Origin: Punica granatum
Taxonomy: Eukaryota; Streptophyta; Magnoliopsida; Myrtales; Lythraceae
Assembly: GCF_007655135.1 (NCBI RefSeq)
Contig: NC_045134.1
Span: forward strand, 16,826,568-16,890,567
Reading direction: 5' to 3'
Length of the DNA stretch: 64,000 bases
The number at the start of each line of letters is the position of its first letter. Within the stretch, counting starts at the first letter, position 1. The notes beneath the pieces are model-generated. The model made no database searches. It saw only the letters and a list, made by a program, of their open reading frames with translations, and was not told the DNA's origin. The translations under genes and the position numbers were made by a program. Of the stretch, positions 1 through 64,000 are shown piece after piece.

Positions 1-3000
1 TTTACAGATTGAGGATTGATTAGCCCAATTATTTAGTCCAAGTGATTAATTAATCAAGTGGCACGTCCCGTTTCCCGTTCGTGGAGATTTTTCGATATTT
101 ATTATTTCGTGTTGCGGTTGCGGTTTTGAGGGATGAGGTTCGGGTCTAACATATCCAATAAGTAATGAACGCGTGGGCATTTGGAACAATGGAGAGACCA
201 ACCGAGACTCCCACGGGGTCACGGATGATCCGGCCACCTCTCAAGGGTGAATGGCCGAATGCTCCTTGACCCGGTTTGAGCTTCGATGGGTCCTTCACAT
301 TGTTCCTAACCGTCCCTCGCATTCAACAAATAACACATACGTGATAATAACACACATTTTATTAAATCGACGTCGACGCGACCCAGATTTGCACAAATAA
401 ACATACGAGACAACCAAAAACAACATATTCATGGAATTAACGAACGACATCAACTCATTCAACGATAGACCCGGAAATAATCCACGGGAAACACACGGCC
501 TCAAGGAAAAAGAACCCTAAGGATTCGGGTGGGCCAAGGGACCTCACGGTCCCCGTAGCAAGGGGGATGGCCGTGGGTCCTCTTGGTGCAACCGAGTCCT
601 CTAAGGCCTCTCCTTCTTAGATCCCGAGTGTTTCTCGTCATGCTCACACATTACACGATGCTCGGGACAGTAAAATGTGGGGGACGACGAACCTCGGGGC
701 GAAAGAGCGCCCGGTGCGTCCGTGAGGGGCATGGGAACTCTCGGCCATCCCTTCGGGAGGCATGGCCGCGAGTTCCGTGATCCCCGCGGACCACGAGGAG
801 CTCTCTAGCCTCGAAATAAATCATGTCCCGCCATGGCATGCACGTTCATACGACGTTAAGACATAATCAAGGAAATAAAACAAGCAACGATGTATGGGGT
901 TGCCTGGAAGTTCGGATCCGAAAGAAAAGAGGGAGCTTTCATGCGTTCGGGTTCTTTAAGCCACAATAACATTTCATATAAACGAATATCGAGGATCCTA
1001 ACTCTTCTAAGTTGTAGGGGGACGTTACCTAGCCTCGGTGCACGAGGAAAAGAGTCGGGGAAGCGGCCACGAGAGTCGCAAGACTCGGTTTGGGGTCGCG
1101 GGTGGAGTGACCCGAGAGGAGGACAACCGCGGTAGTCTCGGGAGAATGGCTTGGCACGCGAGCTCCGGGCACGGCATGGTGCAAGGTCGGGCTCGTTGGA
1201 CTCCTAAGAGGCGGATCTAGACGAGCACGGGCAGACCCGAGCGTGCCAAGGCCTGAATAAACCCGAAAATGTGAGAGAAAACTCGGTAAAAATGGGGAAA
1301 ACCCGGTTTGAGAGAAACGGGTGAATGGCGGTTGTGCACGGTTGATCGGCCCTCGGACCGTGACCACCTCTTCACGGGGGAGAGTGAGGGTTGTGAGGAA
1401 CCCTTTGAACGTGATGGCACGACTCTCCGAAGTCGTGGGAGGAAATGGCACACGTGAAGGGCTCCGGTGCGCGCGGCTAGGAGACTCGGGACCCGATTGC
1501 AACTTTAGCTGGAAAGTGATGTTAGGGACCTCAAATGGGAAATCTAAGCCCGGAAACGGACTTAGGGGGATGGAAAATGTGTAGGCTAGGAAGTTTGGTG
1601 ACTTTTGGCTTAAGTCGGGTCGGGTGGTTATCGGGATACCGGGTGGTTTTCCGGCGATTTTGGCCGGTTTCGGCCTTGGCTTGGGGCGGACGAATGAGTG
1701 AGAGTGGGCTGGCACTTGAGAGGATTCTAGAGGGAGATTGGCTTGAGAGAGAGTGAGAATGAAGAAGTCATTAGAGTTAATGATGGAAGGGAACTTATAG
1801 GCTAGCTTAATCGGGTAATTAGGGGAGACTAAGTGCGGTTAAAGGGATAAATTGGGGCTGCCGAAAATCCCAAGGGGGATTAGGATGGGGAATATGTCAC
1901 ATAGTGTGTGGGGGAAGCAAGGTGGAAGTGATGGGAGGTGATGGGAGTTGATGGGTGTGTAAGAGGAAGTGAAAGAAGTGAGGGAAATTTGAATTGTGTG
2001 GTAGGGGGTGCTTGGAGCCGACGGTGGGAGGGAGGAGCCGACGGCTTGGGGCTGTCCAATCGAAGCCGAGGGTTGAGCCGTGGCTTGGGGTTGAGCCGCG
2101 GCTTGATGGCTTGGCTTGGATGAGCTGTGGATCCCGTCTGATTGAGAGAAAAGCCGGCAAATGCTTGAAACCCGATTGAGCTTGCATCCGACCTCCGATG
2201 TCCAATTAATTTGAAGATTTGGAATACTTGAACGACGAGGATTTGAATGAGCCTAATATCGCCATGCGTCGTGTGGACGGACGTTCGGGCGACTCGGCGC
2301 CTCGGGAGTCGGTTTTGCCCTGTTCGGACGCTCGGAGTGGAGTTTAGCGTCCCTCGATCCCCGATTGTTCTTTGTGCATGCCTGCATTTGTTTTGGCGAT
2401 CCTTTTGCCCTGCGGGGGATCGTTGGCCCGTCGTCCTCGGTCGGGGACCGTTGGCCCGGGAGGACCTAGGGACTTTGACCGAGATTTTCTCAGTGTGCCC
2501 TGAATGCCTTGAGATGCTTGGGGATTATTGTGAGGTACTCAGAGATCGTTGTGGTCTCTGCTTTCCGTGGAAATACCCGTAGGCTCGCCGAGAGGTGTTC
2601 GTGACCACTGAAACGTACTTCGGGAGACCGAGCCGAGTTCCAGAAGGTTGTCTGAAGCTTGTTCCCCGGCCCTGGTGGTCCCTGGGTGCCTGTGGGCTCG
2701 CTTTGAGGGGCCGTTTGCTTGTCAGTGGAGCGAAACCCGGGAGCTCTGTCAGAAAAGGCGTCCGTGGGGGATCGGGGTGTCCCGGCTTATGTGGCAGGCC
2801 CCGAAAATGCACCCGGACGTGTCGTTGGTCACTTTGGCACTGAGGGGGATTTTTGGAGTCCCATATTGGGCACCTTTCGGTGCTTCGGTGACTCGATGAT
2901 GAATAGTGCCACAGTGTCAGCTCCGTTGTTTTCGGGGTTCTTTGTCTGTAAATTCTTCCGACTGCTCTCTTCGACTTTTCTAATGGACCCAGCTCTTCTT

Positions 3001-3088
3001 CTGTGGTTTATGACTCTGTGCCCGCATGTTCGCCTCCGATTGCCGGGAGATAAATAGTAACCCGGGCTTTGATCGGGGATTCTCGTGC
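1..3088 (-). mobile_element. Tat/Ogre-like LTR fragment, inverted (A-type)
   Basis: Read on the minus strand, this stretch follows the LTR of element A from near its start (3088 corresponds to about 35985) to about 39290, and it continues off the window at position 1. Landmarks shared with the A LTR include the CCAAGCCACGGCTC-type motif around 2040-2120 (reverse), the inverted form of the Cys-free GC-rich block around 1020-1450, and the segment ending GGGGATTCTCGTG at 3076-3088. About 48 bp of the LTR terminus, which should end in GGTGCTGACA on this strand, is missing at 3088. No protein coding is supported; the many open frames are GC-rich chance frames. It may be another nested solo LTR or part of a rearranged element. 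Confidence 0.8.
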
Positions 3089-4737
3089 AGGACATCACAC
3101 GTTTTATTATCCAAGGGCATTACCGTCATTCTGTGATCCACCGATATCCTAGGCGTTAGGGAGTTAAAAACACCTTGATCTATGGGCGAGGAAGGGCAAC
3201 CCGTTTGGGTGCGAGTTTCATTCGAGCGGCCCATTCCGTTCACTTTCGGTGTTTCTATCTTCCTATCGTAGATTCGGTGGTGAACATTTTATTTCTGTTA
3301 CGAAACATGAAGAACCGGATCAATAATGTATTTGACTTAATCAAACATTAGATAATGGATAGGTGGAATGGTAGGTTCCGATCTAGAGTAAAAAATACAA
3401 GTTTGGCTAATTCGGTGAAACCACAGTGACACCTCACTGAATAGAGTCTTAAAACAAATTCACACATGTAATCGGCTTAGAATCTTATTCCAGCCCACCT
3501 CTTTATTTGCCTAGGTTAGATATATTGTTTGCTAATCAACCCCGGTTAATAACTGATTAAATCACGTACATTCGGCCTAATATACAACTTGTCTGTATTT
3601 ATCCATGCTTGTCAGTTATTGTCTGTTTTTCATCAGTTTATCAGTTTTCTTCTGTTTTCCATTTACTTTTGCTAATTTGTGGCGGTTCGAGTTCGAGCCT
3701 ATAGGTTACGTGTTGCACGGGGCCCAACGTCCCAAATCACCGAACATGAGGTCCAACGCCTCCCAACCCACTGAGCGCGTGCAACCCGAGTGCGGAATGG
3801 GATCTAGCCTCGAGTCACCATGACACTCCAAATGTGGCCTATGTGGAAGGCAATTTGGATTGGATGTGTGAAACGTGTTTAGATATCACCCGGGAGCGCG
3901 ATCGGTCCAACGGTTACAGTGGGAACTAATCGGTTCTCCTGTAAACCGTCGGTTCGATTGGACCCGACCCCCGGCTCTTCGAGCCCGCGTTGCCTTAATT
4001 TATTTATCGATTATTAAAAATATACGGAGAGCCGGAGTGGAATATTGGCCCAATGCAAACCAATCGGGATCCATTTACTTATTTAGTTGTATTCTGTAAT
4101 TATTCGAGTGTACATTGTGAGGATCTTATTTGTACATCTATTCATTCATTTGTAAGGATCCCCGATCGGTAAGCGAGAGGTCCGAGTGCCGAATCGGTTA
4201 AGTCGGTCTATTGTCACCAAGAGATGAGTAAGCTCGAATACTCGTAGTCTCGGTTCACGCAGGGAATCGACCATCACGGTTCGATGAACTGTAACGCTAA
4301 GATAGTGAATCGATTCTTCGACACACAAGCCTACTCATCTTTCGGATTCTTAGCCCAACTTGATCAATTCATCGACTCTACGGTGTCAAAACGGGCGAGT
4401 CAAGTGCAACCCTAAATCACGCGGTAAATAAATAAAATGGCAAGCCTAGCAAACTAGAGTACCAAAAGGGCGTGCTGGATATAGGCCCGCACGTAATAGA
4501 ACCCCCGAATTCGGAATTTTCGGTTCCGTATGACCATTGCCTTAGTATTTAGGTGTACCCCGTACCCCTAGACCCGGGTAACTTATCGGCCCTCGACCTT
4601 CGAGTCGTAAAATGGCAAGTGGCGACTCCTTCTCACGTGCGTTCGTCGCGCGTCCTCAGGAAGGTGGACACTCCCAAGCCGCGTTGCGTAGGCTTCGCGC
4701 ATGCGTGCCCCGACGAGATGAAATTCGGGTGCGCACA
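3089..4737 (+). mobile_element. 3' part of the LTR of element C
   Basis: This is the plus-strand 3' third of the same LTR family. It matches about 39510-41166 of the 3' LTR of element A, including the GGGCATTACCGTCATTC-type block, the GGCATATAGGCCC-like block near 4475 and the terminal GGGTGCGCACA ending at 4737. A primer site follows after three bases, so this is the end of a 5' LTR. Its 5' two thirds are missing and replaced by the inverted fragment at 1-3088. It belongs to element C, the oldest recognisable layer of the nest. Confidence 0.85.
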
Positions 4738-4740
4738 GCT

Positions 4741-4759
4741 TGGCGACTCCACTGGGGAC
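4741..4759 (+). promoter_or_regulatory. Primer binding site of element C
   Basis: The sequence TGGCGACTCCACTGGGGAC begins three bases after the LTR end. TGG at its start is the complement of the CCA tail of a tRNA, as expected where a tRNA primes minus-strand DNA synthesis. The CGACTCC core suggests an arginine tRNA, as reported for Ogre-type elements, but I cannot confirm the tRNA. The same site, with one change, lies at 14498-14516 in element A. Confidence 0.85.
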
Positions 4760-5359
4760 ATCTAGAGGGTTCGGGCTCGATTCCGTTTGCTTGCTTGCGT
4801 TTTTATTTATCGCTTTTTGTACATTTATTTTAAGCACATTTATTTCGCGCACATTTATTTTACGCACTTGCATCGCATCATCCTAGCAGGTTTCTAGGTA
4901 CCTCGTCCGAAATCCCACGGGCGCCAAGATAGGAAGCTAGGTTAGTCAGAGGTTCTGAGTAAGGGAACGGATAGAGTCGGCTATGCCACCGAACCGGCCC
5001 CCAAAGATCCTCGCTCGATTTCAAGGAATTCACACCCTTGTATCGGGAGCCCCCATCCCTAGTTAGCGGTTCTCCCAGTAGCACCGAAAACCATGCATAC
5101 ACAGGGACTGTCATGCTGGACCAATCTCTGCCTCCACGCTGTCAACCGACCCTAAAGTCGAGTCATTGAGTCGGCCCGTAGTTTTCCTTTAGGACGGGCA
5201 TTTTTTGTTTTTCTGTAAGAAAGAGTGATGTATACTGTTAAAAGAACGCAGTTATAGTTTACCTTTCCACACTGCATGCATTTTTTCCGGAAAAATTAGG
5301 ACATTACATTGGTTTGATTTTTAAGGCGTTAAGCCGACATCTCCTCCATTTAGGTAAGG
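4760..5359 (+). other. Untranslated leader of element C
   Basis: This leader runs between the primer site and ORF1. It is closely similar to 14517-15100 of element A, including the GGCCCCCAAAGATCCTCGCT block. I see no gene in it. Confidence 0.7.
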
Positions 5360-6761
5360 ATGGACCGCCCGGCTCCCGGTCTCTGGCTCGAAGCAATCAC
5401 ACCAACGAGACAAGATATCATGCGCATTTGGAGGACTCTTCGACCGGTAGATCGCGCCTTCATTCAAGGCATCATCGGAGATATGGTTATGTTCACGGAA
5501 ACTCCGGTGGATTGGATCTTCTTGAGGACCGCCATCGAATTTTGGGACCCCGAACGTGCAGTGTTCAACTTTCAGGGGACGGAATTGGCGCCCACGATCG
5601 AAGAGTATACGGCACTCATCCAGAGGCCCACGTCCACGACCCAAGGCATCTTTGTGCCCAACCCGTTCGCAGTAATTCGGAGTCAGCTCTCCAACCTCCT
5701 CGGCATACCTACCCAAGAAGTCCACCAAGAGATACATCAAGGATGGGATCACGGCATCAGGGTCGCATGGCTCTCCGACTAGACGCTTCTCCGCGCATTG
5801 ACACCTTCAACGACGTCCTACCAACGCGACGCGTGTCACGGTTTCCTGCTCTTGATCTTCGGCACCCTCCTATTCCCGTACTCGCCGAACCTCATTGACG
5901 GAGCTATAGCCCAAGTCGTCCTCCAAGTGGTAGGAGGCCATAGTTATGTGGAGGCTCTATTAGCCGAGACCGTTCGGTCTCTAGACTATGTTAGAGAGGT
6001 TCGGTGCGGCTGGATGAGGGGATCCCCGCACCTACTACAGATTTGGCTCATCGCGCATGTCCGCCCCTTTTGCTCATCACATCCTTTCTCCTACATCACG
6101 GACGAGCGTTCGCTGATCGAGCGCCTAGTACCGATCATCCCACCTCCCGAGCACAGCTTCTCGGAATGGAGGCACTTTTGGTGCGAGTTAACGCCCGCGC
6201 GGTTCCTATGGGTCGCTTGTTAGAATCCCGGCGGCCCCATGATCACAGGATGTCCCGGAATCGTGGGAGTCCCTCTTCTCAGCCTCTTGGGGAGCACGCT
6301 CATATTTCCCGGCCGAGTAATCAGATAACTCGGCAGCTTACAGGACATTCCCACCGAGGCGGACCGCCTACCCTACCGCATCCAGTGGGCCGACTCCACA
6401 TCCACGGCCCCCGCAAGATTCCTGCAAATCCGGGAAATCCATCGTCAACGGGACGCGAGCACCATACAACGCCTTTACTTCCCCGAGCATCCCACCGACG
6501 AAGAGCGAGCACTCTTCGCCACATCAGCATACGTGGCTCAGTTCTATTCACAGGGATCGACATCGCCGCAACAGTCCCAGACCACCCCGACTCCCCGAGC
6601 TGCACCTGCCCCCGCTCCCGAAGCCGAAAGCTCTACCCAAGCTGCTATGCGCGCAGAGCTACGGGCCATTAGGGAGGAACGAGATAGGCTCCGTTGCGAG
6701 CTTGTTGACTCTCGCGCGGAGGTCGCAGACTACAGGGAGCTTCAGACGGAGTTGGCTCCAG
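5360..6761 (+). pseudogene. ORF1 of element C, DUF7745/plant-mobile-domain-like, broken
   Basis: This is the extra ORF that Tat/Ogre-like elements carry between the 5' LTR and gag. Its role is unknown. It begins MDRPAPGLW, runs in one frame parallel to the ORF1 of element A, and looks to me like the DUF7745 family related to the plant mobile domain, by recall and not by search. The frame is closed by TAG at 5780-5782, TAG at 6221-6223 and TAA at 6326-6328. At each site element A keeps a sense codon (TGG, TGG, CAA), so all three are transition mutations. The reading frame ends at a TG-starting solo LTR at 6762 and resumes at 43757. The C-terminal part is a coiled coil rich in E, R and L. Confidence 0.8.
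6757..6761 (+). repeat. Left target-site duplication of solo LTR B
   Basis: TCCAG here matches TCGAG at 43752-43756 with one mismatch. The uninterrupted ORF1 of element A reads GGCTCGAGCACGCG at this point, so the original target was TCGAG and the left copy has mutated. Confidence 0.8.
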
Positions 6762-8224
6762 TGTCAGCACCCCATTTTGGCCCACCGGCTTCCTACACGA
6801 GAATCCCCGACCAAAACTCGAGTTACTATTCATCACCTGACAATCAGAGGCGAACATGCGGGCACGGAGACATGAATTACAGGAGAAAAGCAGGGTGCAC
6901 TAGAAAGGCGGAGGAGAGCCGAAGAGAGCAGTCGGAAGAATTTACAGACAAGGAACCACGAAAACAGCGGAACCGGCACTGTGGCACTATTCATCATTGA
7001 ATCGCTGAAACACCAAAATGACCAACGACATGTCCGAGCGTGTCTCGGAGGCATCCCGCTTAAGCCAAGACACCCTCGATCTCTCACGGACGCCTTTTCT
7101 GACAGGGCTCTCGGGGCCCAATCCACTGACAAGTAAACGGCACCCCAAAACGGGCCTACAAGCACCCAGGGACCATCGGGGTCGGGGAACAAGCTTCAGA
7201 TGACCTTTCGGAACTCTACAGGGTTTCCCGAGGGACGTTTCAATGGTAGCGAACGCCTCCCGGTGAATCTTCGGGGCACATTCACAGAAAACAGAGATCA
7301 CAGCGATCCCCGAACACCTCAAGACATTCGGGAAACACTGAAAAAGCCCCGGTCACAAGTCCCTAGGTCTCCCCCGGGGCAACGGTCTTCGGTCGGGGAC
7401 GACGAGCCAACGATCCCCCGCGAGGCAAAAGGGTCACCAAAACGAACATTAAGATGCACAAAGAGCAATCAGAGACAGGGGGCACTCAACTCCATTCCGA
7501 ATGTCCGAACAGGGCAAAACCGACTCTCGAGGCGCCGAGCCACCCGAACATTTGTTCACATGACATATGGCGATATTGGGTTCATTCAAATCCTCTTCGT
7601 GCAAGCATTCCAAATCTATTAATTAATTGGACATCGGAGATCGGACACGCGTTCAATCAAGTCTCGAGCTTTTCCCGGCTTTTCTCTTAGTCGAATGGGG
7701 CCCACAGCTCAGCCAAGCCAAGCCTCCAAGCCACGGCTCAACCCCAAGCCACGGCTCAAACTCCAAGCCGCGGCTAAAACCCAAATTCGGTGGCTCAATC
7801 CTTCAAGAAGCTCCCTCCATCACACATTTCAAATATCTCTTACACCCATCAACTCCACTCTTCCATCCATCAACTCCACTCTTCCATCCATCACTTCCAA
7901 TCAACCGTTTCAAGACAACTTCCCCTCCCTAATCCCTCTTAAGAAATTCGGATGCCCTAAGCACCATTTAATTGCATTTAACTTCACTCAATCTTGTCAT
8001 TAAGCTTGCATTTATAAGTCCATTTGGTCATTAACTTAATCACAACTTATCATCCATTCTCTCTCAAGCTCTCTCACTCTAGAAAATCCTCTCAAGCCCC
8101 TTAGAGCTCAGCATTTTTCAGAAATTCGTCCAGCTTTCCCTCAGCCCGAAACCGAGGCAAAATTGCCGGAAAACTCAACCGTTTTCCGGCGACCGCCACT
8201 CAACCCAAACCAAACTTGACCAAA

Positions 8225-8590
8225 CTTTATATCCCACATGTATTCGACCTCCCGAGTCCATTTCCAGTGTTAGTTTCGTGATTCGGAGCCTCCAGCATCC
8301 CGTTCCAGCCCAGTCCAGATTCGGGTCCCTAGGGAGTTTCCCGGTTTCTAGGCGAGTTCTTCCTTCCCGACTTATCCGAGCCTCAAACAAACTTCATACC
8401 CCACATGTATTCGACCTCCCAAGTCCATTTCCAGTGTTAGTTTCGTGATTCGGAGCCTCCAGCATCCCGTTCCAGCCCAGTCCAGATTCGGGTCCCTAGG
8501 GAGTTTCCCAGTTTCTAGGCGAGTTCTTCCTTCCCGACTTATCCGAGCCTCAAACAAACTTCATACCCCACATGTATTCGACCTCCCGAG
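8225..8590 (+). repeat. Tandem repeat of about 180 bp in LTR B
   Basis: Two near-identical units and part of a third start at the CATGTATTCGACCTCC motif (about 8237, 8404 and 8572). Each contains GATTCGGAGCCTCCAGCATC and a splice-neutral GC-rich stretch. Solo LTR D has related, less regular units near 23400-23650 on the other strand. Confidence 0.8.
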
Positions 8591-9526
8591 TCCATTTCCA
8601 GTCTTAGATTTTCATTTGGAAAGCAGTCGGTTTTGCCCCTGTCCAAAATCGGGCTCCCTAGGCGGTTTCATGGCTTCCCGGGCTTCTTCGACGCCATTCC
8701 TTCCCACGACCATGGCGAGTCGTGCCATCGCTTTCTAAGGGTTCCTCATGACCCTCACTCTCCCCCGTGACGAGGTGGTCATCTGCCGAGAGCCACTCAA
8801 CCGCGCAAGACCGCCCTTTTTCAATCTTTTCCTTTACCGGGTTTTCACAGTTTTTTTATCGGTTTCTCTTTGCATTTCCAGTTGAAATCAGTCGTGTGCA
8901 CGCCACAAGCTGGTCACGAACACCAAGAGTAGTCCCTTAGGAGTCGGAGGAACTCGAGCCAGCTCGGTGCAACACCCGAAGCCCCCTTTGCAGCCGTTTC
9001 AACCCAAACAGCCCGGTCGGGTCTGTCCCTCTGATTTTCTTTTCTGACCGGACCTTTGCAGGAGCATACAGGTCAGCTCGGGTTGAATCTCACTACGAGC
9101 CACCTATCACCATGATCCTCAGTCAGTTAGGAGTCCAATGCCACCAACCTTGTATCAAAAGACCACCGGGAGCCTCCTGTGGAGCCGTTTCTTCATCGGG
9201 TGCCAGTCGGGTCTGTTTTGACCCGACTGGGTCTGTCTTTTTTTTTACTGACCCTACTTTGTTTTTTATTTTCGGAAAATCTACGCGTGCTCTCCTCCCA
9301 AAACCACCGCAGACGCGATCCCTGGTCTCTTGGGAATCCAATACAACAGGCCCCGCACGAAAATTCCATCCCAATCAACCGGTACAGCCCCGACAAGCTG
9401 GACTGCCAGTCGGGTCTGCCGCTGACCCGACTTCACTGATTCGGGTCTGTTCATTCCAGGGGGCAGAACCGACTTCCCAAGCCCTTTTTCCGACTTTCCT
9501 CGACTTTTCCCGCATCCCGGGTGTCA

Positions 9527-9531
9527 GCACC
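9527..9531 (+). repeat. Left target-site duplication of element A
   Basis: CCGGG immediately precedes TGTCAGCACC at 9532 and recurs directly after the 3' LTR end at 41167-41171. After removal of element A, LTR B reads continuously as CGCATC-CCGGG-GCTAGG, matching the parallel sequence CGCATCTCGGGGCTAGG in solo LTR D (reverse of about 22457-22475). Confidence 0.9.
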
Positions 9532-12500
9532 CCATTTTGGCCCACCGGCTTCCTACACGAGAATCCCCGACCGAAAACCGAATTACTATTCATCACCCGA
9601 CAATCAGAGGCGAACGTGCGGGCACAGAGTCATGAATGACAGGAGAAAAGCTGGGTCCACTAGAAAAGCGGAGGAGAGCAGTCAGAAGAACAGACAAACA
9701 AAGAACCCCGAAAACAGCGGAGCCGGCACTGTGGCACTATTCATCACCGAATCACTGAAACACCGAAAGGTGCCCAATATGGGACTCTAAAAATCCCTCT
9801 CAGTGCCAAAGTGACCAACGACACATCCGAGCGCGTTTCGGGGGCACACCGCTTAAGTCGGGAAACCCCCGATCTCTCACGGACGCCTTTTCTGACAGGG
9901 CTCCCGAGGTCCGATCCACTGACAAGTAAACGGCCCCCAAAACGGGCCTGCAGGCATCCAGGGACCACTGGAATCATGGAACAAGCTTCAGACGACCTTT
10001 CGGAACTCTACAGGGCTCCCCGAGGGACATTTCAGTGGTAGCAAATGCCTCCCGGTGAATCTTCGGGGCACGTTCACGGAAAACAGAGATCACAACGATC
10101 CCCGAACACCTCGAGACATTCAGGGAACACCGAAAAGCCCCGGTCACAAGTCCCTAGGTCTTCCCGGGCAAACGGTCTCCGATCGGGGACGACGAGCCAA
10201 CGATCTCCCGCGAGGCAAAAGGGTCACCGAAACGAATATTGAAAGGCACAAAGAGCAATCGGGGACCAGGGGCATTCAACTCCACTCCAAACGTCCGAAC
10301 AGGGCAAAATCGGCTCTCGAGGTGCCGAGGCGCCCGAACACTCGTTCCCACGACATATGGCGATATTAGGCTCATTTAAACCCTCTTCATTCAAGCATTC
10401 CAAATCTATTAATTAATTGGGCATCGAAGATCGGACGCGCATTCAATCGAGTCTCAAGCTCTTTCCGGCTTTTCTCTTAATCGAATGGGACCCACAGCTC
10501 AGCCAAGCCAAGCCACCAAGCCACGGCTCAACCCCAAGCCACGGCTCAACCCTTCAAGCCTCGGCTCGCCCGCAATCAGCCGCGGCTTCCCCCTCCAACC
10601 GGCGGCTCCAAAGCTCTCCCACCACAAATTCAAATTTCCCTCACATCTTTCACTTCCCATCACCCATCCATCACACCCATCACTCTTACTCTTGCTTCCC
10701 CTACACTCTAAATGACCCAAACCCCATCCTAATCTCCCTCCAATTTCGGCAGCCCATGTTTAAGCCCCAAAACCGTGATTAACTTCACTTAACCGAACCA
10801 TTAGAGCCTCCTATAAGTTCCCATTCATCATTAGACTTAATCACTTCTCCATTCTCATTCTCTCTCAAGCCAATCTCTCTCCAAAATCCTCTCAAACTCC
10901 AGCCCATCCCCACACTCTCGTCCAGCCCGTGCCAAGGCCAAAACCGGCCAAAATTACCGGAAAACCACCCGGTATTCCGGTAACCACCCGACCCGACTTA
11001 AGCCAAAAATCATCAAACTCCCTAGCCTACATATTTCCTACCCCCTAAGTCCATTTCCGGGCTTAGATTTTCGATTTGAAGCCTCCAACGTCACATTCCA
11101 GCCGTGAAGAGAATTGGGTCCCGTGGGTCACCCGCGCGCAACCGTGCCCTAACGACGTGCCATTTCGCTCCACGACTTTGCCGAGTCGTGCCATCACATT
11201 CCAAGGGTTCCTCACAACCCTCAGCCTCCCTCGTGAAGAGGTGGTCATGATCCGAGGGCCGATCCACCGTGCACAACCACCGTTTCATCATTTTTCTCTT
11301 ACCGGGTTCCTTGTGTTCATACCGAACTTTCTCTCACTGTTTCGGGTTCATCTAGGGCTTGGCACGTTCGAGCCTGTCCACAGTCGTCTAGATCTGTCCC
11401 TTAGGAGTCCAAGGAGCCCGACCTCGCACCGTGCCGTGACCGGAGCAAGCGTGTCGACCCATTTTCCTCGAGCTGCCGCGACTGCACCTCTCTCGGGTCA
11501 CTCCACCCGTAGCTCTAAACCGAGTCTTGCGACTCTCAAGGCCGGTTCCTCGACTCTTCTCCTCGTGCATTGAGGCTAGGTAACCTCTCTTTATAACTTA
11601 TAGAAGTTAGGATCTTCGATTTTTGCTTATATGAGATGTCTATACGTTCTAAAGAGTCGGAATGTATGAAAGGTTGTATTTTTCTTTCAGATCCGTGACC
11701 CCCATGCACGTCCATGCAATGTACGTCCACCATGTTTCCTTTACACGTCCGTGCCATGTCCGTATGATGCAAGAGCTCGTGTGCCATGATAGGAAGTGGC
11801 TCGGACCCGAATGGGAGAGACTCCCCAAGCCACGGTTGAGCCAAGGGACCCACGGCCTAGTCTCAAGGGAGAGACCCGTGAGCCCCCTTGGCTTGTCCGG
11901 GGCTAGGACGGTCTCTCTTTTCCCGAAATGAGTTGATTCCTATGCCTTTTTACCGTTAATCGCATGTAATACGATAGTATGACGGGAAAAGATCCGAATC
12001 GGGGCCGGAGAAACCCACCCGACTCGTGTGAGCCACGAAAGCTCACGGCCATCCTCGATGGAATGTGGCCGAGAGCTTCCTTGGACCACACGAGTCCGGG
12101 AGGCTTTCTTCCACCTCGAGACGAGTCGATTCCCGTGTTTTATCCATTTCGTTATTATTTGAGTTGAGGCCGTATTGCTATTTCCGTTTAAACGCCTCGT
12201 TCGTGTGTGTTTGTATGATTTTATATGATTATGACCATGGCTAAGACGTGATTAAACGAAGGGAATGATTCGGAATCTAGGAAGGAGAGCTCTTGAAGGG
12301 TTCAGCCATACCAAGGAACTCACGGCCATCCCCTTGCAATAGGGGCCGTGGGGCCGTGAGGCTCCTTGGTGTGCCCGAAGCCTTTGGGCTCTTCTTTCCT
12401 TGAGGCCGCGTGATTCCCGCACGTTACTCCTAAGTTTATCATGAAATGAGCTAATATTGTTTGTTGATTTTGTGAATATGATGTCTTTGAATGTCCCACG

Positions 12501-14494
12501 TGCTTATTTGTGTAAATCGTGATCGTGTTGATGCCGATCTAGTGAAATATGTGTTGTTCTCACGTATATGTCGTTTGTTGCATGCAAGGGGCGATTAGGA
12601 ACGATGTGAAAGACCCACCAAAACTCGAATCGGGTCAAGGAGTATTCGGCCACTCATCCTTGAGAGGTGGCCGAATCATCGGTGACCTCCTTGGAGTCTC
12701 GGCTGGTCCCTCCATTATTCCGAAATTGATCCTTGGAATTGTTCGTAATTACGCTTCCTTTTCATCGTTGTCTACGCGTTTATTACTTATTAGACATGTT
12801 GTATCCGGATGTCAACAGTCAAAACCGTAACCGTGACATGAAATAATAAATATCGAAGAATCTCACAAACAGGACAAACGGACGTATCATCCGGCTAACT
12901 AAACCACTTGGACCAAACAATCGGATGAATTGATTATTAATTCGTAAACGCATCGATGATTCGCGGAACGGTGAGAATGCCCTTTTCCTCAAAAGATCAC
13001 AATTTCAAAATACCGAGACACATAACACGGATAGAATTGACGTCTACCGAGTACTCGCACGCTATGACTTGAGTCCAGGCCCAATTTGAGGCGGCTCGAG
13101 TCAAGGCACGCGAGTCCTCCTCAGACTTCTCCGTGTGACGCGATCTTCAATTTGCACACGAGCACCACAATTTTATTATCCAATGGCATAATCGTCATTC
13201 CGTGATTCATCGATACCCTAAGCGTTAGGGAGTTGGAAATACCTCGATCAATGAATGAAAAAGGGCAACCCGTTCGGGTGCGAGTTTCATTCGCGCGGCC
13301 CGGTTAATGACTGATTAAATCACGTACACTCGACTTAATACACCACTTGTCTGTATTCATCAGTATTTGTCAGTTATTGTCTGTTTTTCATCAGTTTTAT
13401 CATTTTTCTCCTGTTTTCCATTTGTCCTTGCTAATTTGTTGCGGTTCGGGCCCGAGCCCATAGGTTACGCATTGCACGGGGTCCAATGCCCCAAACCACC
13501 GAACACGAGGTCCAACGCCTCTTAATTCACTGAGCGCGTGCAACCCGAGTGCGGAATGGGATCTAGCCTCGATTCACCATCATACTCCGAATATGGCCTA
13601 TGTGGAAGGCGATTTGGATTGGAAGCGTGAAACGGGTTTAGATATCACCCGGGAGCTCGATCGGTCTAACGGTTACGGTAGGAATCAACCGGTTCTCCTG
13701 CAAACCGTTGGATCAATCGGACTCCACCCCCGGCTCCTTGAGCCCGCGTTGCCTTAATTTATTTATCGGTTATTCAAAACACACGGTGAGCCGGAGCGGA
13801 ATATTGGCCCAATGCAAACCGATCGGGATCCATTTACTTATTCAGTTATACTTTGTAATCATTCGAGAGAATATTGGGAGAATTTTATTTGTATACTCAC
13901 CATTCACTTGTAAGGATCCCCGATCGGCGAGCGAGAGGTCCGAGTGTCGAGTCGGTTAAGTCGGTCTATCGTCACCAAGGGATGAGTAAGCTCGAATAAT
14001 CGTGGTCTCGGTTCACGCAGGGAATCGACCATCACGGTTCGATAAACTGTAACGTTAAGATAGTGAACCGATTCCTCGACGCACAAGCCTACTCATCCTT
14101 CGGATTCTTGGCCCAACTCGATCAATTCATCGACTTTACGGCGTCAAAACGGGCGAGTCAAGTGCACCCCTAAATCAGGCGGTAAATAAACAAAACGGCA
14201 AGTCTAGCAAACTAGAGTACCGAAAGGGCGTGTGGGATATAGGCCCACACGTAATAGAACCCCCGAATTCGAAGTTTCCGGTTCCGTATGACCATGGCCT
14301 TAGCATTTAGGTGTACCTTGTACCCCTAGACCCGGGCAACTCAACGACCCTCGACCTACGGGTCGTAAATAGTAAGTGGCGACTCCTTCTCACGCGTGTC
14401 CGTCGCACGTCCCCGGGAAGGTGGACACTCCCAAGCCGCGTTGCATAGGCTTCGCGCATGCGTGCCCCGACGAGATTAAATTCGGGTGCGCACA
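9532..14494 (+). repeat. 5' LTR of element A
   Basis: The LTR is 4,963 bp, from TGTCAGCACC to GGTGCGCACA. It matches the 3' LTR (35938-41166, 5,229 bp) with about 1-3 percent substitutions in the stretches I compared by eye. The main length difference is a deletion of about 311 bp at 13301, corresponding to 39662-39972 of the 3' LTR. Small opposite deletions in the 3' LTR lie near 36832 and 36925. Promoter and polyadenylation signals should lie within it, but I could not place them. No gene is supported. Confidence 0.9.
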
Positions 14495-14497
14495 GCT

Positions 14498-14516
14498 TGG
14501 CGACTCCACTGGAGAC
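14498..14516 (+). promoter_or_regulatory. Primer binding site of element A
   Basis: TGGCGACTCCACTGGAGAC lies three bases after the 5' LTR end. It differs by one base from the site of element C at 4741. It is the presumed tRNA annealing site for first-strand synthesis, possibly an arginine tRNA. Confidence 0.88.
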
Positions 14517-15100
14517 ATACTTAGTGGGTTCGGGCTCGATTCCGTTTGCTTGCTTGCATGTTTATTTACCGCTTTCCGTACATTTACTTTTAAGCACATT
14601 TATTTCTTGCATTTGCATCACATCATTCTAGCGGGTTCTTAGGTACCTTGTCCGAAATCTCACGGGCACCAAAATAAGAAGCTAGGTTAGTCAGAGGTTC
14701 CGAGTAAGGGAACGGATCGAGTCGGCTATGCCACCGAACCGGCCCCCAAAGATCCTCGCTCGATTTCAAGGAATTCACACCCTTGTATCGGGAGCCCCCA
14801 TCCCTAGTTACCGGTTATCCCAGTAGCACCGAAAACCATGCATACACAGGGACCGTCATGCTAGACCCATCTTTGCCTCCATGCCGTCAATCGACCCAAA
14901 TGTCAAGTCTTTGAGTCGGCCCGTAGTTTTTCTTTAGGACAAGCATTTTGTTGTTTTGTAAGGGAGAGTGATGTATACTGTAAAGAACACGACTATAGTT
15001 TATCTTTCCGCACTGCATGCATTATTTCCGAAAAACTTAGGACATTACATTGATTTGATTCTTAAGACGTTAAGCCGGCATCTCCTCCATCTAGGTAAGG
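14517..15100 (+). other. Untranslated leader of element A
   Basis: This stretch runs between primer site and ORF1 and is parallel to 4760-5359. I see no coding region or clear regulatory motif. The packaging signal would be expected here, but nothing specific is visible. Confidence 0.7.
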
Positions 15101-16600
15101 ATGGACCGCCCGGCTCCCGGTCTTAGACTCGAAGCGATCACACCACCAAGGCAAGACATCATGCGCATCTGGAGGACTCTCCGACCGGTGGATCGCGCCT
15201 TCATTCAGGGCATCATCGGGGATATGGTCATGTTCACGGAAACTCCGGTGGATTGGATCTTCTTGAGGACCGCCATGGAGTTTTGGGACTCTGAACACGC
15301 GGTATTCAACTTTCAAGGGACGGAGTTGTCCCCCACGATCGAGGAGTATACGACCCTCATCCAGAGGCCCACGCCTACGACCCAAGGCATCTTTGTGCCC
15401 AACCCGTTCGCGACCATTCGGAGTCAGCTCTCTAGTCTTCTCGGCATACCCACCCAAGACATCCACAAAGAGCTTCATCAAGGATGGGACCACGGCATCA
15501 GGATTGCATGGCTCTCCGACTGGACGCTCCTCCGCGCACTGACACCTTCGGCGGCATCCTATCAGCGCGACACATGTCACGGATTCCTGCTCTTAGTCTT
15601 CGGCACTCTCTTGTTCCCGTACTCACCGAACCTCATTGACGGGGCTATTGCCCAAGTCGTCCTCCAAGCGGTAGGAGGCCATAGTTACGTGGAGGCTTTA
15701 CTAGCCGAGACCGTTCGGTCTCTAGACTATGTTAGAGAGGTTCGGCGCAGCAGGATGAGGGGATCCCCGCACCTGCTGCAGACTTGGTTCCTCGCGCACG
15801 TCTGCCCCTTTTGCTCATCACATCCGTTCTCCTACATCACCGACGAGCGTTCGTTGATTGAGCGCCTAGTACCGGTCATCCCACCTCCCGAGCACAGCTT
15901 CTCAGAAAGGAGGCACTTTTGGCGCGAGTTGACGCCCGCACGGTTCCTATGGGCCGCTCGATGGAATCCCGGCGGCCCCATGATCACGGGATGTCCCGGA
16001 ATTGTGGGAGTTCCCCTTCTCAGCCACTTGGGAAGCACCCTCATATTCCCCGGCTGGGTAATCAGACAACTCAGCAGCATACAGGACATTCCCGCCAAGG
16101 CGGACCGCCTACCCTACCGCATCCAGTGGGCCGACTCTACATCCACGGCCCCCGCAAGATTCCTATAGATTCGAGAGAGCCGCCGTCAGCGGGACGCTAG
16201 CACCATACAGCGTCTGTATTTCCCCGAACACCCCACCGACGAAGAGAGAGCATTCTCCGCCACAGCAGCATACGTAGCCCGGTTCTACCCACGAGGGTCG
16301 ACATCGCCACAACGGTCCCAGGCTTCCCCGACTCCCCGAGCTGCACCTACCCCCGCTCTCGAAGCTGAAAGCTCCATTCAAGCAGCCATGCACGCGGAGC
16401 TACAGGCCATCCGGGAGGAACAAGATAGGCTCCGTTGCGAGCTTGTCGACTCCCGCGCAGAGGTTGCGGACTACAGGGAGCTTCAGACGGAGTTGGCTCG
16501 AGCACGCGCTCGAGTCGCACATTTAGACCGGGAGATGGCCCGTTTAGGCGCGAAGTTGGACCGAGTGCACAAAAAGGCGCGCGAGATCGCCCACCCTTAG
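15101..16600 (+). pseudogene. ORF1 of element A, DUF7745/plant-mobile-domain-like with C-terminal coiled coil
   Basis: One frame of 500 codons from MDRPAPGLRLEAITPP to KKAREIAHP, broken once by TAG at 16166-16168. Element C has CAA at that site, so this is a Q-to-amber change. Residues about 20-350 form a helical globular region with Trp-rich motifs (VDWIFLRTA, LSDWTLL, HFWRELTPARFLW) that I associate with DUF7745, a domain related to the plant mobile domain of MAIN/MAIL1 proteins. Residues about 425-499 form a charged coiled coil (AIREEQDRLRCELVDSR). The role in retrotransposition is unknown. It lies between the primer site and gag, the place of ORF1 in Ogre elements. Upstream translation through the amber codon, or loss of function, are both possible. 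Confidence 0.8.
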
Positions 16601-16918
16601 GATCAGCGGACGCACCCATTTTTGCTCTCGCTCGGACCTATGCCGCTCTCAACCGGCCACCAAGCGCAAAGGGATGTCGACTTTACGTTTATGTTCCTTC
16701 CTTTTTTTCGTGCGTTGTATTTTGTAAAAACTGTGGAACTTGAATCCAATCAATGTAATGACATTAGCATTTTAAAAACTCATGCATCTCATGCATCCCG
16801 TCATCTTATTTATTCCATACTTATCGTTCAAAATATCGACATTGTCCTTACATACTTTTGGAATTCTAGGTGATCGCAACTGGCGTCGCACCGTTACCCG
16901 ACTCGTCAGCGTCTCAGG
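16601..16918 (+). other. Spacer between ORF1 and gag of element A
   Basis: Non-coding link, AT-richer than the flanking frames. It resembles 43855-44102 of element C, including the ATCGACATTGTCCTT motif near 16835. How gag is expressed downstream of ORF1 is not visible; a subgenomic promoter, reinitiation or splicing could act here. Confidence 0.6.
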
Positions 16919-18513
16919 ATGGCGGAAGGGGATCGAGTCGATATCTCCGAAGAAGTCAACCCACCGGTTCCGGCTCATTCTCAAACGCCCCCAATGCACG
17001 CTCCACCGCCTCCGACTCCTGCAGGCATACTCCCGGTGTATTCGGGCGCCCCTCCTACACATCTCCCGCCCCCGACGTCTTCAGGGACGCCCCTTCCACC
17101 AGTCTCGCTGACATCATCCGCCTCCGACGACCAAGCCCGCATCACGGCACTCGAGGGCACGGTCAACCAAATGGCCACTAACATGGCAGAGCTGCTCGCC
17201 GTGTTTAGAGGACCGAACCGTGCATCCTCAAGCTCCACACCTCCACCAGGACAAGGGCCAACAGTTGACCCGACTCCTCAGGTTCCGCCGACTCAAGTCC
17301 CGGAGAACATGGATGCGCCCGCACCACCAACACTGCATGCGTCCATGGCTCACCCTTTCACCAGCCCATATCCGCCGCCACCGGCCCCCACGGCCGTCTC
17401 TCTTCCACCGGCGACATTCCTGTCCTATGAGCAGGCCCTGTCCGCACCTCCTCCTATCTCTATACCGGTCCCAGCTGCGGCCTAAACAGCGCCTCCACCG
17501 ATGGTCTTCCCGGCATCAAGCGCACCTGCTCCGACTCACCCTCAAGCTGCGGAACTTCCTCCGTACCCGTCTCTACAACCCCACGTCGGCCTCTCTTACT
17601 AGGCACCGCCCCCCATAAACACTACCTTCCATGAACCAGGCACGCCGACTCACGCGGCCCAGTTCGCCTCACCAACGCACTTCTTCCCCGACGCTGACGT
17701 CGAACAAGAACGTAGATTGAAGCGAATGGAGGAGACGACACGAGCCCTACAGGCGAGTGATGCCCGGCCCGATGCGCGCTACGGCGACTGTAGCCTATTC
17801 CCGGGGATGCGGCTCCCCCCGAAGTTCAAGATCCCAGAGTTCAAAACCTACGAGGGCACGACGGATCCACGCCACCACCTCCGCCATTACAGGGGAAAGA
17901 TACTACAGTATTGGGAGTACGAGGAGTTTGTCATCCACTCCTTCCAGGATAGCCTGTCAGGATCGGCCCTCGATTGGTTCATGTCGCTAAAGGCCGAGGA
18001 CATCCCGACGTGGGAAGACCTCTCTCGGAAGTTTATCGACCAATACCGATATTGCGCGGAAGCGCCTCCCACCCTCCTGGAGCTGAGCACGAAAGAAATG
18101 GCGCAGGGCCAAAGGTTCGAGGAATACGCCACTAAGTGGCGTGCCCAAGCAGCGAAACACATCCCTCCAATCAGTGAAGCGCAACAAATCCAGTTATTTC
18201 ACTCCACGCTGAGGGGAGTGTACTATTCACACCTGTTGGCCCACACTTCGTCGTTCTCCGACCTCATCGAGGCCGGGAAAAAGCTTGATTTGGGGATCAA
18301 GCTCGGAAGGATGGAGGGCCCCGCTAGTAGAGGAGAGGAGTCATCGAAGGTCCCCACCACGTCGTCATCTTCCGGCGGAAGGAGAGGGAAGGAAGTTTCA
18401 GTGAACGCCGTCAATACGGCACGTCAGGCGTCCCAACAATATTCGGTGAATCTCACGACCACACCGACCACCACTCCTACCTACTTCCCTCCGCCCCCAC
18501 AGCACCAGCCTTA
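16919..18513 (+). pseudogene. gag of element A (N-terminal and capsid part)
   Basis: This encodes the structural Gag protein that would build the particle. Start is MAEGDRVDISEE. Residues 1-265 are proline-rich linker (many PPP and TPPP runs). The frame is broken by TAA at 17483-17485 and TAG at 17600-17602, then stays open from 17603. The Retrotrans_gag domain lies at about 17800-18200, with motifs FKIPEFKTYEGTTDPRHHL and DWFMSLKAEDIPTW, which I recognise as Tat-type capsid. The frame ends at TAG 18512-18514. The gag-protease reading continues in another frame (LVDYYSAPP), so a frameshift of one base lies at about 18505-18515. That shift is probably a decay lesion and not programmed, since related copies as I recall them read straight through. 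Confidence 0.85.
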
Positions 18514-19885
18514 GTCGATTACTACTCGGCCCCGCCGATCCCGCCTCCAATGACCTCACAACCGTACGACCACTACGCACCCGCGTCGGCTCAGCCCTCT
18601 CAACCTAGGCCCCCAGTGTCGAGAGCTCCTCCACCGGCGCAACAGAATCCTACTACGCAGGGACCGCAGGCCGGCAGCACGCAGAGTCGACCCCGCAAAC
18701 AATACACACCACTGCCTGCTCCTCTCTCCCATATATATCGGCAACTCCTAGCGGGCAATCAGATTCAGCCGATATCCCCGGGCCGGAATTTCGACCCGTC
18801 CACTCAAGATCAGTCTAAGCACTGCGAGTATCATCAGGGCGCGCCGGGGCATACTCTCGACAACTGTTGGAGGTTGCGTGACGAGATCCAGAGGAGGATT
18901 GACAGCAACAGGCTCACCTTCAATGCCGTCAGACCCCCGAATGTGCAGGCCAACCCCCTCCCGGACCATAGGCCGAGTTCGGGGCCTTCCATCAACATGA
19001 TCGCCGTGTGCGTCTCGGGGAGGGACGAAGACGCGCAGGACAACCCCCTTCCCTTTGTGATCGACTACACTCCCGAGGAAGCCATAGTCGGATTCACAGG
19101 ACATGTGGCCTCGCCGGCCCCATTCGTAGTAGACATCCCCGCTCGGGAACCGTACTCAGACAGCAAGGTCCCCTGGACCTATGAAGGGAGTATCGGGAGT
19201 GTCGAACAGCAATTCAGTGTCATGGGGGTGACACGTTCGGGGCAGGTGTACGAGAACCCGGCAGCCAAGGACATAGGGAAGGCGCCCGCCGCTGAAGTTG
19301 AGGCGGCGCCCGAAAGCTCTCCTTTTCCGTCCAAAAGGGTGACCGAAGAGGAAGCCGAGGCGTTCATGAAGATCGTGAAGGCGAGCGAATACAAAGTGGT
19401 CGAGCAAATGGCCAAGTCCCCAGCCCACATCTCTTTGCTTGCCCTCCTCCTCGGCTCGGAACCACACCGAGAAGCCCTCCTCCAGGTACTGACCGCGGCA
19501 CATTTCTCGAAGGAAACGCCTCCCGATAGGATAGAGGAGACTATCGGTTCTATCTTCTCTAACACTATCTCGTTCTCGGACGACGAGCTCCCGTCCGAAG
19601 GGTGGTCACATTCGCGGGCATTGCACATTGTCTGCAAATGCAACAACTACATCATCGGCCGGGTCATGATTAACAATGGGGTCGCGCTCAACGTTTGCCC
19701 GGTGACCACCTTGAAGCAGATGAATGTGGACCTCAACCGAGTCCGCCCGAGCAAAACAGCGGTCCGAGCCTTCGACGGCTCACGCAGGGAGGTGAACGGG
19801 GAGATCGGCCTCCTCGTAGATGTTGGCCCGTGCTCGTTCAGCATCACATTCCAGGTGCTCGACATCCCGAACGCGTTCAGCCTGT
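18514..19885 (+). pseudogene. gag-protease of element A (zinc-knuckle-like region and protease N-part)
   Basis: Continues Gag after the frameshift. A cysteine-histidine motif CEYHQGAPGHTLDNC (about 18821-18865) stands where other elements have the zinc knuckle. A Pro/Glu-rich linker follows. The retropepsin-like protease begins at about 19620 (LHIVCKCNNYIIGR). Its active-site triplet reads INNG at 19669-19680. Tat-type proteases as I know them read IDNG, so the catalytic Asp has become Asn, and the next Ser has become Val. The frame is cut after AFSL by solo LTR D at 19886 and resumes at 25214 with LGRPWIHSAG. The protease is therefore inactive twice over. Confidence 0.85.
19881..19885 (+). 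repeat. Left target-site duplication of solo LTR D
   Basis: CCTGT precedes TGTGCGCACCC at 19886 and is repeated at 25209-25213. Removing the insert and one copy gives AGC CTG TTG CTC GGG, which restores an unbroken protease frame. Confidence 0.95.
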
Positions 19886-22800
19886 TGTGCGCACCCAAAT
19901 TTAATCTCGTCGGGGCACGCATGCGCGCGCCTAAGCAAACGCGGCTTGGGAGTGTCCACCTTCCCGGGGACGCGCGACGGACGCACGTGAGAAGGAGTCG
20001 CCACTTGCCATTTTACGACCTGAAGGTCGAGGGCCGGCAAGTTACCCAGGTCTAGGGGTACAGGGTACACCTAAATGCTAAGGCAATGGTCATGCGGAAC
20101 CGAAAATTCTGAATTCGGGGGTTCTATTACATGCGGGCCTATATCCCGCACGCCCTTTCGGTACTCTAGTTTGCTAGGCTTGCCGTTTTGTTTATTTACC
20201 GCGTGATTTAGGGTCGCACTTGACTCGCCCGCTTTGACACCGTAAAGTCGATGGATTAATCAAGTTGGGCCAAGAATCCGAAAGATGAGTAGGCTTGTAC
20301 GTCGAGGAATCGGTCCACTATCTCAGCGTTACAGTTCATCGAACCGTGATGGTCGATCCCCTGCACGAACCGAAACCGCGAGTATTCGAGCTTACTCATC
20401 TCTTGGTAATAATAGACCGACTTGACCGGTTCGACACTCGGACCTCTCGCTCGCCGATCGGGGATCCTTACAAGTGACCGAGTGAATATACAAATAAAAT
20501 CCTCACAATGTTCTCTCGAATAATTACAAAGTGTAACTGAATAAGTAAATGGATCCCGATCGGTTTGCATTGGGCCAATATTCCACTCCGGCTCACCGTG
20601 TGTTTTGAATAACCGATAAACAAATTAAGGCAACGCGGGCTGAAGGAGCCGAGGGTCGGGTCCGATCATTCCAACGGTTCGCAAGAGAACCGGTCGATTC
20701 CCACTGTAACCGTTGGACCGATCGAGCTCCCGGGTGATATCTAAACCTGTTTCACGCATCCAATCCAAATTGCCTTCCACATAGGCCATATTTGGAGTAT
20801 GACGGTGAATCGAGGCTAGATCCCATTCCGCGCTCGGGTTGCACGCGCTCAGTGAATTAGGAGACGTTGGACCTCGTGTTCGATGGTTTGGGGCGTTGGA
20901 CCCCGTGCAACACGTAACCTATGGGCTCGGACTCGAACTGCAACAAATCAGCAAAAGGAAATGGAAAACAGAAGAAAACTGATAAAACTGATGGAAAACA
21001 GATAACAACTGACAAACGTAGGTGAATACAGACAAGTTGTGTATTAAGTCGAATGTACGTGATTTAATCAGTTATCGACCGGGGTTGATTTGCAAACAAT
21101 GTGTCTAGCCTAGGCAAACATAGATGGTGGGCTAGAATATGGTTCTAAGCCGATTACATGTGTGAATTTGTTTTAGAGCTTTTATTCGGTTAAGTGTCAC
21201 TATGGTTTCACCGAATTAACCAAACTTGTGTTTTGACTCTAGATTAGAACCTAGCATTCCACCTATCAATTATCTAATGTTCGTTTAAGTCGAGTGCATG
21301 ATTAATCCGGTTTTTCGTGTTTCGTAAATGAAATGAAATGTTCACCACCGAATCTACGGTAGAAAGATAGAAACACCGAAAGTGAACGGAATGGGCCGTG
21401 CGAATGAAACTCGCACCCGAACGGGTTGCCCTTTTCCGCCCATAGATCGAGGTGTTTCCAACTCCCTAACGCCTAGGGTATCGGTGAATCACGGAATGAC
21501 GATTATGCCCTTGGATAAAATTGCGATGTCCGTATGTAAATTGGAGATCACGTCACACGAAGAAATCTAAGGAGGACTCACGCGTCTTGACTCGAGCCGC
21601 CTCAAATCGGGCCCCGACTCGAGTCATAGCACGCGAGTACTCGTTAGACATCAATTCTATTCGTGTTACGTGTCTCGGTGTTTTGAAATTGTGATCTTTT
21701 AAGGAAAAGGGCATTCCCGCCGTTCCGTGAACTATCGATGCGTTTACGAATTAAGGATCGATTAACCCAATTATTTAGTCCAAGTGATTTAATTAATCGA
21801 GTGGCACGTCCCGTTTCCCGTTTGTAAAGTGGTTTAATGATTGAGACCTCAAACCTCAATTGTTATGGATCAATGAAATGATTGTTCGATATTAACGTAT
21901 CTAGCATACGAATTAACATGAAACCAACGATTAAATGAAAATTGTGATTACAATCAATTCCAAGAATCGGTTTTGACCGTTTCTTGCATGCATAAAACAT
22001 CAAACACGATGACAACGTGCATTTTTACATAGCCGGTGCCGCCATGATCTTAGGAACGCAATTAAACATACAAACAAGCACAAGCACGATATTTAGAGGA
22101 ATCGATAAAACGACACCGACTCATGGGAAGCAAAAAATGTAAAAACTCGGGAAATGACTTGAGTCGGGAAAAGGAGGTCATCCATGGCCCGAGGAAGCCA
22201 AGAGGGGCTCTCGGCCACCTCCCTTGGGGCGAGGCCGAGAGGCTCCCTTGGTTCGCCCGAGCCAACGATGTCTCCTCGACTCCGATTCAAGCTATTTCCC
22301 GACATGCTAGCACTATAAACGATGAAGACATGCATAATACGATGTAAAAACACATAAAAACATAAACTTGCATGTGAATTCATGGACCGCCTTATCGCCC
22401 CACAAACACAAAGAAAACGTAAAAGTCCTAACTTCTCTGAGTCGGGAGTGATTATACCTAGCCCCGAGATGCGGGAAAGAGTCGGAGAAGTGGCAGAGGG
22501 AGTCGGGAGACTCGGCTGGAACGAACAGACCCGAATCAGTGAAGTCGGGTCGGCGGCAGACCCGACTGGCAGTCCAGCTTGTCGGGGCTGTACCGGTTGA
22601 TCGGGATGGAATTTTCGTGCGGGGCCAGTTGCATTGGATTCCCAAGAGACCAAGGATCGCGTCTGCGGTGGTTTCGGGAGGAGAGCACGCGTAGATTTTC
22701 CGGAAATCAAAAACGAAGTAGGGTCAGTAACAAAAAGACAGACCCAGTCGGGTCAAAACAGACCCGACTGGCACGCGATGAAGAAATGGGTCCATAGGAG

Positions 22801-25208
22801 GCTCCCAGTGGTCTTTTGATGCGAGGTCGGTGGCATTGGACTCCTAACTGACTGAGGATCATGCCTGCGGTGGTTTCATGAGGATTGGACATGTAGATTT
22901 TTTGGAAATCAAAAACAAAGTCGGGTTAGCTAGCAGAAAACAGAACCAACTGGGCGGAACTGACCCGACTGGGCAGATCGGAAAGAAATGGCTGTCCCGA
23001 AGGCTCCCGGTGGTATTTTGCTGCAAGGTTTGTCGCATTGGACTCCTAACTGACTGAGGATCACGGTGATAGGTGGCTCGTAGCGAGATTCAACCCGAGC
23101 TGACCTGTGCGTCCCTGCAGTGGTTTCATGAGGATTAGACATGTCTATTTTCCTGAAAGATGCAAAGAAAACCGGTAAAAAACTAGAAAAATCTGTGAAG
23201 GGAGAAAGGAGAGAAAAGGCGGTGGTGCACGGTTGAACGGCTCTCGGCACTCGACCACCTTGTCACGAGGAAGAGTGAGGGTTGTGAGGAACCCCTATGA
23301 AGTGATGGCACGACTCGCCATGGTCGTGGGAAGAAATGGCGTGCCAAGGATCCCGAGGTGGCCGTGGAAACCCGTTTCTGCACTGTTTCTACTACCTGCT
23401 GAAACGGTGTGTTGGAGGCTTCAAATGCTAAAACTAGGTTCGGAAATGGATTTAGAAGGTCGAAAACATGTGGGGTACGAAGTTTGGTCAAGGCTCGAGC
23501 AAAGTTGGGGGGCGGGACTCGCCTAGGAACCGGGAAAGTACCTAGAGGCCCGATTCTGAAATGTTCTAGATCTGCATGCTGGGAGCTTCAAATGCTGAAA
23601 CTAACACCGGAAATGGACTCGGGAGGTCGAATACATGTGGGATATGAAGTTTGGTCAAGTTTGGTTCGGGTTGGGTGGCGGTCGCCGGAAAACGGTTGAG
23701 TTTTCCGGCAATTATGCCTTGGTTTCGGGCTGAGGGGAGGCTGGACGAATTGCTGAAATGTGCTGAAGTTGAGAGGGCTTGGAGAGGGTTTCCTAGAGTG
23801 AGAAAGCTAGAGAGATGATGGAAGTTGAGTTGTGATTGAGTCTAATGATCAATGGGAACTTATAGGATGTGATAATGGCTTGATTAAGGGGAAGTTAATT
23901 GCGGTTTTGGGCTTAATGGGGCTGCCGAAATGGCTTAGGGTGGCTGCCGAAATTTCTAATGGGATTAGGGAGGGGGAGATGTCACTTAGAGTGTGGGGGA
24001 AGCAAGGGTAAGAGTGATGGGAGGTGATGGAGAGGTGATAGGAGGTGATAAGTGTGTAAGAGGTGTAAGAAGATTTGAATTTTGTGGTGGGGGGAAGCTT
24101 GAGCCGCCGGTCATGGGAGGGGGAGCCGCGGCTTGGGCCGTCCAATCAGAGCCGAGGGTTGAGCCGTGGCTTGGGGTTGAGCCGCGGCTTGATGGCTTGG
24201 CTTGGCTGAGCTGTGGGTCCCGTTCGGTTGAGAGAAAAGCCGGAAAATGCTTGAGACTTGATTGAGCGTGCGTCCGATCTCCGATGTCCAATTAATTTAT
24301 GGATTTGGAATGCTTGAATGACGAGGATTTGAATGAGCCTAATATCGCCTTGCGTCGTGTGGACGAACGTTCGGGCGACTTGGCGCCTTGAGAGTCGGTT
24401 TTGCCCTGTTTGGACGTTCGGAGTGGAGTTTAGCGCCCCTTGACCCCCGATTGATCTTTGTGCATTCTTGCATTCGTTTTGGCGATCCTTTCGCCCCGTG
24501 GGTGATCGTTGGCTCGTCGTCCTCGGTCGGGGACCGTTGGCCCGAGAAGACCTAGGGACTCTGACCGGGATTTTCTCAGTATGCCCTGAATGCCTTGAGG
24601 TGCTTGGGGATTATTGTGAGGTGCTCAGAGATCGTTGTGGTCTCTGCTTTCCATGGAAATGCCCGAAAGCTCGCCGGGAGGCGTTCGTGACCACTAAAAC
24701 GTACTTCGGGAGACCGAGCCGAGTTCCGGAAGATTGTCTGAAGCTTGTTCCCCGACCCTGGTGGTCCCTGGGTGCCTGTAGGCCCGTTTTGAGGGGCCGT
24801 TTACTTGTCAATGGAGCGAACCCCGGGAGCTCTGTCAGAAAAGGCGTCCGTGGGGGGATCGGGGTGTCCCGGCTTAAGCAGGATGTCTCGGAAGTGCGCC
24901 CGAACGTGTCATTGGTCATTTTGGCACTGAGAGGGATTTTTGGAGCCCCATATTGGGCACCTTTCGGTGCTTCGGTGACTCAGTGATGAATAGTGTCATA
25001 GTGCCAGCTCTGCCGTTTTCGGGGTTCTTTGTCCGTTCGTTCTTCCGATGGCTTTCCTTTGCTTTTCTCAGTGACCCAGCTCTTATCTCATTGTTCATGA
25101 CTCTGTGCCCGCCTATTTGCCTCTGATTGCCGGGTCATGAACAGTAACCCGGGCTTTGATCGGGGATTCTCGTGTGGGAAGCCGGTGGGCCAAAATGGGG
25201 TGCTGACA
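19886..25208 (-). mobile_element. Solo LTR D (B-type, inverted) inside the protease
   Basis: On the minus strand it starts TGTCAGCACCCC (at 25208) and ends GGTGCGCACA (at 19886). At 5,323 bp it is a complete LTR with no primer site, no internal region and no second LTR. A perfect 5-bp target duplication shows it arose by recombination after a normal insertion. The middle (about 22480-23250) is the B-type module, with two to three tandem units of about 200 bp (starting near 22664 and 22862), each with GGTGGTTTC and CCTAACTGACTGAGGATCA. It belongs to the same LTR subfamily as solo LTR B. It carries no convincing gene. Confidence 0.92.
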
Positions 25209-25213
25209 CCTGT
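25209..25213 (+). repeat. Right target-site duplication of solo LTR D
   Basis: CCTGT directly follows TGCTGACA at 25201-25208 and equals 19881-19885. Confidence 0.95.
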
Positions 25214-25892
25214 TGCTCGGGAGGCCCTGGATCCACTCGGCCGGAGCCGTCCCCTCTTCTTTGCACCAAAGGCTGAAATTCATCGTCGAGGAAAAGCTCA
25301 TCACGGTGAAAGGAGATGAGGACTACGCCATCTACAAGGAGACGGCGGTGCCCTACATCAGCGTCGGGGAGGACGAAAACCTCCCGTTCCATTCATTCGA
25401 GACCATCTCCGTCATCCGGGACTACGGAGAGAGTGGACCGTCCCGTGCCGACCGCATGATAGGGAAGGTTCTCCTGCGCAACAACTACATTCCGGGCTCC
25501 GATCTCGGGGCGCGCGGACAAGGGATCAACCGCCCTATTGAAATCGAGGAGTACAAGCACAGGAGAGGTCTCGGCTTTCGCCCCTCCTGTCATGAAATCA
25601 TCGAGGCCCGCAGGGGCAACCACCTTCACCTCCTCGCCGCACACTATGGTAGGCTCAACAGGGGCACTCCAGTCCCCCCGTTATCCCACTTCTTCCCCGG
25701 GCCTTCACACACTATCGGGGGCACCCTTGACGGCCCTTCCTCGGACTCCGACGACACTCCTGCCGCTTCGTCAGCCGTGTACACCGTCACCGAAGAGATT
25801 CCTTCAGGGGTTCACATCCGCTTGGCGCAGGAAAATGAGGAGCTCAACAACTGGACCTCAGTCCCGCGCAACTCGGCTGTGGTTGCCGATGT
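25214..25892 (+). pseudogene. protease C-part and linker of element A
   Basis: Resumes the gag-protease frame after solo LTR D. LGRPWIHSAGAVPSSLHQ is the conserved retropepsin flap-to-C-terminus segment of Tat elements. The rest is a linker rich in Pro, Ser and acidic residues, ending ELNNWTSVPRNSAVVADV. The frame closes at TAA 25894-25896, two bases into a GTAAGG donor-like site. Splicing from 25893 to 26304 would join GAT GT to G CTC CAC in frame and fuse the protease to the reverse transcriptase, as in Ogre elements. The segment 25213-25892 itself holds no stop. Confidence 0.85.
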
Positions 25893-26243
25893 GTAAGGCT
25901 TATCTACGTATAAGATGTGCCCCGCGTGTTGGCATAGCCATGCTCCACACGACGGGAGAGGGGTTTCTATTATGGCTTCGTGTCCACGTTATCAATGAAA
26001 TCTCTCACGCATTTTTTGAATTCCCATGTGCTTCATCTCCTGAGCTCAACAACTGGACCTCAGTCCCGCGCTACTCGGCTGTGGTTGCCGATGTGTAAGG
26101 CTTATCTACGTATAAGATGTGCCCCGCGTGTCGGCATAGCCATGCGCCACACGACGGGAGAGGGGTTTCTATTATGGCTTCGTGTCCACGTTATCAATGA
26201 AATCTTTCACGCATTTTTTGAATTCCCATGTGCTTCATCTCCT
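25840..26243 (+). repeat. 202-bp tandem duplication across the splice donor
   Basis: Units 25840-26041 and 26042-26243 are nearly identical. They start GAGCTCAACAACTGGACC and end CTTCATCTCC. Each contains the last codons of the upstream exon and the donor GTAAGG. Only the second unit runs on into the pyrimidine-rich tract TTTTCCTATTCTCTATTTCG. Confidence 0.95.
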
Positions 26244-26304
26244 TTTCCTATTCTCTATTTCGCAGCACTATAAAATTTCTAAGACGATTCTCTCGAATTT
26301 CCAG
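25893..26304 (+). other. Candidate intron between protease and reverse transcriptase
   Basis: Donor GTAAGG at 25893 and acceptor TTTCCAG ending at 26304. Joining gives a split Val codon (GT/G) and keeps the frame from protease into reverse transcriptase (VADV-LHSNPNL). Without the 202-bp duplication the intron would be 210 bp. A duplicate donor lies at 26095, but using it would leave the TAA at 25894-25896 in the message. Another possible acceptor is TTTCGCAG at about 26267-26274, also in frame. Introns at this point are known in Ogre elements. Splicing here is inferred. Confidence 0.7.
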
Positions 26305-27481
26305 GCTCCACTCGAATCCAAATCTTCGACACTTGGATTCGAACCTATCCCAAGAGCACCTCGGTGAGCCCCAACCCGTATACTTTGGGGAAGGGTTTCC
26401 CGAGGACAGTCAAGTGCCCGAGATAGAAGAGAGTTTGCGTCGCCTCGAGGACCATCAAATCACCTTGGTCGAGCCAACAGAGGAGATCAACGTGGGCACT
26501 GAAGAAGAGCCCCGCACCTTGAAGATCGGGACAGCCCTCAACCCTACACAGCGAACCCGGATGATCGACTTCTTAAGGGAGTATCAAGAGGTCTTCGCCT
26601 GGTCATACGCTGACATGCCCAGCTTAGACCCCTCAATAGTCGAGCACTTCCTTCCACTCGACACTGAGAAATTCCCGCCCAAGCGCCAACAGTTACGACG
26701 ACAGCGAGCTAGTCTTCTCATCCGCATCAAGGAAGAAGTCGTCAAGCAGATCAACGCGAGATTCCTCGAAGTCTGCAATTATTCCGAGTGGGTGGCGAAC
26801 ATTGTGCCCGTGGAAAAGAAGGATGGAAGGGTCCGAGTCTGCTTCGACTACCGAGACCTCAACAAAGCTAGCCCTAAGGATAATTTCCCCTTGCCACACA
26901 TCGACGTCCTGGTCGATAATACGGCACGCCACGCTCAGTTCTCTTTCATGGACGGCTTCTCCGGATACAATCAAATCCGGGTGGCCGAAAAGGACAAACT
27001 CAAGACGACGTTCTCCACGATGTGGGGAACCTTTTGCTACCGCGTTATGCCTTTCGGCCTCAAGAACACAGGGGCAACTTATCAGAGGGCTATGGTCACA
27101 CTATTCCACGACATGATGCACAAAGAAGTCGAGGTATATATCGATGACATGATCGCCAAGTCCAAAGAGGGAGAAGACCAACTTGTCAACCTGAAGCGCC
27201 TTTTCGATCGCTTGAGAGAATATAAGCTCCGGCTCAATCCGGCGAAATGCACATTTGGTGCCCGATCGGGAAAGCTGCTAGGGTTCGTGGTCAGTGAGCG
27301 CAGCATCGAAGTGGATCCGGACAAGGTCAAGGCAATCAAAGAGCTTCCCCCGCCATCAATGGTTCGGGAGGTACGCGGCTTCTTGGGACGGCTGAATTAC
27401 ATTGCGCGTTTCATTGCAAACTTGATGGATAAGTGTCAACCGCCCTTTCGCCTACTCCGCAAGAATGCAGCGATGGAGTAG
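26305..27481 (+). pseudogene. pol of element A: reverse transcriptase
   Basis: Ty3/Gypsy reverse transcriptase, which copies the element RNA into DNA. Conserved parts in order are LPLDTEKFPPKRQQLRR, VPVEKKDGRVRVCFDYRDLN, FPLPHIDVLVDN, FSFMDGFSGYNQI, MPFGLKNTGATYQRAM, the catalytic YIDDM box (27137-27151), LNPAKCTFG and the thumb/connection LPPPSMVREVRGFLG. All catalytic motifs are intact. The frame is closed by TAG at 27479-27481, where the family has Trp (TGG). Downstream RNase H stays in the same frame. A start codon is not needed if the intron is spliced. Confidence 0.92.
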
Positions 27482-28501
27482 GACCACGAGTGTCAGAAGG
27501 CCTTCGACACTATCAAGGCCTACCTAATTCAGCCACCGATATTGGTACCACCTGCACCGAATCGGCCCCTCATTCTATACCTCACGGTACGTCGGCAATC
27601 CTTAGGGTGCATGCTAAGATAAGAAGACGAGTCGACGCGCTCGGAAAGGGCGATATACTACTTGAGCAAGAAGTTCACCGAAGGGGAGTCCAATTATCCG
27701 GAAATCGAGAAGATGTGTTGCGCGTTGGTATGGGTCATGCAAAGACTCCGACAGTACACGCTCTATCACACAATCCGCTTGCTGTCAAAAGCAGACCCCC
27801 TGCGGTATTTACTCGATAGCCCCTCCTCCGTGAGGAATATCGCAAAATGGCGCTGCCAGCTGACGGAATACGACATAGAATACGTGCCCCGCACATCTAT
27901 CAAGGGGCAGGCAATTGCCGACCACCTAGCAGAATTCCCGATAGACGACGACACGCCGATTAACACGGACTTCCCGGACGAAGGGATCCTCCAAATAGAT
28001 GAAGCGAAGGAGGAGCCAACATGGAAGATGTACTTCGACGGGGCTGTCAATTCCGTGGGATCAGGAGTTAGGGCAGTTTTGATATCCCCGGACGGGCGCC
28101 ATTACCCGGTCGCTACGAAAGTGGATTTCTCCTGTACCAATAACGTGGCCGAGTACGAGGCATGCATCCTCGGTTTGCAAGCGGCGATCGATTTCAAGGT
28201 GAAGGAGTTAGAAGTATTCGGTGACTCCATGCTCACAATCTTCCAAACGCTGGGGCAATGGAAGACGAAAAACGCGAAGTTAGTCCCGTACCATGAGTAC
28301 CTTGAGGAATTGGCGAAGAACTTTGAGAAGATCTCATTCACCTACACTCCACGCGCGAAGAATCAGTTCGCGGACGCACTCGCAACACTCTCATCTATGG
28401 CGAGTATCTCAGAGGGGAACATCATCGAACCTCTCGAAATCGAAGTGGCCAAAGGCCCAGCCCACTGCAACGCAATTGAAGCGTCCGAAGCGAAGCCGTG
28501 A
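27482..28501 (+). pseudogene. pol of element A: RNase H and second (archaeal-type) RNase H
   Basis: Same frame as the reverse transcriptase. The first RNase H (about 27490-27930) is the Gypsy-type domain with YYLSKKFTEGESNYPEIEK and KWRCQLTEYDIEY. It is broken by TAA at 27620-27622, where CAA is expected. The second (about 28018-28400) has the four acidic positions of an active RNase H: FDGAVN, NNVAEYEACILGLQAA, VFGDSMLTI and NQFADALATL. Two RNase H domains in this order are the known mark of the Tat lineage. The frame closes at TGA 28499-28501 (expected Trp) and continues open after it. Confidence 0.88.
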
Positions 28502-29746
28502 TACGAAGACATCAGGAACTTCTTGCAAACGGGCCAACATCCCCCATTCGCCGATCGCCGCGATCGAAAGACGCTCAAACGCCTCGCGATGCACTACTTT
28601 CTGAGTGGTGAGATACTATACCACCGCTCCTTTGATTCCACGCTCCTCCGGTGCATCGACGAACACGAATTGTGACGTCTTATGGAAGAAGTGCATGGAG
28701 GAAATTGTGGACCTCATATGAATGGCCTCATGCTCGCCAAAAAGATTATGCGCTTAGGCTATTATTGGTCCACCATGGAGACTGATTGTGTAAAGCATGT
28801 TAGGCATTGCCACCGATGCCGAGTTTACGCAGATCAGATTAAGGCACCGCCCAACGAGCTACGCCCTATGACAGCCCCGTGGCCTTTCTCAATGTGGGAG
28901 GTGGACGTGATTGGCCCGATCAATCCCAAAGCGTCTAACGAACACATGTTCATCCTGGTGGCGATCGACTACTTCACCAAGTGGATCGAGGCTATCACTC
29001 TCGCGTCGGTCACCGCAAAAGCCGTGGCCCGTTTTCTCAGACGCGACGTCATCGCCCGATACGGGGTCCCCGCGACGATTATCACGGACAACGCCAAGAA
29101 CTTGAATAACAAGGTTATCGACGAGGTCTGTGCACAATTCAAAATTCGACACCGCAACTCCACCCCATATCGTCCCCAAATGAACGGTGCAGTGGAGGCG
29201 GCAAATAAGAACATCAAGAAGATCATCGAAAAAATGACGGTGAACTACAAGGATTGGCACGAGATGCTCCCCTTTGCACTTTTGGCGTGCCGAACATCCA
29301 TACGGACTTCAACCGGGGCAACCCCGTATTCCTTGGTCTACGGCATGGAGGCAGTCCTCCCAATCGAAGTGGAGATCCCTTCCATGAGGATCCTAGCCGA
29401 GGCCGAACTCGCAGAAGTAGAGTGGGCGAAACAGCGATACGAACAGCTAAACCTCATTGACGAGAAAAGGCTGAAGGCACTATGTCACGGACAGTGCTAC
29501 CAACAAAGGATGGCTCGAGCATTCAACACCAAGGTCCGTCACCGAGAGTTCAATCCCGGTGACCTTGTCTTGAGAAAGGTCTTACATGTCGCACCAGATT
29601 CTCGAGGGAAGTTCTCGTACAAATACGACGGTCCCTTCGTCGTCAAAGAGACCTTCTCCGGGGGAGCAGTCATTTTGAGCGATATGGACGGCACCGAAAA
29701 TGCACTTCCCGTCAACGCTGACGCCATCAAGAAGTATTATCCGTGA
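28502..29746 (+). pseudogene. pol of element A: integrase
   Basis: Integrase inserts the DNA copy into the genome. The frame continues from RNase H with one more TGA at 28673-28675; from 28682 it is open to 29746. Visible parts are the HHCC zinc module (HGGNCGPH...HVRHCHRCRVY), the catalytic core with D in VDVIGPI, D in ITDNAKNLNN and E in GAVEAANKN, and a C-terminal domain ending VNADAIKKYYP. DDE spacing and zinc ligands look intact. No chromodomain is seen, as usual in Tat. The ORF then ends at a normal stop before the 3' untranslated region. Confidence 0.9.
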
Positions 29747-30777
29747 CGACTCGTGTTTGCTTTTCTTCCGTCGAGCCTCGCACCCATTCCATTGTAAGGC
29801 ATTTCCGTTCACATGCACGAGTGCCAATTCCCGCCATTTGTCCAATGCGAAACCTTCTTGAGAGAAAAAAAATAAATCTCCCGCTAGGTCGAAAACCTCC
29901 TCAAGGCGGCCTAGGCAAAAGCTAGGGAATGAGCGGCACAAGTTAAAATCCCACAAAGGGGAGTCATGGCAAAAGGAGAGCACAAGTCAATCCCTCGCTA
30001 GACTGAAAACCCGCAAACGGCGGTCTAGGCAAAAGTTAGAGGAACCGAGAGGTGCGATTGGACCCAAACATGGGTGGTCGTAGCAAAAGGTGAGCATTCA
30101 TGTGAGAAAAATCAAATAAAATACCCCACTAGGTTATCACGCATCTCGCGGCCTAGGCAAAAGTTAGGGGACAACGTCGGCTCGACCACAAAAGAAAGGC
30201 AACACCTCTCCGTGAAGCTACACCGAGTAGTGGTTCGGCATTCTCCGACGCGAGCAAACTCTCTTCGACTCTCCAGACTCGAGACTCGCCCCGGAATGGG
30301 GTCGAATCGACGTATTGGAGGATCCCATGAGATCCCTCCCTTTACCTTTATGCACGTAATTCCACGGGTTACCCGTCTCAGAAAAGCCATTCTCCGATAA
30401 GGACACGGCCGCCTTCCAAATGGCCACCGATATCATGTCCCCAACACATCTTTACATAGATTCCTTTCACGCATCGTAGTCTCAACGATTTTGCGCGGTT
30501 GACATCCTTTGTAGGCTTTTCTTTTCTACATGCAGGCGTGATCGAGAACCCCAACGGACGCTCCTCACCGACGGATTCATGTCTGCCTCACGCGGCAGGT
30601 CGTGCTTTCGAGGCACCGGAAGTCGTTGAGGGATGCACCACACCGTCCAAACCGACGGTGTTCAAAGGAGGAAAAACAATAGAAGGTCATCATCAGCCAC
30701 CATGCATAAGGTGGTCCAGACCAAATGCCAAACAAACCACGTCGCCGGACACCTTACGCGATCCCCGAGCAAGTGTC
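29747..30777 (+). repeat. 3' untranslated region of element A with degenerate ~120-bp repeats
   Basis: Three units share CTAGG..GAAAACC..GGCGGCCTAGGCAAAAG-type words at about 29880-29925, 29996-30043 and 30125-30170, roughly 117-130 bp apart. The rest (30180-30777) has no gene I recognise. Long repetitive 3' regions are typical for Tat/Ogre elements. Confidence 0.75.
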
Positions 30778-30887
30778 TCGGGTCCATCCCGACCTTAAAT
30801 TCCCGTTTCGGGTCCATCCCGGTTTTAAATTCCTGTTCGGGTCCATCCCGGTTTTAAATTCCTGTTCGGGTCCACCCCGGTTTCACA
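30778..30887 (+). repeat. 29-bp tandem array, left part
   Basis: About four units of CGGGTCCATCCCGGTTTTAA plus ATTCCTGTT. The array is cut by element E and resumes at 35401 with the same unit. It is part of the 3' region of element A. Confidence 0.9.
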
Positions 30888-30891
30888 CCCC

Positions 30892-32735
30892 CTTTTCAAA
30901 AGTTTCGTCGCCTCGAGAAATGATATAACATTGAATGGAGTACCCAACTGATCTCCATGAAGCTTAAATTCAGGCTCATTTGGTATTCTAAAGATAACCT
31001 CCTTCTTGTAACACTCCACCGAAGCATGATGAGAAGCAAGCCAATCCATCCCGAGGATAACATCAAAATCCCAAATGTTTAAGGGTATTAAATCTACTAG
31101 CATCTCCTTATCCCCTAAGTGTAGCCTACAACTGCGATACACCTCCCCAACTACCACACTTTCCCCGGTCGGTGTAGCTATGGACATACGACTATCTAAT
31201 AACTCTCGTGGTCTATTAGAATGCATGGCATATGACAATGAGATATATGAATGAGTGGACCCTGGGTCTATAAGTACATGAGCAGGTTTATTAAAGAGAT
31301 TTAACGTACCCATCACTACAGTCGGAGTGGCATCAGCATCCCGCTTCGTTAAGGTGAATACTCTACCCTGCGTCATTGGTCTATTGGCCTGGCCTGCTGA
31401 GCTCACCATCGATCCACCCCCTCGGCCTTGAATACTCTTATTGCTACTCATCTGCCCACGGCCTCTTATCGCCGTTGGCGTATTGCCCACACTAGCACTA
31501 CTTGACGCTGCTACTATAGGCTGCCTACAATTCCTCTGTACATGTCCCTTCATGCCACATCTAAAACATGTAACCCCCTCACTCCTTAATTGTGGGCAAT
31601 TGTTTCTTAAGTGATCACGACGTCCACAATGAAAGCAACTCTCGGACTGCACTTGACAAACTCCAGAATGAAATCGACCATAATTCTGACAATTTTGATG
31701 CCTCGGGAGATTAGTTCCACCATAACTTCCACCACTCTGACTCCTCATGCCCTTACCTTCATGAGACCATTGCGGAAGCTGCTGATAAGTTGATTTCCCT
31801 CTATTGAAGCCTTGAATGAACCCGCCTCTTTTTGGGGGTCGGAAGGAACCCTCTACAAGTGAGCTACTAGGCCGAGTTCTACTTTGCTCCCTCTGATGAA
31901 ATTCCTCTCGTAAGTCCTCCTCAGAGATAATGGCTTTATTATACAGGTCTGCAAATAATGGGATCTCCAGAACGGAAACGCGCGACCTAATATTGAGGTT
32001 CAATCCATCCAAGAACCGACTGCATTTGGAAGCTTCATCACTTACCAATGTCGGGGCAAAACGTGACAACTTGGTGAATTTTACTTCATATTCAGCTACG
32101 CTGAGGTCCCCTTGCTTCAAATTCAAAAATTCCCGCTCCTTGGCGCGCCGAAACGAGGCTGGAAAGTACTTGTTATAAAATGCTTGCGTAAACTCAGCCC
32201 AAGTGATAACGTGCGAGGAGTTCGGGTCCAGTCGTCTTTGAGTAGCCTCCCACCAGTACTGAGCATCCCCTTCTAGCATAAATGTTGCAAGTGTCACACG
32301 TTGGTTGTCTGAAACCTCCATGATTGCAAAAATTCTTTCCATTCCAGCTATCCAATTCTCCGCTTCTATAGGATCAGCACTTCCCGAAAAACTAGATGGA
32401 CCATATTTCCTAAACCTTTCATACGGCGTCAATTGTTGCTCCATGTGAGATGTAGATGCACTCGGCTGTGCTGCTTGCCTCTGGAAGAAGGCCGTTTGTT
32501 GCTCAATTAGCTGCGCTTGCTGCTCAACTAAACGAGTCATGGCTGCTAATGTCTGGTGGATTGGTGGATCTTGATCCCTAGGAGCTGCAGCAGCTTCTTG
32601 AGGAGCTTGAGACACTTGCTCCTCTGTCATTGGCTCAGGTGTACTCAGATTAGCTAAATTCTCAGCTGTACGGTATCTACGTCGACCCCGCCTTGCACGT
32701 TTGGGTCCCATTGCAAATTTTCCTAAACAGAACAC
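30892..32735 (-). pseudogene. gag-protease fragment of element E
   Basis: An open frame of 636 codons in all (32735 down to 30825). In order: a basic N-terminus (MGPKRARRGRRRYR), a Gln-rich helix around residues 60-100, Retrotrans_gag at about 130-240 (YWWEATQRRLDPNSS, FYNKYFPASFRRAKEREF), two CCHC zinc knuckles near residues 365 and 387 (CFHCGRRDHLRNNC, CFRCGMKGHVQRNC), and a retropepsin with active site LIDPGSTHSYIS near residue 485 and ILGMDWLASHHASVEC. After LLKRGC the element ends. The last 20 residues (DPNRNLKPGWTRTGI) are translated 29-bp array sequence. The frame is intact up to the truncation. Confidence 0.88.
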
Positions 32736-32848
32736 AAGTTAACCAAGCATTTAACAACACAATGATAAGGTATATCCCGTCTTGGGGCCGCAACTAATCA
32801 AAAAGAACGGGGATCAGGCGCACTACGTCTACAGAATCCTATAACCTA

Positions 32849-32861
32849 GGCTCTGATACCA
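32849..32861 (-). promoter_or_regulatory. Primer binding site of element E
   Basis: On the minus strand TGGTATCAGAGCC, the classic plant site complementary to the 3' end of initiator-methionine tRNA. It lies four bases after the LTR end TGACA. Confidence 0.93.
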
Positions 32862-33742
32862 AAAATGTCACGACCCGAAACTTATAGCAGAGTTTCCCCT
32901 CTATTCCTTAGTATCCATTGTCATATGCGCAACTCATATGTGTATAATCTGTTTTCCTAACTCCCAACACATTGAACCAACCCAGTACGCTCTATATAAA
33001 CGTATAACCACCTAACTAATTCAGATATATGCATAAAACTCTCAAAGATTACTCAGTTGCAACCATCTTGTAACACAGACTGAACGAAAAGCTTTCATAT
33101 ATATATATATATATATCATACTTCTACAACACATCCAACCTTTAAACTAACTCGGCATGCTCTACATGAATATATAATGAGTCTAACGGATTCTAATGTA
33201 CATGTATGCTCTTCATAGTGTGTTCAGCTACAACCATACCGCTAAACCAACTAACAAAAGTTTCAGGTCGTAACAGGATTGTAACATTTACGAACACTTA
33301 CTACCTATACTATGGGTGGGCCTACTTGCCAAAATCCTTTGCGCTGATCCCCGTTATCCAAAGTCCTCCTGTGCGGCTAGTCTAGCTCCTACCTCATCTG
33401 GAAAAATGTATGCAGGGGGTGAGCTGCAACTCAGTGAGTACTATATTCCAAGGTAAAATGAGCTAATATGTTACATCACAATTCACGACAATCAATCATA
33501 CATATATATATACATATTTCACCGTGATATAGCATCCAATACCAAGATCATCCTTTCACACAACTCATAGGGCAACCAAATCCAAGCAACAGTAATATAG
33601 CCATAGGGTTGCATTTCCTCGCAACAGAGTTATGACGGTACCGTGACCCCGCACATCTCACTCATACCATTCTCAACTTCCAACACCCACTTCTCATCAG
33701 CGGGGGCCGCCCATTAACCTCTGGCGGTAAGAGTTGACCTTC

Positions 33743-33963
33743 ATTTATATTCCGCCGGTCCAGCGGCCGATCAGGCCCTTGTTTATATTCCGCGGAGTCC
33801 AGCGGCCGATCAGGCCCTTGTTTATATTCCGCCGGGTCCAGCGGCCGATCATGTCCCTATTTGTATTCCGCCGGGTCCAGCGGCCGATCAAGTCCCTATT
33901 TATATTCCACCGGGTTTGGCGGCCGATCAGGCCCCTTTTATAATCTGCCGGGTCCAGCGATCC
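33743..33963 (+). repeat. 39-bp tandem repeat in the LTR of element E
   Basis: About five and a half units of TATATTCCGCCGGGTCCAGC followed by GGCCGATCAGGCCCTTGTT, with a few substitutions. Both strands are open because 39 is a multiple of three, so repeat-coded peptides here are artefacts. Confidence 0.92.
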
Positions 33964-34965
33964 CATGGTTATAGTCCAACCATCACAAGCATACTAAGCA
34001 TACACATCAACTATGTTCCGCAATCAATTCAGCCACCATCACCTCTATAACCAAACATATATATATATATATATATATATTTATTGTCATTTTACGATGG
34101 AAGAAAGTACTCACAAACACCCCTGAAATGACCACTTAATGAGTCGAGCCTTCCGGAGGTATAACCTCAGTCTCCCCAGCCCCTATTCAGTTCAAGCACA
34201 AAGGTTAGATAATATGCTAAATAAGAGTACATATAGGTATCAGTTTTAACTCCTGTATTATTTGATTAATATAACTAAAATATAACCAATGACATAACGA
34301 TTCCAATGATATGCTATGCATAACTCAAATCATATCAGTTTAGAATAGTAATTATATTATACGGAGGGCTAATTCGATCAGCCAAATTCAAGTAAGGAGT
34401 ACAAGGAATTCTAAGTACTTCTTTGGTTCCAAAATACAAATAAACAAGAGCTTGGTCAATCAACCCATCACATGATATCATTATAATGCATGATAAATTT
34501 CAAATCAGATCCCTTCTCTAATCCATGGTCAGCTCACAGAGTAAAATGTATGCATATATATACCTATGCACACACACTTGTCTACATCTATATATGTGTA
34601 TATATACTTTCAGAAGGGCATAGCTATGTGCCTTAGAAACCCACCAATTTAACCAAGGGTTTTGCCCCCTGCCCCACAACCGAATTTTTCAACCCATATA
34701 AGTGACCAAACTCATCCCAAAACAACATAAGACTAACTCCAAACATATATCCAACTCAACTTATATCAGCTAGGAGAACTAACAAAATTACCATAAACTA
34801 ATCTTTTGAAACTTGATCAGACAAGAAGGATGCAAGAAGAGCCACAAACCATGTACAACATAGTAAATATGAATGTTTAAATCATAGATAATCAACTTAC
34901 TAATCAATACTCTAACTTAGTCTTCTTCCTCTTCTTCTTCTCCAAGAATTTTCTCAACTCAGCCA

Positions 34966-34968
<3 letters not shown>

Positions 34969-35022
<54 letters not shown>
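34969..35022 (+). repeat. TC microsatellite
   Basis: About 27 uninterrupted TC units inside the LTR of element E. Shorter AT runs lie at 33097-33116 and 34058-34081, and a TTA run at about 35214-35236. Confidence 0.95.
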
Positions 35023-35025
<3 letters not shown>

Positions 35026-35400
35026 GGTTCATTTTCGTTTTCTTTCAGCTAGGGATAGAGCAAGGGAGGGTATGGCTTAAATAAAGATGAAAAGAAGAAA
35101 AAAAAAGGTGGTCAAAGATGGTCAAAGGCGGTTGGAAGGAAAGGGTTGCTGAAGAGGAGGCCACTTGGCCCATTCTACACCCATCTCTATCTGATTTCTC
35201 ACTTTTTCGTTTTTATTATTATTATTATTATTATTCATATAGATAATGATCCAGCCACAAGTTGTGGTATATTAAATACATTTAAAGATCCAGCCAAAAA
35301 AATAATGGTATATTATATACATGTATGTTATGTAACCATGCATGTGCATATGGATATGTATATGAGCATAAATGCATGTTTGGTGGACACTAGCCTCACA

Positions 35401-35605
35401 GGGTCCATCCCGGTTTTTAACTTCCTGTTCGGGTCTATCCCGGTTTTAAATTCTTGTTCGAGTCCATCCCGGTTTTAAATTCATGTTCGGGTCCACCCCG
35501 GTTTTTAACTTCCTGTTCGGGTCCATCCCGGTTTTAAATTCCTATTCGGGTCCATCCCGGTTTTAAATTCCTGTTCGGGTCCATCCCGATTTTAAATTTC
35601 TGCAT
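35401..35605 (+). repeat. 29-bp tandem array, right part
   Basis: About seven units of the GGGTCCATCCCGGTTTTAAA type, the same unit as at 30778-30887 on the other side of element E. The two parts were one array before element E arrived. Confidence 0.92.
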
Positions 35606-35790
35606 TCGGGTCCATCCCGGCCACATTCAGGTCTATCCTGGCTCATCTGCATTCGGGTACATCCCGGCCACATTCAGGTCTATCCTGGCTCATCTGCATT
35701 CGGGTCCATCCCGGCTACATTCAGGCCTATCCTGGTTCATCTGCATTCGGGTCAATCCCGGTCCATTCGGGTTCATCCCGGTTCTAATTT
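35606..35790 (+). repeat. ~47-bp derived tandem repeat
   Basis: Units of CATTCGGGTCCATCCCGGCC then ACATTCAGGTCTATCCTGGCTCATCTG, repeated about three times and then decaying. The word GGGTCCATCCCGG is shared with the 29-bp array, so this is probably a higher-order derivative of it. Confidence 0.85.
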
Positions 35791-35920
35791 TCCACGCAAT
35801 GTCCCAATATATCCAAGCAGGGCACGTGCAGCCATGGGGGGGACGACATCAGAGCAGTCGCCGGGCGCAAAGAGGGGGTGCTTCTATAATCTTTGGCTAC
35901 ATCCTCTAACCAAGCATGCA

Positions 35921-35937
35921 ACCAAAGAGGGGCAAGC
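35921..35937 (+). promoter_or_regulatory. Polypurine tract of element A
   Basis: ACCAAAGAGGGGCAAGC abuts the 3' LTR start TGTCAGC at 35938. A purine-rich run in this place primes plus-strand DNA synthesis in LTR elements. Confidence 0.75.
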
Positions 35938-38900
35938 TGTCAGCACCCCATTTTGGCCCACCGGCTTCCTACACGAGAATCCCCGACCGAAAACCGGGTT
36001 ACTATTCATCACCCGACAATCAAAGGCGAACGTGCGGGCACAGAGTCATGAATGACAGGAGAAAAGCTGGGTCCACTAGAAAAGCGGAGGAGAGCCGTCA
36101 GAAGAACAGACAAACAAAGAACCCCGAAAACAGCGGAGCTGGCACTGTGGCACTATTCATCACCGAATATCTCTAATACCGAAAGGTGTCCAATATGGGA
36201 CAATAAAAATCCCTCTCAGTGCCAAAGTGACCAACAACACATCCGAGCGCGTTTCGGGGGCACACCGCTTAAGCCGGGACACCCCCAATCTCTCACGGAC
36301 GCCATTTCTGACAGGGCTCCTGGCGTCCGATCCACTGACAAGTAAACGGCCCCCAAAACGGGCCTGCAGGCATCCAGGGACCACCGGGATCGTGGAACAA
36401 GCTTCAGACGACCTTTCGGAACTCTACAAGGCTCCCCGAGGGACATTTCAGTGGTAGCAAACGCCTCCCGGTGAATCTTCGGGGCACGTTCACGGAAAGC
36501 AGAGATCACAACGATCCCCGAACACCTCGAGACATTCAGGGAACACCAAAAAGCCTCGGTCTCAAGTCCCTAGGTCTTCCCGGGCCAACGGTCTCCGGTC
36601 GGGGACGACGAGCCAACGATCTCCCACGAGGCAAAAGGGTCACCGAAACGAATATTGAAAGGCACAAAGAGCAATCGGGGACCGGGGGCATTCAACTCCA
36701 CTCCGAACGTCCGAACAAGGCAAAACCGGCTCTCGAGGTGTCGAGTCGCCCGAACACTCGTTCCCACGACGTATAGCGATATTAGGCTCATTCAAACCCT
36801 CTTCATTCAAGCATTCCAAATCTATTCATTAATTGGGTCAATCGAGTCTCAAGCTCTTTCCGGCTTTTCTCTTAATCGAATGGGACCCACAGCTCAGCCA
36901 AGCCAAGCCACCAAGCCACGGCTCAACCCTTCAAGCCTAGGCTCGCCCGCAATCAGCCGCGGCTTCCCCCTCCAACCGGTGGCTCCAAAGCTCTCCCACC
37001 ACAAATTCAAATTTCCCTCACATCTTTCACTTCCCATCACCCATCCATCACACCCATCACTCTTACTCTTGCTTCCCCTACACTCTAAATGACCCAAACC
37101 CCATCCTAATCTCCCTCCAATTTCGGCAGCCCATGTTTAAGCCCCAAAACCGTGATTAACTTCACTTAACCGAACCATTAGAGCCTCCTATAAGTTCCCA
37201 TTCATCATTAGACTTAATCACTTCTCCATTCTCATTCTCTCTCAAGCCAATCTCTCTCCAAAATCCTCTCAAACTCCAGCCCATCCCCACACTCTCGTCC
37301 AGCCCGTGCCAAGGCCAAAACCGGCCAAAATCACCGGAAAACCACCCGGTATTTCGGTAACCACCCGACCCGACTTAAGCCAAAAATCATCAAACTCCCT
37401 AGCCTACATATTTCCTACCCCCTAAGTCCATTTCCAAGCTTAGATTTTCGATTCGAAGCCTCCAACGACACATTCCAGCCGTGAAGAGAATCGGGTCCCG
37501 TGGGTCACCCGCGGGCAACCGTGCCCTAACGACGTGCCATTTCGTTCCACGACTTTGCCGAGTCGTGCCATCACATTCCAAGGGTTCCTCACAACCCTCA
37601 CCCTCCCTCGTGAAGAGGTGGTCACGATCCGAGGGCCGATCCACCGTGCACAACCACCGTTTCATCGTTTTTCTCTTACCGGGTTCCTTGTGTTCATACC
37701 GAACTTTCTCTCACTGTTTCGGGTTCATCTAGGGCTTGGCACGTTCGGGTCTGTCCACGGTCGTCTAGATCTGTCCCTTAGGAGTCCAAGGAGCCCGACC
37801 TCGCACCGTGCCGTGACCGGAGCAAGCGTGTCAACCCATTTTCCTCGAGCTGCCGCGACTGCACCTCTCTCGGGTCACTCCACCCGTAGCTCTAAACCGA
37901 GTCTTGCAACTCTCAAGGCCGCTTCCCCGACTCTTCTCCTCGTGCATCGAGGCTAGGTAACCTCTCTTTATAACTTATAGAAGTTAGGATCTTCGATTTT
38001 TGCTTATATGAGATGTCTATACGTTCTAAAGAGTCGGAATGTATGAAAGGTTGTATTTTTCTTTCAAATCCGTGACCCCCATGCACGTCCATGCAATGTA
38101 CGTCCACCATGTTTCCTTTGCACGTCCGTATGATGCAAGAGCTCCTGTGCCATGATAGGAAGTGTCTTGGACCCGGATGGGAAAGACTCCCCAAGCCACG
38201 GTTGAGCCATGGGACCCACGGCCTAGTCTCAAGGGAGAGACCCGTAAGCCCCCTTGGCTTGTCCGGGGCTAGGACGGTCTCTCTTTTCCCGAAATGAGTT
38301 GATTCCTATGTCTTTTTACCGTTAATCGCATGTAATACGATAGTATGACGGGAAAAGATCCGAATCGGGGCCGGAGAAACCCACCCGACTCGTGTGAGCC
38401 ACGAAAGCTCACGGCCATCCTCGATGGAATGTGGCCGAGAGCTTCCTTGGACCACACGAGTCCAGGAGGCTTTCTTCCACCTCGAGACGGGTCTATTCCC
38501 GTGTTTTATCCATTTCGTTATCATTTGAGTCGAGGCCGTATTGCTATTTCCGTTTAAACGCCTCGTTCGTGTGTGTTTGTATGATTTTATATGATTATGA
38601 CCATGGCTAAGACGTGATTAAACGAAGGGAATGATTCGGAATCTAGGAAGGAGAGCTCTTGAAGGGTTCGGCCATACCAAGGAACTCACGGCCATCCCCT
38701 TGCAATAGGGGTCGTGAGGCTCCTTGGTGTGGCCGAAGCCTTTGGGCTCTTCTGTCCTTGAGGCCGCCTGATTCCCACACGTTACTCCTAAGTTTATCAT
38801 GAAATGAGCTAATATTGTTTGTTGATTTTGTGAATATGATGTCTTTGAATGTCTCACGTGCTTATTTGTGTAAATCGTGATCGTCTTGATGCCGATCTAG

Positions 38901-41166
38901 TGAAATATGTGTTGTTCTCACGTATATGTCGTTTGTTGCATGCAAGGGGCAATTAGGAACGATGTGAAAGACCCACCGAAACTCGAATCGGGTCAAGGAG
39001 TATTCGGCCACTCATCCTTGAGAGGTGGCCGAATCATCCGTGACCTCCTTAGAGTCTCGGTTGGTCCCTCCATTATTCCGAAATCGATCCTTGGAATTGT
39101 TCGTAATTACGCTTCCTTTTCATCGTTGTCTACGCATTTATTACTTATTAGACATGTTGTATCCGGATGTCAACCGTCAAAACCGTAATCGCGACATGAA
39201 ATAATAAATATCGAAGAATCTCACAAATGGGACAAACGGGACGTATCATCCGGGTAACTAAACCACTTGGACCAAACAATCGGATGAATTGATTATTAAT
39301 TCGTAAACGCATCGATGATTCGCGGAACGGTGAGAATACCCTTTTCCTCAAAAGATTACAATTTCAAAATACCGAGACACGTAACACAGATAAAATTGAC
39401 GTCTAACGAGTACTCGCACGCTATGACTCGAGTCCGGGCGCAATTTGAGGCGGCTCGAGTCAAGGCACGCGAGTCCTCCTTAGACTTCTCCGTGTGACGC
39501 GATCTTCAATTTGCACACGAACACCACAATTTTATTATCCAAGGGCATAATCGTCAATCCGTGATTCACCGACACCTTAGGCGTTAGGGAGTTGGAAATA
39601 CCTCGATCAATGAATGAAAAAGGGCAACCCGTTCGAGTGCGAGTTTCATTCGCGCGGCCCGTTTCGTTCACCCTCGTTGTTTCTATCCCCCTATAGTAGA
39701 TTCGGTGGTGAACATTTTATTTCAGTTACAAAACATGAAGAACCGGATTAATCATGCACTCGACTTAATCAAACATTAGATAATGGATAGGAGGAATACT
39801 AGATTCCAATCTAGAGTCAAAATACAAGTTTGGCTAATTCAGTGAAACCGTAGTCACACCTCACTGAATAAGAATCTTAAAACAAATACACACATGTAAT
39901 TGGCTTAGAACCCTATTCTAGTTCACCATCTATGTTTGCCTAGGTTAGACACATTGTTTGTTAATCAACCCCGGTTAATGACTGATTAAATCACGTACAC
40001 TCGACTTAATACACCACTTGTCTGTATTCATCGGTATTTGTCAATTATTGTCTGTTTTTCATCAGTTTTATCATTTTTCTCCTGTTTTCCATTTGTCCTT
40101 GCTAATTTGTTGCGGTTCGGGCCCGAGCCCATAGGTTACGCATTGCACGGGGTCCAATGCCCCAAACCACAGAACACGAGGTCCAGCGCCTCTTAATTCA
40201 CTGAGCGCGTGCAACCCGAGTGCAGAATGGGATCTAACCTCGATTCACCATCATACTCCAAATATGGCTTATGTGGAAGGCGATTGGGATTGGAAGCGTG
40301 AAACGGGTTTAGATATCACCCGGGAGCTCGATCGGTCTAACGGTTACGGTGGGAATCAACCGGTTCTTCTGCAAACCGTTGGATCGATCGGACCCGACCC
40401 CCGGCTCCTTGAGCCCGCGTTGCTTTAATTTATTTATCGGTTATTCAAAACACACGGTGAGCCGGAGCGGAATATTGGCCCAATGCAAACCGATCGGGAT
40501 CCATTTACTTATTCAGTTATACTTTGTAATCATTCGAGAGAATATTGTGAGAATTTTATTTGTATACTCACTCATTCACTTGTAAGGATCCCCGATCGAC
40601 GAGCGAGAGGTCCGAGTGTCTAGTCGGTTAAGTCGGTCTATCGTCACCAAGGGATGAGTAAACTCGAATAATCGTGGTCTCAGTTCACGCAGGGAATCGA
40701 CCATCACGGTTCGATGAATTGTAACGCTAAGATAGTGAACCGATTCCTCGACGCACAAGCCTACTCATCCTTCGAATTCTTGGCCCAACTCGATCAATTC
40801 ATCGACTTTACGGTGTCAAAACGAGCGAGTCAAGTGCACCCCTAAATCATGCGATAAATAAACAAAACAGCAAGCCTAGCAAACTAGAGTACCAAAAGGG
40901 CGTGCGGGATATAGGCCCACACGTAATAGAACCCCCGAATTCGGAGTTTCCGGTTCCGTATGACCATTGCCTTAGCATTTAGGTATACCTTGTACCCCTA
41001 GACCCAGGCGACTCAACGGCCCTCGACCTACGGGTCGTAAACAGTAAGTGGCGACTCCTTCTCACTCGTGTCCGTCGCGCGTCCCCGGAAAGGTGGACAC
41101 TCCCAAGCCGTGTTGCATAGGCTTCGCGCATGCGTGCCCCGACTAGATTAAATTCGGGTGCGCACA
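35938..41166 (+). repeat. 3' LTR of element A
   Basis: 5,229 bp from TGTCAGCACC to GTGCGCACA. It retains the 311-bp segment (39662-39972) lost from the 5' LTR. Sampled stretches such as 38188-38307 against 11821-11940 differ by only a few bases per hundred. No gene is supported. Confidence 0.92.
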
Positions 41167-41171
41167 CCGGG
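41167..41171 (+). repeat. Right target-site duplication of element A
   Basis: CCGGG directly follows the LTR end and equals 9527-9531. Confidence 0.92.
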
Positions 41172-43751
41172 GCTAGGTATAATCATTCCCAACTTAGAGA
41201 AGTTAGGACTTTTACGTTTTCTTTGCGTTTGTGGGGTGATAAGGCGATCCATGACCGATTCGCATGCAAGTTTATGTTTTTATGTGTTTTTACATCGTAT
41301 TATGCATGTCTTCACCGTATATAGTGCTAGCATGTCGGGAAATAGCTTGAATCGGAGTCGAGAAGACATCGTTGGCTCGGGCAAGCCAAAGGAACCTCTC
41401 GGCCTCACCCCAAGGGAGGTAGCCGAGACCCCTCTTGGTTTCCTCGGGCCATTGATGGCCTCCTTTCCCTGACTCAAGTCGTTTCCCAAGTTTTTACATT
41501 TTTCGCTTCCCATGAGTCGGTGTCGTTTTATCGATTCCTCTAAATATCGTGTTTGTACTTGTTTGTATGTTTAATTGCGTTCCTAAGATCATGGCGGCAC
41601 CGACTATGTAAAAAATGTACGTCGTCATCGTGTTTGATGTTTTATGCATGCAAGAAACGGTCAAAACCGATTCTTGGAATTGATTGTAATCACAATTTTC
41701 ATTTAATCGTTGGTTTCATGTTAATTCGTATGCTAGGTACATTAATATCGAACAATCATTTCATTGATCCATAACAATTGAGGTTCGCGGTCTCAATCAT
41801 TAAACCACTTCACGAACGGGAAACGGGACGTACCATTTGGCTAAATGAACCACTCGGCCTAAGTAATTGGATAAATCGAATATCAACTCGTAAACGCGTT
41901 GACGAATCACTAAACGGTGAGAGTACCCTTTTAAAATTCACAATTTCAAAATATCGAGACACATAACACGAATAGAATTAGTGTCTAGGGAGCACTCGTG
42001 CGCTATGACTCGAGTCAAGGCCCGAGTTGAGGAGGCTCATGTCTAAGTGCACGAGTCCTCTTTGGACCTCTTCGTGTCATGCGATCCCAACTTCCACATA
42101 CACGCCCTACACGTTTTACCGTTCAAAGGGCATGACCATCATTTCGTGATTCGCCGACATTCTAGGCGTTAGGGAGACCGAAACACCTCGATTTATGGAC
42201 GAAAAAGGGCAACCCGTTCGAGTGCGAGTTTCATTCGTACGGCCCATTCCGTTCACTTTCGGTGTTCCTATCTTCCTATCGTAGATTCGGTGGTGAACAT
42301 TTTATTTCTGTTACGAAACACAAAAAAACCGGATTAATCATGTATTTGACTTAATCAAACATTAGATAATTGATAGGTGGAATGCTAGATTCCAATCTAG
42401 AGTCAAAATACGAGTTTGGCTAATTCGGTGAAACCGTAGTGACACCTAACTGAATAAGAGTTCTAAAACAAGTTCGCACACATAATTGGCTTAGAACCAT
42501 ATTCTAGCCCACCATCTATGTTTGCCTAGGTTAGATACTTTGTTTGTTACTCAACCCCGGTTAATAACTGATTAAATCACGTACACTCGACTTAATACAC
42601 CACTTGTCTGTATTCACCGGTATTTGTCAGTTATTGTCTGTTTTTCGTCAGTTTTGTCATTTTTCTTTCGTCTTCCATTTGTCTTTGCTAGTTTGTTGCG
42701 GTTCGGGTCCGAACCCATAGGTTACGTAATACACGGGGTCCAACGCCTCAAACCACCGAACACGAGGTCCAACGCCTCCTAACTCACTGAGCGCACGCAA
42801 CCCGAGTGTGGAATGGGATCTAGCCTCGATTCACCATCATACTCCAAACATGGCCTATGTGGGAGGCAATTTGGATTGGATGTGTGAAACGTGTTTAGAT
42901 ATCACCCGGGAGCTCGGTTGGTCCGACGGTTACAGCGGGAATCAACCGGTTCTCCTACAGACCGTTGGTTCGATCGGACCCTACCCCCTGTTCCTTGAGC
43001 CCGCGTTGCCTTAATTCATTTATCGGTTATTCAAAACACATGGTGAGCCGGAGCGGAATATGGGCCCAATGCAAACCGATCGGGATCCATTTACTTATTC
43101 AGTTACACTTTGTAATTATTCGAGAGAACATTGTGAGGATTTTATCTGTACACTTACTCATTCATTTGTAAGGATTCCCGATCGGCGAGCGAGAGGTCCA
43201 AGTGTCGAACCGGTCAAGTCGGTCTATTGTTACCAAGAGATGAGTAAGCTCGAATACTCGCGGTTTCGGTTCGCGCAGGGAATCGACCATCACGGTTCGA
43301 TGAACTGTAACGCTAAGATAGTGAACTGATTCCTCGACGCACAAGCCTACTCATCTTTCGGATTCTTGGCCCAACTTGATCAATTCATCGACTTTACGGT
43401 ATCAAAACGGGCGAGTCAAGTGCAACCCTAAATCACGCAGTAAATAAACAAAACGGCAAGCCTAGCAAACTAGAGTACCGAAAGGGTGTGCGGGATATAG
43501 GCCCACACGTAATAGAACCCCTGAATTCGGAATTTTCGGTTCCACATGACCATTGCCTTAGCATTTAGGTGTACCTCGTACCCCTAGACCCGGGCGACTC
43601 AACGGCCCTCGACCTACGGTCGTAAACAGTAAGTGGCGACTCCTTCTCACGCGTGTCCGTCGCGCATTCCCGGGAAGGTGGACGCTCCCAAGCCGCGTCG
43701 CATAGGCTTCGCGCATGCGTGCCCCGACGAGATGAAATTCGGGTGCGCACA
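41172..43751 (+). mobile_element. Solo LTR B, right part
   Basis: Continues LTR B after element A, from GCTAGGTATAATCATTCCC to the terminal GGTGCGCACA at 43751. It is colinear with the reverse of about 19886-22460 in solo LTR D. Together with 6762-9531 it makes a complete LTR. No gene is seen. Confidence 0.88.
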
Positions 43752-43756
43752 TCGAG
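43752..43756 (+). repeat. Right target-site duplication of solo LTR B
   Basis: TCGAG, matching TCCAG at 6757-6761 with one mismatch. It lies at the exact point where ORF1 of element C resumes. Confidence 0.82.
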
Positions 43757-43854
43757 CACGCGCTCGAGTCGCACATTTAGACGAGGAGATGGCCCGTTTG
43801 AGCGCGAAGTTGGACCGAGTGCGTGCAAGGGCGCGCGAGATCTCCCACCCCTAG
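43757..43854 (+). pseudogene. ORF1 of element C, C-terminal coiled coil
   Basis: Continuation of the ORF1 of element C after solo LTR B. It encodes VAHLDEEMARLSAKLDRVRA and ends at TAG after EISHP, the same end as ORF1 of element A at 16600. Joined to 5360-6761 it gives an ORF1 of the same length as in element A. Confidence 0.85.
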
Positions 43855-44102
43855 GATTAGCGGACGCGCCCGTTTTTGCCCTCGCTCGGACCTACGCCGC
43901 TCTCAACCGGCCACCGAGCGCAAAGGGATGTCGGCTTTACGTTTATGTTCCTTTTCTTTCGTGCGTTGTATTTTGTAAAACTATGGAACTCGAATCAAAT
44001 CAATGTAATGACATTAGCGTTTTGAAAACCCATGCATCTCATGACATCTTGTTCTTTTATTTTGTTCCGTACCTTTAGTTCAAAATGTCGACATTGTCCT
44101 TT
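43855..44102 (+). mobile_element. Leader between ORF1 and gag of element C, truncated
   Basis: Parallel to about 16601-16850 of element A, up to the motif ATGTCGACATTGTCCTT near 44085-44102. Homology then stops, so gag and everything downstream in element C is lost. Confidence 0.75.
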
Positions 44103-44675
44103 TCTTCTACTCGAGAATCATTCGGGAGAACTGAATGACTTCCTCAGAGCAATCTGAAGTGAGTCCCATGATCCTGAGAACCCCTGGGCCTAGTTGGACC
44201 TGACCTTGGGTGCCCCCAATTCGCCTGACGAGTCGGCGCCCTGAGGAGTCTCGTTGGAAACCGTCTCGGGTTACTCGGGAGGCCCCTGACTTAAGCAGAT
44301 GATTTTTGAAATGTGCTCGGACTCGGAGGTATTTTTCATCAATTTGGCATCATGAAGGATTTTTAGAGCCCCATATTGGATACCTTTTGATGGCCTGGCG
44401 AGTAGGTTGTAAATAGTGTTGTAGGGGTCGATTTTTGTCAGCCAGAGATTAGGCGCTGTCTGAACTCTTCGGTTGCTCTCTGTGATCTGTAAGGAATCCC
44501 CGAAGTCTTCTCTAGTGTTGTGCCCCGGGATTGTCTAGCTGACCCCATTAACCTCGCTATGAATAATGATCCGGGCGGTTTGCTGGGTCATGTTTTGTTA
44601 AAGTCCCGGGAGTTGTAGTCATGAGCGCTGTTGATATCCTCTCCTAGAGTCGTGGACTAAAGCGGGGTGCTAACA
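44103..44675 (-). mobile_element. Diverged LTR terminus of the same superfamily, inverted
   Basis: The segment about 44280-44410 aligns with about 24870-25000 of solo LTR D (shared words GACTTAAGCAG and GAGCCCCATATTGG). The right end GGGGTGCTAACA at 44664-44675 equals the LTR start TGTCAGCACCCC, reversed, with one change. Similarity left of about 44280 is weak. It is older than the other copies and closes the nested block. Confidence 0.65.
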
Positions 44676-47105
44676 TTAGCCATGGCATATATAATAACCA
44701 CAATTTTGCATCATAGTGTGCGTAGTACATGACCCTTTCTCCCCCACACCCCAACCCCACCCCTCCCGCCAGGCAACTCTAACTAGGAATAGTTTATTTC
44801 CAGGACAATAAATTCATTGTAAGTACTAACTAAGAAATTAGTAAGCCAAAAACTTTTTACTTAGTTGTCATCAATAAGGATAATTCGAGATTGAAAAAAG
44901 GTTAGTAGGGATTGATATTGACGAAAACTATGGGGATGCAATCAATGAAAGGAAATAACATCTTACCTTTTGTTCGAATGGAGAAGATGTTGTAGAAGAC
45001 GACCTTGTACTGTTTCTTTATTGTTTATCTTTTTTAAGTAATTAAATTATTTTTTATTTGGTTAAACCATAACAATTCGATTTGATTTAATACGGAATCA
45101 GATCTGGTTCATTCACAGATGAGATCAAACGTCAACGAGAAAATGCATACTTGAAAATGTGGATAATTAAATTATGAGAGGTGAATATTCAACCAAAAGA
45201 ATCTAAGTCATGTGTACGATCAGAATTTTAAGTAAGGAGATCTAACAATCATGAATAAAATAACAATTGTGGTTATTTTTTGGTACCAACTAAAGTCGCA
45301 TCACCCAAAAGTACTAGAATATATATTCACATGGTATGTACATCTCCTAACTATGGCAAGAATCTCCAAAATATATTCTAATAAACAGAACCATACGTTT
45401 GAATGAGAATTTATGGTAGCAAGGTTAAATTCGTTCGTCAAACAAGAACATTTACAGGAGGGAAGCGCATGGATATGTATGAAGGACAATCGCAAGAATG
45501 GTCCCCTGTCCATTAATGAACTCGAACTCCTTATTTCCTTTGCATAGAAGTGAAAGAAGCGGCCTCGTGGCAATTAAGGTTAACGTGGGATAGATACTTG
45601 AGTACGTTCAATGTCCCTTTTCTTTCCCCTGCCATAGAAAATAAAATGAAAAATCACAAAAACTGTTCACGCTAAATACGCTCGATACCTAATTGGCAAC
45701 ACTGTAACAAGATCTAGGCGTGCAAGGAAGCGATTCCAAGGTATCAATAATCGGCCCCATCAAAACAAAGCGCGTACTATGACCTTAGAAGTTCGTAGGA
45801 TTGCTTGGCAGCTAAATTTAAATCTTCAAAATTAGAGTGCGCATTAGACGATTCACGGTCCGGGAATTTGACCGTTTAGGGTTCTCCACTAATTTTCTAT
45901 GCACGAATACGAACTCGAGTTCGAAAACGATCAAACGGCAACTCGACCTGCCCAATCAATATTCCGCCAGCACTCAGCCTCAGAAAGCCGAGCTAAATAT
46001 AGAATAAGCTCACCCGAACGAGCGAACCCAAACCTTGAGTAAACTTTGGCAAGTGGTGTTGAAGAATGATAAATCCCGTCTTGAAGCTCGGAAGCTCCAA
46101 AGACGAAGATTGCATCGATCCACGAGGAATCGGTTGAAGAATAAACGAACGATAATTGAAAGGTGCTATATAATAGGAAGGTGTGAGAAACGAAAATGCA
46201 AGTAAGATACAGTGCGATAAGTAACGTGCAATAAACAAAAGATAGAATGAAAGTACGGGTTTGATTGATTGATGTGCAAAACCTAACAATGAACAAAACG
46301 ACATGTATATATAGCCGTCATGATGAAACCCTAGAGAATATATCGTAATCGGATACGCCACAATATACGATATTAGGATAAAATTCACGTAGGAAATTGA
46401 CTCCTAACCCACACAAAAAACAAGATACATAGAAAATCGAAAAGACGTCCGACTCTTATGCCATGAGATAACACGAGATATTGCATGCTTAATCACCAAG
46501 GATATTGGTTGCCATTGAAATTGAAATCTTAACACCGTCTCTGATGAACTCACGCCCATATGCATGTGCGTATGCACATAATTTTCATCATGGGCTCACA
46601 TTGCTGGGCTTTCTCTTGGGCTTGATCCATTGAGCCTCCTCTTATATGTCTTAGATTTGTCTTCATGATATGGACTGCCTTCAAGACCTTGGATCCAATC
46701 CGACCCGGCCTGCCTCGATGATCACGGCCCACTTTATTAATTCCAGACTAGCACATCCCGGAAACTCAGGAAAATACCGAGATTACCAAATACACTTCAC
46801 GACTCGGCTTTTTTCACACATTAACGCAAAAAAGGTATAAACAAAAACTTAATATGATAATAATGATAAATACCTTAAAGTATATATTATGAAATAAATC
46901 ATAAATTCTAAGAAATATTTGGAACGACCTTTTAAATTTATCTATCTATATAAATATTAATTGTATAGAATTTTTAAAGAAAATTTGAATAACAATATAT
47001 AAGAAGTATTTGATCATTATCTTCTTTCATGTAGATTTTTCTCTCCATATTACTCTATCAACAGAAGAAGAAATGTTCAACAAGGAAGAAAAAAAATCAA
47101 GAAAA
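44676..47105. other. Intergenic AT-rich DNA
   Basis: I see no gene. Open frames of 90-130 codons near 45301-45573 and 45931-46388 on the minus strand lack recognisable motifs and start context. A C-rich tract lies at 44740-44770. Confidence 0.5.
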
Positions 47106-47108
47106 TTA

Positions 47109-47279
47109 GGCTCCGTTTGGGAACGGAGTTTAATTTTAGAATCATGATTTTGATTTTAACTCTACCCACTACACAACAAAAATACAATTTTTCCAAGTCA
47201 AATTTATAATACAATCTCATTTGTCCTTTTCCAGAATCAAAATCAAAATCAAAATCAAACTCTGTTTCCAAACGCACTC
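47109..47279. mobile_element. Tourist-like MITE
   Basis: 171 bp flanked by TTA (47106-47108 and 47280-47282). The ends are imperfect inverted repeats: GGCTCCGTTTGGGAACGGAG on the left and, reversed, GAGTGCGTTTGGAAACAGAG on the right, followed by ATTTTGATTTT-like words. TTA duplication and the GGCNCCGTTTGG start are typical of PIF/Harbinger-related Tourist elements. There is no coding capacity. Confidence 0.8.
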
Positions 47280-47282
47280 TTA

Positions 47283-48237
47283 ATATTAACAAATGTTCTT
47301 GAATTGCAGGAGCAAACTCTTACAGTATCCTGCGCATAAGGTAGGCCTATCGACTAGTTTTTCCTAATGCCGGTGGTTGCGTTTGGACGACCAGGATCTC
47401 ATGCTTCGAGTCCTGTCACGGCCAAATCCCGTAAGCCGACGTGGCAGTACCCAATTGGCAACTTTGCATCCCGCCATCTCACTTGTGACTTGACTTATGA
47501 GACCGACAGTGATATCTTTGTCATGTACATAAATAATACTAATGATAAATATATGCTATGTTTTGGATCCAATCCAACACCTGATGACGCCTGTCATTGT
47601 CATCCTCCAACCGACCGTTTTTCTCGTCTCCAACACAGCCTCAATAGGACAATTTATCCCATGTCCTATGTCATATGCTACATGTAGTTACCTCAAAAAA
47701 AAATCGATAATTGAGTTAGAATATTTAGTTTTATCCCGCTCGTCTGATATCTTACATCCCATCAATGTTGGATAGGCCTCATTCGTTTAGCGGGTGGTAA
47801 GCTCTCCCAATCCAATGGCGATAAGGGTTTAAGGTACCACTTTCTTAAGGATATATTTGCGCGGTTAATTGCAAGCAAAAGCCAATCACATTGTAAAACC
47901 AAGAGGCATTGTTCTCGGACATCTCGTGCTAATAACCTTTTAGGTCACGACTTAGACCACTGAGGCTTTGAGTCGAGTTTTGATTTGCAGTGCACTTTCG
48001 AGCTGCCCAGTCCAGTAGTAATACTGGATATTGCAAGATTTCTGTATTCATTTTAAAGTTTTCAGATTTGTGCTTTTCTGAAACAAAGATCTGTGCGTCT
48101 AAGTTACCAAGGCCAAGGCGATAAAGTTCAGTAAATTTCTCGAAGAACAATGTAATGGGATGCATAATGACACTCCCTGATTAATACACGGTCGATCATT
48201 TATACCATATCTCAATTACTCTAGCTTAAATGTTTTT
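47283..48237. other. Intergenic DNA
   Basis: No gene is recognised. The frame 47367-47687 (106 codons) has no motif I know and no conserved context. Confidence 0.5.
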
Positions 48238-48418
48238 CTTTTTTTAGTGCGAATCCTGGTATTTCAAATCTAATGAGCCCCAACTAATTCAGTAGAGTCG
48301 GATTGGCCCACTAAGGAGTAAAACTCTCTCAGCATGAATTTTTCTATTAACAAGACTGGAATCCGAGATCTTGCTTTGAGGGAAACAAGCCTCGAACCGC
48401 TTGAACTAAGCCACGGTG
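48238..48418 (-). mobile_element. SINE-like element, copy 1
   Basis: On the minus strand it starts CCACCGTGGCTTAGTTCAAG, a tRNA-like head with an A-box-like word. The body follows with GAGAGAGTTTTACTCC, GTGGGCCAATCC and GGATTCGCACTAAAAAAAG, and the tail is A-rich. The layout matches a plant SINE type I recognise by body motifs. The word AGAGTAA occurs just before the head and 10 bp after the A-rich tail, a possible target duplication. Confidence 0.6.
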
Positions 48419-48683
48419 GTTACTCTGTTGGAACGGTTTTTCTCCTATATGGAGAATGATGAGGGCGGATGTTTGAGGTAATCCCACATAAAAAATTGAG
48501 AGAAAATTCATAGGTTTATAAGAGACTATGGTTTAGCAACCCATTGGCTTAAGCTTTTGAGTTACGGATGGGCTCGAGTCCAAAATATGCCTGTAAATTT
48601 TTCCTAACATACTCTAACTTAAACTTTTAAAAGGACATTGATATACTCATAATAGTACAATGAAAGATTAATACTAAATAATT

Positions 48684-48769
48684 AAAAAAAGGGCAAAGGT
48701 AGTTCCACGAAATATCGAACTTGCGACGTCTAGATTAACAGTTGATAACGTGCATTCTGCGCTACACCC
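48684..48769 (-). mobile_element. Short tRNA-like sequence, probable SINE head
   Basis: The minus strand begins GGGTGTAGCGCAGAATGCAC. It has an A-box-like TAGCGCAGAATG and a B-box-like AAGTTCGATATT, then ends in CCCTTTTTTT, a pol III terminator-like run. It does not fold into a convincing tRNA, and no anticodon can be assigned. Confidence 0.45.
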
Positions 48770-48995
48770 TTTTTAATCACATATGGATTTTTATTTAGTT
48801 TATTTTAAATTATTCTTACTTGCATATTGCCAATCATTAATTAGATTGGATAAGTTAAACTTGATAATGATCCAGACCGCACATGGTTTAAAGCAACCCC
48901 GTCCTCAGATCACTTGAGGAATATTCAAATCAAGCACTCCGTGATTACCTTTTGGTCAACATATTTGAGAAAACTGATGTTGTTCACTGTAATCT

Positions 48996-49011
48996 AATCA
49001 AAATGAGAACT
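48996..49011 (+). repeat. Left target-site duplication of the LINE
   Basis: AATCAAAATGAGAACT, repeated perfectly at 50839-50854. Length and position after an A-rich tail fit target-primed reverse transcription. Confidence 0.93.
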
Positions 49012-50838
49012 TGGCAACCCATTGTTCATGAAAAGGAAGAAGAATGAGTCGTTCCAATTCCTTATTGATAAAATCAAAGGCAAGCTTGTATCTTGGAAAA
49101 CTAAGGCTCTCTCCTGGGTAGGCAGAGCAACTTCGATCAAATCCATTATCAATAGTACCACAATCTACACCATGTCACTGTTCCAATTACCAAAATCCAC
49201 TCTTAACAACATTGATAAGTTAACCAAACGTTTCTAGTGGGGGCACTAAAAAAGAGGAGGGCAATTATTATGCGCCAATGAGCTAGGACTCCATTTGCCA
49301 ACCGAAAGATATAGGCGGCCTTGGATTCCTAAGAGCTGAAGATGCGAACGAGGCAATGCTCTCCAAAACAGCATGGGCTCTAACAAAGACGAACAACAGC
49401 CTTGCCGGTAGAGCTATCAAGGCTAAGTATGGCAAATTCCTTAACACCTCGAACCGATCTCCCCCCCTCCAATTTGGAAAGGACTTCAATGGTGCAAGGA
49501 CACCATTTAGGGATGTACTTGTTTCTCTGTTGGAAATGGCACAACCATCTCGGCTTGGCATGATTCATGGATCCCTGGCACAAAAGATCACAAGCCATCT
49601 CCCAAACCCAATGCAATGTAAGACCCTAACCTAAAGGTTAGCGACCTGTTTCTGCACCAACCAAAGAGATGGAACATCCCACTTCTCACAAGCCTCTTCG
49701 AGCAAGAAGCAGTGCAGAATATCCTCAAGATCCATCTTATCCAAGACGACCTTGAAGACTCAGCCCATTGGATGCCAAACATATCAGGGAAGCACTCCGT
49801 CAAATCCTTCTATCTCTTGGATCAACAGCATAGATTTCAAAATAATAATAGCGGTATTAATTGGAAAGACATTTGGAATCTTAAAATTCATAAACGTCTC
49901 AAACTCCACCTATGGAGAATTGCCAGTGAAAGCCTCCCTTGGTTTAGTGAAGACCCCTTGCCCTCTTTGCCAAACCAGCTCCGGTAAACTAGAACACCTC
50001 TACAGAGAGTGTATCTTTTATCGTGTTGCTTGGAGGGAATCACCTTGAAACTTCTAATCCAGTTTTTTCCCAATCGATAATGCGATGGATTTGATAAATT
50101 TTATTGCTCGTCCTCCTTCTATTTTCCCATCGAACACTCATGATAAGACCAACTTCTCTCTATATGCAGCAATAACTCTCTATCATTTGTGGAACTCACG
50201 AAATATTGTTTTGCATGCAGGTAAACAAGCAGATCTTCACGAAACTATCAAAACAATCAAAAGGCCTTTCATGGAGCATACTAAGAGTGGCAGCAGTATG
50301 GATCAGAGTGTTGGAACCTTGCAGACTCATCCTCTAGAGCTCGCTACATCCCACATACCTACTAGTCCCGATTGGAGCATTATCAGCACTGATGCAGCAT
50401 GGAACAGTAGCAGGACATGCCTCTCGAGAATCATTCAATGCCCGAATAACCCACCATCTCTATCATGGTTCCAGATATACAGTGAAGATAAACCACTCCA
50501 AGCTGAAGCCCAAGCAGCCCTCCTCGCCCTGTTAATAGGGGCTGAAAGGGGTTTGTCAAAGATATGGCTCAGATGTGACGCCTTTTTGCATCCGCATAAC
50601 TCGCCTTGGGAAATTTGGACAATAGTTGCGGATATAATCTCCTATCTTAAATTATTCTTGGATTGGCTTTGCTCTTAGATCCCTAGGTCTGATAATACTC
50701 TCGCTCATGATCTTGGCCAATTTGGCTCTAAGTCAAATTTTCATTCCCTATGTATTTTTTAAGGGTATCCAAACCTAGATCCACAGGCCAATGTAATTGC
50801 TCCTTTTCTTTAATGAAATATCATTATTCAGCGAAAAA
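49012..50838 (+). mobile_element. 5'-truncated L1-type LINE
   Basis: 1,827 bp bounded by 16-bp target duplications, with a short A-run at the 3' end (50834-50840). What remains, in broken frames, is the C-terminal part of a plant L1 ORF2. The reverse transcriptase tail is at 49022-49237 (KIKGKLVSWKTKALSWVGRA, stopped by TAG where TGG is expected). A zf-RVT region lies at about 49800-50040 (IWNLKIHKRLKLHLWRIA, CPLCQTSSGKLEHLYREC) with a frameshift between its halves. A plant RNase H-like domain lies at about 50370-50610 (STDAAWNSS, QAEAQAALLAL, LRCDAF). The endonuclease and catalytic palm are missing, so it is dead on arrival. Confidence 0.9.
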
Positions 50839-50854
50839 AATCAAAATGAGAACT
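50839..50854 (+). repeat. Right target-site duplication of the LINE
   Basis: AATCAAAATGAGAACT, identical to 48996-49011. Confidence 0.93.
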
Positions 50855-51789
50855 ATGTACTTTTAGGTTCATTATATCAAACTTTACTAGTCTGCAATAA
50901 AAATCAAATGAAATCTAAAGAGGTTCCAAAATTTTTATTGAATAGAGATAGAGTTTTGACCAGTTTATAGGAGTAATTGTCACCCTTCTCACCCATAAAG
51001 TGTATTTTAAGAACAAAACCGTATCGGTCATGTATTAGCGGGCAATAGCTCCTGAGTATGCAAAACCTTCACATCGCGGATTTTAGCCCACACCTCCATC
51101 ATTGGCGTTGTTTAGTGGAACGAACCCACGTGCTCTTCTTCCTAATCTCCTCATTCTCAGAGAGCTTTATAATAATAAGACAACATCTTGGTCAACTATG
51201 GATCCCCCAATTTCTCCATAGCATCCTGTGATGAGATACCAAATCCTACATTAGAAAGAGGTAAGCGTCTTGGTCTGCTTGTAAAGACGATTATCATCAT
51301 ATTTTTTCAATACACTTCTTTATGGACAAAAAAAAGTTAAGCAACTCATTCTTTATCCTAACCACTTGGCCGAATTAAAATTAAACGGAATTAAAAAAAA
51401 AAAAAAGAGCCAAGAACATAATATGTGAAATAGAGACCTACCTAGAAGCCTACATAGACAAACCAAAATGACCTCTGATGTCGTAGGACCGTCTGATATA
51501 TGATCGATGTGGAATGTCTCATGCTGCTTCTACGTACATTTCGGATTATGACCACTCCCAAGCCTTACCTCATGAGAGATGATGTAAATATCCAATGACC
51601 ATTGTTCATCACATCATCATATCCGGAAAATGACTCCAACACTTTTTTTTTTCCGGTGGAACAAACATATATATTTTTCCCAATTAGTGTTTCTTCAGTA
51701 CCCAGCCGTGAATCTATCCGTCAATTATATAGTCTCTTGACTTGACAATTTGTTCGCGCCATAGTATTACGGGATATATTACGAAGATA
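50855..51789. other. Intergenic DNA
   Basis: AT-rich, with an A-run at about 51391-51405. I see no gene or clear repeat. Confidence 0.5.
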
Positions 51790-51956
51790 TGTTGCTGAGA
51801 TTAGCAGAGTTATCTTGTATCATAAAATCATAGCTAGCCCTATTAGTTTCATGTATATTAGGCAATAAATATCTCAGATATCTTGTCCATTTTTCCCGTA
51901 ATCAGTAATATATGTACATGACCAATTGATGAATGAATTCAAGCTTCCCATTTGAC
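51790..51956 (+). repeat. Possible short Copia LTR
   Basis: Starts TGTTGCTGAGATTAGCAG and ends CATTTGACA, so it has TG...CA ends. It lies just before a primer-like word TGGTATTAGAG at 51966-51976. A length of about 165 bp fits short-LTR Copia elements. The second LTR was not found, so the start is a guess. Confidence 0.4.
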
Positions 51957-51965
51957 AAATTATCA

Positions 51966-53490
51966 TGGTATTAGAGTGGTGTAATTCAAGGATTGTCTTA
52001 TCCTTTCTGGTCTAGAGTTGCTTTGGTTGTTTATGAGTGATGGCATGGATGGAGAAGAGTGAAGAAACGTCGGGAAAAGGCATCGAGGGTGTCGGGGTTG
52101 ATTTGTTGTCTATCTACACTGTCAATCCATCGGACTACACTGGTGTTAGACTAGTCAACTACAAGTTGAAAGGCTCGAACTACCTTACATGGTCAAGAGC
52201 CATGTTGATAGCGTTGACAGCAAATAACAAGGTCGAAATGGTGGATGGAACGGTGCAGAGACCACCAAAAGGCGATCCCAACCGGGCATGATGGGATATG
52301 TGCAGTGCCTTATTGATATTCTGGATATTCAATACACTGGACCCTGAACTTCAATCCAGTATGGCCTAATGCAACGGTGGCTCAAACGTTGTGGGAGGAT
52401 CTCCGCGAGAGATACTTGCAGGGGAACGAGATAGGGATATATCAGTTAAAGGTCGAGATAGGAAGTCTGAAGCAAGAGGGCATGTCGGTCCCAAAGTATT
52501 ACTCGCGGCTGAAGACACTCTAGGATGAGCTAGAAAACTACCTAGAGATACCGGCGTGCATGTGCTCGGCGGCCAGGATGTATGCAACATAAAGAGAGCG
52601 GTAGAAGACCCATCAGTTTTTGATGGGATTGGGGTCTAAATATAACACGGTGAGATCGAATATACTTAGCCACGAACCTGCTCATTCGCTGAATAAAGTG
52701 TTTGCTATGATCCTGCATGAAGAGAGGCAAAATATGGTTGCTCTATCCCATGAAAATACCGCACCAAATGGAGCGATGTTCTTGAGCAGAATGACAGGAA
52801 CGAAGCAAGAATTGCAGGGAAGCAACAACAACAACTAGAATTACGGAGGATAGGGAGGAAGCAGAAGTGTAGGAGGAACGGGCAATACCAAGACATCCTA
52901 TCACTATGGTCGTGTAGGCCATATCAATAGCTCGTGTTGGCTGTTACATGGCTATCCCACTAACTAGGAATCGAAGCAGATGAAGGAGAAAGGGAAAGGA
53001 GCATCCTCGAGAAGAAAGATGGGAGGGATGACAGCAGCAGGGCAGCAACGTAGACAAGCCCCAGGCCCGAGTCAGTTTGGTGGGCTGTAGGCCCATCAGG
53101 CTGAATTGGGACAGTCTAGCAGTGGGCTAAACAAGTTGTCCCGAATTTCGGAGACGACATTCCAGAAGTTGCTCGATTTTCTTGGTCCCGATGATGATAA
53201 CTTGCCTCCTAACACTAATAAAAATTTTATTCTGGTAAACTTTAGGCATGATTGGATAATTGATAGCAGAGCTTTTAGGTATATGCTTGGACGTGCAGAT
53301 TTATTTGTTGAGTCACGAATACTTGCCAAGAGGTCAAAGATTCATATACCGAAGGGGGGAGTTTCTGATGCTTGCAAAAATGGACGAGTACGTATACTCT
53401 TGTTCTCTCAGACGTTTTATTGGTTCCGGAATTCAATTGCAATCTCATTTCCTCTAATCTCGGCAACATATCTTAGTGGAAGATAATAAA
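51966..53490 (+). pseudogene. Ty1/Copia gag-protease fragment
   Basis: After TGGTATTAGAG (close to the initiator-methionine site TGGTATCAGAG) comes a decayed Copia Gag. The first piece is at 52037-52288 (YKLKGSNYLTWSRAMLIALT), ended by TGA. The middle is at about 52330-52600 in broken frames. The UBN2-type part is at 52620-52830 (GLGSKYNTVRSNILSHEP, AMILHEERQN). A CCHC-like remnant is near 52895-52950 and the protease start is at about 53247-53300 (DWIIDSRAF, where DSGA is expected). Homology stops near 53490. Integrase and reverse transcriptase are missing. Confidence 0.78.
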
Positions 53491-54297
53491 AATTTGGGTA
53501 AAAATGGCTACAGCTGCCAACTCCATTTTGGCCAACATATGATGTTATTGGTTTAATATTCCTCGCGAGGTTAATAGGTTATAAAGGTACTTTTATTATA
53601 GTTGGCTAAACTAAGGTTTTAGTCGCCGGTCTTAATTTACTCCCTGTGCAGTCAAGGGCGGATCTAGGGCACACGGGTCAATGGCGACAGATAATATTGT
53701 ATAATGACATTTGTGACATGCTAATTAATTTTTTTTTAACGAAAGACAATGTTCAATTTGATAAGTCGTTCTTTTTGCCCACGATAATTACATTTTAAAA
53801 TAGAAAAAAATTACCAATAAAGTATTGATTAAGTGATAAGCAGCTCCAACCATCGTAAGGAGGAGAACACAAATTTGAGTCCTGAAAGCTTACTTGATAA
53901 GAGAGGAATAACCCTTAATTTTCGAACTCCCGGAATTGCAAAAGTAACGTTTTCTATAATTTTGAAGTTCACCCAAAAAAATAAAAAGTAAAAAGTAAAA
54001 AGATAAAAGAAAATTATGAAATATCATATTTTGAGATCGTGATTAACATACATATTTTAAATATAGGCAGATAAACAATCATTCACATCTTAAGTTTCTC
54101 ATTTAAATGAATAATTTATTTTTCCCATTAGTTGCAAAAATCCTCTCCATATTTGCATAGCTACGTGCAGGCAAATAGAGAAGGCACTTATCAGTGTCAT
54201 TTGATTTAAACTAATTTGTGTGTGAAGAGAATGTTTTGTAATTGAAAAGTCAAAACTGAATTTGACGCGGAGGATTTTCAGCCCATATCTGTATTAA
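53491..54297. other. Intergenic DNA
   Basis: AT-rich, with a short GGGCGGATCTAGGGCAC word near 53645 of the kind seen in degenerate repeats. No gene. Confidence 0.45.
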
Positions 54298-54781
54298 TAA
54301 GCTCAAGCCCAAAGAAGCATATCTTGGATATATTAAGGAAATATTCTCGTGATGTGGAAGGGGGAGATGAGATGTATTGATCCATAGATTGAGAATATTA
54401 TTATCTTAATTAGGTAATATATTTAATTTAGATAGAAATATATTTAGAATCATATGTTACTTGCAATTTTAGTTCGAGTCAAGAGTCTAAAAGTTTCCAA
54501 TTTTGAAATAATTACTTGTTTTGTTTTAGGAAGTTACATAGTAAGGGAGCCTACATTCTAATTTCCTATTTTAGTTTCTTAGTTTTCTTAGGTCTATATA
54601 TAGTCCATCTCAATGTACCAGAAGGGAGAACGATAAATCTCAGAAACTCTTAATATTTAATAATACTTTGAGTTTGCACAACTCTTGGTTTTCAGCATAT
54701 CGCTAGGGTTTAGACGTGCGTTATTCCCTTCGAGTCTAATTTGGATTTAGGCGCGAGAAATCGTGATCCACGCTGCGTCAG
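54298..54781 (+). repeat. Possible solo Copia LTR
   Basis: The stretch has a TATA-like TCTATATATAGTCC near 54592, an AATAATAC polyadenylation-like zone near 54660 and a 3' part CGCGAGAAATCGTGATCCAC leading to GCTGCGTCA, which resembles the ends of Tork-type Copia LTRs. Exact ends and target duplications were not found. Confidence 0.35.
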
Positions 54782-55764
54782 AATTGTGGACAAGAAATCA
54801 TATTGAAATGATGTGATATAATAATACAAGACTTAAGAGACAAAATAGAGAGATACGATTCAAGATCAAGAAAACAATCTTGGATAAGGAAATTTTTATT
54901 TAGCAGTAGCAGAGGAGAACTTATTGGATGATTCTACTTCGTCACGTGATATGAGGAAGTACCAATCAAAATGCATGAAACTAGGGATTTGGTGCTAATC
55001 ACTCGAATAATTGTTATAATTATTATTCATTAAAGTATTATTATTGGTTCTTTCTCACCATATTATTTGAGGTAGGATCATCTAAAATTTTCTTGTAGCA
55101 GAGAGTGAATATGATCAACAAATTAGGGAAGAGATTTTGCGTTGATCCAAACTTATGCTCTAACACTAAAATAGAAAAAAAAAGAAAAAGAGAGTTCAAA
55201 ATAAGCAAATAATTTCAATTTTAGCCCGCATATTGAATTTATTTTAAAGACCTTTCTTTCAAATCAATCTTATACTTTAAAATAATATAAAATATCTTAT
55301 GGTTTATACTTTTTCCATATCTATCACGAAGTTATATTTTCTGTTATTGAAACGTAAATAAACTATAAATCTATTCCATGATTTTAATTTTTTCTCAAAT
55401 CTATCACGAATAAAAGGGCCGCAGTGGCAAAACCGTTAAATATTGACGGAGATATAACGGTGTGATAGATTTGAAAAAAATATAAACATGAGATATTGTA
55501 GATTATTTTAAAAATATATGATATATTTGAAATAATTGCGGAACCATGCCCAATTTTAAATGTTAAATGGGGTCAACTAATGACAGTTTTTTTTTTTTAT
55601 TGCTTGAAAGGCAATTCGGGTCAACAAATGACCCTTTTTTTTTTCTTTTAATTGATGACCCACTCACTACCCATGACATACATCCGTCCTTATGTGCAGG
55701 GCAAGAATTCGTACACTCACTGGACGTAAGTATTTTGCGGAAAGAGTAATCAACACTTGAACCC
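54782..55764. other. Intergenic DNA
   Basis: AT-rich with T-runs at about 55590 and 55637. The similar words GGGTCAACTAATGAC and GGGTCAACAAATGACCC at 55570 and 55618 suggest a small local duplication. No gene. Confidence 0.45.
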
Positions 55765-55960
55765 AAATTTTCCCCGTATGTACTTTCATATTCAGAAGTT
55801 TAATGGGTCTCTAATATAGTTTAAGTCAGGTCGATTTACTAAAAATGTAAAACTTTCTCCGTATAAATTTTCTCTATTCACAGGACTAAAACCCCAGAGA
55901 GATTTTACTTGAATGGAACAGACGTCAAACTGTTTGAACCAATTCATGTTGGTAGTTAAG
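55765..55960 (-). mobile_element. SINE-like element, copy 2 (diverged)
   Basis: The minus strand is colinear with the SINE at 48238-48418. Shared words are AATCTCTC near the head, GTCCTGTGAATAGA, the GGAGAAAGTTTTAC body and the TAGAGACCCATTAAACTTCTGAA-like 3' part. The tRNA-like head is degraded. It is older than copy 1. Confidence 0.5.
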
Positions 55961-58039
55961 AGTAAATTTAGCTTAAAAATATGTCATAGTTTTACCGTGG
56001 AAAAAGAAGGGGAAAAAAAAAGGTTGCTTATATATCATTGACAGTGTAGGCCATCCCCTGATGGCAATGGCATGTTCATACGGACATGCATGTCGGATCA
56101 AGACAATCCTGTTTTATAGGATCGACATTGTATAGGTTTGAAATATATCTATGTAATTCCCTCCGTGGGAAACAAGAAGCAGCCGTTCATCTCACTCCTC
56201 CTATAGCTGTCACATCCAATTGGACTGTTCTATCAGTTTTGCCAACGAACTAGCTAGCTAGCGATGATACATTTCAAATGGCCTAATATTCAAGTAAATT
56301 ACACATATACTCAATAGGTTTTCTAAATTTAAGCCCATCCTTCTGAAAATGCTCAACGTTTGATTTTCGTTTCAATTATAATCCACTTCGTTTTCCATCC
56401 AAAAATTGATGGAAATTTTGAATGGCCAATTAATAAAAAATAAAAAACTACAAACCCACCCGCCGCAGCACTTGCCAATTAAGGGTGTGGGTGCTTTGCC
56501 GGGAGTTGTGGTCTCGCCGATGACCACCAATCCATCCACGGTATGAGATCGCCGGCAAAATCATAACTTGTTGCTAGTCTCAACCAAATTCTTCGGGGTT
56601 GGTGGAGTCGCCTGCCGCTACCATTCCCCGGGTTGAGTTCGTCAGCGAGTTCCAGGTTCACTGGTGGCAAGGGTCAAGGGCATATGAGTAATTTTTTTAA
56701 TATTTTTACATTTTTCGAATTGAAATTTATGCAATATATTTTATATTAATTTTTGTTCTTTCAACAAGACTTTTCCATCGTATATATTTTTTGTTATATG
56801 GTCATGAGTTTAATATAATGAAATAAAACTCCTATTAGTTAATAAATGGGTACGATAATCCCATTAAATATCAAATTTGAAATATTTTAATTATTAGACG
56901 GGAGTGATGTTACTACACTAAATCTTTTTTATTGCATCATACTTACATACGCTGTTGAGCTGACACACACATATATGCAGAAGGAGGAAATAATTCGTCA
57001 ATTAAAAGAACTCGGACAATTTTCCGTCAGGGGGCACGGGGGACAGCCCTCACTAACTAGTCTAGGGCTCCACATGCAAAAGCGGCATGACATTGATAAT
57101 AACAAAGCTTGCGAATCCATCACCATCAAATGTCCAAAGAATAGGAATAATTGCTTTCTCTTGAGATTGCAATTAATTAAACAATTAATTCCCGCCTACT
57201 CCCACTCGACATATTATTATTATCATTAATAATTGAACAACGTAAAATAATCAATAAATTTCCACAAGGTAAGCCATAATAATAGAATTCGCAAACTATA
57301 TTGTTAGTGGAGAGAGATCCAAAACTCAGAGGTGAAATGGTCAAAGTCAAATCGGTATTAGATTCCGTCAATAAACTGTGAATACCGCTCATATTTAAAA
57401 AAAAATAAAAGATGAAAATTAAGAGGATGTAGATTCACAAAAATTGAGCTCCCAGCAATGGATTTTAGTTGCTATGTAAGTGATCGAAATCCATTAGAGT
57501 CACCTCAAAGCTTTGTCCAGTCCAGGACAATGCGTGAATGTTATTCGCAATTAATAGATTGATAAGACTATAACGTAAATAAATAAATAAATATGAAAGT
57601 AACGAAATGCGGAAGGGGACATAATAGCACAAGCCCCTGCCGTGGAACCATGAGATCCCAACTCTAATTCTCATGAATGGAAATTTTTGGCACAAGGGCT
57701 CATCTCTCCCTTATAATAATAAATAAATAAATAAAATTATTAAAGATAATATAGTGTAGTGATGTATTCTTTTATTTAATAATTAAGAGATTTTATGTTC
57801 GATATGAAGTGAGACCGTAAATGAAATGTAAAATGGGAAAGTGGGAGCCCACGACAAAAGTCGTACAAACCTCCAAACTACTACTCTTCCGTCCTCTGCT
57901 TCTGTTTCTCTTCATGATCACTACTGTACTTAAGCTCACAAGAAGAAGGGAAGAGACCAACAGATCTTTCTCTCTGCTGAGGCTCTGACTGTATCTTCGA
58001 CTCCCACAACTCCTCAGTGCCCCCACACTCACTCCCACG

Positions 58040-58042
<3 letters not shown>
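55961..58042. other. Intergenic DNA and upstream region of the LRR gene
   Basis: Mostly AT-rich. I see no gene. Frames at 56479-56670 and 56975-57229 have no known motifs. From about 57840 the sequence becomes GC- and CT-richer, which probably marks the 5' untranslated region of the LRR gene. No clear TATA box could be fixed. Confidence 0.45.

Positions 58043-58079
<37 letters not shown>
58043..58079 (+). repeat. CT microsatellite in the LRR gene leader
   Basis: About 18 CT units ending 32 bases before the ATG at 58112. CT repeats are common in plant 5' leaders and can affect expression. They are also variable in length. Confidence 0.9.
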
Positions 58080-58081
<2 letters not shown>

Positions 58082-58111
58082 CTTCTTCTTCGTCGTCGTC
58101 CTCCTCCTCTT

Positions 58112-59353
58112 ATGGCCCGACCAGCCCACCAACAGTCCCTCCTCTGCCTTCTCCTCCTCCTCTTCCTCACTCCGTTCCCGCCGTCGTATCAACAGAGCAC
58201 CATCAGCCCCGCCGACATCGCAGCCCTCCGCGCCATCAAGGACAGCCTCACCGATCTCCCCGGCTCCCACTTCTTCTCCACCTGGGACTTCGCTTCCCCC
58301 GACCCCTGCTCCACCTTCCTCGGCCTCTCCTGCTCCTCCTCTGCCCCCGCCCGAGTCACCGCCCTCTCCCTCGGTTCCGCCCTCGCCGGCTCCCTCCCCG
58401 CCTCTATCTCCTCCCTCTCCGAGCTGACCCAGCTCGTCCTCTCCCCCGGCATTGTCACCGGCCCCATTCCCCCGGAGTTTAGCCGCCTCTCCGCCCTCCG
58501 CGTCATCTCCCTCCCCCACAACCGCCTCACCGGCCCCATCCCCGCCTCCCTCTCCGCCCTCCGGAACCTCCACACTCTCGACCTCAGCTACAACCAGATC
58601 TCCGGCTCCGTTCACCCGGGCCTCACCGCGCTCCCCCAGCTCAAGGTCCTCATCCTCTCCGCCAACCGCCTCTCCGGCGAGTTCCCCAGCGTCGCCACCA
58701 CTCTACTCCACCTCGACGCCAGGCAGAACCGCCTCACCGGAGGCATCCCCCGGCTGCCGGCGTCGCTCCGGTACCTCTCCCTGTCGCAGAATTACCTGTG
58801 GGGCCCACTAGCTGAGCTGGGCTCCGGCTCGTTCCCCGAGCTGGCGTACCTCGACCTCAGCATGAACCGGCTCAGTGGGCCCATCCCCGCCTCGCTCTTC
58901 AGCCGCCCCACAGTCCTGTCATCAATGCTGCTCCAACGGAACAATCTGTCCGGGGTGGTCCCCACAGCGCCACGTGGCGAATCCTACGGCCCCGGATCAA
59001 TCGTCGACCTGAGCCACAACTCCCTCACGGGGGAATTATCTCCCATACTAGCGGGCGTCGAGACACTCTACTTGAACAATAACCGTCTGATCGGCTCCGT
59101 ACCTGACGAGTACGTTAGGAGCGTGTGCGACGGGACCACCAGAACGCTGTACCTTCAGCACAATTACCTGACGGAGTTCCCGTTAGAGCGGGGAATGTCG
59201 GTGCCGGACTCGGTCTCGCTGTGCCTGTCATACAACTGCATGATGCCGCCGGTGGGCCTTGCAGGGTGCCCGTCCAGCGCCGGCACCCAACTCTCCCGGC
59301 CGCCGGGGCAGTGCTCCTTGTTCATCGGCGGCGGCGGCGGGTCCCGTGGCTGA
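58112..59353 (+). CDS. Secreted leucine-rich-repeat protein, DRT100/At3g17640-like
   Basis: A single-exon frame of 413 residues. Residues 1-28 form a signal peptide with a Leu-rich core (LLCLLLLLFL). An N-terminal cap follows at 31-80 (ISPADIAALRAIKDSL, with Cys66 and Cys74). About ten plant-type repeats run from 82 to 355 with the LxxLxLSxNxLSGxIP pattern, for example LRVISLPHNRLTGPIP and LAYLDLSMNRLSGPIP. A Cys-containing C-terminal cap has Cys371, Cys376, Cys386 and Cys401. There is no transmembrane segment or kinase, so the product is probably apoplastic and binds a protein or glycan; the ligand is unknown. Similarity to the Arabidopsis At3g17640 group is from memory. The codons are strongly GC-ending, unlike the AT-rich flanks. 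This ATG is chosen because the signal peptide follows directly. It looks intact. Confidence 0.9.
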   Translation: MARPAHQQSLLCLLLLLFLTPFPPSYQQSTISPADIAALRAIKDSLTDLPGSHFFSTWDFASPDPCSTFLGLSCSSSAPARVTALSLGSALAGSLPASISSLSELTQLVLSPGIVTGPIPPEFSRLSALRVISLPHNRLTGPIPASLSALRNLHTLDLSYNQISGSVHPGLTALPQLKVLILSANRLSGEFPSVATTLLHLDARQNRLTGGIPRLPASLRYLSLSQNYLWGPLAELGSGSFPELAYLDLSMNRLSGPIPASLFSRPTVLSSMLLQRNNLSGVVPTAPRGESYGPGSIVDLSHNSLTGELSPILAGVETLYLNNNRLIGSVPDEYVRSVCDGTTRTLYLQHNYLTEFPLERGMSVPDSVSLCLSYNCMMPPVGLAGCPSSAGTQLSRPPGQCSLFIGGGGGSRG

Positions 59354-59618
59354 TGTAATGGATCGATCGGACGGTCGGATACTTGAATTTTATTCGTTGG
59401 TAACACGACTAAGCCATAGAGCAAATACATTCGTATAGATAGATTCAGGGTCGGGTTAATTAGTTGTCATATGGGGCCAATTAGTGATTAGTTTATTTAA
59501 TAATCTTATCATTAATATTACTTTTTAATTCATTTGTGTTTGTAATTTGTCTTTTGTTTTTTGTTTTTTTTTTGGCCGGTGTTCATAAATTGTTTATAGG
59601 GAGTGACCGTGACAGCGA

Positions 59619-59624
59619 ATAAAG
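59619..59624 (+). terminator. Possible polyadenylation signal of the LRR gene
   Basis: AATAAA 266 bases after the stop codon at 59353. Distance and motif fit a plant 3' end, but plant signals are loose and others may be used. Confidence 0.35.
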
Positions 59625-61647
59625 ATTCTCAATTTCTCATAGCCAGCGTGCAAAGTTTGCCCCCATTTAATTAATTAATTAACCAAACTTCGTAGTTGTG
59701 GTTTGAGGGATCTACTGTCTGTGTCTGACTCAGATTCTTTATATATTCCTACTTTTTTGTTTGGATTTGGAATTTGAATGAAGAGTTTCCCTAGCTTTTC
59801 GTGTTCTTCATCAGATTTTTGAGCTGCCTCTTCATTAATAGATGATAATTTATTTATTGTTGTTTATGAAGGAGATAAAAACAAAAAATATATGAAATAA
59901 ATGAAGGAAGCAAACAATCTCACAACAGAAAATGTATACTTAGAACCGAGCAAAAAAAAAAAAGAAAATGTATACTCATTAATCAGCCAAATCGACAGTG
60001 CCGAATCACTCGCGATGGTTTTTTATATAATTAATTATAATATCAATGGCAATTATGTTGTGTGAGGCATTTGCAGGCTGTTCGGCACATTGGGTTCGGA
60101 GGAATGATAATTTCTGGATTTTTATTTATGGTCAACTTCAAGATCCAACGTGATTACTATGAAATCTCATTTTATGTTTCCTTTATTTTCCATTGGTGCA
60201 TACTCAAGCCAAGGACATCATATATTGGCACACCACAATGCCAAAACGAGACCTTAATTTCGCTAAAAAGAATTAAATTGTCTCCTTAGTAAATAGTTAG
60301 TCCGTTCCTGAGAAATTACTATAAACTAGTCAATCCATATGCTCTTTGCACGGAATTGTTATTTGCGACAAATTTTAGTATATTCTGTCATTAATTAAAT
60401 TATAAATTTTTAATTAATTTATGATTATATAAAATTTACTTCTCAATATACTTTCAATTTAACATTGAACATAAAATATTTATTAAACACAATGGATTGA
60501 CTAACTTTATTAAAATACTTAAATAGCTAAATTTATATATTTTCTACATAAATTAGTGTCATCTAATAAATAAGTTTATTTTAATTACAATTAAAGTAAA
60601 TAATTAGATTTCTAGTTTCTAAAAAGTTTTAAAATTTTTATTATCAAAATTGTAAAGTGACTTTTATTTCTAGATCTCACATCTTCTAAACAATAATAAA
60701 TCAATCATGCAATTTAAGTTTTTGTATTCAAATAATATTAATTTACTTAGAAGTTTAATTAAAACTATTTACTTTTTTCATAATGAGACTACTAGTTTCT
60801 CGATTGATTTAGTTCTTACATGAAAATTGAAAATGTATTTTTTTTTAAAAATCTCTTTATATTTCAAGCAAGTAAATAGTTGAAAATTTTATTTTGAGTT
60901 TTAACTTAATGTAAATTATGTCGCTTTAAAATACTAAGTTAAAATTCGATATATTTTTATATACATAGTATAATAAAGTATATAACTTTGAATTATTGCA
61001 AAATTCACGGTTTTTGAATAATTAGTTTTTTAATATAATATGAATGTTTATATTTATTTAGAGATTTAACTTAAGTTTATAATTATTTCACTCTAATATA
61101 CTAATTTAAAGTAACTTAAGTTTATAATTAATAGACACGTAAAGTAACTTTATAAATTTATTGTATGTTCCTGTATAACCGAAGAAAAAAACCTCTATAG
61201 CCCAAAAAACAATTATTGTATGTTTATAATAACCCAAAAGCTATTGTATCGTTTTTGTCGTATGTTTTGACTGTTGATTACCTATATACTTAAATCAAGC
61301 CATGCATGCGTACTCGTGTAATTAATAATGTACCTCCTCATTAATTATTCGAAGACATATGCGTGAAAAGTGTGAAGAGGGAAGATAGAAAGAGGAATGA
61401 GTGCATTGCACTAGTTATTAGTGAGGGTCACGCAGTGAATAAAGACCCTAAAATCTGATGCCAACATTGGGAAAAAAACTATTAGACGGTTCATCTTGTG
61501 TATATGTAATTTTCAATTGCATCTTGTGTATATTACCATCGTGTATATGTAATTTTCAATCATCGAGATTGACATATTGTTCTGTAAAACCAACAAAAAG
61601 GTATATGTATTTTTTTTAACGTTATTTCAAGATTGAAAAAGAGAAAA
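59625..61647. other. AT-rich intergenic DNA
   Basis: Very AT-rich (especially 60300-61200). No gene is recognised. The 75-codon frame at 60062-60289 has no motif. Confidence 0.5.
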
Positions 61648-61803
61648 TATTGGATGAGTAATACACAGTCAAATGGCTGTGTAAAACTCCACCTCTGAAT
61701 GACATGTGTCCAGTAAGAAAGAGAGAATTATGTAAAGAGACACTTGTTAGTCGAGAATAGAATTTTAAACAACCACTTGACTATGTATTATTTACCCAAT
61801 ATT
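61648..61803. mobile_element. Hairpin MITE
   Basis: About 156 bp with imperfect inverted ends of about 40 bp: TATTGGATGAGTAATACACA on the left and, reversed, TATTGGGTAAATAATACATA on the right, continuing AGTCAAGTGG-like. The inner words GACATGTGTC and GACACTTGTTAG also pair, so almost the whole unit could fold back. The flanking AATATT is palindromic, which makes the target duplication unclear. The superfamily is unassigned. Confidence 0.65.
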
Positions 61804-61938
61804 TTTTCAGAATTCGCTTTTTCCTCACATCACTGTAATCCATGACAGGGTTGATATACTTTGAGTGTAGTACTGTCAATTTACCCCACTAAATTTTGAA
61901 AATTTTATTAGAGCATTCGTATTATGATTTTTTTTGAA

Positions 61939-62408
61939 TTAATAGCATGAAAATTCAATTACTTTTATGAAATGCCCACATCTACCAATTTTTTATATTT
62001 TAACATGAAAAGTCACAACATTTGTTTTCGTTTCCAGATCTACCAGCCCGTTATGTGGTTGTTAACGACGCTTATGTATCATATGATAGTTTACACGGTT
62101 GGCAAGTTCAAATTTTTAACTTGAAAAATCACATGGTTTGTTTGTTTTCCGGCATCTGCCAAAATATCAATAACTTTAAAAAATCATACCGTTTACTTAC
62201 ATCTACCAAAATATGACTTCTTTCAAAAACCACATCTTCCAAATGTGGCATCTTTGAATGATTATAAGTTTGAGTTAGAGACTTATATGTCTGTATGTTG
62301 ATTTAAATGTCAAAATAATTTTAACAGAAAGTGTTTGAACAATTATAAATTGGCTATTTGCTAATCAAAAGAATACCCAAATATGTTATCACATTAAGTA
62401 ATATGACA
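61939..62408 (+). repeat. Left inverted arm of the Mutator-like element
   Basis: 470 bp. It pairs with 63253-63759 in reverse, for example ATCTACCAATTTTTTATATT at about 61981 against the same word reversed at about 63697-63716. Confidence 0.8.
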
Positions 62409-62487
62409 ACTTAGATATATTACACTACAAATGCAATCAACATGCTAAAATAACCATTCCAATTGTTATATAATATGGTACATACAT

Positions 62488-62735
62488 AAACAGTCCATCT
62501 TCTTCTTCCAGTTAGCATAGATGTGTCTGGCACATTTCTGATGCTCAACTCGAGGCATGATGGCATTCATAGCATTTTCAAGTCCCGGCAAGATTGAAAT
62601 TAACATGTAGAGTTAATCAGCGAACGATACATATGAGAGCAATTGTTCCTAAGAAAAGCAACCAATGAATGATTCATTACCTTATGTTGGTCACTTATGA
62701 TTGTGATGCGGCAGAAGACCTGGCAAGTCGGTACC
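62488..62735 (-). pseudogene. Mutator-type transposase fragment
   Basis: Two minus-strand pieces. The upstream piece (about 62684-62714) encodes ITIISDQHK, which fits the MULE motif with the second catalytic Asp region (SDxxKGL). The downstream piece (about 62488-62592) encodes LPGLENAMNAIMPRVEHQKC and then ARHIYANWKKKMD, the known MULE motif ending in HC-RH-YANW. A gap of about 90 bp starting GTAATG separates them. It may be an intron or decayed codons; no clean acceptor is seen. The start and rest of the gene are absent. Confidence 0.75.
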
Positions 62736-62749
62736 TGAAAAAAAATAGG

Positions 62750-63145
62750 TTATGACGACCCTATTTCGAAGGAAATGGCCTCCGAAGCAAAACTCACTGC
62801 CTCGCCGTGATTTTTCGATATTTAAGGCAAATTCCATCATTTAGGGTCTCAAACAGGCAATTTATGTTAATTAGGGTGTTTTTGCAATTTAAAAAAAGTT
62901 TAGTTCTTTTATGCAATTTAGGTTTTCTTAAACCCTATTTAAGTTTTCTGTAAGCCCTAGGGCAGAGTAGAGAGTCGTCTTTTGATTATCAATAAAATTC
63001 AGAGCTTTCGTGCTTTGTCTAATCTCGAATTCGAGTTTGATGCATATTTCCTGGTATTCGTAGAATCAACAGGTATAGAAGGTTGTAGTTCCGGTATTCG
63101 TGCGCGAATCAACGGGTCTGTGACGGTTACTCGCGTTGAAGCAGG
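62750..63145 (+). repeat. LTR-like segment inside the Mutator-like element
   Basis: It starts ATGACGACCCTATTTCG and contains CAATAAAATTCAGAGCTTTC and repeated GGTATTCGT words, a layout like the 3' half of a plant LTR. The ends are not defined and no primer site follows. Confidence 0.3.
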
Positions 63146-63167
63146 TAATCATGCCAAAGACGCTCCG

Positions 63168-63250
63168 GTGGCTCCAAGGGGTTTCGAACTCGGGATCAGG
63201 TGGATACTGGAGCTCCTTCTTAACCACTAGGCCAAACCCCTTGGAGTTCT
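63168..63250 (-). mobile_element. tRNA-like sequence (probable SINE head)
   Basis: On the minus strand it has an A box TGGCCTAGTGGTTAAG and a B box GAGTTCGAAACC at tRNA-like spacing. These lie inside a perfect 12-bp inverted pair TCCAAGGGGTTT and AAACCCCTTGGA. The arms between do not make a full cloverleaf with a clear anticodon, so a SINE head is likelier than a tRNA gene. It touches the inner edge of the right MULE arm. Confidence 0.55.
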
Positions 63251-63252
63251 TC

Positions 63253-63759
63253 CGATATTACTTAATGTATTAACAAATATGAGTATTCTTTTGGTTTGCA
63301 AATAATAAATTTGTAATTGTTCTAACACTTTTTTTTCTGTTAAAAATTCTTTTAACGTTCAAACCAATATACATACATAGAAATCCCTAATTCAAATTTA
63401 TAATCATACAAAGAAGCCACATTTTTGTTAAAGGTGATTTTTGAAAGAAGCTATATTTTGATAGATGGGAGAATATAAGCAAACTATCTGACTTTTTAAT
63501 GTTATTGATATTTTGCTAGATGTAGGAAAATAAGCAAAATATGTGATTTTTCATGTTAAAAAGTTCAGGCATGCCATCCACGTAAGTAACTGTCTGCCAC
63601 ATAAACATAGTTAATAGTTATGTAAGCAATTCTAACCGTGCAATTAACGGATTGCTAGATCTGAAACGAAAGAAAACTTTGTAATTTTTCAGGTCGAAAT
63701 ATAAAAAATTGGTAGATCTTGAAATTTCAAGAAAGTAATTGAATTTTGATGCGATTAAC
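63253..63759 (-). repeat. Right inverted arm of the Mutator-like element
   Basis: 507 bp, the inverted partner of 61939-62408, slightly longer because of small insertions. Confidence 0.8.
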
Positions 63760-64000
63760 CTTTTTATTTCATTTTAGTTAGTTGGAGCCGTAAAAACTTG
63801 AAAAATTTGAAATTTGAAATTTGTACTTCTTTTCACATATATAAGAGAGTGAAATTAGAAATTCGATTCAAAGCACATTTTACCCGCATTATCTCACAAA
63901 TCTTTCTCCGAGTGGATAATTATGAGATATATTTTAATTTAATCATATTTAGATTTTAGTGACTAAATTTTATATATCTTCTTATTTATATTATAATATT
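63760..64000. other. AT-rich DNA to the window end
   Basis: No gene or repeat is recognised. Confidence 0.4.

Follow-up and report, generated by a model that had tools for sequence, protein, structure and literature searches.

A DUF7745/plant-mobile-like open reading frame with a putative coiled-coil tail, probably the extra 5' ORF of an Ogre-type Ty3/gypsy family in pomegranate

What kind of gene lies before gag in a giant pomegranate retrotransposon, and what might its product do? The question was raised by the window analyzed here, a stretch of 64,000 nucleotides of Punica granatum DNA, in which a first-pass annotation had pointed to an additional ORF (hereafter ORF1) at positions 15101-16600. 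It had been described as a plant mobile domain (PMD)/DUF7745-like protein ending in a charged coiled coil, and as part of an unusual system. We conclude that 15101-16600 represents the extra 5' ORF, upstream of gag, of a pomegranate Ogre-type Ty3/gypsy family, with a probability of about 0.8 that covers the identification and excludes the mechanism.

To which element ORF1 belongs follows from the anatomy of the locus, which is a nest. The element carrying 15101-16600 (N) lies inside a solo LTR (M), M interrupts ORF1 of L, which is an older copy, and a further solo LTR (O) lies inside N. The features are as follows.

3093..4737, + strand: 3' part of the 5' LTR of L (self-comparison, junctions; left limit approximate)
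5360..6761, + strand: first part of ORF1 of L, with three in-frame stops (self-comparison)
6762..9521, + strand: solo LTR M, first part; M interrupts ORF1 of L and is itself split by N
9522..14494, + strand: 5' LTR of N (self-comparison, TG...CA ends)
14495..14520, + strand: primer-binding-site (PBS)-like stretch of N, directly 3' of the 5' LTR
15101..16168, + strand: ORF1 of N, DUF7745/PMD-like globular part, terminating at an in-frame stop (Pfam, translation)
16169..16600, + strand: ORF1 tail of N, linker and putative charged coiled coil, behind the first stop and up to the second
17603..18514, + strand: gag capsid region of N (Retrotrans_gag, 3.3e-07), overlapped in a different frame by the gag ORF that follows
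19886..25208, - strand: solo LTR O, in N (self-comparison, junctions)
25207..25896, + strand: ORF past O in N (sub-threshold G-patch)
26222..27481, + strand: reverse transcriptase of N (RVT_1, 3.9e-26)
27623..28501, + strand: two RNase H domains of N, the second an RVT_3 match (Pfam)
28676..29746, + strand: integrase of N (rve, 2.4e-15)
35938..41166, + strand: 3' LTR of N (self-comparison, junctions)
41167..43751, + strand: target duplication of N, then the remainder of solo LTR M (self-comparison, junctions)
43753..43854, + strand: end of the coiled coil and stop of ORF1 of L, the last 33 residues, displaced by about 37 kb

The two LTRs of N measure 4,973 bp (5') and 5,229 bp (3'); their aligned parts are 95.3% and 96.2% identical, and some 300 bases are present in the 3' LTR only. 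Target duplications of 5 bp flank N (CCGGG) and O (CCTGT) exactly on both sides, whereas for M 4 of the 5 bases match. In total, N extends over 31,645 bp, or 26,317 bp after subtraction of O together with its duplicated target, in line with the giant retrotransposon that had been proposed. There may be one further insertion inside N. Between the integrase and the 3' LTR, the minus strand carries a 637-residue ORF with gag, zinc knuckle and protease from another Gypsy element (30825-32738), for which self-comparison revealed no LTRs of its own. In the flank, a leucine-rich-repeat protein ORF at 57989-59353 (+ strand) is probably a host gene.

The position of an extra ORF upstream of gag distinguishes Ogre (Ty3/gypsy, OTA, Tat) from Retand elements. 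In Ogre elements this ORF lies on the sense strand, and in N, 15101-16600 precedes gag (17603-18514) on the same strand, as had been claimed from the letters alone. Furthermore, Ogre and Retand elements harbor a second RNase H that follows the first and precedes the integrase (PMC6317226; this and the other papers are cited from excerpts), and N shows the same order, with RT_RNaseH at residues 5-83 and RVT_3 at residues 138-255 of the 27623-28501 ORF, followed by rve. Published Ogre elements have LTRs of 1.9-6.5 kb and a size of 16-25 kb (PMC6431247); the LTRs of N fall within this range, whereas its 26,317 bp without O lie slightly above it. Just upstream of the reverse transcriptase, the ORF at 25207-25896 scored against G-patch with 21.2 bits (E = 0.00028; cut-off, 22 bits), a domain that has been reported in plant LTR elements (PMC9289625).

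Two further Ogre characters are less clear in N. In Ogre, gag-protease and reverse transcriptase-RNase H-integrase form two ORFs split by an intron. The frames of N do differ before and after 25896-26222, yet a tandem duplication lies there and the frames are broken. This duplication (25840-26243; 202 bp, 98% identical) sits between the G-patch region and the reverse transcriptase of N, roughly at the site of the Ogre intron. The Ogre primer binding site is antisense to tRNA-Arg (PMC9289625). In N, a PBS-like stretch adjoins the 5' LTR, and the reverse complement of 14498-14515 ends in CCA.

We then asked what ORF1 encodes. The reading frame starts with MDRPAPGL, runs for 355 open codons to a stop at 16166-16168, and continues beyond it for 143 codons in the same frame up to a second stop at 16598-16600. 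The 355-residue part matched Pfam DUF7745 (PF24924) with 76.6 bits and E = 2.5e-21, clearing the curated threshold (26 bits) by a wide margin, residues 39-326 being aligned to positions 19-277 of the 341-position profile. This similarity is not due to chance. In contrast, the PMD profile (PF10536; cut-off, 34.9 bits) gave only 16.3 bits (E = 0.0057) with ORF1 and, likewise under the cut-off, 26.0 bits with its relative P0001. Hence, the DUF7745 half of the first-pass assignment stood, whereas PMD membership stayed below threshold. In the family, 29 of the 30 members scanned matched DUF7745 and 16 of the 30 matched PMD at E <= 0.01 (best, 1.9e-8). The globular part had also been called conserved and Trp-rich. 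It has 12 Trp among 355 residues (3.4%); 9 of these 12 sites carry Trp in the other copy, 2 carry a stop and 1 an Arg.

The charged coiled-coil tail predicted by the first-pass annotation gained support, its location being corrected to behind the stop, at 16169-16600. Over approximately its last 75 residues, ORF1 resembles a charged coiled coil. Of 200 shuffles, none reached the best heptad score of the tail; for the tails of two relatives, P0090 and P0043, the best score was reached by 4 and 2 of 200, respectively. Against Pfam, the tail returned 21 families at E <= 1, none above its cut-off, with coiled-coil proteins numerous among them. ORF1 is thus laid out as a DUF7745/PMD-type domain, probably helical, followed by a Pro/Ser-rich linker and a putative C-terminal coiled coil.

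Searches for protein relatives returned 181 matches at E <= 0.001, and 119 of the best 120 were named Punica granatum. In further protein searches, all of 80 matches and all of the best 120 of 164 carried this name, with the exception of P0039. The latter, a 199-residue protein assigned to Bifidobacterium breve, lies on a contig of 597 bases and is a piece of the pomegranate ORF1 family, very likely a contamination of the bacterial assembly. No host MAIN or MAIL gene was identified among the matches listed.

Structure prediction was performed on two alignments. The first (A1) had P0001 as its first row and 30 rows in total, namely 29 proteins hand-picked from the best 120 of the 181 relatives plus ORF1 of N. 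The second (A2) had ORF1 of N as its first row and comprised 72 rows (71 relatives and ORF1, P0039 having been dropped), after a filter that demanded coverage of at least 55% of the query and at least 55% of the protein and was passed by 72 of 162. Both models were mostly helical and, with mean pLDDT values of 47.5 (A1) and 51.3 (A2), too poor for fold comparison. The only well-predicted part of the A1 model was the putative coiled-coil helix, the last one of P0001 (residues 425-456), in blocks of mean pLDDT 75 to 97. A profile search of solved structures gave a single match at E = 0.75, which we counted as none. Because no confident fold was obtained, a kinship of ORF1 with MAIN and MAIL1 is suggested by the sub-threshold PMD match. 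These two PMD-C proteins, described together with the phosphatase PP7L (PMC7156037), share with ORF1 a distant, sub-threshold profile similarity in the PMD family, and they are host genes whereas ORF1 is borne by an element.

Two copies of ORF1 had been announced, at 5360 and 15101, and both are indeed present, with 88.2% identity over 1402 gap-free bases (15101-16502 versus 5360-6761). The nested anatomy derived from self-comparison and junctions indicates that they belong to two elements of one family. However, neither copy is intact. The one in L carries its stops within the first part, is broken at 6761 by the nested insertions and resumes only at about 43752-43753; DUF7745 matches were found in two of the four pieces of its first part. 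The similarity between L and N stops at 44101, and the self-comparison of the window revealed no gag belonging to L. N itself has one in-frame stop in ORF1, and its gag region, into which O has inserted, is read in two frames that overlap. A full ORF1 protein cannot come from either copy, and both are presumably functionless now. Public gene models include longer ORF1 relatives, some of which have a similar tail at their end.

Were the two copies nevertheless shaped by selection? A comparison of N with L, one pair of 463 codons (4 of 467 having been left out for a stop in either copy), gave a dN/dS of 0.151 (bootstrap, 0.109-0.207), with 0.152 for the head and 0.148 for the tail. The copies differ 45, 21 and 100 times at codon positions 1, 2 and 3, respectively. 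When the same substitutions were placed randomly, the mean dN/dS was 0.76 and a value as low was reached in 0 of 1000 trials, and the five other frames, used as controls, gave 0.25 (reverse strand), 0.84, 1.25, 2.45 and 2.80. We also compared the synonymous divergence with that of adjoining DNA: dS was 0.38 and the divergence at 4-fold sites 0.23, versus 0.11 in the adjoining part of the LTR and 0.10 in the UTR. As a yardstick independent of dS, we derived the expected changes from non-coding rates by sequence context, which predicted about 59 changes at position 1, 49 at position 2 and 68 at position 3. Measured against it, position 2 was held back and position 3 was in excess. Since synonymous divergence exceeds that of the neighboring non-coding DNA and position 3 changed more often than expected, dS seems to be inflated and 0.15 too low a ratio; decay of C/G accounts for only part of the synonymous excess. 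The real constraint is thus probably weaker than 0.15 implies, but its sign is retained. Overall, purifying selection probably acted on both the head and the tail of ORF1 during the active period of the family. Profile similarity and a sign of selection, the two points on which the first-pass annotation had staked its idea, were therefore both found, the second from one pair.

Steinbauerova in 2011 reportedly dealt with the PMD-bearing extra ORF of plant Ogre elements. PMD is among the most prominent extra-ORF domains and occurs in 57% of Ogre elements (PMC6317226), it is the most frequent non-canonical domain in a consensus set of plant Gypsy elements (PMC9289625), and clades A1 and A2 of PMD are encoded exclusively by Gypsy elements (PMC5418596). 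N has in common with the plant Ogre elements that carry a PMD ORF (Neumann 2019, PMC6317226) the extra ORF, the plant-mobile-type domain, the double RNase H and the long LTRs; it differs in that its ORF1 matches Pfam DUF7745 first and PMD weakly, and the excerpts of that paper do not mention a coiled-coil tail. Similarly, the angiosperm-wide PMD-A1/A2 of Gypsy elements (Ikeda 2017, PMC5418596) are, like ORF1, PMD relatives encoded by retrotransposons. The name DUF7745 was not found in the literature covered, which was partial. A PMD-type extra ORF in Ogre has thus been described already, and that of N is one more, an ordinary find in itself. As to the direction of transfer, capture and domestication scenarios are both set out in PMC5418596, where the ancestry is called open. 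Because these scenarios and the PMD in the Ogre extra ORF are in print, the system is less unusual than the first-pass annotation supposed; its idea is sound and largely published.

What an intact ORF1 would do is a separate matter. In the same partial literature no tested function of an Ogre-borne ORF1 protein was found, in agreement with the first-pass statement that its role is undescribed. We tentatively infer, at somewhat less than even odds, that an intact protein would multimerize via its coiled coil, that the multimer would act in the nucleus on chromatin or on the host machinery for PMD-dependent silencing or expression, and that this action would favor the element. That ORF1 is a dedicated anti-silencing factor, whose head would mimic the host PMD proteins and whose coiled coil would join and poison the MAIN/MAIL1-PP7L complex, so that the family escapes this silencing route, seems unlikely; for PMDs captured by DNA transposons, anti-silencing has been speculated upon (PMC5418596).

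Alternatively, ORF1 could be an RNA-handling accessory that multimerizes via the coiled coil and serves the nuclear exit of partly spliced Ogre genomic RNA or the control of its splicing. In pea and barrel medic Ogre elements, the intron is lost by only a subset of transcripts (PMC6317226) and a need for RNA handling therefore exists; in the worm element Cer1, moreover, the CERV protein is needed for nuclear export of genomic RNA (PMC10309623). However, no RNA-binding family was found among the Pfam matches of ORF1 and its scanned relatives, and the host PMD proteins have roles in silencing and gene expression, which makes this explanation rather doubtful. A structural partner of Gag or the particle, with the coiled coil serving assembly, would fit an ORF located directly before gag on the same strand; yet ORF1 has its own stop about 270 bases ahead of the next ORF (16874) and its head matches DUF7745 rather than a capsid family, and we consider such a role improbable.

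The public gene model CRG98_018283 (P0008) covers the same DNA. It shows 100% identity to ORF1 of N over the aligned columns of A2, with 107 of 107 residues identical at 15101-15421, and its later parts are, as judged by eye, stretches of the ORF1 translation. We rejected it as a host gene. Although the relatives are publicly named "DUF7745 domain-containing" or "Aminotransferase-like plant mobile domain" proteins, it is very improbable that ORF1 is a MAIN/MAIL-type host gene or a recent host capture within the repeat and that CRG98_018283 is real, since ORF1 is flanked in N by the 5' LTR and gag and follows an LTR in L, the model has to skip the in-frame stop to include the tail, and the relatives behave like a repeat family, being all but one from Punica granatum among the best 120 of 181.

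To return to the tentatively preferred reading of a nuclear multimer acting on host silencing, expression or chromatin, what this locus adds to the published picture is the sign, from one pair, that ORF1 was kept together with its tail, along with a corrected nested map. Host silencing makes use of relatives of this domain. Knowing the role of the element-borne protein would thus reveal whether the host borrowed from the parasite or the reverse, a question raised in PMC5418596.
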